Assembly: GCF_032854445.1 (NCBI RefSeq)
Contig: NC_088301.1
Location: 46,867,116-46,931,115 of the forward strand
DNA from: Liolophura sinensis
Taxonomy: Eukaryota > Mollusca > Polyplacophora > Chitonida > Chitonidae
Length of the DNA stretch: 64,000 nt
Reading direction: 5' to 3'
Shown: one piece after another, positions 1 through 64,000 of the stretch
Numbering within the stretch: position 1 is the first letter of the stretch
Layout: every line of letters starts with the position of its first letter
Translations under genes and position numbers: made by a program
The notes under the pieces: generated by a model
What the model saw: the letters and a program-made list of their open reading frames with translations, nothing else
Database searches by the model: none
What the model was told of the DNA's origin: nothing

Positions 1-960
1 TACCATACCAGATCCTTTTGGGGTTTCTGACATAGTATAGGTACGGGACAGGTGTCTACTTGGCATGTAAAGAAAATTTGATTTGAATGGCGAATGTGGA
101 TTTTGTTGCCAAAAATCTCCGGTAGATATCCTCTTTAATAGCAAAACACTTCCTTGTTATAAAATATTATACAAATGGAAGAAGTGTGTTAATTTGTACA
201 TACTGTACATAATTGCATTTAGGTATCAGATAGATTCTTGTACTTCGTAAATGTGGAAATTGTACCAAATAGTGGTATTCAAATTCATCCTTGACTTAAT
301 TATTACAAATTTTACATTTATCAGTTTTACGCTGTGGTTTACAAGTTCTTGACCATGATGACTGGACCTCCAGTATTTTAAAAGCGATTTGTCTTAAAAA
401 GAGGTAATTAACTAATTACCAAAGCCTTCAAGCATAATTACATTTATGTATAAACCACATTCAGCATAGTTTGTATTTCTCGAAAGCATTTACCATCATT
501 TCTTTGATGTGAAGAAGCAACTTCCATTAATATTTGAATAAAGACGTCTAGATATCTTCTTAACCTTCCTACTGCTATGTAACAGTGTAACCAGAATTTA
601 ATCATATGTTCAGAGAGGGTTAGAGTAACAGGAAATCTTCCCAATTCCCCTACACACAGAATAGATTTTGACGATGAAGAACCGAGGCTAAGAAGCATGC
701 TTTGCATGCAGTGATACACGTGGTGAGTCGGCTCTGTTTCATTATTTCTATTTGTGTATACAAGGTACTTCCAGCATTCCGTCTTTGGTTTACATTTATC
801 CATTGATATGTTGAATGTCTCTCTAACTGCAAGAAAATTGCAGTCAGAATACTTTTTCTAATTCATAATGTTAAATTGCATATGCCTCTGGTGACGATAT
901 ATAACTATTCAAAAATAAATGGCATCTTAAGTTCAGAAGCCATTATCTGGCTGTACAAAT
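1..960. other. No recognised gene; AT-rich flank
   Basis: I see no exon, tRNA or known repeat core here. The open frames present (up to 119 codons near 444-803, minus) have no recognisable protein family and no splice or codon pattern that suggests coding. It lies beyond the 3' side of TBC1D22. Confidence 0.4.
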
Positions 961-1640
961 ACAGTATCAGAATCCTTTGAATGGGGTTAAGCAGACAGTA
1001 TCAGAAATCTTTTGACTATACGCGCTCGCAGACTTTAACAGAAACGTTTGACTATACGCATACACAGACATTATTATAGTCTACTTCTCAGCGTAAAACC
1101 ACAAGCTCTATCCACCTTTGACTAGGTGTACGGAGACAATATCAGAAACTTTAGTTAGTCCTAAACGCAAACAGTGTTAGAAACCATTGACTTTTGTTTT
1201 CAGTTTGACGACGCGTATTCAAACCTTAACTGGGCGTATGTACCGATTATATTAGAAACTTTTGAACAGTCGTACGCAGACAGCATCGGACAAGAGTCAC
1301 GCAGACAGTATCAGAAACCTTTGACTAGAGTCACGCAGATAGAATCAGAAACCTTTGACTAGGCATACGCAGACAATAACTAAAATATTTTGAATGGGTA
1401 CATCTACATAGATAGTATCAGAAATGCCTGACTAGGCGCACGCCCACAGTATCACAGACCTTTTCACTACATAATGCACGCAGACAGTGCCAGAAACTTT
1501 GTCTAGAGTCACGCAGACAGTATCAGAAACATTTGACATGGCGCACGCAGGCAGTATCAGAAAACTTTAATTTTTGGCTTACAAAGACAATATCAGGATC
1601 CTTTGACTAGGCGTACGCAGAAAATAACTAAAATATTTTG
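961..1640. repeat. Degenerate ~34-bp tandem repeat array
   Basis: A motif of the form ACGCAGACAGTATCAGAAAC followed by TTTGACTAGGCGT recurs about every 34 bp through this stretch, with many substitutions and small indels. Roughly 15-18 copies can be followed by eye. The 62-codon plus-strand frame at 1174-1362 is just the repeat read in one phase. Confidence 0.8.
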
Positions 1641-1769
1641 AATGGGTACTTCCATATCAACCACCAACACACCATCATCTCTGTGTGTACGTGTGTATGT
1701 ATGTAGGTATGTATCCACCAAAACTAAAACAGCATGTACATAACAACTGGAGTTGTCTATTTGGCAGAC

Positions 1770-1817
1770 AGAATATTCTTGAGTACGGCGTAAAACACCA
1801 ATCAAAAAATAAATATA
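1770..1817 (+). mobile_element. SINE 3' tail fragment
   Basis: The segment reads GAATATTCTTGAGTACGGCG, then TAAAACACCAATCAAA and an A-rich tail. This is the same 3' end as the intact SINE at 38.4 kb. No tRNA-like head precedes it, so it is a 5'-truncated copy. Confidence 0.7.
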
Positions 1818-2000
1818 GTAAACAAGGAAACTAGTAAAAACCTGGTTATCGGGGCAACTGTGAAACTGGAAAATGTGAGGCACGACAAATACTCAATTCT
1901 CTATGTACCTATTTAACAAAAATAAAAACTACAGTGCAAAACAGTTTGAAACAGGAACTTTATCGGATTACTTAGTTGATTAGTTTTTTATGCTGTAGTC

Positions 2001-2206
2001 TATAATATTTCACTAATACGACAACGGCCGGCATTATGATAGGAGGAAACAGGGCAAAGCCCTGGGGAAAACCACCACCGTCCGTGGTGAAGACATTCCC
2101 ACGTACGACCAGCTTGAGCTGGACAGTCACAGAAACCGCATTGGTGAGAGGCTGCTGGGTTATTCCGTTGTACTAGCCCACTAACCAATGGGACACAGAG
2201 GCCCCG
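2001..2206 (-). mobile_element. Degenerate tRNA-headed SINE (V-SINE-like core)
   Basis: On the minus strand this matches the SINE at 38417-38681 in order: a tRNA-like head, a middle containing CTCTCACCAATGCGG and CGTACGTGGGAA, then a core with CAGGGCTTTGCCCTG and CATAATGCCGGCCG, then GTGAAATATT. Many substitutions and a diverged head make it clearly older than the 38.4 kb copy. Confidence 0.8.
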
Positions 2207-2277
2207 AACACAAATAAATTGAGCATCTTCACAGGAATGTAGGGCCTACAGATTTACAGGAGATCATATATATCGTC

Positions 2278-2612
2278 CAGAGTGAGTGCCTGGGGTTTAA
2301 CGTCGTACTTAACAATTTTTCAGTCATATGGCGACAAAGGAATCCTTAGAAAGCATGTAATGCGCCTCCTTGTCGCAGGACGGATTTACACCGCTATTTT
2401 ATATAGTGCTGCTTCACTGACACGCCTTACCGAAGACCAGTAACCGTCCTTCCCCAGCCATTATACTGACAGGGTTCAACCTGTCGTTGCACTATCCCCT
2501 TCATGCTGAACGCCAAGAGAAGAAGCTGCAACTTCCTCTTTTAAAGTCTTAGGTGTGACTCGATCCAGGATTGACCCTGGACCTACCACTCCACTAACTG
2601 TGCTAGCAGGCC
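2278..2612 (-). mobile_element. tRNA-derived SINE, second family
   Basis: Read on the minus strand, the element begins with a tRNA-like head whose box-B-like part is GGGTCAATCCTGGATC. It continues through TAACTTCCTC-type and CACTATCCCCTTCATG sequence and ends near AACGTCGTACTTAAC. The same order of blocks recurs at 63628-63945, which defines a dispersed family distinct from the GGGCTCTGCCC-core SINE. The short frame at 2476-2715 falls inside it and is not a gene. Confidence 0.75.
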
Positions 2613-2784
2613 GGTATATATATCGTCCAGATGAAGAATCTGGCATGTGTTTTGTTTGCACCATGGGCACAGTTAAAATGACAATATATATCAATGGCTT
2701 GATAAGTTTTAACAATCTGACACTATAAAATTATATTCTTTTATGGCTGCATATTAAGGGTTAAAAACAAAAAGAAAATATTTT

Positions 2785-5145
2785 AGGTAGAGTAAATTTC
2801 AATTTATTTCACTCCACATGAATTTACATTATTCGCCTGTTGGCATTTCATAATAAATTTAAATCAAATCAACAATTAACTAACATCCTTGCGTTGTTCT
2901 GCGTATGACCTTTAAAAACTGAGAACAACTTGTGTTCACTGTATGAGCATATTTGTATACAATCCATCACACCTGAAGTTTAAACAAACCTTCAGGAGAG
3001 AAATGTAGGCCTGCCTTTCTAATAGAAAAGTGTTAATTTTACAGGTCCCCCCACAAAGGATGCAAATCTATGCTTTAGAAGTTGTCAGTATACCCATCTG
3101 TCACAGTACTAACATGGACAGTGTATCAGCAGCAATATATTCCTCTGTGTCGCTATGATGAAATGATGTCTTATTTATTTATTAACATTATTTATCCATA
3201 GAAACCAAGAATTCAACTGATTCAATGTATGGTGATTTTTACATTTCAAAGCAACCTTTTTAAATTACCAGGGCAATAGCTCATTCAAATTTGAACAACT
3301 TACATGCAAATAGTGCACTATTTGCATACTCTAATAGATACTTAATCCAATGGGGCCTGAATCCCAAGTATTACCATCCCCTTATCATACACATGATAAC
3401 TTGCAAATGATAAGTCATTGCATATAAATACAAGACAAATTTACAGCAACCAGAAGACATTTTAAACACACAAATGCAGTCCCCAATGTTTACTAGACTA
3501 ATAGACTAGACTAGACTTTTTTATGGGAGTGGGGGGGGGGACACGGTGTCCCCACCTCTTTAAACGTAACACAAGTCACCATGCTCCTTTATTTTATATC
3601 TTACTTAGCATACACATGCTGATGTATTATGCTAGGAATATATAATTCATCTTGAAAGTCTGCAGAAACTGTTAATCATGACTAATGTCTTATTGTCTGC
3701 ATACAGGTATAGTAAGACTTGAGAAGAGAGAGAAAATGAATGATCAGTTCTATTCCGCTAGCTGCGCAAGACTAGGCTAAACATTTGTTCTTCAAACATG
3801 AGTATTTGTTTTACAAAACTGGCACCCAATCAGGCAAAACTCACTATCCCGACTCACAGACATGATAATTTTTCTTGTATACAATGAACATGCTCTTCCA
3901 ACACAGGAGATATGATACCTATCTTTCTTCTGCAAACCCTCCGAAACACCAAATTACATGTGAGATAGACACTGTATGTCTTTAGGTCTCTTCCTCATTC
4001 CTCATGTAAAAAGTATTTGATTTCTTCACCGAATCAAAACCGTATGGCCAGAAGGTCTAATGTGAGAGAATTAGCACATCAAGTCATTAACCACTGAAAA
4101 TGCTGCCACATTTTCATAATAACCATTCTCACATTCAGTGTGAAAAATCTGACTTCACAACCTTTGAGGTTATTTCATAAAACCAGAGGTTTCAATGGAA
4201 GTATCGATTGTGATCAGGGTGATAACACACTGTACAACCCGTGTATAGGTAGAATTTCTGGCAACATGGGAGGATATAGTAACCACACACAGGAAAATGT
4301 CACAGCACTAATAAAAGTAATACCAATATCCTAAAGCCCAAGATTCCTATGGAGAGAATATCAGTAGAAATATATGTACTGCTTCTATATGCCCAAAAAC
4401 ATTAGCCACGGCAAGCCCATCACATCTCGTTTTAATGATAGCTGGATCATCTCCGAGAGTAGCCTCCCTTTAATTTTAACTTTCCTAGAGTAAATGTGAC
4501 ACAAGCATGATATTATAGGTATTAACTACAGTCATATCATAAGAGAAACCTCTGGCATAATTAATTTGCATCTTTTACAAGGATTCTACTTAAGCAATAG
4601 CCTGGAATACAACAAAATACTTTACACCTAAAGAAATGAATTTTTCTTATTTATACATGTCACTATTTTACATATATACAGGTAACAACCTATATTTAGA
4701 CATGGCGATACTGTGCCTTCTTCTCGCACGGAAAACAGAAGTTTTTATCACTAAAAGTCGATGCCCTTGGACAACAACTGTCAGGATGTGAAGCTGTTCA
4801 GACACTTTTTTAAGCACACACCAAGATAGTCATAAATGTCAGCAGATAAACCCCATGATTTTTGATTTCTGGTTCTTTTTCTCTGTCCTGTGTTGATGTG
4901 AGCTCAACATTTCCATATCCTCACACAATCCATAGCTGTCCACAACTTGTCCTCTTCGTCAACAAAGTGCGACTTCTATCTAGTTTTGGCTAGGAAAAGT
5001 ACCAGTACTTTCCCCATACACCACGGTCTTTTGCTCTGGAAACTATCAGCTGTCTGATAATCTGTCCCAATGCAACACACCTGGGGAGCATTGGCTACTT
5101 TAAAAAGGGTTAACCAGAATATCTCACAGCTACATCCCTATGCAG
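2785..5145 (-). other. Probable 3' UTR / downstream flank of TBC1D22
   Basis: This stretch follows the TBC1D22 stop codon on the minus strand and contains no repeat that I recognise. The nearest AATAAA on the minus strand that ends a repeat-free run is at 2803-2808 (plus TTTATT), giving a possible 3' UTR of about 2.3 kb. A polypurine/poly-G run lies near 3530-3540. The UTR end is inference; an earlier poly(A) site is possible. Confidence 0.35.
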
Positions 5146-8100
5146 TCAGGTCTTGCTTTTGAGATGATTAGGAGCATCAGCGAACATGTACTTGAGTTTG
5201 TAAGCCTCTGCTAGCACTTCGCCAATCTCTTCGTTGCCCCAATGATGTGTTGGCAGATTCTGTAGCATCATCATCAGACCCTTAAAATCAAAACAAAAGT
5301 TCTGGTGACAGAAGTGACAACTGTGACTTTTGCTTGTATGTTCACATATTCATTGCGTTGGTGTTTAATGTTCTTCTCGGGAATTTCCCACTTCTCCAGG
5401 ATTATTGGCCGGAAGAAACAAGAGTTCCCAGAGAAAGTCTGTGCCCCCAGTATATGACAAACATGAATGGACGTCTTGGCCAAAACCAGTGAGAGCTGGA
5501 TTCATGCCTGCCTTTTCGTTCATGAGGGGAATATCAGTTGCAGCTATCGGTAGAAGAAATTTTAACATTTAAAATATGTAACTAGCAAATTTTACTAGGT
5601 TTAGATAGAAAGAAATTAAGAAGGAACCTTTCCCAATCCAGCATAACATACTTTTCCAAATAACCCAAGCCTTTTCTATACAGCTATTTTATTGTTACCT
5701 GGAAGTCCTTTTCCCTCAGTAGATCTTTTGAAAAGCGAGCCAGAAAGGCAGCACAAACATAGAGGTGGAAAATGGCAAATCCATCCTGTTCAGACTGAAA
5801 AAAAAAGTAAAGCAATATTGTATATTAAGGTATGAATTAGCTTCCGCCAATGTGCACGTTAATGAAAGAAGATAATTTATCAACACAAATCAAGAGATTG
5901 TGTAACAGTTTTGTATTGTCGAAAATCATCCTATTCAGAGAGTTGACGCTAGACACTGTTTAAAGCACTCACCAAATAGGTATCCCAAAGTCTTATTATA
6001 CAGCGCAAGGGAATTTCTCGCATGAGCAAGTTGTTCATCCAGCGAAATGAAAATTGTAAGAACTCAACATGGTGCTTCTCCAGATGTGCATGAAGAGGTG
6101 CTGATCAAAGGAAACACAGACAAACGCTATTACTCAGTCTGTAGTATGATCTCATTCAATCCTGTTGCTGTTTATTAAGCGGTTAATTCATAATGACATT
6201 TCCAAATCAAGTTCAATAATTTGAAAATAACAGTTCAGGTGAACACAAAATACGCCCCCACAAATGCATTTGTTTGAAATGTATAAAAGAATACCAGCAG
6301 CATCACCGTGAGTATTATCCCTGATGGGAATCTTCATGGGTGTTGAATATAGATACATGGTTACCATGACAAATGTGTCTACCACAAACAAAAACTTAAT
6401 GCGGAAAACAGGTGAAGTTGTAGCCCGAACACGAAATGATTTCTATTTATATAGCACATATAAGGAAAATGGCTCTGGTTAACATGATAACGATGAAATT
6501 GGACAAATGTGATTCATGACACATCATCATCTGTGTATCTACTAAAACTCTATGTAACAAACTGTTGGAGTTATAGCCCGGACATGAAATCATATCATAA
6601 TGGTAATCTGGTAGCCATGACAACCGAGCCCATCACCATATGTTTATGAATGCATCCACCAAAAATGAAAAACAGTTGGACTTGGACAGTTGGCAGCCTG
6701 GACAAAAAATCATATTTACCTCTATAGTATATACAAGGAAAATGGCGATCTGGTAACCATGATGAAATCACGAAGTCATATCTATTTATATAGCATATCT
6801 AAGGAAAATGGCTATCTGGTAACCATGGCAAGTGCGGATACAAACAAATGTGAGTCGCGACTAATCGTCATCTGTTTATGTATGTGTCCACTAAAATTTA
6901 AAACTCTACCCTGAAATCACTTGGAGTTACACGCCGGTCACGAAATCATATCTACTTATCTAGTATGTATAAGGAAAATGGCTATCTGGTTCCCATCAGA
7001 AGTGCAGAAATGGACAAATGTGAATCGCAACAGATCATCACCTGCATGTCTATGTATTAACCAAAAATTAAAACTCTATGTTGAAAACTGTCAAAGATAT
7101 AGCACGCATACGAATTTGCGGGGGCATATAAAAATGTATCAGTCATTTTAAAAGGATGATTTGTTTACATTTGAGTCAACACTGAGCAGCTATAAATCAT
7201 TCAAACTGACACATATACTACTACATCCAAAGAAACTGCAGTTAAAATATTACGATGTAGAAATTTGAGGTTTCCTTGTTTTTTCTTATACTTGTTCTCC
7301 ACATCAGAACATTCAACTTTTTGTGAACAACGTTACTGTTTAGTTTTTGTTAGCTTCATGATTGCATCATTTTCTTTTCTTCTTTGTTTTTTAACAATAT
7401 CAGGATTTTTTCTTCTTTCCAAAAAATTATTAAACTGTCAGTTTTATCACATTTGGTACAACACTGCTAAAACTTCAATTATATATTCACCAGTCAAAGA
7501 CTTGACCACCCAGCTGTGTTGCTCATCATTTAAATAAATTTATGGAATAATAAATTCCAAATACCAGTGAATGAAGAGCAAACTTACCATCAATTCTTTT
7601 CATGAGCTCCTTTAAATCATTGACTTTTTGTTGGATCCCTGGCTGGGCAAATGTGTAGTTATCCTGGATTCCATCCAGCAGCTTCGATGTGCACCAAAAG
7701 CTGTCAGCTTCAATAATCCTTAATGTTTCTTCTGGTAGTTGTTTTAAATCACAGTTTTCCACCTCTACATCTGAAGAAATAAAACAAAACACAGCTCTGT
7801 CACTCACAAAATCCTGCAATGCAGTACAATTATCCTATGTTCATTACTTGTCAACAAAAAATGTAGCAAAATGTGAAAAGGTAAGTCAAGCTGAAGTCTC
7901 GTCTCTGGTCTCATCCGAAACCCATAACGGTCATACTGACAGAGGTAACGCTAGTCTACACTAATGTTAATACCAGGATTAACCTTCAATGCAGATTCTG
8001 TAGTGTTGTTAGCTTTGCATTCCAAATATCTGTATTATCTATAGATACACAAAATGCTCCATGACACTCAATATAAGCTTTTCCCTTTCCATCAGTCCCA

Positions 8101-11100
8101 CCCAGTCACTGTTCACGAGCACCTGACTGACCGGTAATTGACCTTCTTTATGCAGAGTGCAAAACGAAAAAGTAGCACAGTTCCATATTAAAGATTCTCA
8201 CAAGAAAGTACTTGAAAGGGGGAAATTTAATTAGTAAAGTTAGATACCCAAAGTTTGTGTCTCATGCAATCTAGAAATTGTATCAGAATTGACATATTCT
8301 ATGACAAAGATTTCATGGACTTTGAATACAAAGCATAAATGTCAAAAATCAATATGTAAACACCTATCCTTCAAACTGAGCGAGCAGAAAATATTATAAT
8401 AATAATTATATATAATAATATCTTTATTTATTGAAGGTAGCTTTGTCAATTTACAATGAAAATGTTCTCCCCCCAAGGCCTTCACAGAGAAAACAAATAT
8501 TTAGGAATCGAAACATGTACTTCAGAGTCCTATCAAAAATACATCAATATATGAAACAAGAAAAAACACCGTGCAGTTTGAAAAGTGAAGCTATATACAT
8601 TCTTATATACAAAAAGCAACAACACAACCAATAGTGCTGTTCCCGTCACTGTCCCAACCAGCAGAAGTAAGGTAGTGGGAAACTATGAAATTCATAAGAA
8701 TGTAATGCAACCAGTTTTACTATTTCCATGGTACTTACCATTTTTTATAAATTCTGACAAAAAGATGACAAAGAAAGGGGTGACCAGATCATTGATTCCT
8801 TGCACATAACCGCTAGCTTGATGGCGGTAGGCCCAGATGTACAGAATGCGCTCAAATATCTGAAACGGGCAAGTTGGTACGAAGGTAACAAGAACATGTA
8901 AAGAAAGAAACATTGTTAAAAGTCAATTAGGTACATAACAGGTTGGCCGTTTAATCAATTTTGCATATTTGTTTTTGATAATTTAATTCTTACATGTAGA
9001 TATGGCCATTCTGTGACTCATTTGCTAATGCCTTAGTCTTGTCACACTCAATCAGCTCTGAACGACATGGTCTCAAGCTCCAATCTGTTTCTCATCAGAT
9101 CAGGTGGATTTGGCAGGTATGTGGCAGTGGTTTCTTCCATCAATAAAGTTGATCACCATTGTTCAACCCCAAAAAGAAATTTATAAAGAAACATTTCACC
9201 TTATTTATTGTACTCACCTCCTGAACAACTTTCTGTTGAAAAAGTGGAATAAGAGGGTTCATCCTAGGTATGTCTATACTGATCTGAAAGGAAATAATAG
9301 AAACAAATCATATCATACAATCTATTTAAATACCTACAGTTGGGGAGATAACAAACTATATATTTAGTGCTTATTAAATTCAAGGTTAAACTATTCATGT
9401 AAAACTTACAGGAATTTCAATAATTAACTCAAGAAAATCACACCATTGCAGCCACAGAACTGCAGACAAAGAAATCTTGAAATGTTACCTTTACAACATT
9501 TCTATTTAATTTACAAAAGCATCCAGGTGAACAGTAACAATAAATTGAAGGACTGAAGGTTGAATGAGTACAGTCCTAAAATTTTCACAACCATTTTAGT
9601 GACCAAGTAATCTGGCATGCATACACTAATTTTTCTAATTATTGGGACAGATATTAGTACTGTGGAAAGCAGAATCCTGCATTTCTTTCCCATTTTTTTG
9701 GAAAAGTAAAGATATGTGTATGTTGTTCATTAAATGGTTTAACTATGTGAGAAAAAGGAAACTAAATAATCATGATACAGTTACATGTGTACCTAAAAAG
9801 AGCAGACTAGGTGTCCCAAAAACTAGAAGAAATAGGGTAATGTATATTTTCAACCTCTAATTTGAAGAAAATTTGACCAGGTACCTGGCGGAAAGTGTCT
9901 TGATAATTCTCTTGTAACCGGGTATCGTAATACTGGTCAATGAAGTTAAAATATTCCCGTCGTTTTCGTTCTAGTGTTGGGTTCCGCCTGTCTTCACTAG
10001 CAGGAACATAACCCTGGAAAGAGGAAAAAAATCACCCTAAAATTAACCATCACTCCACTTACTTTGGTTCGCGTGGTATGATTAGCCAGTGCAGAGTAGG
10101 AACATGTAAGCTGCAAAATGGGCAGGATGATTTCTTAGACTTTCTATCTTTCTACATAAATGTATCTGGCAAAGATTAAAGATCGAGTTCAGATTATCAG
10201 AATAACTCTATAATAAACTGTAACAGAATAAAGTCCAGGGGAAGTGTGTGATTTGACTAGTATTCAGCACAAAATAAAGGTTTCAGTTGGCTATTCCATA
10301 GCATATGCTAGTCACTTACAGCAAGAATCTTCCATGTTGTTGCTCTCATACACCGTGGTATACCAGACCAGCACAGTTTCCTCAATTCATCTAAACAAAC
10401 ACAGAGAGAAACTAGAGGAAGGGTCTTGGAACCAAACTACATGTACATGACTCATGACAAAAGTACATGACAAAAGTCCACCAATTCATAATTTCAAACT
10501 TCAAAACAAAATTGATTAAATTAAGCCCAGCAGTTCTGGATATATAAAAGGCTAGTGTCTGCCACAATGTCAAAAAAATACCTATACTGTTTCTAAGGCT
10601 CATGTCATGAAGTTTCATGACAAAAGTGGTGAATATCTGCAGATCAGTTCCTGAAATATCATACTGGCAATGTTTTGGTGGACACTGGACATCATACACA
10701 ATATGTAGGTCTTAAAGTTGAGGGGAGACATAATACACACAATCAGTGCTATCTAGGATTCTGTAGATTCTGCTTGTATGCAAACTAACATCAGCTCAGT
10801 GACAATGAGAACATTTTATTTTCTTTAGAGTTATAACCCAAATAAGGTAATATTCAAGATTTACAATTATTATATTATTCATTTCCTCTTGTATACATTT
10901 AGAAAAAATTTATGGTATTCTTTACAGACTGCAATCTTCTTGTATAACAGCCACATGCTGTTGTGATCCACACCTATTATAATGTGGATGTAGATATATC
11001 TTGATGAAAAACACATGCATGAAAATGTGTGGCATTGGTAATGAAGAAATTCTGATAATGAACTATACTTAAGTCTGTGTTTCCTGATAGCACAGCTTTC

Positions 11101-14100
11101 ATGCGTTCTAATTTTGTGGATTCTCTGTCTGGGACAGGTATCTGACCCAATCTTATATTGGTTGTCTTCACAGGTTTGTATCCAGCACTATTCAGACGGA
11201 CTCCTACCCCTGGACCCAGGCCAGGAGAAGAGGGGCCAAGGCCAGGGGAAGAGAGGCCTGATGGGACAAACCCTGCCTTATCTGTGGGCAAGAGAGATAC
11301 AAAAAATTATTACCATACTGAACTTGAATGTTTGACAAATATAAACTTGTAACTATGTTAATACAGAAAAAACAGAAGTAAGTTTAATACACTTAAAGTT
11401 AGATAACATCCCTATAATAAATTAGTAATACAATATTTCTTTCCTTCTTTCACTGTCATTTAATGCCAAAGTAATACAGTAATTTTGGGCTACACAATCA
11501 GACAATGAAAAGTACACTGCAATTGTAGTTCATTTGAATGATCCATTTTCCAACAATTTTCAATAAAAACAGTGACACATTCTGGTCTTAACTATCTTTC
11601 TAAGTATCAATACAGGTAAAATATCAACAAGCAATTAGAGCTTGTATACACATGTCAGCTGTATTGCATACCATTTGCTGAGCCTGCTTCAACCTGCTGT
11701 TTACTGTGGTGATCCAGAACTGCTTTCGCAGTAGACTGAACATCCCGCAAGGACATCTGCACGTTTGCCATACCAATAAGGTCATCATCACCATCATCCC
11801 AGGCATCAGATGTGGAATTAGCAAAGGCCACAAAGGAATCATTAGAACGGGCTTTTGTTTTGTCATCTTTCCTTGTGTTTTGATTCATATGTGTCCTAAA
11901 AAAACAGTGCACAAAAACTTTGAGGAAAAAAAAAGAAGGAAAACTCTTAAATGTCCATATAGTTGGACACTGAGCTATTTGGTGTGGTAATATTGTAGAG
12001 CAATGTGTACTACCACAGGTCAGCTGCAAGAGGCCACTATGTATTCAGGATTTCCTGAAAGTCTGCCCTCTTTTTGGTTAACACACCACAGCATGGATAC
12101 CCAGAGCAAGGTATAGTTTTTCCTTGTTTCTCCTTCTTAGGAGCATTGTAGTTTGTTGACAAAAAAATCACAAACAATTATAACATCTTGCTACAGGGAC
12201 AATAACCAGTTTAACTTCCCGTATAACTGATCTGAGAGTTTTCTTTTAAGTTGCAACAATGTTTAATAGCAATTATGTTCTTCCTTAACTTAAACAACAG
12301 TTTGTTTATAAACTGGAAACTCATATGAAGGCTTTATTAAATCCATCAGGCTGTGTGTTTCCATTTTCCGTGGCTCAACTCTGTAATTTTACCATTAGCC
12401 ATAGAGACACTCCTTAACTCATTTGGAGCAATCACTGTATCTTTTCACTCAAAGCCCTAAGAATTACCCCTCGCCTCTCATCGCAACAGATCTCACATGT
12501 AAGTCTTCATGAGTATTCCAACTTGACTCAGCATGATATATCAAGACATTAACACCAGTGGTAAATTATTATGTATCATCTTAGTATCACTGGAGTAGTC
12601 CCCAGGTTTCTTCTACCTGAAAAGGTATAATCTGGGATCACACTTTCCTAATGGTGGGAAAGGAAGGATGAAACTGTACTGCTGACATTGTGCCTGCAGC
12701 CAAGTCTAGATGGAGCATGCATGAAGACTTATGTTTAGAAATTGTTACGATTACACATGGAGGAAATATGTGTGGACTATAGGCGAAAAGATCTGTCTGG
12801 TCTGAGTAAAGCAAGCAGTATCTCTTTAGCTTATAGTAAAAGTGCAGAATCGAGCCACAGAGATGCACGGGTTTAGGTGACAGTCACATGTGGCATTTAC
12901 CAAGGAATAACAGGGACAGCATCACAACTGACCTCAACGAATTTTGAAGTATACATGTAACTTTAACATCCACATTTATTACAAAAAGTAAAATGACAAT
13001 ATAGACTCTTACTCTTGTTGTCTATCTTGTATTGGAGGATGCTGGGCACCATACACAGGCTTTATACTACAATACAAATTAAACCTCATGATTAATACTG
13101 AGCTTAGTACTTGTAAACATACCTGTAGTGTAAGATACATATAAGATACATATTGTATAGGAAATTGTTACGGAATATAGTATAACCACTACAAAAATAT
13201 AGACTATATTGTTCTGCCATTCCACTTATGTGGTACTGACATAAAATTAACAAGTACTGTCTTACTATCATACAAAATTTACTGACAGTGAAGGTAGGAT
13301 TTCCTGGGTTAAATTCTTCAGCTAATGTCATGCTGAGAAGAACAATTGTGGCATAACTAAAATTCAGCTGAGGGTAGGCATATAATCCACTTGCCTCATT
13401 CTTAATTTCAAACAAGCCAATCAATGATCCAAGTATGTCTAAAAATGCCATACTACTGAAGTATACTGATTGGCTGCATGGCTAGTTCTAATCAAAATAA
13501 CTTGCATTTAAAAATGTTAAGAAGAAAGCTCTAAATGAATTAACCAGGCGAAAGTAATAATGTAGACAGATAAAAGTAATGGTTCTTTAAAACAGAGAAC
13601 ATGTAAAGGGACTGCAAGCTGGCTTCGTGAAGTTCTTCTGCAAAAAAATAACCATGCCAAGGAAAATGGTGACTCTTTCCATCTCCATTCAGCAAAAGAG
13701 CGCAATTGGTCATTTGTAACAAAGCTGTTTATCAAAATGCATCCTATATTTTTACTTGACAATCAAAGTTCGCAAATAAAAGACCCATTGTGAACTGAAA
13801 TCTGAAGCATTTTCCTTGCTATGGTAGTTTTATGCTGAGAATCGATTTAAAAATGAAAAGTTTTAATCTGCAGTATAGTTCCGAGCCCATTCAAGTGTCC
13901 ATCCTGTTTTTAATTACATCATGAGCCTGCAGCATGTTGATGCCTACAATGTTTCTGAAACCCTGTGCATGGGTCAGCCAAAAGACAGCAATGATTGACC
14001 AGAAGGTTACAAAGACCGGATTTGCAAGGGGTCACATACCTTAAATAATCAACAAATTTAACCAGTAAAGTACCACAATCGATGAGATTTGAAATCATTA

Positions 14101-16191
14101 TTTACAGGATTTGGAAGACTAAATGTATTGTTCACGTAAAGGCACTTGTGAACTTTACAGGAATTATAAAATAAGTCTGATACATTCATGCTATAAGGTA
14201 CATTCTCACTAGATCTGTGGTCGAATTTGTTGAGGATTTAAGGAATTACAAATTTCAAATTTCAACGATTCACATTTCAAGCTATCCAAAAATAAACAAT
14301 ATGTCACTGTTACACAATTTAACATCATTTCGGATCCATTTCTTTGATCGGATAAAAGAAAATCATGACCTCACATGATGGCCTGGGAAGCCCTGTCAGA
14401 TCTGGACTGCGAACCATTACAATCCATCTTGCAATCCAATCCAGCTAGCAATTCTTCAATCCGTTCAAAGAAACAGAAGGGAAAACAATGCAATTCTTCA
14501 TTTTTGTCAATTATTCGTTAGGCTGGCCCATTATGTTAGTATGGCATTTCTAGGCAGAGTTGATCCAAGTACACTGAGTGACTGTTGGATATGCCATATA
14601 CATGGCTGTTCAACCTACAGTCAGAGACGAGTGCCCTTGTTTAAATGGTGGGACACAGATGGCAGCCTGAATAACAACTCCAAATATCTCTAGCTGGTCA
14701 CATCCACATCATAACATCTCCCCATCCAATTGCTGCACAAAGTCTGGTAATGATAATCCAATAAAGTATCGTTTCAAGCGTAAAATGTCTGGTCACAAGA
14801 CCGGGTCATGTGAACACTTGAATTGTCACCAACAGTCCTGGACTCATTACAAAATTTTGAATAGCGATTGAAATTATTCCTCATCCAACATTCAGTGCAC
14901 TCTTGTTGCGGAATGTAACTCTGAAATCAACCAAAGTGTTGGCAGAGTTACAGGGAATAACTGCTTCTAATATGTCGGACTGATGCTAAGCCACATTTAC
15001 CACAATTTTCCCTGGCATAAATAGATGTCAACCAAGAGGTCCCCATAATCAACTAACCTGTTCTGAGTCTAGCCGAACCAAAAACTATCCATGGCAACTG
15101 CACAAATTCACAAAATAAATACATTTTCAGAAAATACATCCACTCTGGCCTTAAGCTGTCTGTATCCATTTTGATCACTTGCGGGAACGAACGAGACTGA
15201 AGCGCCATCTGACGACAGGGGGAGTGAACCAGTCAAATAGACGACTAGGCTTGCCAAGTGTAAAGATTCCCACTCCATGGTATTATCTCCATTGAACAAT
15301 CTTATTTTTATCTAGGCTCACATTGATCACATGACTTGTAAGCTTGACTATCAGAATGTGATGGCAGCCACAGTGGGTAGTGTTTAAAAATGTATTTATG
15401 TTGTCAATTTGTGCAGTTGTCACGGATCATTTTTGGTTCGGCGAGTCAGAACATGTTAGTCGAATATGGGAACCACTCGGTTGACATCAATTTACGCCAG
15501 GGAAGATTTAATCCGCGTGCGAAGATACAGTAAATTTGGCTTACCATCGATCAGACATATTAGAAGCCATCGATAAGACATATTATTCCCCTAACTCTCC
15601 CAACATTTCATGTTGATCAATTTCAGAGTTACTTTCTGCAACTAAGTGTACTCGGACTTAGGCAGAGTATTTGGGGTAGTCAATTAGCAAAGATTCTACA
15701 TACTATCCCTTTTAAGTGACATTAAAATCACACCCATGAGTTTAAAATCCTGGACTAAAAGTCTATAAATTAAGAGAGGACGATTGTGGCATTTTCTTAC
15801 TGTCGTGCCATCTTCAGTTCCATGGGGCTATGTTTAGGCCCACAAATATACGTAAACACAGCCCCACATACTCAGGACAGGGTTCCATATAATCATGTAC
15901 TTTGGTTGTTTAGATATTGAACCGACATGGCTACTATAAAACCATTTACATTGTATACATTCTGATCCAATAAAGCCTTACAACTTTCACATATGCAGTA
16001 GTCCAAGTTCAACCTGACGGAATACAGACAGTGTAATATGATCCGGCAGTGTAGTTGTTGTTGTAAAATGTGTGACGTTGGACGCCCTCCTTGCCAGGAC
16101 CGGGCACTCACCTTCCCGGGACGTTACTGGATTTCTTCCAGAAATTTGACTTCGAGCCGTCTTTCACTCCCGCGTTGCTTACAGCAGACAT
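5146..16191 (-). CDS. TBC1D22: TBC1D22 family Rab GTPase-activating protein (complete, 12 coding exons)
   Basis: Coding exons in transcript order: 16112-16191, 13013-13066, 11672-11895, 11069-11281, 10320-10390, 9885-10013, 9218-9283, 8739-8859, 7588-7770, 5973-6100, 5699-5794, 5146-5280. All boundaries are GT/AG, every phase joins, and the total is 1500 nt (499 aa plus stop), close to vertebrate TBC1D22A/B (about 505-517 aa). The N-terminus carries the family VYGAQHPP motif (exon 2) and a TSDAWDDGDDD acidic segment (exon 3). The TBC domain runs from about residue 192 (WSGIP at 198-202) to about 455. Both catalytic fingers are kept: Arg264 in IDIPR and Gln299 in SGYVQG. FRWMNNLLMRE and YTFAQPGI are diagnostic of this subfamily. 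Family members are Rab GAPs linked to the Golgi and ACBD3. Exon 4 encodes a diverged Pro/Gly-rich linker (SSPGLGP repeated). It is head-to-head with RPP14. Confidence 0.97.
6330..7110. repeat. Degenerate tandem repeat, ~135-160 bp units, in a TBC1D22 intron
   Basis: Blocks such as TATAAGGAAAATGGC, CTGGTAACCATG, GGACAAATGTGA, TCATCATCTG and AAACTCTATG recur in the same order about five times, with one shortened copy near 6735-6812. It lies in the intron between the exons at 5973-6100 and 7588-7770. The 67-76 codon frames here are the repeat itself. Confidence 0.7.
14875..15665. mobile_element. Large imperfect inverted repeat in TBC1D22 intron 1
   Basis: The left arm (about 14875-15130) and right arm (about 15385-15665) are reverse complements over some 250 bp with mismatches and small indels. 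Shared blocks are CAATTTGTGCAGTTG, TTTTTGGTTCGGC, GGTTGACATC, GCCAGGGAA, GACATATTAGAAGC and TTTCAGAGTTAC. About 255 bp of unrelated sequence separates the arms. No transposase is visible. A non-autonomous foldback DNA transposon or an old inverted duplication would both fit. Confidence 0.7.
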
Positions 16192-16735
16192 GGCTCCGGT
16201 TTTTGGTAAGCGCCTTCTTCTGAGTGCATCTTTACTTCAAATCATAGCGAAGATACAATTGCAGCTGACTTCCTTCTTCGAAAGAACACCGGAACACATC
16301 AAAAGCATATATTGCGATTTTTGCATTATGGGATACTTGAAACGTCGTCTTATTTGGTGGTTACCATCCAGAGATAATGAAGTTGTGGTGTCAAATTGAA
16401 CCGGATATGATGATTCAAGATACTCCATACTCGCTTACCTCCCCTGTCCCTATGTCGCATTTCACGGACCGTTATCGTTATTGTATGAATTCTCCAAGAA
16501 TAACCGCAATGATTTTCAATAATCAACATTCTGGATTCTTTCGGGGGACAATAAATCCACACAGAGAAAGCAAAATAAAAATGACAGAAAGGGGTCCGCC
16601 ATAGACGGCTCTTGTTCCACACCGATCAATGACATAATACACTTCCTGTGATACTGGCGCCGCCTATAAAACTACAACCGTGGAGTTTTGTAGAATAAGT
16701 CAGAAGAAGTAATGTTCATGTAGGTTTGCTAATAA
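16192..16735. promoter_or_regulatory. Probable bidirectional promoter of TBC1D22 (-) and RPP14/FAM32A (+)
   Basis: The interval separates the TBC1D22 start codon from the likely RPP14 5' non-coding exon. It holds an ETS-type CACTTCCTG near 16636 and a GC-richer GGCGCCGCC near 16657, in an otherwise AT-rich region. A good donor (GTAAGT at 16736-16741) could end a 5' UTR exon that splices to the acceptor at 17413-17414. Transcription starts are not determinable from sequence alone. Confidence 0.45.
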
Positions 16736-17422
16736 GTAAGTTTGATGATGGATATTTCCCACATATTATTCTGTTGACGATGTGAGAAACTATGGCTTCT
16801 AGTATGGGCTAGTTTGGATAAATGGTTGGCCAGTTTTTCTGTCATCTTGCGGAGCATCATTTTCACATTGCTAGTTATGGCCTGAAAATACTACAACGAC
16901 AACTTCTGTGTGTAGCTACGTGCACAAGACTAGTACTCAACTAAAAGGACACACACAGTTTTATAATTAGTGGGCTTTAATAATTGTTCACAAATCTCTT
17001 TTTTTTTTCTTACTGCTTTTCTCACGTGCACACTTCAAAAGATTTCTTATGTACCACTCAAGACAGACAAAAGAAGTTTTCACCTTAATTATACCAACAT
17101 ATTCCTACAGTGAGAATTGAATATAGTTTCACAACACTAACAAGGGGCTATTTTGTTGGCATCCATGCTCAAAGGAAACATCTGAATGATTTAGGTTTTT
17201 GTTATTTAGACTGGTGGTTTTTACTGATACCAAAAGACAATTTACATATGGCTCCAGTCGCGTCATATTACATAGGATATTGAACATAGCTTTCTGCTTA
17301 ATTGTATCGTCTGCATCACCCAATCCTGTTCAACTGATTACCGTAATGTAAGTGAAATATACTGTAGGATGCATAAAACATTAATCAAATATACAAATAT
17401 ACCTCTCCTTCCAGTCTTGGTG

Positions 17423-19969
17423 ATGTACAAGAGGGTGGTCATCAATAAGCCAGATTTCACCTATCTGAAAACCAAATTGTAAGTACAGTACTCGCCTCTA
17501 ATTTCACAGAATGATTTTTTTTACCATCAAAGTACCTTGATGTACGCTGTAATCCAGAAGGGAAATTACTTGGTGAAAAATCATGTGAATATATATTGTA
17601 TAAATGACCAAACATTGTGACCAAGAAAATTGCATTTGTAAATAAATGTGTTAACTTACCACTTTATATTATTAAAGTGTGTATGGAATACTATCTTCTA
17701 ATTAAACCTCAAAACTTCTTTGTAAGATCAGTGGAAACTTCAGAAATATTACTCTTCAAATTTTCTTGTTCTTGATAATTTGTTGTACCGATAATGTAGT
17801 GTAGTGTTTCTTAATAATTTCATGTTACGGTTATCATTTACAGAGATTTTGAAGAAAATACTGAAAACTTCACAATTGATGCCATCCTTTTCAAGTATGT
17901 GGTAAAACAAGCAGTTGGATTTGTCTTTGGAGAGGTATTTGTAAATTTTTATCCAGAGTACAGTCAGAGTGGTCAGTTTTTTTACTTTTTCTTATAATCT
18001 TATACCAGACTTCGTTGATGATGTCCTTATTAAGTATGGGGTCAAATAAATGTTCTTAATCAGTTCGTAAACTATTTATGGTAATTTTATACAAAATCTT
18101 TCATTGAGACCAAATAATAAAAAGATTTCTACGTGTACAGTTTTTCAGTGAAGTATCCATTTTTTTTTGCAAGGTGCACAGGTTTTCTTCACATAATGAC
18201 GTTGCAAAGATTGGACTTTTCAAATAGTTTTCTCTCATGAAGAAACATCTCTGCTGCTGTGTAAATAGTTTTGCAGAGGCGGTCACTGTAATAAGTGTAA
18301 ATTTTTGAGTAAGGCATCTGACAAACGTAGACTAAAGACTGTAGCTATTGAGGTTGACATGTTCTTTGACACCTTAACTCAATATCATGTTTTATTCGAC
18401 AAAGTACATGTACAATCGAGGTTTGCTTTATCTTAAATGCTGAAATGTATCGTGATGTGTGATGCTTGCTAAAATCTTTTTTTAAAAGACCTTTACATAG
18501 TTATATGATTTCATACTGTAATTGTGATTTTCTGATTCCCTGTATATCTCTTTCTCCACTGAAGGAAAGTGTGATTGTGCTTATCCAAAACATATCGCCT
18601 GTCATTCACGTTCTAGGTTGGTGGTAGTCTAAATGTTGATGTTTTGAAATACTCAATCAAGGAAAGAGAAGCAATTTTAAGGGTCCGTACAAGGTGAGCA
18701 AATGCAAATGTTTCAGGACAAAAATACTCAGAACATAATGAATAACACATAATCGAGAACTCAAGAACTGTTAATACTTGTTGTGGAAATTTTTCTTATG
18801 GGAACAAAAAATTCCATATAGATTAGCTGTAGAAACATATTAGGGGTAAGGTATGAAATCTAATTTAAATGTAGAAACAGCTACACAAACTGCTTAGTTC
18901 TGTTCTTTATAATTGAAAACATGCAGGTCAACGAACACTAAAACCATTCATTTACCATTAAATGATGACTGACTTTCTGTTCACAGTGCCGCTGTGCAGT
19001 TGCAGAGTGCATTGAGCCTATACAGTTCATACAAGGGAAAGTTGTGTGCATTCCACACTTTACAGGTCCGAGCTAAACTTCAGACACATTATAGGTGTAA
19101 TATTTGTTAATTTGAAAATTAAAAAAAAGTTTATATGAAAGTTGAACTCCATGTGTGCAGAAGCATTGCAAAATATCTTGGATAAAAAAAGAATCAAGAT
19201 AAATTAATATTCCGATCATATCAGAGCTGATTTAAATGTGGTTTAAATAAAGCTGACATAATGAGGTTAATCATTGAGGTGGAGGAGACAAGACAGGAAA
19301 AGGATTTTTCTAGCCTTTAAAATCCACTTTATTGCTATCTTGCAATATTAAGAATTATGTTTTGCTAAAGCAAGTTTGATTGAGAAAGCAATATTGTCAT
19401 CACAGAGATAATTTTTACTTGTTATGCAATAAAATGATTAGCATAGAACACCAGGAAGAATGTTGTTTCCTATGTTACCTGTCAGATAATCAGAACTGAC
19501 TTGGCTCCCTTATCTGTACAGGAATGATTAGTGAATGCCATGTTTAACCAATCGGCAGGTGTTGCTGGTGACAGCCAGAGACGCTGTTTTAAATGAATGA
19601 GTGAATGAATGATTGTGGCTTAATGCCCAATGACACTGGTTCGAAACCAAAAATCGAAACAGAAAATTTGTTGTTAGTGACTACAGGCAGCCAAAAGCTT
19701 GTGTGGTCTCATCTTGCACTAATGTGGCGTTCTAGTCAGTATGCCACACACAGGAAATGTTGTCAGCAATTACCAATGGTTGATTGATGTAGTTTGCCAT
19801 GGGAACTTCTGTTTTCTCTTCTTGTAAAACTGAATGTGATAGTATAAATGAGAACTTTTCTGAAAATTTCATTTAACAACAATCAGGTCAATAAATTAAC
19901 TCATTTGAATTCCAGGTCTCTCCACATTTGATTTCTTTGGCTGTTAACAGTCGACATATTGACGTGTAG
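17423..19969 (+). CDS. RPP14: Ribonuclease P/MRP protein subunit p14 (complete, 5 coding exons)
   Basis: Coding exons: 17423-17478, 17844-17934, 18617-18693, 18987-19065, 19916-19969. Phases join at every junction, giving 118 aa plus stop (human RPP14 is 124 aa). Family features in order are YKRVVINKP at the N-terminus, AVGFVFGE, LNVDVLKYS, REAILRV, SSYKGKLCAF, then VSPHLISLAVNSR at the end, all aligning block by block with vertebrate RPP14. The product is expected in RNase P and RNase MRP in the nucleus/nucleolus, in tRNA 5'-end and rRNA processing. ATG 17423 is the first in-frame start in its exon; an upstream exon could in principle add residues. The donor after exon 4 is CAG|GTCCGA, weaker than the others. 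The last exon continues directly into FAM32A, as vertebrate RPP14 mRNA continues into HTD2; no HTD2 frame was seen here. Confidence 0.93.
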
Positions 19970-19996
19970 TGTGAGATTGACTTGTGGGTTAAGGAA

Positions 19997-20362
19997 ATGT
20001 CAGACCCGTACGGTAGTGTGGCCTCAGGATCCCTGAAGCTTAAGGGAGTGTCTGATCACAAAATAAAGAAAAAGAAGAAGAGGAAGGACAAAGAGCTAAA
20101 ACAAATGGTAGAGAACACTGTCAAGGAGGATGGAGACAGCCTACAGGAGGGTTGTTCTTCACAAGTTGTAGTGAAAAAGGGGTATGTCGACAAGCGAACG
20201 AAAGCAGAGCTAGCTTTTGAGAGGGTTAAGCAAAAGCGCCAGGAAGAGGAGATCCTTGAAAAAGCAAGCAAGACTCACAAGGAAAGAATCATGGATTTTA
20301 ATCGACATTTAGATAACCTAACAGAACATTTTGACATTCCCAAGGTCAGCTGGACGAAATGA
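19997..20362 (+). CDS. FAM32A: FAM32A-like protein, second reading frame on the RPP14 last exon
   Basis: This is an uninterrupted 121-aa frame. The start ATG (19997) has G at -3, and ATG rather than the upstream in-frame TTG is chosen because MSDPYGS...LKLKGV matches the family N-terminus. A basic stretch follows at residues 22-35 (KIKKKKKRKDKELK), then DKRTKAELAFE, ASKTHKERIMDFNRHLD, and the nearly invariant C-terminal EHFDIPKVSWTK. Human FAM32A is 112 aa. It sits in the late human spliceosome, where its C-terminus reaches the active site and helps exon ligation. The frame starts 27 nt after the RPP14 TAG, in the same phase and with no intron visible between them. Vertebrate FAM32A is intron-containing as I recall, so this could be an ancient retrocopy or a lineage-specific intron loss. 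Its conservation argues that it is functional. Confidence 0.95.
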   Translation: MSDPYGSVASGSLKLKGVSDHKIKKKKKRKDKELKQMVENTVKEDGDSLQEGCSSQVVVKKGYVDKRTKAELAFERVKQKRQEEEILEKASKTHKERIMDFNRHLDNLTEHFDIPKVSWTK

Positions 20363-20660
20363 TCAATCATTATTGATTCTCAGTCTGGGGTGAACTGGAA
20401 AACATTTACTTCCATTATAAAGTGTTCATGAAGAGAATATCTCATCATTTGCCTGAAGAATATTCTCTTTTATAATGAATCATAGGCTACATTCATGAAC
20501 ATGATTTTTTGAACACCTTACTTCACTGAAGATGAGAACAAGAGTTAGATCTCCATGCTTGAACAGATTTGGTGGAGAAAAGTATTTGCTGCTTATGAAA
20601 GATGCATTATTATTGTATTTTAAATACCCTATATGAATAAATATATAAGACAGTCCTACT
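20363..20660 (+). terminator. 3' UTR with poly(A) signal for RPP14/FAM32A
   Basis: An AATAAA hexamer at 20636-20641 lies about 275 nt after the FAM32A stop, and a second lies at 20787-20792. A stem-loop can form at 20413-20476 (AGAGAATAT pairing with ATATTCTCT, extended by CATTATAA pairing with TTATAATG around a bulge). No other poly(A) signal lies between the RPP14 stop and FAM32A. Confidence 0.6.
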
Positions 20661-23440
20661 TGTTCGATGATGATCGATGTTCCATTCAGAATGTGTTAAT
20701 GTTTTGTTGTGGGATGAAGACAGTCACCGGTAAAGGTGTTCCTTGATGTGAAGGGAAGGGATGTCTTCTCCCTCAGATTTTACCCAAATAAAATAAGTAT
20801 GTACACTTCAAGTTCAAATTGTTTTGATGGTCTGCTTCGGTGTAAGGCACAGTCGTACTATTCTTTGCAGTTAAATGTATAAGTACAAGTGATAACATGG
20901 TGACGCTTTAGGTTTTCTTGTGCGGAATTTTACTCACTGTGAACCACGATTTCTTGGTTCTTATGCTAAATCACAAAACTAAAAAGGCATGCTTTTCAAC
21001 CTTTATCTGGGATACTTTATCGATCCATATGTACGTGTGGTCTGGAGATGTCTTGCATTTTCTGGAGGGTATCGCAAAAAGTATTGCTTTATTGAGCTCA
21101 GGTTGCGCATACATGCGAACAATAACATGATAAGACTGTACGCATTATTTATGCTATGTGTGCATATTAATCACGGTAAATAATAAAAATCATGACTTGC
21201 CATCTTGTGCTACGGAAATATTTGGATCAGTCTGTATAGCCTAGTAGTTAGAGGCGCTTGTCTTTCAATCGCCAGGAACACGAGGTTCATCGCCGGTCTT
21301 GCATGGGCACTGACTGTGTGGGGTCGTGTTGATAAGTAACCCGTGACACTTCTGAGGCCGTTTGCACAACGTAAATGTTCTTTAAAGACCACTTGTCCAG
21401 CAATATTACGTGCATATGTGTAAGTCATTTGTTGGAAATGTCATTGGTTGTCCCCGGGCACTCCGGTTTCATCCTCCCGTGAAACTGGGCCAGGGTGGCA
21501 TACGAAATTACAACTCTAATTTCCCGACTCTGCATCTCTTGTTTTGTAAATGTTCAAGTGTTGGGTTGAAGTGTTTCGTACAGGCAAGTTCTTTTGTAGC
21601 CAAAGCTAAGTTACAGATAAATGTAGTTCAATCCATGAACTGCTCTACAGTACATTTTTATAAGGTCACGAGACACAGTTTTTGCAACGAAAACTCTTTC
21701 ACACGAACAAATCTTTGAATAGATTCAACTTTTATTGTTCGCCTTGGTGCACATGGGTGATCGAAAGTCTACGATGACCTGATTGTTTGTCGTTTTGTTG
21801 GCAAAGATATGTAATATTACATATATAACATGTTGAATTCGATTTGTATGAATAAGTTTCGATATTAAATACTTATTACTTTTGGAAGGGCGGGTAAAGA
21901 TGCCATGTTTAAATAAATTAAGATTGTGAAGTAGTTCATAGTGTCCTTATCCACGACTAATGATTTCCCGCGTGTTGTACATGATGGCTATTTTCTTGAT
22001 TTAGGTCGTGACTGTTCACTTGCAAATTTAGTACATTTTCCAACTCTGACTCGTAGGACATTGGTGTCGAAGGCGCCCACATGTTCGTTTGTGTGTGCAG
22101 TATAACATTCTTCAACCAATGTTAATTGTTAGGTGGTTTACCAGGGCGCGCCGGGACACTCCACCCACCTACAAAAAAAATGGTCGCTATCCCCTATTGG
22201 TAATGCGTTAAACAAGAATCAAATAAATAGATAGTTGTGTATTTCTGACTTCAACACGTGTATTATTCACTGTGATGAGATGTTTATCTCCATATATGGT
22301 TACCAAAAGTGAAAAATTTTCGAGGCATGCCTAGACATTAAATTTAAGTGCGTTCTTGTTTTAACAGATTCGTATAGGTGTGCCGACTATAATCTTCATC
22401 GGAAGCAGGCCGGAATGTCACTTCTTGTGTATATGTATATATATACACATATATATGTTCTGTGCATGAATTTTATAGGCAACTGATTTTATGTCACTGG
22501 TTTAATGATGTAAATAACAATAAAATGCATGCACAAGTAATGTTTCACAGCAATGATGATTCTGAATAACGGAATAAATTATTATGACTTGGCGCCACAT
22601 TGGCAATATATAAGCCATAAGCTCTTTGTAGTAAGATCTTTTTCAGAATGAACCCTTTGAACTAGAAAACGTTTTTGTTGTTATGTGATCACTGCAGAAC
22701 TGAAATTCAAGCACTATAATCCATATGAGTATACATCGTCAAGATACAAACCTGTACCATTAGTTTATATAGATTATTAAATAATTGGTGATAATAGGTC
22801 ACGTGACATTTTCATTTCCGTTTCATTTTCTCGAGAAGTTTATCCTAAAAGGAACCCAATTTGACCGTTTTAGATGTACCTTTGTGCGCTGAATCCATTA
22901 CCGGAAATTTCAAGATTTTAGCGGAAGTTTTTTTTTTTTTTTTTTTTTTGGCGAAAGTTCACACAGACAACACCGTTTTGTAGGTTATTTGCCATTCCTG
23001 TAAAATACATAGTGTTCATCCTATTTCCGAATATCCGCAATTTTGAAGAAATCCCATTTTTCATCCCCTGCTAACCTGCAATTTGCAATATGCGACAGCC
23101 CATAAAGTGAGAAAATCAATTTTAACGAACCGGATGTGACATCAGACTTTAACGTAACTCGAAAACGCTTTGACCGTTTGTCGATCCGACCTGAGTGTAG
23201 GGCTCGGTTTGTAAACAGTATAGCCGTTGTGTATGGCCCGTTGTTTCCCTCTCCTTAAACTTTGCCCATAGAAAATGAAGCACTTTTAACACATTAGATT
23301 CAAACTTATGAATTCAAAAAATGAAGTAATGCGATATTGTTTTTCTGCTGTGTGCACAAAACTGAATGGCTTATATGGTTCGGCCGTTTTCCATTTCCAG
23401 TGGTTCCAGATGGCCTTTTCCCTTTGAACCTTCATCTCTT
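20661..23440. other. Gene-free stretch downstream of FAM32A
   Basis: I recognise no exons here. It contains an old tRNA-headed element (21223-21490), a self-complementary TA/CA-rich patch near 22425-22460 and a T21 run at about 22929-22949. A 28-bp block beginning TGATTTCCCGCGTG at 21961 recurs at 23932. Confidence 0.4.
21223..21490 (+). mobile_element. Degenerate tRNA-headed SINE
   Basis: A tRNA-like head starts near 21225: GTATAGCCTAGTAGTTAGAG as box A, TCTTTCAATCGCCAGGA in the middle, GAGGTTCATCGCC as box B. A body follows with CCCGGGCACTCCGGTTTC near 21450, which recalls the GGGCTCTGCCCGGTTTCC core of the 38.4 kb SINE. A related head lies on the minus strand at 42480-42590. Confidence 0.6.
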
Positions 23441-23442
23441 TT

Positions 23443-23690
23443 GCTGTAGCTCAGTTGCTAAGCGCGCTGGCGCAGCGCAATGACCCAGGAGTCTCTCACC
23501 AATGCGGTCGCTGTGAGGTCAAGTCCATCTCATGCTGCCTTCCTCTCCGACCGTACGTGGGAAGGTCTGCCAGCAACCTGCGGATGGTCGTGGGATTCCC
23601 CCGGGCTCTGCCCGGTATCCACCCACCATAATGCTGGCCGCCGTCGTATAAGGGAAATATTCTTGAGAACAGCGTAAAACACCGATAAGA
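23443..23690 (+). mobile_element. tRNA-derived SINE, V-SINE-like core (diverged copy)
   Basis: The tRNA-like head reads TGTAGCTCAGTTGCTAAGCG. The body shares CAGGAGTCTCTCACCAATGC, GGAAGGTCTGCCAGCAACC, GGGCTCTGCCCGG, ACCATAATGCTGGCCGCC and GCGTAAAACACC with the 38.4 kb copy. I see no clear target duplication or long poly(A), so it is older than the 38.4 kb insertion. Confidence 0.88.
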
Positions 23691-26600
23691 AGGTTAGGCC
23701 TACTATATGAGAACTATAAGATATTAAGCTAGAGTGCCAAATGCTACAGTTCTCCCTAGCGTGCAGAAAAATATAGATATTAATAAAACATGTAAAAGTA
23801 CATAGTTCTAATTGGGATGGGGTGGGGGGGCTACATGTACAGTTTTAAACTTCTGAACCTCATGATAAGACGCTGCAGTACAAAATGGTGTTCCTCATAT
23901 AGGGACGCGATTAAGCATTGTTACATGTATATGATTTCCCGCGTGTTGTACATGATGGCATGAACTATCGTCATGAACTCTTGTTTGCAAAATTCCGAGT
24001 TTGCGCATTGCTTGTATTTTCAGAGCTAGGCTATCTATTTTGTCATGGACTGTTCTCTTTAGTGTATAGTGTGCTGCATGTGCATTGTTCCACCAAGCAC
24101 GACCAAGCATGTTGCCCAGAAAAGTGGGAAAGCAGCGTTGACGCAGTGCGATAGGTCCTATCAAATACAAAATCGAATGGAGGCAAGTCATATATTTCAT
24201 GTACGGTTTGCACGTTTTGACTAAGGGGATAAATAAGAAGTATATATTGTAACTTTATGAGCTTCGTCAAAATCAGGAAAGCGAAGAGGATCGGATTTAT
24301 TAAAGATGGAATGGTTTGAGAATTCGAGATAATATCACACTAATTATAATTACGATTTCGACCCAAGGAGGTTTTAGCAGTAGACCAATACAGTGAGGGA
24401 ACTGTTGCTTTATTTGGTGCATGTGTGAACGTATATTAATGAAGATGTATCCATAACAGCTGTTTTAGGCCTTTTCACATCATTTGATTCGTTTGTGTTA
24501 TATTTTGTAAAGTGTTGACTACCAAAAATTTGGTTCGATCTTTTGCGGTAAATATCTTTTTTTTTTAGCTAACTTTTACAATATTCACAGAATTGCAAGA
24601 AGTCTTGTGAAATACTCACTAGTTGATGTTGTATTTATTTATTCATAACGAAAGGTTGAGCTGTGTATTGAGACTCTACATTGGGGTGCATGTCATATAT
24701 AACTGCATTAAACATGTATGCAATATTGGCGTGACGTAGAAATTTTGCTGGGTTGAAGTAGAGCCTAATCAATGCTTCGTGCACCAGGGACACATGCAAC
24801 TTATACACGCTTTCTCACCAGGCTGTTTTGCCTGAATTAGTTAATTTGGACGCCAGCCAATGCAGACGCCATGAATTCAACTTTTCTTCATCAGACCTGA
24901 TCTTGTCTACCCACGAATGGACGCGAGAGCAACTCAGCGGACTCCGCCACGATATGTGAGACATCCACAGCATTGTTTGCGATCCGCCTGTAACCCCAAG
25001 CGGACAAAGTTCACCGTGACATGGCTTTGAAGACAGGTGCAATAAAATTCCGCCAGACAACCTTAACGAGGGTAATTGAGGGTTCACTCATAACTAGAGC
25101 TAATATAACTAATGCACTGTGTTACAACGTGGTTGGCTGAGAGTCCATTTCATGGAAGGGTCTCGAGGGAGAACATTATATCATATATTTCCCCAGTATG
25201 ATCACAGTAATATGCAGAGGACATTCAGTGGGTGATGGTGACTGCCGATAACTCATTTAGAGATTTTGCTCGTTAAAACAGAACTGATTCAAAGGCGGCA
25301 CAAACACTTTGAGAAATGAATGAGTAAAGATCGCCGAAAGGAGATTACAGGGTGATGCCATATTACCATGCAGGCCTGTACGATATGTAAGTTAAAAAAT
25401 ATTAAAAACTGGTGCTTATGAGGAAGCGGGTCATGGTTGCTTGGTTAGGTCCTTGCGTTTCCGTTGCTAGGTCACCCGCGAGTCTTGGAATTCAATGTTC
25501 TCAGAGTCTGGTTGCCAAGAAGCGGTTGCCACCATCCATAGCCATCACTGTAGCCCCTGAGTGAAAATGTCTTGACCATGGGTTCAAACAACAATTAAAC
25601 AGTTATGTTTTAAGAACTGTATAAAATAAGATAATTTGTAAACTGCGTTTTTTTTGTATATGTTAAGCTATTTCGTATTTAGGTTACCTTTAGATCAATT
25701 GATATGTTTATTTGGTCGTTACTTTAGCCAAAAGCCTTAATTCAACAGGTAACTTTAAAACCTGATTCAAAAACTGGGTTTGAACTGCGAGCTAATTGGT
25801 CATACATGGTGCTAATAGCTACGGCGCGACTAATTGTTTGTTTTATTGAGCTACAGAGCATTGGCTAAATCAGTGTGAAAGATTAAATGTACAGGCATAC
25901 ATAGAGTAAAACAAGGGCCAGTTTCCAAAGCGATGTCGAGCTTTAGCTTAAAATCCAAATAAAACCTTAAATATATGCATCAAATCGATGAAGTTTTTAC
26001 CGCTGATTCTATGCTGTGGTCCTATAATCGCAGCCAAGGTTTTGAGCATACAGTTTAAAATATTTGGTTTTGTAAAAATGATTTAGCCAAAAATATCTTT
26101 CTGGAAGAGATCACAAACAGCGACGACATTGTGATAATAATGAAATAAAAGCATGTCCATTTCAAGTCCTTCCAATCCTAATCTGAGGATCTTTAACCAG
26201 TGAAATCCGCCCCCCTATCAGTCTAACGGAGGGTTTTATTTTAGTTGTTCATGTAATTGCCTGGTAGAAGAATTAGATTTTTAAAAAAAAGCTGTGATGC
26301 TAAGGGATCACGAAGATGCTCTTTCCTTCAGCCGAATCCTTGTTGATGCAAGTCCAAAGAGGAGCAGACTAACGACTTAGTGGAAAGCTACCCAGTTACA
26401 AAATTTGTATAACATTTTTGTCAGAAAAAGCATAATTATAAAGGTTTTATACTGGATTCTTTGTAAGTTCTCAGTTTTACCCGTTACATAATACGCTGCC
26501 AAAAATTCTTGTCTGAAGTAGAAAAAAAAACCGTGAAATTTTATGTTGTGTACATAATAATTGAATGGATCGATCACATTTAAGGCTATTATTTGTCATT

Positions 26601-28640
26601 TTATCCCTTCTAATGTAATAGTTCCTTCAGAAGTATGAGTATGTATATATATATATATATATACTATACGAGGAAAGCGATTTCCATGAGTACGAGAGCT
26701 TTGTGGACATTAATGATGGAAATATTCTGAATCGAAGACCAATTAATTAAATGAATAAATCATCCCAGTATTGGCCGTTAGGAGCTAACAACGATATAGC
26801 ACTCTCGTGTACCATGGATGTTTTGTCCGTTATATGTTCATCATTATCCTGTATGCTAAGCTTCATTCTTGGCATCGATTAGTCGATTACCCTCAACGGG
26901 CAACTAATAACTGTAAAAAAAAATCATCAGTTAAGTTTAACAGGAAGTCTACGAATGTATTCTGCAAATACAGCAGATTATTCTTTTAAATATAACACAC
27001 ATATTCGATTAATCCACCATAAAGATTCTACTAAACTAACAAAATACATTCCAGCATAACTCTAGCATAAGTTTTTGTAAAAATTAACAGATTAAGTTTT
27101 TGAGTGAAGGCGACCGTAACATTGCTCCGTATGTATAGACATGTAATAAATGCAATCATGTTTCAATATCACATGCCACATGTTCCATCGTTGTTCAACT
27201 GTAGGATATACTTACAGTTAGTGCAAGTGCAAGCTGAAATCAATGAGAAACCGGACGTATTTACTTACTGCATGTACTTTTGATAATAATTCCTGCTTGA
27301 CGTAAAGAGAAATATACATCTATCATACAGTATTCCTATCATCAGTAGTTATAACAGTTTTGACGGATAAGCCTATTTTTGTCGCTAGTCGATCTGCACA
27401 GTATGCATGTATCTATGAACGAGCAACTGATGCATTGTAACAAGAATTTTTGGAAACTGTAGACGTCTATATAGACTCCTGACTATACGCATGGTATACT
27501 GTTGATATGTGAAATGATTGAATATTCTACACATGGACTCTTCAGCATCTATAGTACCTGCTTATAGGATACAGATGTTGCTGACAATTGTCATGAACAT
27601 TATGTACTTTATTTTAGAACAAATCGACGAAGAATAACATACGAGTCATTGTGCCGTTTGTATATAGCTATTTAAATCCACCCAATTTGAGAACATGGAA
27701 GTTTGAAGCAAGACCACTCAACCTATGAATTGTGTACTCGGCATGTTTAACGGTCTAATATGATGCCAAGAGAGTCTCGGATATTCTGTGCATGTTAAAT
27801 AAAAAACAATGTATTACTCGCAGGACTGTTCTGCTGCAATATCAGTACGTCTTTTCAGATTTATTTTCGGTGTGCATTAAACTTTTTCCGATGAAATGTG
27901 CAATAAACTCGGTGCTTGCTCATATCTAAAGGCACAGAACAGCGATGAATGTTTTAATTGAAACCTTACGACCAGTAATGTATTGCCCCCCAAAAAGATG
28001 GTTTGTCAACCATTTTCATGCACTCACATTTCCAAGTTATAACAGTATACAGATTGTGGAAGACTTGCTTCTCATAATACATATCCGGGCATGTGACCAA
28101 CATCCGGTTAGTTATGTGGAGCGTTGTCCAGTAAGACTGCATGGCATGTACATTTAATTACAATTTAATTATATACTCGATTATATTAATGTGAGATCAT
28201 TCATGTACCGAGATTATATAATTCCCGTTCCCATAAATCCGTTCAGTCATAAAGAAGGTTTTTAAAAAATCAGTGTTCAAATGATTCGACTAAATCGGAT
28301 AGCCACTGTCCGATATAATTTACTTTCTACAACGCCTGAGGGAACCTATAGCTATCTGGTCGACAGAGACGAGATTGAAGAGGAATAAACTCACACATGA
28401 CGCCTGTTTATTGATTTGCTCGTCCGCGGACTCTAATAAATCTCGGTTGACGTCAAACATCGCTTAAAAGATAAATAGCTTTACAAACCAACCCTTAATA
28501 ACAAATAACCTCTTGTTTTTATTATAGTATGGTGAATGTGATTTAATAAGTATTGGGAATTATTCTCTTTCCCTCGAAGATACGTCCTGGAAATCGAAAC
28601 TATTCTCACAGTCAAAGAGAGGCATGTGGTAGGTTTATTT
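23691..28640. other. Gene-free stretch
   Basis: Nothing here could be assigned to a protein family. A GC-richer patch at about 24810-25090 has a 90-codon minus frame without a recognisable domain. A short TA run sits at 26645-26662. No conserved exon with matching splice sites was found. Confidence 0.35.
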
Positions 28641-28649
28641 ACTAACAGC

Positions 28650-28770
28650 AGTCAGCGCGCATGCGTGTCCGGTAACCCTTCGCCAGGTATTGCTTATATC
28701 GACAGTATATACTGGTGCCGTGGCAGCCTCACGATGCTGAAGAGGATGCGAGGCATTTAGCACGGCGATA
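28650..28770 (+). promoter_or_regulatory. Possible promoter with NRF1-like site
   Basis: CGCGCATGCGTG at about 28656-28667 closely fits the NRF1 consensus (YGCGCAYGCGCR). It sits in a locally GC-richer patch about 170 bp upstream of the reading frame that starts at 28835. This supports a transcription start here but does not prove one. Confidence 0.4.
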
Positions 28771-28834
28771 GATGCAAGCTATATCACTGGTGTTCGACTG
28801 CGTGTTTGCCCTCGACAAGCCGCATGGTATTCTT

Positions 28835-29518
28835 ATGGGCTGTGGTCCAAGCTGGCCGGCCTCGCGGAGGTTTTGGGATTCAACGGATCATGAGGAAAGC
28901 ACACAGCTTACTGCGGTGCTCGATTCCCGGAGAGCCTCAGCAACGCCTTCCGTCCAGCGGCCAAGACTAAGTAGCCAACCCAGTGTTGCCATGACAGGTG
29001 TCTTAGGACGCTCTTGCAAAGAAAGCACGGACATGAAAGCCAGCAGAACGTACATGGACGGGTTTAAAGGTGCACGCAAGCGCACATGTGCTGGGGATAA
29101 CACAGCTCACGTCACGTTCAATACCTTTTCATCAACGAAGGCAGTGTATATCCGTGGGGATAGTCGGACATCAACGATTACCGTGAGATTGTCGGCGGAT
29201 TGTTCCACATTGCAGATTGAACAGGTGGAAATGACTCACGGTGCTAATCATATAAAAACTGGAAATGAGCAAGACGCCTCGATCGACAAGACTGGAATCG
29301 ATACCTTTCTCCTACCAGATGTGAGAGACGGAACACCTAGGAGGAGTATCAGTGAACCGATTCTCTGTAGTAATTCTGAAAATCGAGAGCAATACAAATG
29401 TCATAGACAATCGCAATCGTCCGACACCGATGATTCTGACTCCAGTGTGGTGGAAAATATTTGCCATATACAGAGTGTTCCCGATTATGTACCTGTTAAT
29501 CATTCCATTGCTGGCTAA
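28835..29518 (+). CDS. Orphan single-exon protein with N-myristoylation-type start (possibly BAALC-like)
   Basis: The open frame runs from 28772, but the ATG at 28835 gives MGCGPS, a classical N-myristoylation signal with an adjacent palmitoylatable Cys, so I prefer that start (227 aa). No enzyme domain or membrane segment is visible. The protein is Ser/Thr-rich and probably disordered. A C-terminal acidic patch (SSDTDDSDSSVVE) is followed by a short end. The start resembles vertebrate BAALC, which also begins MGCG.S and soon has an aromatic pair, an acidic residue and Ser (here RRFWDS), then a Glu-Ser-Thr patch (EESTQL). That likeness is from memory and covers only about 40 residues. GC content is higher than in the surroundings, an NRF1-like site lies upstream, and AATAAA occurs near 30190. 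It could also be the first exon of a spliced gene. The existence of the frame is certain; the function is not. Confidence 0.5.
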   Translation: MGCGPSWPASRRFWDSTDHEESTQLTAVLDSRRASATPSVQRPRLSSQPSVAMTGVLGRSCKESTDMKASRTYMDGFKGARKRTCAGDNTAHVTFNTFSSTKAVYIRGDSRTSTITVRLSADCSTLQIEQVEMTHGANHIKTGNEQDASIDKTGIDTFLLPDVRDGTPRRSISEPILCSNSENREQYKCHRQSQSSDTDDSDSSVVENICHIQSVPDYVPVNHSIAG

Positions 29519-32500
29519 GCTCAACCACCCTTGTGTGTGGAACACCATGTGGAACACCACGCGGCTTTATACAGGTGTGTCTTGCTTTGTTATATGTTAC
29601 GTGGCTCGAGAGTTATATTGGGTTTTATGCGATGGTGTACATCATTAAGACTAGAAATGGCCAGATGTACTGTGGTTTTCCGGTGAAATGAAGAATATAA
29701 AAGACTGGTGCTAAAGCGTCTCAGCGAGTTGTGTACGTCGTCGAAAAAAAATGGACGTAATGTCGTGATAATTACCAAATCTAGTGCCTGGAGTCTAACT
29801 CATCAAGTGAACAACCAGGCATGTGTCTGTGTGCTGATCGTGGCATTTTGCTTAAAACCAATCAATGTGGCAGCCATCTGATATCATTGATATTTGCTGA
29901 AAACCTTCATGGCAGCCTCCTGTCATCTAATTAAATCTGTGGGTGTTCTCCCCAGGTGCTCAAGATGTTTGGCTCCTGACCTATCGATCACCGGAAATAC
30001 AGCCCCGTGTCTGTTTATACTGTAGAAATCTCGTTGCGTTCTTAAAGAAGACAATAGAAAACAATGTCTTGTGGGGCTACATGTGTTACGATCGTTATAT
30101 GGCATTATTTGGTTATACATGTATGCAACAACCGATAGGCTTTATACAGTGCTACTTGATTAGACACTTTATGGGAAAAGTCCTCTGAAATAAATATGCT
30201 GTTATGTATCGCGCCGATGTTAAATATTATGTTCTTCCTTCGTTGTGTTTCGGATGCCTGAAAAGTAATAGTGATGAAATCAAAATCACAGTTCATTTCG
30301 GCAGCCAAAAAAGGCAGTATCCATAATAAAATTAAAAAAAAAAGAATACAGTGTTTTTCCATATTTTGTAGTATATGACTACTATAAAGTAAAAGTTTAT
30401 CTGAATTAACAGGCCTAAATAATATTAAAGCGAAAGTGAATAGTAGAGAGTTAGTAATTTATCTTAAAACAATAAATGCTGTACGAATGGTTAGACCTAC
30501 ATTGTGAGATTTATATACAGGACGTTCATGATATTTCTTTGCAATGCAGAGAGTTGCCCGTGTATATCTCATTGTCATAGAATTAATCAGCAGTGTATGA
30601 TATAGCATAACGTTCTCTTTTATAGATATCTGCAAAGCTGCAATTGCTGTCTGCATTGACGGGTTATATCGAAAATATCCATCTTCGTTTGGGATAGCGA
30701 AAATTTAATCATTTTATTTGTTTGTATATTTGTTTGGTTGTTGCGTAACAACAACACTTTTTCACTTCTGAAGTTGGGTTTCATATTTATGAATGAGTAG
30801 ATGAAATCGGAAGTTGTTAACTAAGTATACATCATTTCATATACATGGTGCACGCAACTCCAATTGCGTGTGCAGATTGTTGAGCAGCCTGCAGAAGACA
30901 ACAATAATAATACAAATTTTGTAACATTCTAATGCTGATTAATTGATTTTTTACCGGTAATACAGCGGTAATGGTCGGTGACACGGTAAGGAAGGATTTG
31001 GTTGCTAACAATTAACTTTCGATTAAACGAGTGCTATCAACCCCTCTCGGGCATGGGTGTCTTATCTGAAAAAGTGATCTTGCACTGTTATACATATATG
31101 GTGAAATGCATTGGATCACATCAGCAGCAAAAGTTTTTATGTCCATCAGTTTACTTTTAATCTATACACATGTGACTATACAACTATATTGTAGGCTTTC
31201 ACAGCAGACTGTCATTCTGGTGACGTGACTGCATTCCGTTTAAGCAGAGAACATTGAGCAGAAATGTCCCCCTGGAACTGACTGACTTCGTGAAAATACT
31301 TTATTGTATCAAAAGCTTATATCAGTGTTTTCAGTGTTAACGTTAATTAATATTATCGTCCGGATGTTTATGCGTAATAGGGTATAACATAAATCTAACA
31401 AAAAGAGATGTATATCTGGTTCATTTAATTCTATAAAATTGAAATAAATCCGGCTATGTGTGATCTCACAGCCATGAGGATATAGTGCAGAAGCTTAGCA
31501 GTTCTGTATCTGGGTTGGATTCCAGAAAGGCAGTTTTAGACAAAAACCTTAAGTGTTATACTCATTTTTTTTAATATTAGGTGTTACCATTGCGAATACA
31601 TAACAAATTTGATACATAACGCTTATTACATTGCATTATCTAAATATTGGCGTAGTGAAACACGTTTTGTGGTATCATACCAAGTTCTTATTATGCTATA
31701 CTCATTGTAAGAAAGAATTACCCTGAAGTTGTAATAGATATTTAGAGCTATCTGCTAAAATACATCAAGAAGCAAATATTTGTATAGACATACTCACCTA
31801 TAGATGTGGACAATTCTTTATATTATATATTGATTGTACATTATCTGAAGCGACATTATTGTGGGATTGTGCGATCGTGAAGATTCATAATAAAAGAATG
31901 AGCGTGGAAATTCCTCGCACTTAACAACTTCAAAGTAACTATTGCCTTCAGTCACGCCTGACAGAGATGAAATATTGCCATGTTTGTTACCTGCTTATGC
32001 TAAACATTGCGTTATTACCTGCTTATACACCGAGAAAATAATTTTCCTTTACAAAGAGACTGTTCATCCATAAAGAAGACAGGGTGTCATGATGCTTGTG
32101 TAATATTTCATCGATTGTTTTATTGATGTGATGTGTCTTGCTTGGGTAGGGTCATTTGGAAATTGTTCTTTCGTAATTACGTATCCTTCAAGAGGATTGG
32201 TGACACATTGGTTTCACATCGACCGGCAGCTAACGGCTTAACGGTTGAAGGCTGAGAAGCGCCTGGCGTAGGGTAACATGTCTGTGCTAACGATGCGAAG
32301 GTGGAAACTTGCAGAGAGCATAAATGTCGAGCTAATTTGACGCTAACCGAGACTAATGACATTTAACGATTCCTTTCTATTCGCTTCCGTGTCTAGCAAG
32401 TCCATGCAGTACCTATTGCGGTACGGAATGTTCTGTGCTCTAACTACGTCTCTTCTGTTTGAGCTGTAACGTGTAAGTGAATATACGCCTGGAGAGATTT

Positions 32501-32901
32501 ATAGGCTTTCTCATAAATTTTATACACTTTTGCCTATTTTACTTAGCCATCATTCAGTTGAATGGAGACATTAATGATTTAAATATCCGATCAACCCTTT
32601 CACATGGTCACAACTTACAGATTCCTTTGTGTGCAAGTTTGGCCACTGAGCATGACTTGTTTCCTGATTTCAGAAAGGTTGGAGAAATACCCAGCATTTT
32701 CCGGGAAGACTGATATATTGCGGTTAACCAGTGAAATACAATCTTTGTAAAAGCGCAACATACACACTCCGCTATTTGAGGATTGATGATCCGCGTCTAT
32801 AATGAGTTTAGGGCCCATCTTCATCCCCTTCTCATTCCATTCCATACTACTATGTCATTTCCTTTATACTCATTTGGCATTTCGATGATCACAGATTTTT
32901 G

Positions 32902-32932
<31 letters not shown>

Positions 32933-34160
32933 GGAAATAATCACTGTTTACCCCTTGATAACTAACCCATGATTTAAGACGACTAATGAAACCTTAACAC
33001 TCTGCTCATGTTTTGTCAGATACACCTTTTCATAAAGTCAGGAATTGCATTTTCATAGATGAACTCTTTTTAATAGAAAACGTAGCGCATCGATTTTTTT
33101 TCCACTGGAAACTTCGGTAATTACACCCCCCCCCCCCCCCCCAAAGACACTTAAAATTGAAAACCCTTCCATGAATAACTTGTGAACGCTCCTTAATTTC
33201 GCCAGCCAGTCTTAAAATTTATTTGTTAAAGGGGTTCGCACATCGCCTGGTGTGTGACTTGTACAAGCTTTTCGAGATGTTGATTTGTCACACCAGTTTG
33301 AAAAGTGAGACAAGGGGTTTCTTGCTTATATTATTTTTATTTCCTGATAATGTTCTAATTGTAGTACCTATACACATGAATATTGTAATAATGTCTGTTA
33401 TGATTACATGTTTTTGCCATTTTTCAATATACCATAGTGCCCCTTGAATTATGACCTTTTTTCGTTCTTTTTTGTATGAATAAAAATGTTGGTATGTGTT
33501 ATGTGATCATATACAATTTTGACTATATGTATAAATTATAAATATTATACTGATTATGTTAAAGATGCATTTTTGGCTTACATCCCATTATCGATGATCG
33601 AACATGTTCTATTGGGGTTGGACGCCCACAAAGAATCTAGAGCGGAGAGCTTGGAGGTATAGTGAAGTTCTCATCTTTGACGACACGTTGCCGTGAGCTA
33701 CTCATTCACCTACGTTGCAGGTGGTTTCGTTGGTAAATACCATCTAACATCTAATACCACTACTATACCGTTGCACCGTACATATTACTCTCCTGGAATT
33801 CTAACATGAACAATGTGTTATTGATACGCAGAAAGTTTACTATTTACACGTATTTCGACGACGCTTCTGTATGTGAACCTGTTCTCGTCAGATTTAGAAC
33901 AAAATGAGTACAGAATATACAACAGATTAAGAAGAAATCACTTGACCTTATCTTGAAAACCGACAAAAGAAGCAGACGTTGTGTCTCCGATAAAATATTA
34001 CTTTTGCTTTAATAGTATGAAACAACCGGGATGCTTTGCTCCTTTGCCTTCATTTTTATGTTATTGTTTCTTAAATGTGAGGACTACTCAGCATTTGGGT
34101 AATTCGAGACGAATGACGTCTAATAAATTACTAATGAATAATTTCTTTTATCTAATTCTG
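29519..34160. other. Gene-poor stretch with homopolymer runs
   Basis: The first ~670 bp may be the 3' UTR of the 28.8 kb gene, with AATAAA near 30190. The rest shows no recognisable exon. A T-run followed by a G-run lies near 32908-32934, and a C-run at about 33126-33142. Confidence 0.35.
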
Positions 34161-34164
34161 TTTG

Positions 34165-34340
34165 TTTTTTGTACCAGGGGTTGCATAAGTTGCTTTTATC
34201 TAAGCATTTATATAAACAGTTAGAATAAAACCTCAAATGTGATTAAATTGACATGAGGTCCAAATTTCACTGGTTATGTGTGATCATTTGCCAGCTATCA
34301 TATTGTCGTAGCTCCACACATGCTATAGTCTTTTTATATT
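34165..34340 (+). repeat. Dispersed repeat copy (shared with 41.2 and 50.8 kb)
   Basis: Blocks GGGTTGCATAAGTTGCT, AAGCATTTATATAAACAG, TTTCACTGGTTATGTGTGA and TTGCCAGCTATCA occur here. Related forms appear in the same order at 50800-51130, and in part at 41220-41300. No coding capacity is seen, and the class of element is unknown. Confidence 0.5.
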
Positions 34341-34829
34341 CTTTAACTGCGTTGCTTACCAAAAGGCGCCTAAACTATATAGTGTGGTGCAGAATTCTTG
34401 GATTATTTTCCCTAGACAGAAATGATGTAGTTAATATTTGTGATGGAATATATGCATTTGTCTATTCTAAGAGAATCGACGCTCAAACATCTTGCATGTG
34501 ATCACGCATGTGTATCGCATTACTCATTTTGGAGAAATATCCACACTGGCTTACAAAACGTGACTTGTTTGACAGATTACTCCGATGAATGGGATTTCGA
34601 CCTGGTTTATTTTTATTCGTTTTAGCACCACCATTAGACCCTGTCAGGCCAAGACATTAGTGAATTCGTGTGTGGAAATTATCTGCGTGTGGAGAATGTA
34701 TGAAGGACACTAGGAGAACTCTTTCAGGAGATAGAAAATCATGCATTGATTTCTTGTCGCGGTGATGTGTATTTAATATAAGTTTCATGAGTATCGTGCA
34801 GTGAAGAATAGTTTAGACACTATTATATA

Positions 34830-35590
34830 CTTATCAAAAGACACAGTTGAGACAAAAGACACACACATCTGAATCGTGTACTTATCAAGAGACAGCTGAG
34901 ACACAAGACTCACGTATGTCTACTGCATGTGTAGTAATCAGGAGACAAAGTTGAGACACAAGACTCACGTGTGTCTGTTGTTTAGTAATCATGAGACAAG
35001 ATTGAGACACAAGACTCACGTATGTCTGTTGTGTACTAATCAAGAGACACGGTTGTGACACAAGACTCACGTATGTCTGTCGTGTAATAATCATGAGAGA
35101 AGGTTAAGACGCAAGACACGTATGTCTGTGGTGTAGTAATCAAGAGACAAGATTGAGACACAAGACTCACGTATGTCTGTTGTGTACAAATCAATAGACA
35201 CGGTTGTGATACAAGACTCACGTATGTCTGTCGTGTAATAATCATTAGAGAAGGTTGAGACACAAGACACGTATGTCTGTGGTGTAGTAATCAAGAGACA
35301 CGGTTGTGACACAAGACTCAAGTATGTCTGTTGTGTAATAATCATGAGAGAAGGTTGAGACACAAGACACGTATGTGTGTGGTGTAGTAATCAAGAGACA
35401 CGGTTGTGACACAAGACTCACGTATGTCTGTTGTGTAATAATCATGAGAGAAGGTTGAGACACCAGACTCACGTATGTCTGCTGTGTAGTAATCAACAGA
35501 CAAGGTTTGATTGAGACACAAGATCGCGTGTGTTTATTGTGTGGTAATCAAGAACAACTGAGAGACAAAGTCGAGGCACAAGACTGATGC
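34830..35590. repeat. Tandem array, ~50-bp unit with ~100-bp higher-order pattern
   Basis: The motif GTATGTCTGTTGTGTA recurs at 49-51 bp steps (for example 35020, 35070, 35120, 35171, 35222, 35271, 35322, 35371, 35422, 35473). Two alternating variants occur: one with CAAGAGACACGGTTGTGA, the other with CATGAGAGAAGGTTGAGA. Overlapping minus-strand frames of 69-90 codons are translations of the array, not genes. Confidence 0.85.
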
Positions 35591-35748
35591 ATGTATGATA
35601 TATGTAAGTATCATACAAGACATGACGCCCCAACAAGTCACATTGTACTGACACCGGGCCAACTCTTAGCGCTGAGCACCAAGCGCTCCAGAAATAAGTG
35701 CCATTTTTAGTCTTTGGTAGGCGCGATAGACCTGAGTTTGATCCCAAT

Positions 35749-35892
35749 GGCCGCTTCACAAAAGCTCGTAAGTCACATTTCTCGTGACTTTTGACATAAA
35801 TGACGTTGTACCGGCAGTTGTGTCATAAGGCGACGTCATTTACGAGAAGAGTTACGAGAAATGTGACTTACGAACTTTTGTGAAAGTGGCCC
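35749..35892. mobile_element. Foldback (MITE-like) element, 144 bp
   Basis: The ends are inverted repeats: the left arm GGCCGCTTCACAAAAGCTCG, then TAAGTCACATTTCTCGT, pairs with the right arm ACGAGAAATGTGACTTACGA, then ACTTTTGTGAAAGTGGCC. The pairing continues inward (AAATGACGT with ACGTCATTT). Nearly the whole element can form one hairpin. It has no coding capacity. Confidence 0.85.
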
Positions 35893-36749
35893 CATGTCTC
35901 CCACGTCGAGGCGGACGCACTAATCATGAGGTCACCGAAGAAGTCCTCCAACGCATGTAAGGAAGGCACACAGCTCATGAACAAAACTCACGGTAGAACA
36001 TCACACTGGAGAGGAATGGTTGAGACATAAGACTCAGTCACGCAGCTTTCCAGTGTGGTTGTAGGTGTTATGCCAACAACCTGCAATAATATGTTATGTT
36101 GGGCCAGTATGAATTTATATATACATGTATGCGTGGTTGAAACGGGATAGTGGTGATTAGTGTCATAACCAAGCCAGCAGAATCACATCAACACCTGCCA
36201 TGTCTCACGCAAGCAGAGCTGGTGGCGATATTTTCTCTTTTCCACAGGGTTGGTACATGTAGCTCCTACACGCCGTAGAATAACTTTTCAATCTAAAGCT
36301 ATATGGGCCAGAAATGCGTTATAAAATAGATACATTTCTCCTAGGAAAACAAGTTAAAACTTCGGACTGTGCAGATGTTATGAGCTTATCGATGACCTTT
36401 TAGCAACGTGCAATAGACACCAGGACTGTAATTCTGTGAATTTTGAAAGCAGGAGAGTTAAGACACGGAAATACTGGTTGAAACTAAATCGTGGCCACTG
36501 GTGTGGGGCGTAAAGCCGATGTTCTGTGGTCCTAAAATTATCTTTCAAGCTTAATTCTGTGGGTTATATGAATTAGAACAATCGTAAATAAAAGATAATA
36601 ATAGTGATGTACACGTAATGAGCCACAGGCAGAACAAGTAGTATTAGCTGACTTGGCAGGAAGCGAACATCCGCCGTCATGGGACCCTCATAACAATCGC
36701 GTGGGTTTAACAACATTCAGTTCTATAAGTAAAGCCTAGTATATCTTAT

Positions 36750-36872
36750 TTATTAATTTTACCGCGTGGTTTTTACGCCGCACACTGAAGAATGTTTCAT
36801 TTACATGACGCCGATCAAATTTGTGGGTGGATGAATCCGGATACGCAGAGCCCAAGGGAAGCCACCGAATCT
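36750..36872 (-). mobile_element. Degenerate SINE core (minus strand)
   Basis: On the minus strand the order GGGCTCTGCG, CCGGATTCATCCACCCA, GTAAATGAAACATTCTTCAG, GCGGCGTAAAAACCACG followed by A/T-rich tail matches the 3' half of the 38.4 kb SINE family with heavy divergence. The head is missing. Confidence 0.6.
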
Positions 36873-37329
36873 CAAATTGTGGATGCTAAACTTCTCACCT
36901 AAATTTTCGACAGAGCCAGCGGTAGCAAAATTCGACCTTCCAACACCATTGTAAAACGTGTAAAATTCAATTCGAATGGAAATCATTAAGCCGTTGTATA
37001 TGTCCATGCAAAGATGCAATGCTAGGTGCATAGCCTACACTACTCCGTGAAGTGATACGGAAATTTATCTGGTGAAAACATTTCATACAACACTTCAGGG
37101 TTCATATTATGTGATTCAAAGGGGCTGGGACCTCTGAGATCCTGTAGTTGTAGCATATAACTAATTGATCTGCTTTTTTGTGTATTTTGTGTCGCTTTCA
37201 GAAACATCTCCTTGTATAACGAGCCAATATCAGTGCAAATATATTTACAGTGCTCCCTCACTGGAACGCCATGCTGAAGACGCCAGACCGGACACTCAGG
37301 CACAGCATATACCGATACAGGTGAAATAT

Positions 37330-37520
37330 AATGACCTATCGCCTGCATTGCTGATTACATATTTTATATGTAACCTATATGAGGCGGTAGTTCATAGACA
37401 CAAATTTACCTCAAAGATGGCTGCCATTGCAAACCATCTATCAACTCATGCTTAGCATCAAACCATGACCTACCGCCTCATATAAAAGCCGCAATAAGCA
37501 ATACAGGTAATAGGTCAGTA
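37330..37520. mobile_element. Foldback element around a GAGGCGGTAG inverted pair
   Basis: TATATGAGGCGGTAGTTCAT near 37375 is the reverse complement, with two changes, of the block near 37465 containing GACCTACCGCCTCATATA. The outer segments near 37333 (TGACCTATCGCCTGCATTGC) and 37495 (GCAATACAGGTAATAGGTCA) also pair. Two nested inverted repeats thus share one centre, about 190 bp overall. Confidence 0.65.
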
Positions 37521-38416
37521 TATATAAATCTGATCGTTCCGGACATTCAGTATCGTTATCGGGTTCATCCGGCTTGTAATATATCTCGAGACCATGATAT
37601 CAACATTTACAAACCTGGATCCTTACATAGGACTATTTGACGACATCATGGATTTCTTTCTATTCATGTTCATGTTGTGTAATCCTTATTTCTCCTGCAG
37701 AGATCAGATAAATCAGAAAAAATCAGAATGTGAATGCGCAGTGCTCCCTTAACCCATGGGTCCTTAAGCTATATTTCTGCCGTCTTTGACTCAATCTTGA
37801 CCGGTATGTCAGATATATGTCAGCACTTCAGATGCTGTTTGACAAAGATCTACGAAGTTAGGATAACAAATGCGACTCAAGGTGAAGAACAAGGGACTTG
37901 CATCTTCCTCATATCAGTTTCTTTTTAAGAATGATAATTTTTTATAGATACAACACCGAGTTACACTCCAGCGATATGTTCGAGTTTCTTAAAAAGCTAA
38001 TATCGAAAACTCAAACCAATCAAGATCTAACTATTTAGAGCATTTTTGTACATACATGCCTACCTCCGGAATTCCTACTGATTTTATGTGTAGCATTTGG
38101 CTAATGAATTGATTACAAGAACCTTGGCAGGAGATGGGATTTACTAAATATGTAGAGAATGTTTAACATTTGGTGGAGGTTGCATTCATGAAGAATATCG
38201 TCAAATCGCCATCTGTCTTTCAGTGAGTCACCTTGGACAATTAAAGAAGAAATATACCGATATTCTCTTTTTTTCATGAATAACCGGGACCGTTTTTTAT
38301 ATATACGTTTCCCAAAAATTGTAATACTCGTGCAATATATTAAACTCGGTCAGTTGGCATGGAAAACTTTGAGTCCTATGGACAGATTTCTTACTTACAG
38401 AATCTCAATCCACTCG

Positions 38417-38681
38417 GGGGCCTCCGTGGCTCAGTCGGTTAAAGCGCTAGCGCAGCGTAATGACCCAGGAGTCTCTCACCAATGCGTTCGATACGAGTTC
38501 AAGTCCAGCTTATGCTGGCTTCTTCTCTGGCCGTACGTGAGAAGGTCTGTCAGCAACCTGCGGATGGTCGTGGGTTTCCCCCGGGCTCTGCCCGGTTTCC
38601 ACCCACCATAATGCTGGCCGCCGTCGTATGAGTGAAATATTCTTGAGTATGGCGTAAAACACCAATCAAAAAAAAAAAAAA
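38417..38681 (+). mobile_element. Intact tRNA-derived SINE with 12-bp target duplications and poly(A)
   Basis: The head GGCCTCCGTGGCTCAGTCGG is tRNA-like (box A), with GAGTTCAAGTCC as box B. The body holds the GGGCTCTGCCCGG core and CACCATAATGCTGGCCG, then GCGTAAAACACCAATC and an A-run. The 12-bp sequence TCAATCCACTCG flanks it at 38405-38416 and 38682-38693, a clean target-site duplication. This places it as the youngest insertion seen in the window. The core resembles molluscan V-SINE families such as RUDI, an assignment from memory. Confidence 0.95.
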
Positions 38682-39844
38682 TCAATCCACTCGTTCCAGG
38701 CAACCGTGAGGTCTTTTGACATGCAGAGGACTTTACTTGAGATCAAATTGATGGCTTCCCAACACAAAACCATCAGTAACGAGTAATGTTTTGTATGCAT
38801 GGTGGTTTGACATATAAAACAGATCCAAGTGGATCTGTACCGAAGTAAATGTCAGCATAGAGCAGAGATAGTCATATCTTTTCACAGAGATCCGCACAAC
38901 TCTCGACCAGGCCAATAAAAACACCGGATTGGCGAGCATTACCAGAGAAAACCATTTATTCTGCTGTCGCATGTGAGAGCATTATTTGCCACAGAAGTTC
39001 AGAAGATTGAATAGAATTTCGCTCCATATAAATTACACTTTGTTTTTATTCTACCATTAACATTGCACCTTACAACGGATGAATTGTGATTCGAAGGCAT
39101 TTACTAAATATAGGCCTATATGTGGCCTTTGCCCTTTTCGTAGTGTATTTTTCTTTTTTTTTTTCTTTTATGGCTTTGGTATTTATAATGAAAAATGTAT
39201 ATTTACAATGGATCATACATGCGCTTGGCGGCATTGTTATCTAACATGTGTGTATACAATACATCTATAGTCATTTCCATTACATTATTTAGGACTTCTC
39301 ATGTTCGGTTCATACAGATTTACGCATTCGTCAAACTATATTCCCTTTGTTTGGACTAGACCTGCCAGGTATGTAGAGGTCAGGAGAACAAGTCCTTGGA
39401 GTGCGTCAACCGCCTTGACGGTGCTTTAGACTCAAGCTTTCCATACTCACATGGTCTGACTCAGGCCACTCTGGTCCAGACGTATCTAACTTAGTACATA
39501 AATGTTTAATACAGTTTCCGTACTTCCAGATCAGGTAGTGTATATAGTGTATGTATGTATAGGGAGCCATTTGTGACTGACGGCCTAGCTTTAATGGGAC
39601 TACAACGTTACTTAGTCATTAGTCCTGTCAGCGGACAACTCCCATGTGGTTGGTTATCTCTTCTACCAGGTTGCCTTATCATCGTGTTTCATTGATTCCT
39701 GGGTCAAGATGACTGGACTGAATTTAATCCATTGACGCAAGCTATGCTCAGCTTAAACATTCGCCTAGTTCGGACCATTCATACTGAGAATCATTTGTTG
39801 TGCATATACTTTAGAACAGAATGCATGTCTATCAAGTATTAATA

Positions 39845-40010
39845 GGTTTTGACAGATTGTTTGTGTTCTCTGACACAACTTCCGGCCTCATCACCATGAC
39901 CCCAGTGACTGAGGCGTTGTTCAAGATTTCAGTATAAAATCTGCCAGTGGTAGCAGTGATGTAAAGCGAACGTAGAGATCGGCGCATGCGCTGTAAGAAG
40001 TACATGGAGA
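39845..40010 (-). mobile_element. Partial copy of the CATGCGC-ended dispersed repeat
   Basis: This aligns, reverse-complemented, with the left part of the element at 55484-55860. Shared blocks in order are CAGATTGTTTGTGTT, CTGACAC, CCAGTGACTGAGG and AGTGGTAGCA, then GGCGCATGCGCTGTAAG. Only one end is present. Confidence 0.65.
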
Positions 40011-41944
40011 ACTTCGATGCATGCTTTGCTCCGGGCACTGAGTACAAAACATGCTTCTCAACTATCCTACTGAGGGCTAAAAATGGCGTCAAACTACTTT
40101 TTTCCTTAGGCCTCAGCGGTCATTTCGGATATTAAGCAGCCTGTCAAAGGGTTACATGTGTCAAATCAATGAATATGTGGGGGATACTCGAACGATGCGC
40201 TAAGCTGGTCCATTGAGTTCAAGGATGATGTCATTTCCAAAATTGACGGAAAAACATGCATAAATAGAGGGACTGTTAAGAAATATAAAAATGACGTGTG
40301 GGGGTACTTTCTAGATTTCCTTAATGTCATCATCTGTGTTTTACAGTTTTTTATGTACCCATTATGCAGCAATCAAATTATGGAACACATATGCCACTTA
40401 TGTTAGTACTGCTCTTGGGGCATCTCCATGGTTTGATTAAGGACAATTCCCATTTTAATTGCAAATAATTTTAACGTGCAGTCCAAAATTATTATGTAAC
40501 AAACGGCATTTAATGTAAAATTGCATTGACGCCATAAAATACACTATACTATATATTTCCGGCAAAACTGAACAAACGTATTGTCGCTCTCTTTGTGTGA
40601 AGTAAAAGCCTGTGCAAATTTTGATGACATCCCTCTTTATGACAAACACAGAATGAAAATATCAGTTGCAGTAATACTTTGATGCTTGTACATGATATAT
40701 AATTAAAAGTGTTGCCAACATATACATCCTGTAGCTTTGGGGAATGTTATCCGTGTTGGTGAATGCTGTCTAACCCAATATGTATTATTTAGTTTAATGT
40801 CTGTGGCCTCAAGCAACGCATGATGAAGTTCCGGTGACCTGCAGGCTATCCAGATTTAACGCACTTTACTGAGCAATTCTAATTGCTATGTCATGAAATA
40901 TCTAAAAATTATAAAAGAAATCTAATGAAAACTCCAAGATATGCGGCCTTATTTACGATGCAAGGTTCATTGATTTATGTATGTTTGAATTATTGCACAA
41001 TGGTCTTTATATCAACAGAAATGTTGGGGCTCAGACAATGGTTGCATGTGCAAGTATCAAAACTACTTTATTACACCTGATTTTAATAAATGGAAATGCG
41101 TTTCAAAATATATACGCTTTTTTTGCCAATATTTGGTCTTGTTTCTGATCGGTCTCAAAACATGGATAGCACAAGAAGATAGCTGGACAGTCAGATCAAC
41201 CCTAAACTGACAACAGGCCGTCTTTCACCAGGTACGTGTTACCATTTGTCAGCTATCACACTTTTCGTCGCTGCTCAGATTTTACACGCAACTGACCAGT
41301 CATAAATAATATTGTTGCAAATAGTTCAACCCCACTAATTGCTTACAAATGTTCAATCTTTCTGTCACGTCATGACGTCACAATTGCTTTCACCGGGAAT
41401 GGAATGAAAAGTAACTTTGTCATGAGAAGGGGTGGTGGGATATCGGATGTGTTGGATCCATCTCTTGGTTTCACGGCTCTCAGAACCGAACAAGATGATT
41501 TCATGCATATGTTCCACGCCATGCACTTTTTTGCATTTACATGTATACAGTATTGACGACGGCGACCAGTTAGGGTTTTGTGTGGATGAAACCAAAGTGC
41601 CAAAAGGAGTAAACCACCTTCGTATCTATCTTTGGCACGCAAATGACGACCTTTTCCACACGTGACACATTGTTTATAGTTTCGGGCATCCGGGTTCCTA
41701 TCAGCAAGCAGGATATGATAGATAACATGGAGCTAAATGGGTGATATGCTGATTTTTGCCCATTGCTAAAGTTTAAAATACTATCGGACATTGAAACTAT
41801 CATATCTAAAGGCTAGATACATCTTAATTACTTTTCCAGAAAAAAATTCTTACCTGAAACTATATTTTCCATTTTTTATGCTAAAATCTTCTTTAATACC
41901 CATCTCGCCTGGTTAAAATTGCTTTGTTTTCACATCCAGTACAC

Positions 41945-42071
41945 TATTTATTTATTTATTTGATTGTTGTTTTACGCCGTACTTAGGAATATTTCACTTA
42001 TACGACGGCCGCCAGCATTATGGTGGGAAGGAAACCCACGACCATCCGCAAGTTGCTGGTAGACCTCCAGT
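41945..42071 (-). mobile_element. 5'-truncated SINE (minus strand)
   Basis: On the minus strand it carries the 3' part of the family: TTGCGGATGGTCGTGGG, CACCATAATGCTGGCGGCCG, GTGAAATATTCCT, GTACGGCGTAAAACAACAATC, then a (TAAA)n tail. The head and part of the GGGCTCTGCCC core are absent. The simple TAAA tail suggests a fairly recent insertion. Confidence 0.88.
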
Positions 42072-42479
42072 ACTCTAGTCACGTGAACAAAGAGTGTGCT
42101 GATGATTGGTTCAGAGCGGCTATGACGCCACTGCAAAACTATGAATAAAATGTCACTCCCAGCGCGAGCTCAATGTGCACTCTCAAAAAATAATCTGTTA
42201 AATTTAACACAAATTTAAATCAACATAAGGATTCTATAACACTGACAGGATGTTATGTTGAATATGACAGTATTATGTTATTTTAACAGAATACATTGCA
42301 GCGTCATTCAGACAACAGATTTTCTGGCAAAAGTAACGGATTATTTTTAGTAACATGTCATTTGATGAAATTAAGGCAAGACATCTACACTGAATTCCAT
42401 GTAAGTCCATCTAAAGGGCTTTCCGAGCGCTGTCACTTGCTTACGGTCATGAAATCACCAATGAACAATGGAGACATGC

Positions 42480-42590
42480 AAAGACATTCTGTCTGAGACT
42501 GGAATTGAACCAACACCGTGAGTCTCCTAGCGATTGAAAAACACTGACATGCACCTTACCCAATCAACTACGGAACTGACTGGCCTCCCG
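42480..42590 (-). mobile_element. tRNA-like SINE head (minus strand)
   Basis: Minus-strand sequence GTTCCGTAGTTGATTGGGTA, TTTTTCAATCGCTAGGA, GTTGGTTCAATTCC has box A- and box B-like blocks. Its middle is shared with the element at 21223. The anticodon stem and acceptor do not pair properly, so it is not a functional tRNA. Confidence 0.5.
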
Positions 42591-42689
42591 AATATCGCGC
42601 CCACTCCCAGTCTTGAAAAAACGAAAATTGGTTATGGAAATTCAAAATGTTATAGAGAACTAACGTAGGGGCTTAAAAGCTGAACTCGG

Positions 42690-43183
42690 ATATAAGGACT
42701 GATAACACTGTATTGGAATGAGAGCGAGGGCGTGATAATGCTGAACTGGGATATAGGGACTGATAACGCTGAACTGGGGTATAGGGACTGATAACGCTGA
42801 ACTGGGGTATAGGGGCTGATAACGCTGAACTGGGGTATAGGGACTGATAACGCTGAACTGGGGTATAGGGACTCATAACGCTGAACTGGGGTATAGGGAC
42901 TCATAACGCTGAACTGGGGTATAGGGACTGATAATGCTGAACTGGGATATAGGGACTGATAACGCTGAACTGGGATATAGGGACTGATAATGCTGAACTG
43001 GGATATAGGGACTGATAACGCTGAACTGGGGTATAGGGACTGATAACGCTGAACTGGGATATAGGGACTCATAACGCTGAACTGGGGTATAGGGACTCAT
43101 AACGCTGAACTGGGGTATAGGGACTGATAATGCTGAACTGGGGTATAGGGACTGATAACGCTGAACTGGGATATAGGAGTTTG
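42690..43183. repeat. 28-bp minisatellite
   Basis: The unit is ATAACGCTGAACTGGGGTAT plus AGGGACTG, 28 bp, in about 17 adjacent copies with few substitutions (mainly AAT/AAC and GGG/GGA variants). Because 28 is not a multiple of 3, all three frames are visited every 84 bp. The minus strand nevertheless stays open, giving a 140-codon frame with a 28-residue period. More diverged units continue at 43312-43580. Confidence 0.95.
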
Positions 43184-43311
43184 GTCCAGTTTCACAAAGC
43201 TCTCTTAACGTTACTAGCTCGCAACTACCATGACGACGTAATTCCTATGGTACCAGTTGCCGTGGTAGTCAAGTGAACTTGACGTTAAGAGTGCTCTGTG
43301 AAACCGGGCTC
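43184..43311. mobile_element. Foldback (MITE-like) element inside the minisatellite
   Basis: The left end GGTCCAGTTTCACAAAGCTC, then TCTTAACGTT, pairs with the right end AACTTGACGTTAAGAG, then TGCTCTGTGAAACCGGGCTC. The interior also pairs in part around TACCATGACGACG/ATTCCTATGGTA. The 28-bp units stop at its left edge and resume in diverged form on its right, so it inserted into the array. Its ends resemble those of the 35.7 kb element (TTTCACAAAG / TTCACAAAAG). Confidence 0.8.
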
Positions 43312-43580
43312 TGATGTCACTGAACTGAGTTACAGGGAATGACAAACCCTGATGCAAATGGCTGATATTGCTGAACTGGATATGTGGACAATGCTGAACT
43401 GCGATATAGGGACTGATAATGCTGAACTGGAACATAGGGACTGATACCATTGAACTGGGTTATATGGTCTGATTCAGTTGACCTTGGGTACTAGGGACTG
43501 ATAATGCTGAAATGGGTGTTTACAGCCTGATATTACTGAGATGGGCTGTAAGGACTGATAATGCTGAACTATGGCGCTAA
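43312..43580. repeat. Diverged continuation of the 28-bp minisatellite
   Basis: Units such as GGACTGATAATGCTGAACTGG recur irregularly, with many substitutions and length changes, after the foldback insertion. This is the decayed flank of the array. Confidence 0.7.
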
Positions 43581-44619
43581 GAAATGATGATGACAAGGTA
43601 TGTGTTCTTATTTTATCGCATATTAAAACATGTTATGAACTTATAACTAGGAAATTCATCTGTATGAATTTAAGGCCTTGAAAATAATATCCTACCACCA
43701 AAAGCGATGCATATAGAAATTTCACGCCGACTGCATCTGATGGATCATATGCCTAATGCTTTAAGCAATCAGCACGTGTAACGATGCCAAGTGATTTGGA
43801 AACTCCTGAGGACTAAGCGTACTTCTTGCAGTTCCCTAAATACCGTCAAGATCACTAAAAGCATCTCTGACTATTTGTCAGGCACTCCAGGACGCTCCAG
43901 GCATACCGATCACATGTATGCGTTATCATGAACAGGTCAGTTAAAGTAGATATACGACTCAGTATGAACAAATCATTCTATATTGTAGTAACTTTTGTAT
44001 ACATCCAGAAGATTGAAGCTGGTACGCATGGTATGCTACTTTGGGCGTTATTTCAGACCTATTATATTCCATAGAGACTCCGTCATAAATTTTCAATGTT
44101 GACCTTTCAAGCACTTTAACAGACAGGTCTCAGGACATTTTCGGATCACCGATGAAAACCAGTCCCCTCAAGGTGCTGATAACCTGTGGGTTTAGTACCT
44201 TGTTACAGATAAAGGTCGTAAACATTGCGCCAGTCTGACACAGGTGATACCACTTACCCCCATTATCCATATCCATGACCAACGGCCATTGTGTGGGCAT
44301 CTACAGCTATTCGTTCGATTGTGATCTGCTCAAGGCATTCTCAGTCATACACAACAGGTGCGATGGAACTCAAATGTCAAGCAAATGTCGCTTGTCTAGT
44401 TCCATTGGTGCTTTGAGGATGAAGGACTTGCCACAAATGTGTATCTTTGTGTATGATCAATCATTTATACCTTAACATAAGGTTACTATTCAATGTCCAC
44501 AGGCGACCATACAGGCGACCACGTGTACCTTTATCCGGTCACGTTTTTCATGCTTTTACAGCATGTGAGGTTTGTGATCAAAATCGATCATTTTATAAAC
44601 AAAACTAGTATCCCTGATG

Positions 44620-44712
44620 ATGGGAACGAAAGTATCCCTGAAGAAATCGAAAGTATCCCTGATGAGAACGAAAGTATCACTGATGAAAACGAAAGTATCC
44701 TTGATAAGAATG
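44620..44712 (+). repeat. 24-bp repeat in a 99-codon open frame
   Basis: Four units of GAACGAAAGTATCCCTGATG-type sequence, 24 bp each, keep an open plus-strand frame (44493-44792) that encodes an 8-residue repeat of the form NESIPDEx. The surrounding frame has no recognisable domain, splice evidence or promoter. I treat it as a minisatellite that happens to be open. Confidence 0.6.
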
Positions 44713-45852
44713 AAAAGTCCGGAACTGCAGTTGGAATATGTCCATGCAGAAAGTTTTCTTCCCTTGTACATCCGTCTCTCATCCACAATTAATTCAAAAA
44801 ATTAAAATCAATAAAAACAAGGAAAAAATTAAATACACATATAATGCAGGAAAATGGCTTTATGCAATGTGTGAAGCAATATTTTAAACATTTTACGTTT
44901 ATTTGTGCTTGTGTCTGTATCGTGACAATGCGAAATGAAGATAAAAGGCTTTCCGATTAACCTGCCTAAGTTTAATAAGTTACATATATGTAGAGATTTT
45001 TTGACGATTCAAAAAATTGTCGCCACAACATGTGGCAAGGCGTCTATGCTTTGGTTGCCATAGACATGAATACCACGCTCGTTGCCATGACTCAAAACTA
45101 ACAAGCTTAACACTTTCCCAAGCTGGCCATGTGACAGACCTGTCTTTAATTAGTATGATTTTGACCATGCACCCCTGTTCACTCACTATATTCGTTTCGC
45201 GGTACACATAATTTATTGGTTTATATACAACATTGATTACGATTCGTGCTCCAGTCAGCCCATAACGCGCCTATACTGACATTGCATCTGCGTATGAGAA
45301 TATATAATATATATACATCTACATTTTCTAACCCTTCTGCTCGTAGATTAACCCCACAGGAAGCCGAGTCATACATCGTATGTCTCCATGACAGTGTCAA
45401 AAACACCATGAGCACCGATCAAGACATCACAATTATAACACAGGCACGCCTATACTAGCTGTTCTTGTTTATGGCACTGCACTGCATTTGTTTATCTTCT
45501 ACAGAACATGTCGATAATTAGGCGTAGCAATCATGTGTCACCAAAATGCAACCTTACGAATTATTATAAATTCATCCATGGGAGTAGGTAATATCCACTT
45601 TAACTTAGTCCCTGTTTCTGCCAACACCTGGAGGTGGTAATGATTACCTGGTACCAATTAATTAGTTGATCTGGTTGCATGTTACATGTACACGTACCTT
45701 TACCACATAGCGTATAAAGTTTCAGGTAGGTTTATAATGCATGAACATCTGTACCAGTTGTTGTACAGATATGTACCGATAGATATATTGTGCAATGTGG
45801 CATGTTCATTACACAATCCATCTTGTTGCTATCGGTGTCTAAATTTTCACCA

Positions 45853-45853
<1 letters not shown>

Positions 45854-45933
<80 letters not shown>
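45854..45933. repeat. (TA)n microsatellite, ~40 units
   Basis: Eighty bases of uninterrupted alternating TA. Open frames running through it (Tyr-Ile repeats) are artefacts. Confidence 0.99.
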
Positions 45934-45934
<1 letters not shown>

Positions 45935-48225
45935 CGTTAGATAGCTTAAGCGTTCTGTATACAGTTTTCGTTAACGGTGTTAATTTTTTATCCCTTCGCT
46001 AGACTGACCTATAGTAAATTCTCTGTCAATTCTCTTTTCACAGGTCTCACATTATTTTTCATTATTCATACTTATATATTTACAAGCCATGTTTCTGCCA
46101 TGCCCACAATGTTTAATGTAAATTAATGCTGAATAACAATTTGGTCAGTAAAAACATTTATGCCTCGGTAGAAAAACAATGGACATATCATTTAAACCAT
46201 TACGACTTGTAAATATAATGTTCCTTAGACACTGAGTGAGTTGTTTGATGTTTATAGGTAAAGCATTCAGGTAATTTCTAAAATGCTTTTGTAAACTTGT
46301 AATGATCACCCATGTTTTTTTTTATTATATATATTTTCGCCTACGAAAGGTTTACTGAAAAAAAAACCTGATTACTATAAATCCATAATCTCTTCCTACA
46401 TACGTACGGTGCTAATACAAACAAGCTCTTCAGGCGTGTTAGAATGTGAGTATGCCAGTCCCGACATGTTTGACGATATGTTGACTATTTGCATACCGAG
46501 TTATTACTCGGGTGAGCGAATAGCACAGGTAGACCCCATAGTTGGCAGTGCTCTTGTTCAAAGGCAATAGCGTCACAAGCATGAGCCCTTGTACCGTTCA
46601 CATACCCTATCCACAGATAAGACGGCCATAACATACTGTAGCACCAAAAGACAACGCCGTAGTGGGACAATCGGCAGCCACGTCCGGATTTTGACCATAA
46701 AACGGGGCTTGTGTGAATGGACAAGATAGTCTTTTACAGTGGTAGCAAGTAAGTTTGGGCTTGAAATTTAGGCTCACTATATATGCGTGTATTTATAGAT
46801 GTACAAACATGTATATCTACGGACTATATGTGTAATGTTTTTGCACTTTGGGGGCAGACTTGGTAGTTACGTAAATAGGCCTATACCAGTACGCAAACAT
46901 GTTAATCTGTATCACAACTCTATGTAGGCCTGGTCATATAATTACAAAAAGGTAAATTTAATTCTTTTCCTACATCCTGGAAAAGCACGAGTGGATCAGA
47001 CACCAATGAAAAGAGTAATAATAAGTATCTTCTTGCCTAACTTCTGCAGGTCAAAAGATAATCTAACAAAATTGCCAATGAATTTTTGGGATCAAGTAGA
47101 ATTAAACTAAAAGCTGCATTACTGGGCACAATAACTTCTTTTGATATGATTTATTTATTACATTTTTTGTGCTTTCAGTTTATTTCCTACACGCTTTACG
47201 ATTAACCCTGGAGAAGTCGCTTTCATTTAATTTCAGTCCTTGTTTTTAGTACAAATTTATCTTCATAACTTGTGCAAAACTACGGTAAATTATCATAAGT
47301 AAAGTAAACAATTTGCCTTCTTCATAAAGGAATTACAATCTTATAGCTCCTTTGGGTGCTTCATGTAACACAGTTAATGTACATATAATTAGACTCTGAG
47401 TGGAAGTGAAAAATGCTATCAAGCATGCATTCATAGTGTGTTTGTCCACATGTTTGTCCGTCACGCAAGAATAGTTGTCAACAATTTATTCTAAAAACTC
47501 CTATGGTCATAGTTAATAGTTGCATATCAGGTGTTGGTTGTGAATTTACACAATTTTAAGTAGGGTACTTTGGTACAATACAGATGAAGTTTTGCTTAAA
47601 CTTTTATCAAAACTATGAACGTTTGAGTCACTCAGATTTTACCTGACAGACTTGGGCTTACCGAGGGCTCAATAACACGACAGAAGAAATGATATGAAAT
47701 AACTACCTAGTCATATATTTACCTACTGACTGATATTTCTAGTTGCTCACAAGAAAAATACATTGTTAACATCAGATCTGTACGTAAAAAATTGTCATAG
47801 ATATATTTCAGTTGGTTAACTTCATGCAAACGTGATGCATGTATGCTCTGTGTGTGAGCTTTCCTCGTAATAATTTGAGCCAAGAGCACACTATGAACTA
47901 TATTCACATCTCCCAACATCTTTGCTTTACTCAACATTCAGGATTTACGTCAACGCGCCTAGCGTACGTAAATAATAGATTGCCGTACACATATATGTAT
48001 ACACCGATCCGCTTCTGTTTATTGTCGTTGGCATCGAATGCCGATGGGCTTTCATCCAAGTCTCGATATAGAATCTAGACGACCATTCATCTTTGCTTAT
48101 TGCCTTACAGGTACTTTCCGGTTCGGATCACCATCTGAGTAGCCTTTCCGTGGAGATAGTAAAATATTCGTCTAGCAGCGAGTGACAAGTTCGTACAGCA
48201 TAACAAGCAAGTAACTACCACTGTC

Positions 48226-49470
48226 ATGGAAATCAACACCGAGCACACACCGGTCAGTGACGTCGGAGACACAGCTAGCTTGAAGGACCAGACAAATGCC
48301 ATAGATCAGCAGCAAGAATCTCTCCCCAAAGGTGTCAGCTCGGACGAGACGGTCGTACCAAATGGAAAAATGGCTGCCTCAGAAGTAGCCTCGAATCAAG
48401 ATGTGCAGCACCAAAACGGCGTTGAAGAAGAAGAAATCCCCTCCGATAAGCGGCAAGAAAGTGACAGTCAAGTGTATCCGGTAGCAGTTATGCATCATTT
48501 GGACAAAGAAGAAAAACAGGTAAAAACAGAGATGAGAGTTGAAGTTCCTACCAAAGTGGTAGCGTCCGAAGATAGAGAAGTTTTGCAGATGTTAAAAACG
48601 GCTGAGGAGAGCGACAATGCCGAAGCGGAATCCTCCTCAGACCCGTCTACAAAGCATAGAGAGAAGATACCCGAAGCCGACGAAAGTGAAGGAAATACTA
48701 AAACACATGTACAACCTGAAGAAAACGATGAAAATCACGAACAAGTTATGGAGAATGCGACAACCGAATCAGACCCATCTACATCAGGCTCCCAGTTAAA
48801 GTCTCCGGAAGAGCAAGAAAAAGCCAGCGGAAACAATTTAATAGTAAGTGAATCCGAAACTACAGAAAATGATAATGAGGTTAAAGGAGAGTCGGAAGAT
48901 AAGACTGAATGTGGACAAGAGGCACAAGAGGATGAAGAAGTGGCGAGTTTGGAAACAATGACAGAAGGCGGTGCACCCGCAGATGAGAACAGCACTGAAA
49001 CTGAAAAGGAGGACGCACGGACATATCTGATAAATCAGGAGGCCGAGAAACAAGTAATGCACGAGTTAATAGACGAAACTGTAGTTCTGGAAAAAAACAT
49101 TAGTGAACTTCAAACGAAACTGGAACAAACAGAAGCTGAAAAGTCTGAACTTGAATCAAAGTTCACAAGTTTAACCGATGAAATTCATTCCCAAAAACTG
49201 AGAATAACAGAGCTGGAAGCAGAACTTAAAGAAGCTAAAATGGGAGATGGTAACGAGAGAAAGGCGCTTGAAGAATCCCAACAGAAGGTGAAAGACCTAG
49301 AAGAACAACTGAAACGACTGGCAAAAGATGACGACGTGAAAAACAAAAAGCTCGTGGAGGTAGAAAAAGATTTCATTGAGCTAAGGGAAAAGTACAAATC
49401 TCTGGAACAGGAAGTCAAATCCGGTGAGCAAAACCAAGGACCTAAATCAAAGACTTGTGTCATTATGTGA
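48226..49470 (+). CDS. Acidic coiled-coil protein with C-terminal CaaX prenylation box (unrecognised family)
   Basis: A 414-aa single-exon frame. The ATG has G at -3 and G at +4. Residues 1 to about 263 are very rich in Glu, Ser, Asp and Lys and should be disordered. About 272-398 is a strong heptad coiled coil (LEKNISELQTKLEQTEAEK..., ITELEAELKEA, VKDLEEQLKRL, FIELREKYKSLEQEV). A short linker ends in KSKTCVIM, a CaaX box with Cys411. Terminal Met favours farnesyltransferase, and CVIM is also the K-Ras4B box. The expected product is a membrane-tethered rod-like adaptor. Paralemmins combine a coiled coil and CaaX in a different order, and lamins have a much longer rod and an Ig fold, so neither fits. 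A possible acceptor (TTGCCTTACAG, ending at 48110) suggests a 5' UTR exon upstream. AATAAA hexamers occur near 49661 and 49711. Gene existence is very likely; the family is unknown. Confidence 0.82.
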   Translation: MEINTEHTPVSDVGDTASLKDQTNAIDQQQESLPKGVSSDETVVPNGKMAASEVASNQDVQHQNGVEEEEIPSDKRQESDSQVYPVAVMHHLDKEEKQVKTEMRVEVPTKVVASEDREVLQMLKTAEESDNAEAESSSDPSTKHREKIPEADESEGNTKTHVQPEENDENHEQVMENATTESDPSTSGSQLKSPEEQEKASGNNLIVSESETTENDNEVKGESEDKTECGQEAQEDEEVASLETMTEGGAPADENSTETEKEDARTYLINQEAEKQVMHELIDETVVLEKNISELQTKLEQTEAEKSELESKFTSLTDEIHSQKLRITELEAELKEAKMGDGNERKALEESQQKVKDLEEQLKRLAKDDDVKNKKLVEVEKDFIELREKYKSLEQEVKSGEQNQGPKSKTCVIM

Positions 49471-51320
49471 ATCAGTAACATTACCAACTACGGAACAGCA
49501 ATCTGTGATAATAACAACGTGCCTTATTCGCCTTAGCAATGGCGACTTTGATAACAGATATATAAAGTGTTAAAACTCAAATATTATCTTCACGAAGAAC
49601 TATTTCTTAACATGCTATAGAAATGTACATTACAACGAATTCAAATCTGGTGTGTTAATAATAAAAGAATAATTTCTATATTTTCTGTGATATCATAAAA
49701 CAATCATTAATAAACATTACCAGAGTGAGACGTTGATCTCAACATTCATGCACGAGCACTTATTAGTCACTGGCAATTAAAACTTGCATGATTTATAGGT
49801 ATCGTTCTTCCTGTATATTACGCAATCAAAACAAAGATCTGGATCGCTTTGAATTATATATGTATATGACCGCTTATGTCCGTATATAGGTGTTGATTCT
49901 AGTCTTAAGGAATGGAACAGGCAATCTAATTTCATTGTTTTACAATATATGGTAGACCACTGCTCACCAGGGCCTCTTTCCGTGAAGACTATGCACATAC
50001 TCTCTTGCTGCTTCCATCTACATTTGTACAATTGTTATTGAGTGCCTTATAGATTTTTTGAAACACTCAGTATGAGCAGGCGTTATTTTGAATCATCTGG
50101 GTATTTAATAATCATTCCTTATAAGCATTGGTGCTAAAACATCTGCACTGCTCAGAAGCCCACCCTAAAGTTCTTCATGGTTAGAAGGTAATGGTGTTTG
50201 CTATAGACAGGACATGCAATAGAGGAGTTGACGACCTGAGGTATCAGGCAAGTGTGCCTATATAGAGGCATCGAAAGGTACACACTACTTGTTTAGTTAT
50301 ATCTCGACAAATAACCGAATATCACATATATATAGCTGTTTCAGTCCCAATGCCATTTCAGTGTAACACATTTCTTGGAATATATCTTCTCCTTGTTCAT
50401 TATTGTATATCGCTTTCAAAAATGACAATAAAACTACTTAGTGTTATGCTGCCAAATTGTTTTTATTCGCTTTTTTTGCACTGACGGAGAAAATCGTTGT
50501 GAAAGACTTGGTCTATATAAGAAAAAACATGTATTAAGTTCACTAAACATTACCAAACGTTAAGGCTTTCTCGATGGCTGGTCAGTCAATCACAAGGAGG
50601 GTATCCCGCCGAGTAATCCCATTGAATTACCGACTCTGAGACAGCATGATCAGGTTTTTAGCTGGTTACTTGCTACGATGGTATCTGGAAAAAGCACTAA
50701 CAGATTTGCTTAAGCCTTATTGATGCTTGGGGTAACATGATTGTATGTTAAATGTGATGACATCACTGTATTTTTTTTGACCTAATTCTGCTTAAGTCAT
50801 GGTGCTACAGGGTGTGTAATTTGTTACTATTCAAGCATTTACATCAACAGTTAGATTGAAACCCAAGCTGAGGTGAACTCCCAAGAGGTTGTATTTCACC
50901 AGTTACGTGTTACCATGGTTTTACTCTCTATGATATACGTCTTTTATTATATTACATTCCATACATGCTTGAATAAACTAGGGTTGGTGGATTGATCCTG
51001 TTGCATGTAAATTGCTATTGAATCACATCGATATGGTTGACTAATTTTACTCAACCCATGGTCCTTGAGGGTGTATAAATTGCTGTTATATAGTCACTTA
51101 CATGGACAATTGCAATAAACCCTAATTGAGCTGTATCAAATGAATATTTTTTCACTCAAAACTAGATAAAATGACTGGGTTTAAGGGATAAAAGGTGAGA
51201 AATCGACACAGATGACAACAATCCTACCTATACCGATGAAAACTTCTCGAATATTACGAGTGTTCAAACATCTTTTATACTTATAACATAATTGTTATTT
51301 ATCTGATTTTTACTTAATAT
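49471..51320. other. 3' UTR of the coiled-coil gene, then gene-free sequence
   Basis: Candidate poly(A) signals lie within 260 nt of the stop. No exon is recognised beyond them. A dispersed repeat copy occupies about 50800-51130. Confidence 0.4.
50800..51130 (+). repeat. Dispersed repeat copy (shared with 34.2 and 41.2 kb)
   Basis: It contains TCAAGCATTTACATCAACAG, TTTCACCAGTTACGTGTTAC and GGGTGTATAAATTGCTGTTA, which parallel blocks at 34165-34340. TTTCACCAGGTACGTGTTAC at 41226 is a partial third copy. Inside this copy the motif around AAATTGCTGTTATATAG repeats an earlier block, suggesting an internal duplication. Confidence 0.5.
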
Positions 51321-51400
51321 CATACTTAAGAATTGCTCACTCACATGATGGCGGAAACCGGAATGCCCGGGGCAAACCAACGACCTTTGGCGACTTACTG
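51318..51400 (-). mobile_element. Very degenerate SINE core (minus strand)
   Basis: The minus strand shows GCCCCGGGCATTCCGGTTTC, then CGCCATCATGTGAGTGAGCA and ATTCTTAAGTATGA. This follows the GGGCTCTGCCCGGTTTCC...GTGAAATATTCTTGAGTACG order of the family with many changes. I am moderately sure only of the family, not of the ends. Confidence 0.45.
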
Positions 51401-51479
51401 ACGAACTTTCCTACAAGTGAAGTACAGACATTCACACCCTATTTATGGGAAATTAGTGCATTGAGAGATTGAGCAAATG

Positions 51480-52060
51480 ACCACACGAGCGTCGTCGACG
51501 GCTTATTGTCACAATGACCCCGAAAAAACATTTAGGACAGCCAGGAAGTGATGACAGAAAACACAAACAATCCGTCTCAACCTTTCTAACAATACTTCAT
51601 ACACATGAAAATAGTTTTATCTAGCGTGTGTACAACCTGATTCTAGACAAAACCTAAAACAAATTTATTGATGAATGATTATTAAATAACTTGTTTTAAT
51701 GGCATTTAGAAGCTAGCACGGAAGTACACTGGACAAGGCATTGCCTATGGATTTACAACTTCTTGGTTTATTGTCACGTTGATGCAGATACCAGCAACGT
51801 TATCACTTGATCACTTGATAACGATGCTAGTATCTGCTTCGAAATGTCGTGACAATAAACCAAAAAGTTGTAAATCCATAAGCAATGCCTTGTCCAGTGT
51901 ACTTATTGAATAGTTCAGCGGCAGGACACACGTGATGAGGCTAAGCCTTAACAAGCCTACGTGCATCTCACAGTCTCAAAAGGTCAACCTTTTCTGTGGG
52001 TGGCAGTGATGTAAACGAAAGGTAGAGAGCGACTCATGCGCTCTAAGGAGTATGGGAAGG
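51480..52060 (+). mobile_element. Copy of the CATGCGC-ended dispersed repeat, interrupted by a palindrome
   Basis: Blocks GTGATGACAGAAAACACAAA then CAATCCGTCTCAACC (51547 on), and later GTGGCAGTGATGTAAACGAA then GAGAGCGACTCATGCGCTC (52003-52045), correspond to the two ends of the element at 55484-55860 in the same order and orientation. Between them lies the 51722-51904 palindrome, which the 55 kb copy lacks. That suggests nested insertion. Confidence 0.6.
51722..51904. mobile_element. Near-perfect 183-bp palindrome (MITE-like)
   Basis: The arms of about 88 bp run from AAGTACACTGGACAAGGC at the left to GCCTTGTCCAGTGTACTT at the right. The internal block TTTACAACTTCTTGGTTTAT pairs with ATAAACCAAAAAGTTGTAAA. 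The centre is itself symmetric (TTATCACTTGATCACTTGAT). Almost no loop remains, and only a few mismatches are visible. Confidence 0.92.
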
Positions 52061-52179
52061 TTTAATGATGGAGGAAATCGGAGACCACGGTGACCTTTGC
52101 CTAGTGACAACCTTTCCCATGTGTGACGTATATGCACGCCGTACTGTTATAAGATAAAACGGCCAACAACGAACGTTAG

Positions 52180-52338
52180 ACTGCTTTGAAAGCCATTTTC
52201 TGCCTCTTACTGCCACCATGACCCAAGAACAATGAGAGCGGGCGAACTCTCTCCATGGCAGGGACTGAACCCGCTACCGAGTGCACTCTTGACTCTAGGA
52301 CGAGCGTCTGAACCACTCGGCCACGACTAGCTCCCCAA
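52180..52338 (-). mobile_element. tRNA-Ser-like headed SINE (minus strand)
   Basis: The minus-strand head reads AGTCGTGGCCGAGTGGTTCA (box A of the tRNA-Ser/Leu type), and GCGGGTTCAGTCCCTGCC carries a good box B. It continues beyond the tRNA into TTGTTCTTGGGTCATGG and AGAGGCAGAAAATGGC. The anticodon arm is disturbed and the 3' end is not a mature tRNA end, so I call it a SINE or tRNA pseudogene rather than a tRNA gene. Confidence 0.6.
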
Positions 52339-53884
52339 ACGTTCAAAAATATACCCAAAAGAAAATAAAAAGCCAACAAATCCTATTTTTTCTTTTTACA
52401 GTATAAATCCCATTTTATTTGCATATATTTTTCATTTCGTTGACGACAGATATAGGTATATCTTATTTACAAACAGATCATTTATCTGGTAGATAAGCAA
52501 TGTACAGGTATTTTCGTTTCATGTGAAATACTCATGGAACTTGGATCTCCTTTCCATGAAGAGGTAAATGATCAGGTTAGTTTTTTTTTTGTATGAAAAC
52601 AGGTAAGTAAATTTGTTTGAGAAACCCTGTACGACTCCTATACTGACAAACACCATGGATTTTTCTCTTTGACGCCTTAAGAAAATAAACCACTCTGGAT
52701 TTATACTTTGACAATAACGTTCCTTTTACCCACACCAAAGTTACAAAACTGGATCATTGACCAGCATACAGATAAAGCCTACTAGATGTTCATAGAGTTT
52801 AATGAGTGAATGTACCACACATATGAACCCACACAGTAATTCTAAAATTTATATACTTCCTTGTAACCACAATTCCCACAACGTGCATACCAATCAACGG
52901 GTATCAAGTGGAATGAGGCAAGCATTATAAACCATCTACAGAAATTCCAAAACAAATATAAAGATAATTAACATTTCCACGGGCAAACGTATAAAATGAG
53001 AAGCGGATAAGGTTGGCACATCCTAAAGTATAATGAAGGATAATCTTCAACAGAGAGATTTGGTGGACTTCTGAACCCATGCCATGGAACCATTGGGGCC
53101 AATGACTGCTTATTGCTGGTAAAAGTACTAGCGGTTCCAGCAATGAAATATGGTAAGCATATACAGACAAGATATATACAGAAACATCGTTGTATGTCAT
53201 TTAATATACTTACTTATAATCGGGGCGGTCCTCGTGATGTTATAGCTCTTGCACTATGATGGATTAATAACACCAACTGTACACGAAGAAGAAACGTCAA
53301 TGCGATCTTTATGTTCAGTCCAGGCATGCTAAGTGAAAGGGGTAACGAGGCATTTTAAACGAAACAATAAAACATTAATGAAAGTAAGAAAGCAAACGAA
53401 ATGTTTCACCCAAAAAACAAATGACCATTTAACTGTAGGTTCTTAAATTAATGGCAAAGTAGAGGTGCATATTGCATCCCCTTTCGGCCGACGAGAACAG
53501 ACCCAACAGAAAAAACAAAAATGGATTTCATATTTAGGACAGCTAAAAATGAAACCTTCGATTTCGGGGCCACTACAATGATGCATGACATGTAAAGAAA
53601 ATATAACAATACTATACGAACTTACAAAATGCATATATAGGCTACTAAAACTGCTAGTCCGAAATGCCCCTTACGAAAAACATTTCAAAGTTTTCTACAT
53701 TCAGTCGCATTTTACGGGGGTTTTCCGGTAAATACATTTGTTTTGACTACTTCGTTCATCCTTGAATGACTTTTCTAAACATACATCTTGATGTTGAAGG
53801 TTCAGAGGCCAAAATACTTCAGCTACAGAAATCCAGCATGTGTCTGATGCTTCCAGTTTCGCCTTGAGCGTGACATACATGTTA

Positions 53885-53962
53885 CTGTGGCACCATGGCA
53901 TACTTTTTATGATGGATACACGTAACTGTGGCACCATGGCATACTTTTTATGATGGATAGAA
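53885..53962. repeat. Short tandem duplication
   Basis: The block TGTGGCACCATGGCATACTT plus TTTATGATGGATA occurs twice, about 44 bp apart, essentially identical, which indicates a recent local duplication. Confidence 0.85.
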
Positions 53963-55483
53963 GAATGCCATTCCTATAAGAATCGCCTTAGTGCCAAAAC
54001 ATTTTTTTTGGCATTTTGGCATGATACTTATAAAAATATTGGACAAAGATGGCAGTATACTACGAGTACAATAAGGTAATGAACATTTCCTATAAGGAAT
54101 TAAAATTAGGTTGGAAAATTAAAACAACCAATATAAATTTGTATATAAAACGTGATGACATATACACAATAATGTTCAACAATTAAGATATGTATAAACT
54201 AGCAATCTGGGAGTATTGCTTTCACAATAAATGTCCCCTGCGGTTATATGAGCTGTCACAAATATATATGCATCTATATCTAAGTCCACCACACAGGAAA
54301 AACACAGCCATACTTTTGTCGAAAGAAATCTAACTTTATAACTTGTCATGGTGAAACCATTTAGGTAGTCTGGTATGAATATACGATGAACTGTTTTCAT
54401 GTCAAGTCTTGCCAAAAAAAATCTAATGTTCAAAAGTGAAAAAAGGGCCATAAATTTGTCGAAAATTGGTTAAACGGCCCAAAATTCGAACTTTATCTGT
54501 AACTTGTCACAGTGAAGCCATGATCCAACTGTCAGTTCCATAGGATGAATGATTTTGAAGACCTATAGTTTCACCGCTCAGTGCACCCATAGGGGACGAA
54601 CAATTCCAAATAATAAATGGTCTCTGACATTTTTTGCGACATGGCCAAATTTATGTTTTATTACACATGTACACTCAAAGCGATATTTTTCTCCTTTCCT
54701 TTCAATATTGAGTGTTACTGCCAATGACATTCGTTAGTCTTTCATAATTCGTTGTTTTCATGTTTTATTTATTTATTTATTTATTATTATTTATTTATTT
54801 ATTGTTTTTATTTAACACGGCATAATGGATCAGCAGCAAATTTCAATTGTCAACATGTGAAAAAAAGCCCAAAACCAGTACAAAAAATACAAAAACGGGA
54901 ACAAGACATAAATCAAATGTACCTCTCCCTAATTCTTACAATAGAAAAACCATAGTACTCATAAACATGTTACTTGTGACCATTATGAAACTCTTGAAAA
55001 TCAACATTGTTAATTTAGTACCAAATAAAAACGCGATACTCTAAATGATATTTATCTTAAATATGGAACTCAGACACAAAACCCTTCATCAATGATTGTC
55101 AGTCATAAGCTAATGATGAATATTGCGCTTTCTCTAAGGGCAACAGCTGGATTTGAGGTCAGAATAGTTTGTAAAAATGCTCAAGTTACATAAAAGGTAT
55201 CAATATGGAGGTTTATATATTTGTAGAATACGTTTAAAATTTTGCTGGGACTAAAATTTGGTTCTCTGCACATGCAATATTAGAAAAGAATACAGGTAAC
55301 TGGTCATTTTGAGAACTCTTACCATATTGTCCAAACTGTGATCGTACAGTGGATATAGCAAAGAAAGTAATGCATACAAAATGAAGAAGTCGCATACAAC
55401 AGAAAAAAAAAGAAAAACAAGTAAGGACACATATACTTGAAGGATACATGAAAAATAACAAGTACTACACAAAGAACATACTC

Positions 55484-55860
55484 CTTACAGCGCATGCGCC
55501 GCTCAATGCCACCACTTACAAATTTGTATAGGAATGTTGAACAAGCCCGACGTCACTGAGGTCGTGGTTATGAGACAGACTGTGAATGTCAGAAAACACA
55601 AACAATCTGCCTCAACCCTTGCCTACATTTATATACCTGGTACACACCATGCATTGCCTTTAATATCTAAACTGTGTACATGATCCTAACGAACACTTGG
55701 ACAATTTTATTTATAATTGCTGATTAAACAGGTCCACGCCAGGACAAAAAAAGCTGAGGCTCACAAGCGCTCCAAAAGTCAAGCTGGTGTAGTGATGCGA
55801 ATGATGTAAAGCAAGTGTGTAGATAGCGACACAGGCCCTGTAAGGTTTATGTGAAACGCA
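55484..55860 (+). mobile_element. Dispersed repeat with inverted CTTACAG...CTGTAAG ends
   Basis: The left end CTCCTTACAGCGCATGCGCC, then GCTCAATGCCACCAC, is the reverse complement, with differences, of the right end beginning GGTGTAGTGATGCGAATGAT and finishing ...CCCTGTAAGG. The element is about 375 bp with no coding capacity. Related copies lie at 51480-52060 and, as a single end, at 39845-40010. Probably a non-autonomous DNA transposon. Confidence 0.6.
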
Positions 55861-56282
55861 GAGTCTGATTTTCTAGAAACCTATGGCAAAAATTAAGAAT
55901 TCTTTTTTCACTTTTGAGGTATTTTTATATTTCTTAATAATCCCTACTAGACTCGGAAATTTCCGCATCAATGAATTTACTTGGAACACGGGACGAGCTT
56001 CGGACTTTCTCCACCTAACAAATTTGTTTTGACAGCTCTCATCGTTGGCGTCACTACAGCGGGCTACTTTATTTTCCGACTGTCTGCTGGGACCTTAAGA
56101 AAACTGTAGTATAAAGCTATTTTTGCGCCCTAAGAAGAAAGCTGAGAAGCTTTTTGAACATTCATATGTTAGGCCACTTCATATAATCTGTATTAAGAAA
56201 TCAAAAAGGCATTTCATGCACCCTTTAAGCAATTCTGATACTTCTGCAGACAATTTGCGGTCTTCTTTAAAATATTTGTCTA

Positions 56283-56338
56283 CAGATCTGTCAGAAGATA
56301 GATCTGTCAGAAGATAGATCTGTCAGAGGATAGATCTG
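56283..56338. repeat. 16-18-bp tandem repeat
   Basis: AGATCTGTCAGAAGAT is repeated three times with a fourth variant (GTCAGAGGAT). It lies in non-coding sequence. Confidence 0.9.
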
Positions 56339-56859
56339 AAAAGTAAACATGAAAATTCAACGCCCAATTTTTTTGAAACCAATAAAAGACACAAGGTATG
56401 TGTTATGATGACAATGCCCAGACAACTGAATTTTGAGAGGAATTTCGTATTCCAGATATGATTTTTGTGTTGTTACAGCATACCAAAGATTCAAATTCCA
56501 GATACGATATGATTTACATCTGCAGTTATACCATGCCAATGATATGAATAATTGTGACCATGACAGGCATACAGTCTATCACAATGCTACATAACACAAT
56601 GTTCATCTTACACATTATTTATACTTCTTTTTCAGAAGCTAACAAACATTCAGTTTCTTACCTTCAAATGTTAAAAACTGGACGGTTTAGGTAACAGACA
56701 TACATCATACATCCAAACATTACAAATAAGACCTTATCACTTCCAGTGTTTACGATACCTTAATCTGGCTGGTACACATTACATACTCCTATCACTTAAA
56801 CAATTTCACAGTGTTTCCAATGACGTATCAGATAAAAGTCCAGAGATAAGGACTATTTT

Positions 56860-58265
56860 GAGAACATTTATTAAAATTTTGGTCCTTTCTACTTAAATGA
56901 CCACTGTGAAATTTTAATACAAGAATAAAACTTAATCAAATTCACATAAATAATCCTAGATGAACAAGTTAACAAACAAGCACACAATATCTCAACTTTA
57001 AAACTCATTCAACCAGGTTCAGGAAAAGTCTACAATATACAGTGTATATTGTTGATTCAGCCGGTCTATAGTCATTGTGGCGATAAAGTGTGGGCCAATT
57101 TTAGCCAATAAGTGTGTGATTATTTTAAAGAAACAAGCAAGTACTTTACATACATGTACCAGCTGCAATGTGATATGACAATAATATATGTACAACTGTT
57201 AATTCTGCATAGTTTTTTTTTTTTTTACCTAACATTTTTTCCACAGATTTACCTTTCATACTGATTGTACAACCATTTATGGAGTATAACATTTCATGCA
57301 TTTTGGCAATAGTTCAAATAACACCATAACCATACCTTAATCTAGGAGGTAGATGTATCACTACATTTATCAGGGCGGTGGGTACTAAGCTAGTTAAATA
57401 ATAATAAATAGTTAAAATAAAGTGTTTGCTATAGGGAAAATATTTGAACTAATTTTAACATGAATACTCTTTATCAAAAGAGAGGTGGACTTTTTGTATG
57501 AATACGACCATGCAAATGAACTAACCATGCTTGAATAGTGCCATTCCAGTAATAATCCTGTTAAGATGCAAGTACAGTCTATTGTAGTATACTAAAACAG
57601 ACTCTTTAAATACAAATGGAACTTAATTTCACTTTCAAAATAAAAAAAAATATTCTTGATTTCTTCACATATTCAACATATTAAAGAGAATAAAAGAAAT
57701 TTATGTATTTGACCAGGTTTAAGGATATTGCCATGAGTATTGCTCTCTAAAGACACCAACAAACTTATAATGAAGAATTTTCTATACCGTATATACCACA
57801 ACAGCATTTCATCCTCCTTGCTTCAACTAAATGTATGAACAGGTAATTGGTAATAATGAAAGATCAATAATAATAGCCAGTGATTCCAGTCATAAATATC
57901 TTTTTCAACACATTTACCCAACCTTCATGGATTACGCATGGATATGAGACAATGCAAGCACTTTCTGTACATTTTCTACCAGCAAGATCTGTGTAAAATG
58001 TCCTATAAATCATGCAAGAAAAATTGATATTTAATATCCACAAAGAATGTTGAAAGGGATAAACAGAGAAATAAATACAAAACAGGTCAACATTTAACAC
58101 AAAGACTACAATATGCACTGGAAACTTCACAAAAACAAAAATTAAAAATTCCATATGCTGTGTAGATTTGTACTCAGCTGTTTCTGTAAATAAACCTACT
58201 CTAATTGGCACAACGTGGTAGCATAATAACTTTTCCATGAGACATACTATAGTCTACTTGTTCTG
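56860..58265 (-). other. Probable 3' UTR of STIMATE
   Basis: The stretch follows the STIMATE stop on the minus strand and has no repeats or other exons. A minus-strand AATAAA (plus TTTATT at 56867-56872) is one candidate end. Other AT-rich hexamers make the exact end uncertain. Confidence 0.35.
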
Positions 58266-61200
58266 CTATGTGTCAACAAGACGCTCCCTAATTTCACCCT
58301 GCAGAGATTCAGAATGTGAGTATCGGCCATCTGAATCGTCATCATTGGCCAGAAGGCAATGAGCATCATCTGTCTTAGCAAGTTTGTGATAATATTTCAC
58401 CCTGTCTGAGGATTTGAAAAACTTCATGGTAGCCTCAGGATCGCTGTTTGTATCCACCAGAACAGACTTGCGAATTTTCCTCTTCAAGAAGTTGTCAACT
58501 ACCCAGAAGATAAAAGCCTGAATAAAGAAATAAGGCATCAGTTTAGAAAACAAATGGCAAAACTGACAGTAACTAGATGAGATTTACCTAATCTGACTTC
58601 AACCTAGGGAACAAAACAAGAACCACAGAGAACACAAAAATAATGATTATTTATTCATTTACATGGATTTAATTCCTGGCACAGATTAGTACATGATCAC
58701 TACACAATTTCTGGTTTTCTTTTTTAAAGAGAAACACACTATTACATTTAAAATTTTTAGCTTACCAGTAGTTAGCACAAAAGGACTAGCAAAGGTTAGC
58801 AAAGCAAACATTTTTGCTCTTTACTTTGCTGTCTGTCCTAGAAATTTTGTAAATCCTTGTTCACTGCTCATGAAAATCAGTTATCTCTGTTAGAATCGAG
58901 ATTACAAAGTATGGTACATGTCTTTAATTTTGCTCTTCTTTCTAACATTTTTTGCGTCCTGCCCTATCAAAGTTAAATATATATAAATATATATGTATTT
59001 ACCTCCCTTTACAAGAGAGTAAAGTTGACAGACCAAGCTCCTGGAATTAATAGTTCCCGTCACAAACCCCATAAAAAAGGAATGGGTTGTCCTTTTCTTC
59101 ATGTATTTAATTTTTTTTTTTTTACATTTTACATGGTCATCAACTTTGATTAGAAGCAAGTCTATCAAAGACTTCACAACTTGGGGACACATGTGCAAAA
59201 CTTCAGCCAAATACATAAAGGACATGAATATTTTACCTTCACATGGACTCTAATATGCAAGAGACAGAAGGAGCATGTCATAAATTTTGGTGATTTTCGG
59301 TAATTAATTCAACACTGGAACATCCCCCTTATGTTATTATACTTTAACTGTATGCATATCCAGAGTTCAAAATACTTGTAGTACACTTGGACACACCGTC
59401 CCTAACATTTATTCTATTATAGACAAGTGATGAATTTTTTAAATTTTACTTTACAGTAAACACTTCAGCACAGAGTACCAATGATGGAGCATCCCCCTTG
59501 TGTCACTGTGATTTATATGTATGCAAAACCTAAGATGAATACATACAGTACTTTTTGAGACATCACCCCTAACATTTATCTTAACATTGATTCCAATACA
59601 CTATAGGGTAACTTGTGAATATATGATTTACAGTAACTAGTATGAACACAAAACATCAAAAAGGAAGGTTATTGTGCTTCCATGTATAAAAAACCTGAGT
59701 CTAATAAGTTCAGTACTTTTTAAGATATCACCCCTAACGTTTTACCTTAACATTGTATTCAATCTTATTGGCCACTGAAACCAACACTCATGGTATAATA
59801 TTATTTATGCCTGTTCACTGAACTTTACACAGGCTAACTAAAAATGACAATGAAAATAAATTTTCTTGCCACAACACACATTTTACTAACCAACAACTTA
59901 AGATTAAAAAAATTTAAAAATTAGGTGGTGGATAAAAGTCGGGAATCTGGCACATTAGTTTTCATTAATTCCTATTCACAGTAAACAGAGAACCTACATG
60001 TAAAAGCAAGCAACACTTACATTTACCACCAAAGGCACAATAAACACTGTAATCACCACCTCCAGATTCTTGCTCTTCACCCAGGACATCAGAAACTCTC
60101 TGACCTGTTGCATACAAGAACAAATGATGGTGATTATCACTCCAAATCCAATAGTATATTAGAGTCAAGCGTACAAAATACTTCGCTCATAACTTTAATG
60201 GAAACCCGTAAAAATACAAAGCTACATAATGCATAGATTACCAAACTCAATCCGTTTTTTTTTTTTTTTTTGCTCTTTTTTTGATGCATGGTTTCCTTTA
60301 ATACTGTTAATACTCCTGCTACACATGTGGTCTTGTATATCTTTGGCAAGGACTCAATGTATTTATACTTACATCCACCCAAAAGTGAAACTGTACCAGC
60401 AAAGTCATAAGCACCTTTTCCACCAGCATGACAAGGATATAGAGCAGGCACTGGCCAAACCAGGCACGGCACATATTACAGTAGGGAGGCTTGCCTGGAA
60501 GGAAAATTACGTTGTGCTTGTGCATAAATATTTTCATTCCACATGTTTATACTGTCATTATTACCAGAGCTAGCACAAGGGGACCAACACGTATGTGTTT
60601 CAACATTTTAAATTTACACACCTTTCATGCTACCCGAGTGTGAAAGCTAAATGAACATGCACACAGATTTCCTTAGGTATTTATGTATCTGTAAGAACCA
60701 GAAGAAGAAAAAAAATACAAATTTCAAAATCATTCTTTATATTTTATGCTGTTTTGCTTTAAAAATAAACAATATTAAAAGCTGATGTGTACGGATGACT
60801 TGATTGTTGGCGCGACTGAAGTAAACATACATATACAATGTACCTAACGCAGACACTTTTACTTCAAGAAAGCCCTTTTTTCTTGGCAATGAAAATATGA
60901 ATAGGTCAAACACAGGCATTCATAAAGATTTAATCAAAAGTACATGTATGTGTGTGATTTAATAAATCAACATCTTTCTTACCATATTCTCCAAACCGAA
61001 GAGAATCCCAGCCCTTCTTTATAACAATATACTGGCACAATTTCAGCCCTATGTATATGATGATCAAACCAATGGTGGAATCCAATAGGAAGCTCACAAA
61101 ATACCTGTTGAACAAATAAACAGTACAAATGGTATTAAATTTCATGAAACAAACAGTACCCATAATAATATCTTCATAAACAGTCCTTGAGAGTAAAAAT

Positions 61201-63296
61201 GGTAAATAGAGAACACATCAGCCTATTTATTAATGTCTGGAGCCAAAACTGTCATAACTGTCAACTATAATGCTAATGAAGAACTTATGCATCTGAATCC
61301 TGAGAAGCTGCTTGCTGACCTGATCCTTTACTGTCACCAAGGGCTCAAAAGTATCAACAGCAGAACACTTTGCATGTTATTCTTTTCTGAAATACACCTA
61401 TGTAGACAGATCCTTTGTTTACATTGTGACAGGATTACTGTAGTCATTTTGGCACAATGTTTCCATGCAGAACGACAGTCAGTAACCCACTGAAACCATC
61501 TCTCTAGATTTGTTTAAATGTATTTATGTACGCTTGAGGTTTTACATCACATTGAATTAACTAATCCCTAAAAATTTTCAGTCACAACGTGTTGTCATTA
61601 GGTGTGTTTATATACTGTAACTTCTTGTCCATGCCGCCACAGAAGTATCATGCCCAAGACATCAGACATGACACTCCACTCAGTCATATCTTATTGTCAC
61701 GTTCTGCTTTCTTGCTTTAACCTCACATATTTTAAGTCTTTGGTATGACCCGATCCAGGTTTGATCCCAGATCTCTCGTCTTCGAGGCAGAAACCCTAAC
61801 CATTTAGTCAATGAAGGTGTCTAGTGCTGCTTCCACTACATGAACATGTAAGAAATAAAATGTTGCTAAATAACACCTGCCAAGGCTGAAAATTTGCTGA
61901 TCTGCAAGAACAAATACTGGGTATCATGTCATGATGAAAGGAATAATACACTGTAAATCTTTGACACAGGACTGGTTTGAACACTACATGGATGGAAACA
62001 TGGTGTCTGTCAATGCTGATGATGGATCAAAGTCAAAGCCAGGATCACAAAGATCAGCAAATCATCAGAAATTGATATTCCTTTAGCAAAGAACATAGTT
62101 CATGGGGCATGCAAGGCAGGTGGACCAAAAGCAAGAGACTAGGCAGCAATATTTTACATGTTAACTTTATCAGTGTCACATTGACATGACCACTACCATT
62201 CAATACGCTTTTGTGCCAGTGGCAATATTTTTGACAGCTAGCGTGCAGACATCAAAATGTGTCGAGATATTCCCTTATTTAGACAGTCAATCTGGAAATT
62301 GAGGTGACTGAACCAAAACCTTGTGAGTACTAAATCTGGTTAATTACGAAAGAAAGAAAGTAGGTGTTGTGTACTTATTGTCATGTCCATACCAGCTTTC
62401 ATCAACTTTTTATTGAATCCCCATAAACCTTACCTAACTTGGCAGCAGAACAATACACCTTGCTAACAAATTCAGACGGGGGCTGTCATACAGCCTAAAC
62501 AGAATTAATTTTTGTGTAAATTTAGTATCTCACACATCTGTAATTACATGTAATATAATAGCAATGTGAAAACAGACTGACTTTAATCTTTTAAGTAAGT
62601 TTCATTAATCTATATTTATGCTATTAACTTTTGCTATGAACTTTGTTGTCTACATCAGGAAGCTCAAACATGTAAAATGTTGAGATAAAAGCAATGTCTC
62701 TGACAACTGGCAATCACATTCGAATATGTAACATACATCTACATATGACTCTAAGAGAAAGAAATTTACATTTAATAAGCAGAATTAAAATTTTCCTTTA
62801 TATCACCAATAGTTTGAACACCTATTCACAACTTTTTAAACAGAAGTTGTCTGAAAGGTCACCTTGCACTTTTTACAACTAAACTGTTCACTATATCCCT
62901 GGTGTTGTTTGCAAAGGTCTAGAATTAAAATAACAACAGTTCTTCTGTTTTCTGTTGGTAAAAGTAACTACAAGTCTACATACAACTAAAACTTTTGGTC
63001 TTTCCTATTTACAATGCAAAATCATTAACCTGGCCTATTACTGACATTTTTAATATTCTCTGACCTTTGAAGAATAGTTTTCAGAAGAAAAAAAGAACAT
63101 CATTACTGCCTTATGAGATCACCACATTTCTAGTATAATCAAGAGACTAATGTAACATTATAAATCTGATAATAAAGACATTCAGTTTTTGAGATCTCAC
63201 CATGTACACGGATCTCCTGTAAAAACATCAGCCAAAAAAAGGTTGGCAAAGTGGATCACAGCAGCTCCAATGGCCTGCTTGGAAGTGTCGTAAAAC
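58266..63296 (-). CDS. STIMATE: STIMATE (TMEM110) store-operated calcium entry regulator, 3' five exons; 5' end outside window
   Basis: Exons in transcript order: 63201-63296, 60983-61104, 60373-60494, 60021-60104, 58266-58517. The splice phases join, and 676 coding nt are present (about 224 aa). They correspond to human STIMATE from its residue ~71 onward, so about 70 N-terminal residues lie beyond 64000. Diagnostic blocks in order are [61 protein letters not shown] and [14 protein letters not shown]. Several hydrophobic membrane segments are evident. The mammalian protein sits in the ER at ER-plasma membrane contacts and promotes the STIM1 conformational switch and CRAC channel activation. 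The cytosolic tail here is acidic/serine-rich ([14 protein letters not shown]) and ends ...RERLVDT, without the Lys-rich tail of the human protein. Confidence 0.95.
61230..62150 (+). other. Coding-like fragments in a STIMATE intron, opposite strand
   Basis: A plus-strand frame at 61233-61493 (86 codons) has even amino-acid usage ([20 protein letters not shown]). Shorter peptide-like stretches follow near 61985-62130 ([32 protein letters not shown]). I recognise no family and see no joined gene structure. It may be the relic of an inserted gene or transposon, or chance. Confidence 0.25.
61728..61817 (-). mobile_element. tRNA-like SINE head fragment (minus strand)
   Basis: Minus-strand ACTAAATGGTTAGGGTTTCT, then GCCTCGAAGACGAGAG and GGGATCAAACCTGGATCG, form box A- and box B-like parts. 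The last block matches the head end of the family at 2278 and 63628. Only the head is present. Confidence 0.5.
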
Positions 63297-63627
63297 CTGC
63301 AAAAGATTATTACAATAACTTTAAAACATTGTACTATTGCTGTAACAACAGATTACCTCCATAATTTTGAGATTTATAGATTCCTTACTTTTCTCAACAT
63401 ATTTATAAAAATAAACGTTTTAAAATATGTTAAGTTTCTCATTTACATACACATGTTGAGGTTTCTTGTCTCTCATGTTAGACTCATATTAATATTTATT
63501 ATTCATTAAGAGCATGCATGCCCCATGAAACATCTCCTGAATACAGAAATGTCCTCATATCACCAAGATTGGTAACTGAGCATGGGTTGTGGAAATTGTG
63601 TAAAGACCTTTGTCACTGTGAGTAGGT

Positions 63628-63945
63628 GAGTGAGTGCTTGGGATTTAATGTTGTACTCAACAATATTTAGTCAGGAATCCTCAGAGTGCATGTAATGTGC
63701 CTCCTTGTTGCAGGGCGGATTTCCACAACCTCTTTATCTAGTGCTGCTTAAAAGAGACAACTTACCGAAGGCAAGTAAATTGCCCCGCACATGCCATTAT
63801 ACTGATATGAGTCAACCAGTCCTTGCACTATCCCCTTATTGTTAAACGCCAAGCGAAGAAGATACAACTTCCTCTTTTATGGTCTCAGTTGTGACCCAAC
63901 CCGGGATTGACCCTGGATCCACCGCCCTCGTCTTCACTGTCAAGA
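63628..63945 (-). mobile_element. tRNA-derived SINE, second family (copy 2)
   Basis: It shares ordered blocks with 2278-2612: GTGAGTGCTTGGGATTTAAT, GCATGTAATGTGCCTCCTTG, TAGTGCTGCTTAA, CCATTATACTGATA, CACTATCCCCTTATTG, ACAACTTCCTCTTTTATGG and GGGATTGACCCTGGATCC. The tRNA-like head at its high-coordinate end is cut short. It lies in the intron upstream of the first in-window STIMATE exon. Confidence 0.8.
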
Positions 63946-64000
63946 TGTATTTTACTTCACTTTAATGAATAACGGTATAAAAGTTCCATCAATATACAGC

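Follow-up and report, generated by a model that had tools for sequence, protein, structure and literature searches.

How is FAM32A made in the chiton Liolophura sinensis (family Chitonidae), where its complete coding frame begins 27 nt downstream of the RPP14 stop codon and in the same exon? The two frames lie in a window of 64,000 nt, the whole stretch of DNA analysed here, whose numbering is used throughout. The genome paper of this chiton (PMC11068029) gave the species as L. japonica, which was afterwards amended to L. sinensis (PMC12441733). An earlier, sequence-only reading of the window had proposed that both frames share one mRNA. The layout is real and unusual. Here, we weigh whether it reflects one transcription unit, and how a second protein could be translated from it.

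Two conserved frames in one exon

The RPP14 coding sequence is divided among five exons by four GT-AG introns, and the joined frame of 118 aa bears out a last exon with its acceptor reaching to 19915 and its coding part at 19916-19969, as had been proposed. The full FAM32A frame reported 27 nt past the RPP14 stop is likewise present.

17415-17478, plus strand: first coding exon of RPP14 (ATG at 17423; coding part 17423-17478)
17844-17934, plus strand: coding exon 2 of RPP14
18617-18693, plus strand: coding exon 3 of RPP14
18987-19065, plus strand: coding exon 4 of RPP14
19916-19969, plus strand: last exon of RPP14, coding part, with the TAG at its end (product 118/118 identical to P0121)
19970-19996, plus strand: intercistronic stretch of 27 nt, open and in phase between the frames, with a donor-like GTGAGA at 19971-19976
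19997-20362, plus strand: FAM32A open reading frame, 121 aa and stop, intronless (Pfam PF08555, FAM32A in the PDB, homologues)

Since an acceptor-like ...CTCCTTCCAG terminates at 17414, just 5' of the first coding exon, a 5' non-coding exon of RPP14 presumably lies upstream. At the other end of the gene, the TAG occupies 19967-19969 and the FAM32A ATG follows at 19997. As read from the sequence, a second conserved frame stands 3' of the RPP14 stop, on the same strand and with no intron between.

All 118 residues of the first frame's product agree with the NCBI protein 'ribonuclease P protein subunit p14-like isoform X2 [Liolophura sinensis]'. It matches the Pfam families RNase_P_Rpp14 (E 2.2e-08) and Pop8 (E 2e-07), and RPP14 in the PDB over residues 2-116 (E 7.4e-22). 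By its domain and near full-length similarity, the frame can be firmly assigned to RPP14, the p14 protein of RNase P/MRP. In NCBI naming, 'isoform X2' implies that a second product is annotated for the same gene. A second Liolophura RPP14 was found neither in one search, which gave one match in all, nor among the 120 of 278 matches listed in another, so this other product may be something different from RPP14, which is no more than a hint. The second frame matches Pfam FAM32A (PF08555, E 2.1e-10) and FAM32A in the PDB over residues 4-121, up to the last residue (E 1.1e-27). This domain and the conserved C-terminus allow an equally firm assignment to FAM32A, which is listed among the additional factors found in the C* spliceosome of humans (PMC11833078).

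Because FAM32A begins in the reading phase of RPP14, readthrough of the TAG would give an RPP14-FAM32A fusion of 249 residues. The distance of 81 nt from the beginning of exon 5 to the FAM32A ATG, and the nine codons between TAG and ATG that hold no further stop, would suit such a fusion. However, an in-phase start is expected in one of three cases by phase alone, and the junction at 19916-20010, which holds the RPP14 stop, folds no better than shuffled sequences (z -0.31). We regard a fusion protein as highly improbable, the most so of the explanations weighed here.

The last exon of RPP14 had also been said to run into FAM32A without any splice signal, which is too strong. A scan limited to GTRAG and YAG patterns finds the donor-like GTGAGA beginning at 19971 and an acceptor-like ...GCTGTTAACAG ending at 19950. 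In the latter, 11 of 17 positions are pyrimidines, exactly as many as in the acceptor used at 19915. Weaker YAGs end at 19969 (8/17 pyrimidines) and 20003 (5/17). Together with the tight same-strand spacing, the site at 19950 is what one might expect of an operon resolved by spliced-leader trans-splicing, in which a leader RNA is joined just 5' of FAM32A. Nevertheless, this site lies within the coding exon of RPP14, before the RPP14 stop, so that one precursor could not yield both mRNAs whole. Moreover, the leaders of Mollusca are merely putative according to a review, which places the phylum among those mostly never proven to trans-splice (PMC3795323). Trans-splicing is very unlikely to account for the arrangement.

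Candidate transcript ends and the CpG footprint

The main rival to one transcription unit is a separate promoter for FAM32A. RPP14 and FAM32A would then be separately started, overlapping genes, with the FAM32A promoter in RPP14 intron 4 or the last exon and with RPP14 ending after 20062 or 20636. The exon common to both would be an overlap, and there would be no working two-frame message. For a housekeeping gene, a start of its own is the usual state, which counts for this alternative, while the 27 nt between the frames favour one transcription unit because they give little room for a 3' UTR and a promoter.

The positions of possible poly(A) signals bear on both explanations. Their contexts are given as the fractions of U and of G+U over 50 nt starting about 10 nt past the hexamer, which are composition counts and not the output of a trained predictor.

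19890, plus strand: AATAAA in RPP14 intron 4 (downstream U 0.38, G+U 0.56)
20062-20067, plus strand: AATAAA inside FAM32A, a possible alternative poly(A) signal of RPP14, U-poor (downstream U 0.10, G+U 0.38)
20636-20641, plus strand: AATAAA, the signal at which the unit is likely polyadenylated (downstream U 0.38, G+U 0.60)
20787, plus strand: AATAAA, a second candidate past FAM32A (downstream U 0.34, G+U 0.58)

The signal expected after FAM32A at 20636 is thus present. That no poly(A) signal lies between the genes holds for the 27-nt gap, which contains no hexamer, but the AATAAA at 20062, 93 nt past the RPP14 stop and made up of FAM32A coding codons, had been overlooked. RPP14 could end after 20062, as a separately started FAM32A would allow. 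Of the signals at 20062, 20636 and 20787, however, that at 20062 looks the weakest, because the sequence downstream of it is U-poor.

Long-term germline methylation depletes CpG, and the CpG profile is used here as an indirect footprint of transcription units. In many invertebrates, methylation is mosaic and found chiefly within genes (PMC8549274; PMC3985014). The assumption of gene-body methylation is not absolute, since a study on oyster makes the case that methylation of promoters is relevant (PMC3985014). The observed/expected ratio (o/e) of CpG is 0.91 over 15900-16800, between RPP14 and a TBC1D22-like gene, 0.38 over 16900-20660 and 0.91 over 20800-24800. A two-state HMM at a stay setting of 0.995 delimits two blocks, the first of which includes the presumed beginning of the neighbouring gene.

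15886-16897, no strand: CpG-normal block (HMM state HIGH), putative promoter region from which the TBC1D22-like gene (minus strand) and RPP14 (plus strand) diverge
16111-16191, minus strand: putative first coding exon of the TBC1D22-like gene (frame begins with M, 27 aa)
16900-20656, plus strand: CpG-poor block over RPP14 and FAM32A, putative methylated gene body

We take the 27-aa frame to resemble the N-terminus of TBC1D22; this piece has no Pfam match. A further TBC exon frame matches TBC1D22B and TBC1D22A in the PDB (TBC1D22B, E 1.3e-17), and two frames of this minus-strand neighbour contain the TBC domain according to Pfam. We infer that the CpG-normal region between the genes is a promoter region common to the TBC1D22-like gene and RPP14.

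Is there a second CpG-normal region at the 5' end of FAM32A, as its own promoter would predict? Intron 4 is CpG-poor like a gene body (o/e 0.29), and the first half of FAM32A has an o/e of 0.24. In the 700 nt 5' of the FAM32A start, 7 of 112 C are in CpG, which fits the CpG-poor rate (P 0.39 for 7 or more) and not the fitted CpG-normal rate (P 0.00096). Nearer the start, the contrast with the CpG-normal rate is weaker (7/84 in 500 nt, P 0.023; 3/49 in 300 nt, P 0.028), and across all of 19067-20246 the fit to the CpG-poor rate is no more than marginal (15/176, P 0.051). When CpG-normal stretches of 400-700 nt were simulated at the FAM32A 5' end, they were detected in 37/40, 40/40 and 38/40 runs, but a narrow promoter could escape this test.

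The HMM gives an outcome that depends on its setting. The CpG-poor block is unbroken at stay 0.998 and 0.999, and at 0.995 it is interrupted only by an 18-nt call at 20188-20205 (P 0.52). At 0.99, 19952-20265 is called CpG-high, and at 0.98 the CpG-high calls are 19941-20276 and 18274-18465, the latter in intron 2. Two of the five settings therefore break the block at the 5' part of FAM32A, and a small promoter there would give the same calls. By contrast, the 3' end of the block falls between 20628 and 20659 in all five settings, adjoining the AATAAA at 20636.

We weigh the CpG-high calls at FAM32A as coding constraint, because four of its eight CpGs fall mid-frame, at 20188-20237, and because its o/e of 0.49 is near the 0.45 of TBC1D22 exon cores, which were hand-picked from frames and have approximate boundaries. 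Two other CpGs of FAM32A, however, lie close to where the frame starts (20007 and 20011), and the last exon of RPP14 has two at 19952 and 19963. With expectations for a fixed protein built on the codon use of two frames of the window, FAM32A holds 8 CpGs against 12.5 for a CpG-normal gene (P 0.078) and is not clearly depleted, while RPP14 holds 4 against 15.7, with 0 of 3000 runs as low. That FAM32A is less depleted than RPP14 is a point for a promoter of its own.

The o/e of RPP14 exons 1-4 is 0.18, far lower than that of FAM32A, and this counts against the coding-constraint reading.

Taken together, the CpG footprint and the anatomy of the locus tip the balance towards one transcription unit, which is the part of the one-mRNA proposal that is favoured here. 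We consider separate promoters an unlikely explanation, although the one that has to be taken most seriously. The single unit would be transcribed from the divergent CpG-normal region, at about 16-16.9 kb, to beyond the AATAAA at 20636. An RPP14 mRNA with these ends would carry the whole FAM32A frame in its would-be 3' UTR.

Possible routes to translation of FAM32A

On the two-frame mRNA, ribosomes would encounter several AUGs before FAM32A. The interval from the RPP14 start to the FAM32A start holds four out-of-frame AUGs, one of them with A at -3, which open frames of 8, 2, 4 and 2 codons and are followed by an AUG-free run of 215 nt. The RPP14 and FAM32A starts each have G at -3 and U at +4. 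With at least five AUGs ahead of FAM32A, and possibly more in the 5' non-coding part, efficient translation of FAM32A from the two-frame mRNA is disfavoured. Leaky scanning past the RPP14 start with restart at FAM32A is possible, and could perhaps supply a smaller share of the protein.

In the last exon of RPP14 itself, the 81 nt that lead up to FAM32A are free of AUGs. This would suit a promoter for FAM32A alone, but it would also serve a single unit: in a variant that lacks the RPP14 start and still reaches the last exon, FAM32A would be translated first, unless the leader holds AUGs. We judge such variants to be a more efficient route than leaky scanning with restart. We argue that most FAM32A could come from mRNAs of the same unit in which a 5' non-coding exon is joined directly to the last exon, because no AUG precedes FAM32A in that exon. 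Our best explanation, which we hold to be probable with considerable reserve, is hence one RPP14-FAM32A transcription unit that gives a two-frame mRNA, with FAM32A made mostly from variants without the RPP14 start codon. A working two-protein RPP14-FAM32A mRNA is plausible from the sequence.

We also considered selection for AUG avoidance before FAM32A, and rejected it. Dinucleotide shuffles do make the interval appear depleted (4 AUGs against 7.95 expected, P 0.043; terminal 215-nt run, P 0.005), but synonymous controls do not (P 0.80 and 0.90 for the number, 0.12 and 0.32 for the run). Internal Met is also absent from at least 47 of the 119 RPP14 homologues listed among the best 120 of 278 matches.

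Other animals and known two-frame messages

Vertebrate FAM32A has introns. The intronless frame of the chiton could therefore be a retrocopy inserted into the 3' UTR of RPP14, while another, intron-bearing FAM32A does the main work. Against this, the frame is intact and conserved, and the close homologue P0001 has the same length and is identical at 109 of 121 positions. No match bearing the name Liolophura is found among the 120 of 802 FAM32A matches listed, many of which are nameless, and 90% clustering can hide members, so that a Liolophura FAM32A could be a hidden second member of the P0001 cluster. A search of 17000-21500 for the repeats of a retro-insertion gave short pairs only, the longest of 26 nt at 73%. 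P0001 is one uninterrupted frame on three contigs of up to 11387 bases, which suggests that its gene is intronless too. We consider it very improbable that a retrocopy of minor importance explains the locus; a retro-origin as such is compatible with a shared transcript.

Is the pairing kept elsewhere? Mya arenaria has FAM32A (P0017) and RPP14 (P0196) on contigs of unequal length, 69,354,228 and 64,373,224 bases. The adjacency hence does not appear to be general among molluscs, and the 'lineage' to which the one-mRNA proposal referred would be narrower than the molluscs. Thirteen species, Mya arenaria as the sole mollusc and 12 fishes, are common to the best 120 of 802 FAM32A matches and the best 120 of 278 RPP14 matches. 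Compared by eye, their longest contigs are equal in size in none of the 13; Echeneis, Mola, Neolamprologus and Semicossyphus, for which a contig size is missing, were left out.

A FAM32A (P0018) and an RPP14 (P0122), both on contigs of 918 bases, were considered as a second two-frame transcript and rejected. P0122 shares 90% identity with RPP14 of the freshwater mussel Potamilus, whereas P0018 reaches no more than 57.5% with FAM32A of Sinanodonta, also a freshwater mussel, so they probably come from different organisms and the equal length is a matter of chance. No FAM32A relative in viral contigs was confirmed among 43 pattern matches, and no tRNA was found in the window.

Two conserved, unrelated full proteins from one animal message are still counted exceptional, and a 2026 abstract gives 14 mainly polycistronic human transcripts (PMC13303939). 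A literature search, with subscription papers mostly outside it, found no paper naming RPP14 and FAM32A together or FAM32A with 'bicistronic'.

Nested or overlapping gene pairs with a common 3' exon exist. They have the same DNA layout as the chiton pair, but a separate start of FAM32A would be needed, of which the CpG profile bears no clear sign. Other animal two-frame mRNAs include SNRPN/SNURF and GDF1/CERS1 (PMC4705651) and Drosophila Sloth1/2 (PMC9681215). As in these, two conserved proteins are proposed to come from one message, in the chiton on the strength of sequence only.

The closest comparison is the much-cited vertebrate RPP14/HTD2 mRNA, whose primary paper is reportedly that of Autio et al. 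2008. Two reviews describe RPP14 as its first frame and a second protein in the 3' UTR, an arrangement reported to be conserved over 400 million years (PMC4705651; PMC5932603), so the likeness drawn by the sequence-only reading is apt. In both, RPP14 comes first and a second conserved frame follows its stop in the 3' UTR. By content, the chiton pair is not a member of RPP14/HTD2, because FAM32A occupies the place that the mitochondrial dehydratase HTD2 has in vertebrates; the chiton frames also differ in being 27 nt apart and in phase, and the vertebrate message has expression evidence where the chiton pair is known from sequence alone. It is conceivable, at somewhat less than even chances, that RPP14 independently came to head a two-protein message in chitons, with FAM32A in the vertebrate slot of HTD2. 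If so, a single promoter would govern how much of an RNase P/MRP subunit and of a splicing factor is made, and the locus would be a warning that a conserved gene can go unseen where annotation assigns each transcript one protein. Another RPP14-first pair of independent origin would reveal whether a passenger gene is tolerated or even favoured at the 3' end of RPP14, and would put to the test whether function or only transcript layout lies behind the pairing.

Divergent neighbour and a further CpG-poor block

about 7500-16191, minus strand: TBC1D22-like gene
56129-63895: second long CpG-poor block in the window

The TBC1D22-like gene is divergent from RPP14, an RNase P/MRP subunit gene that starts ~1.2 kb from the putative first coding exon of this neighbour. 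Its gene body is CpG-poor, as in the RPP14-FAM32A gene pair. The second block is perhaps another methylated gene.

Repeated frames

23533-23844, minus strand: frame of type PALWWV[DE]TGQSPGE..HDHPQVA.RPSHVR
38513-38665, minus strand: related frame of this type
42650-43244, minus strand: frames in tandem repetition, type SVPISQFSIISPYIPVQRYQSLYPSSAL

That the first type is found twice suggests that the two frames are copies of an interspersed repeat. The tandem frames are a minisatellite-like stretch.

A coiled-coil-like frame

48163-49467, plus strand: one frame of 435 aa, resembling a coiled coil

The sole Pfam match of this frame was to GAS, weak and under the curated cut-off. Its C-terminal end is CVIM, which we take to be a possible prenylation motif.
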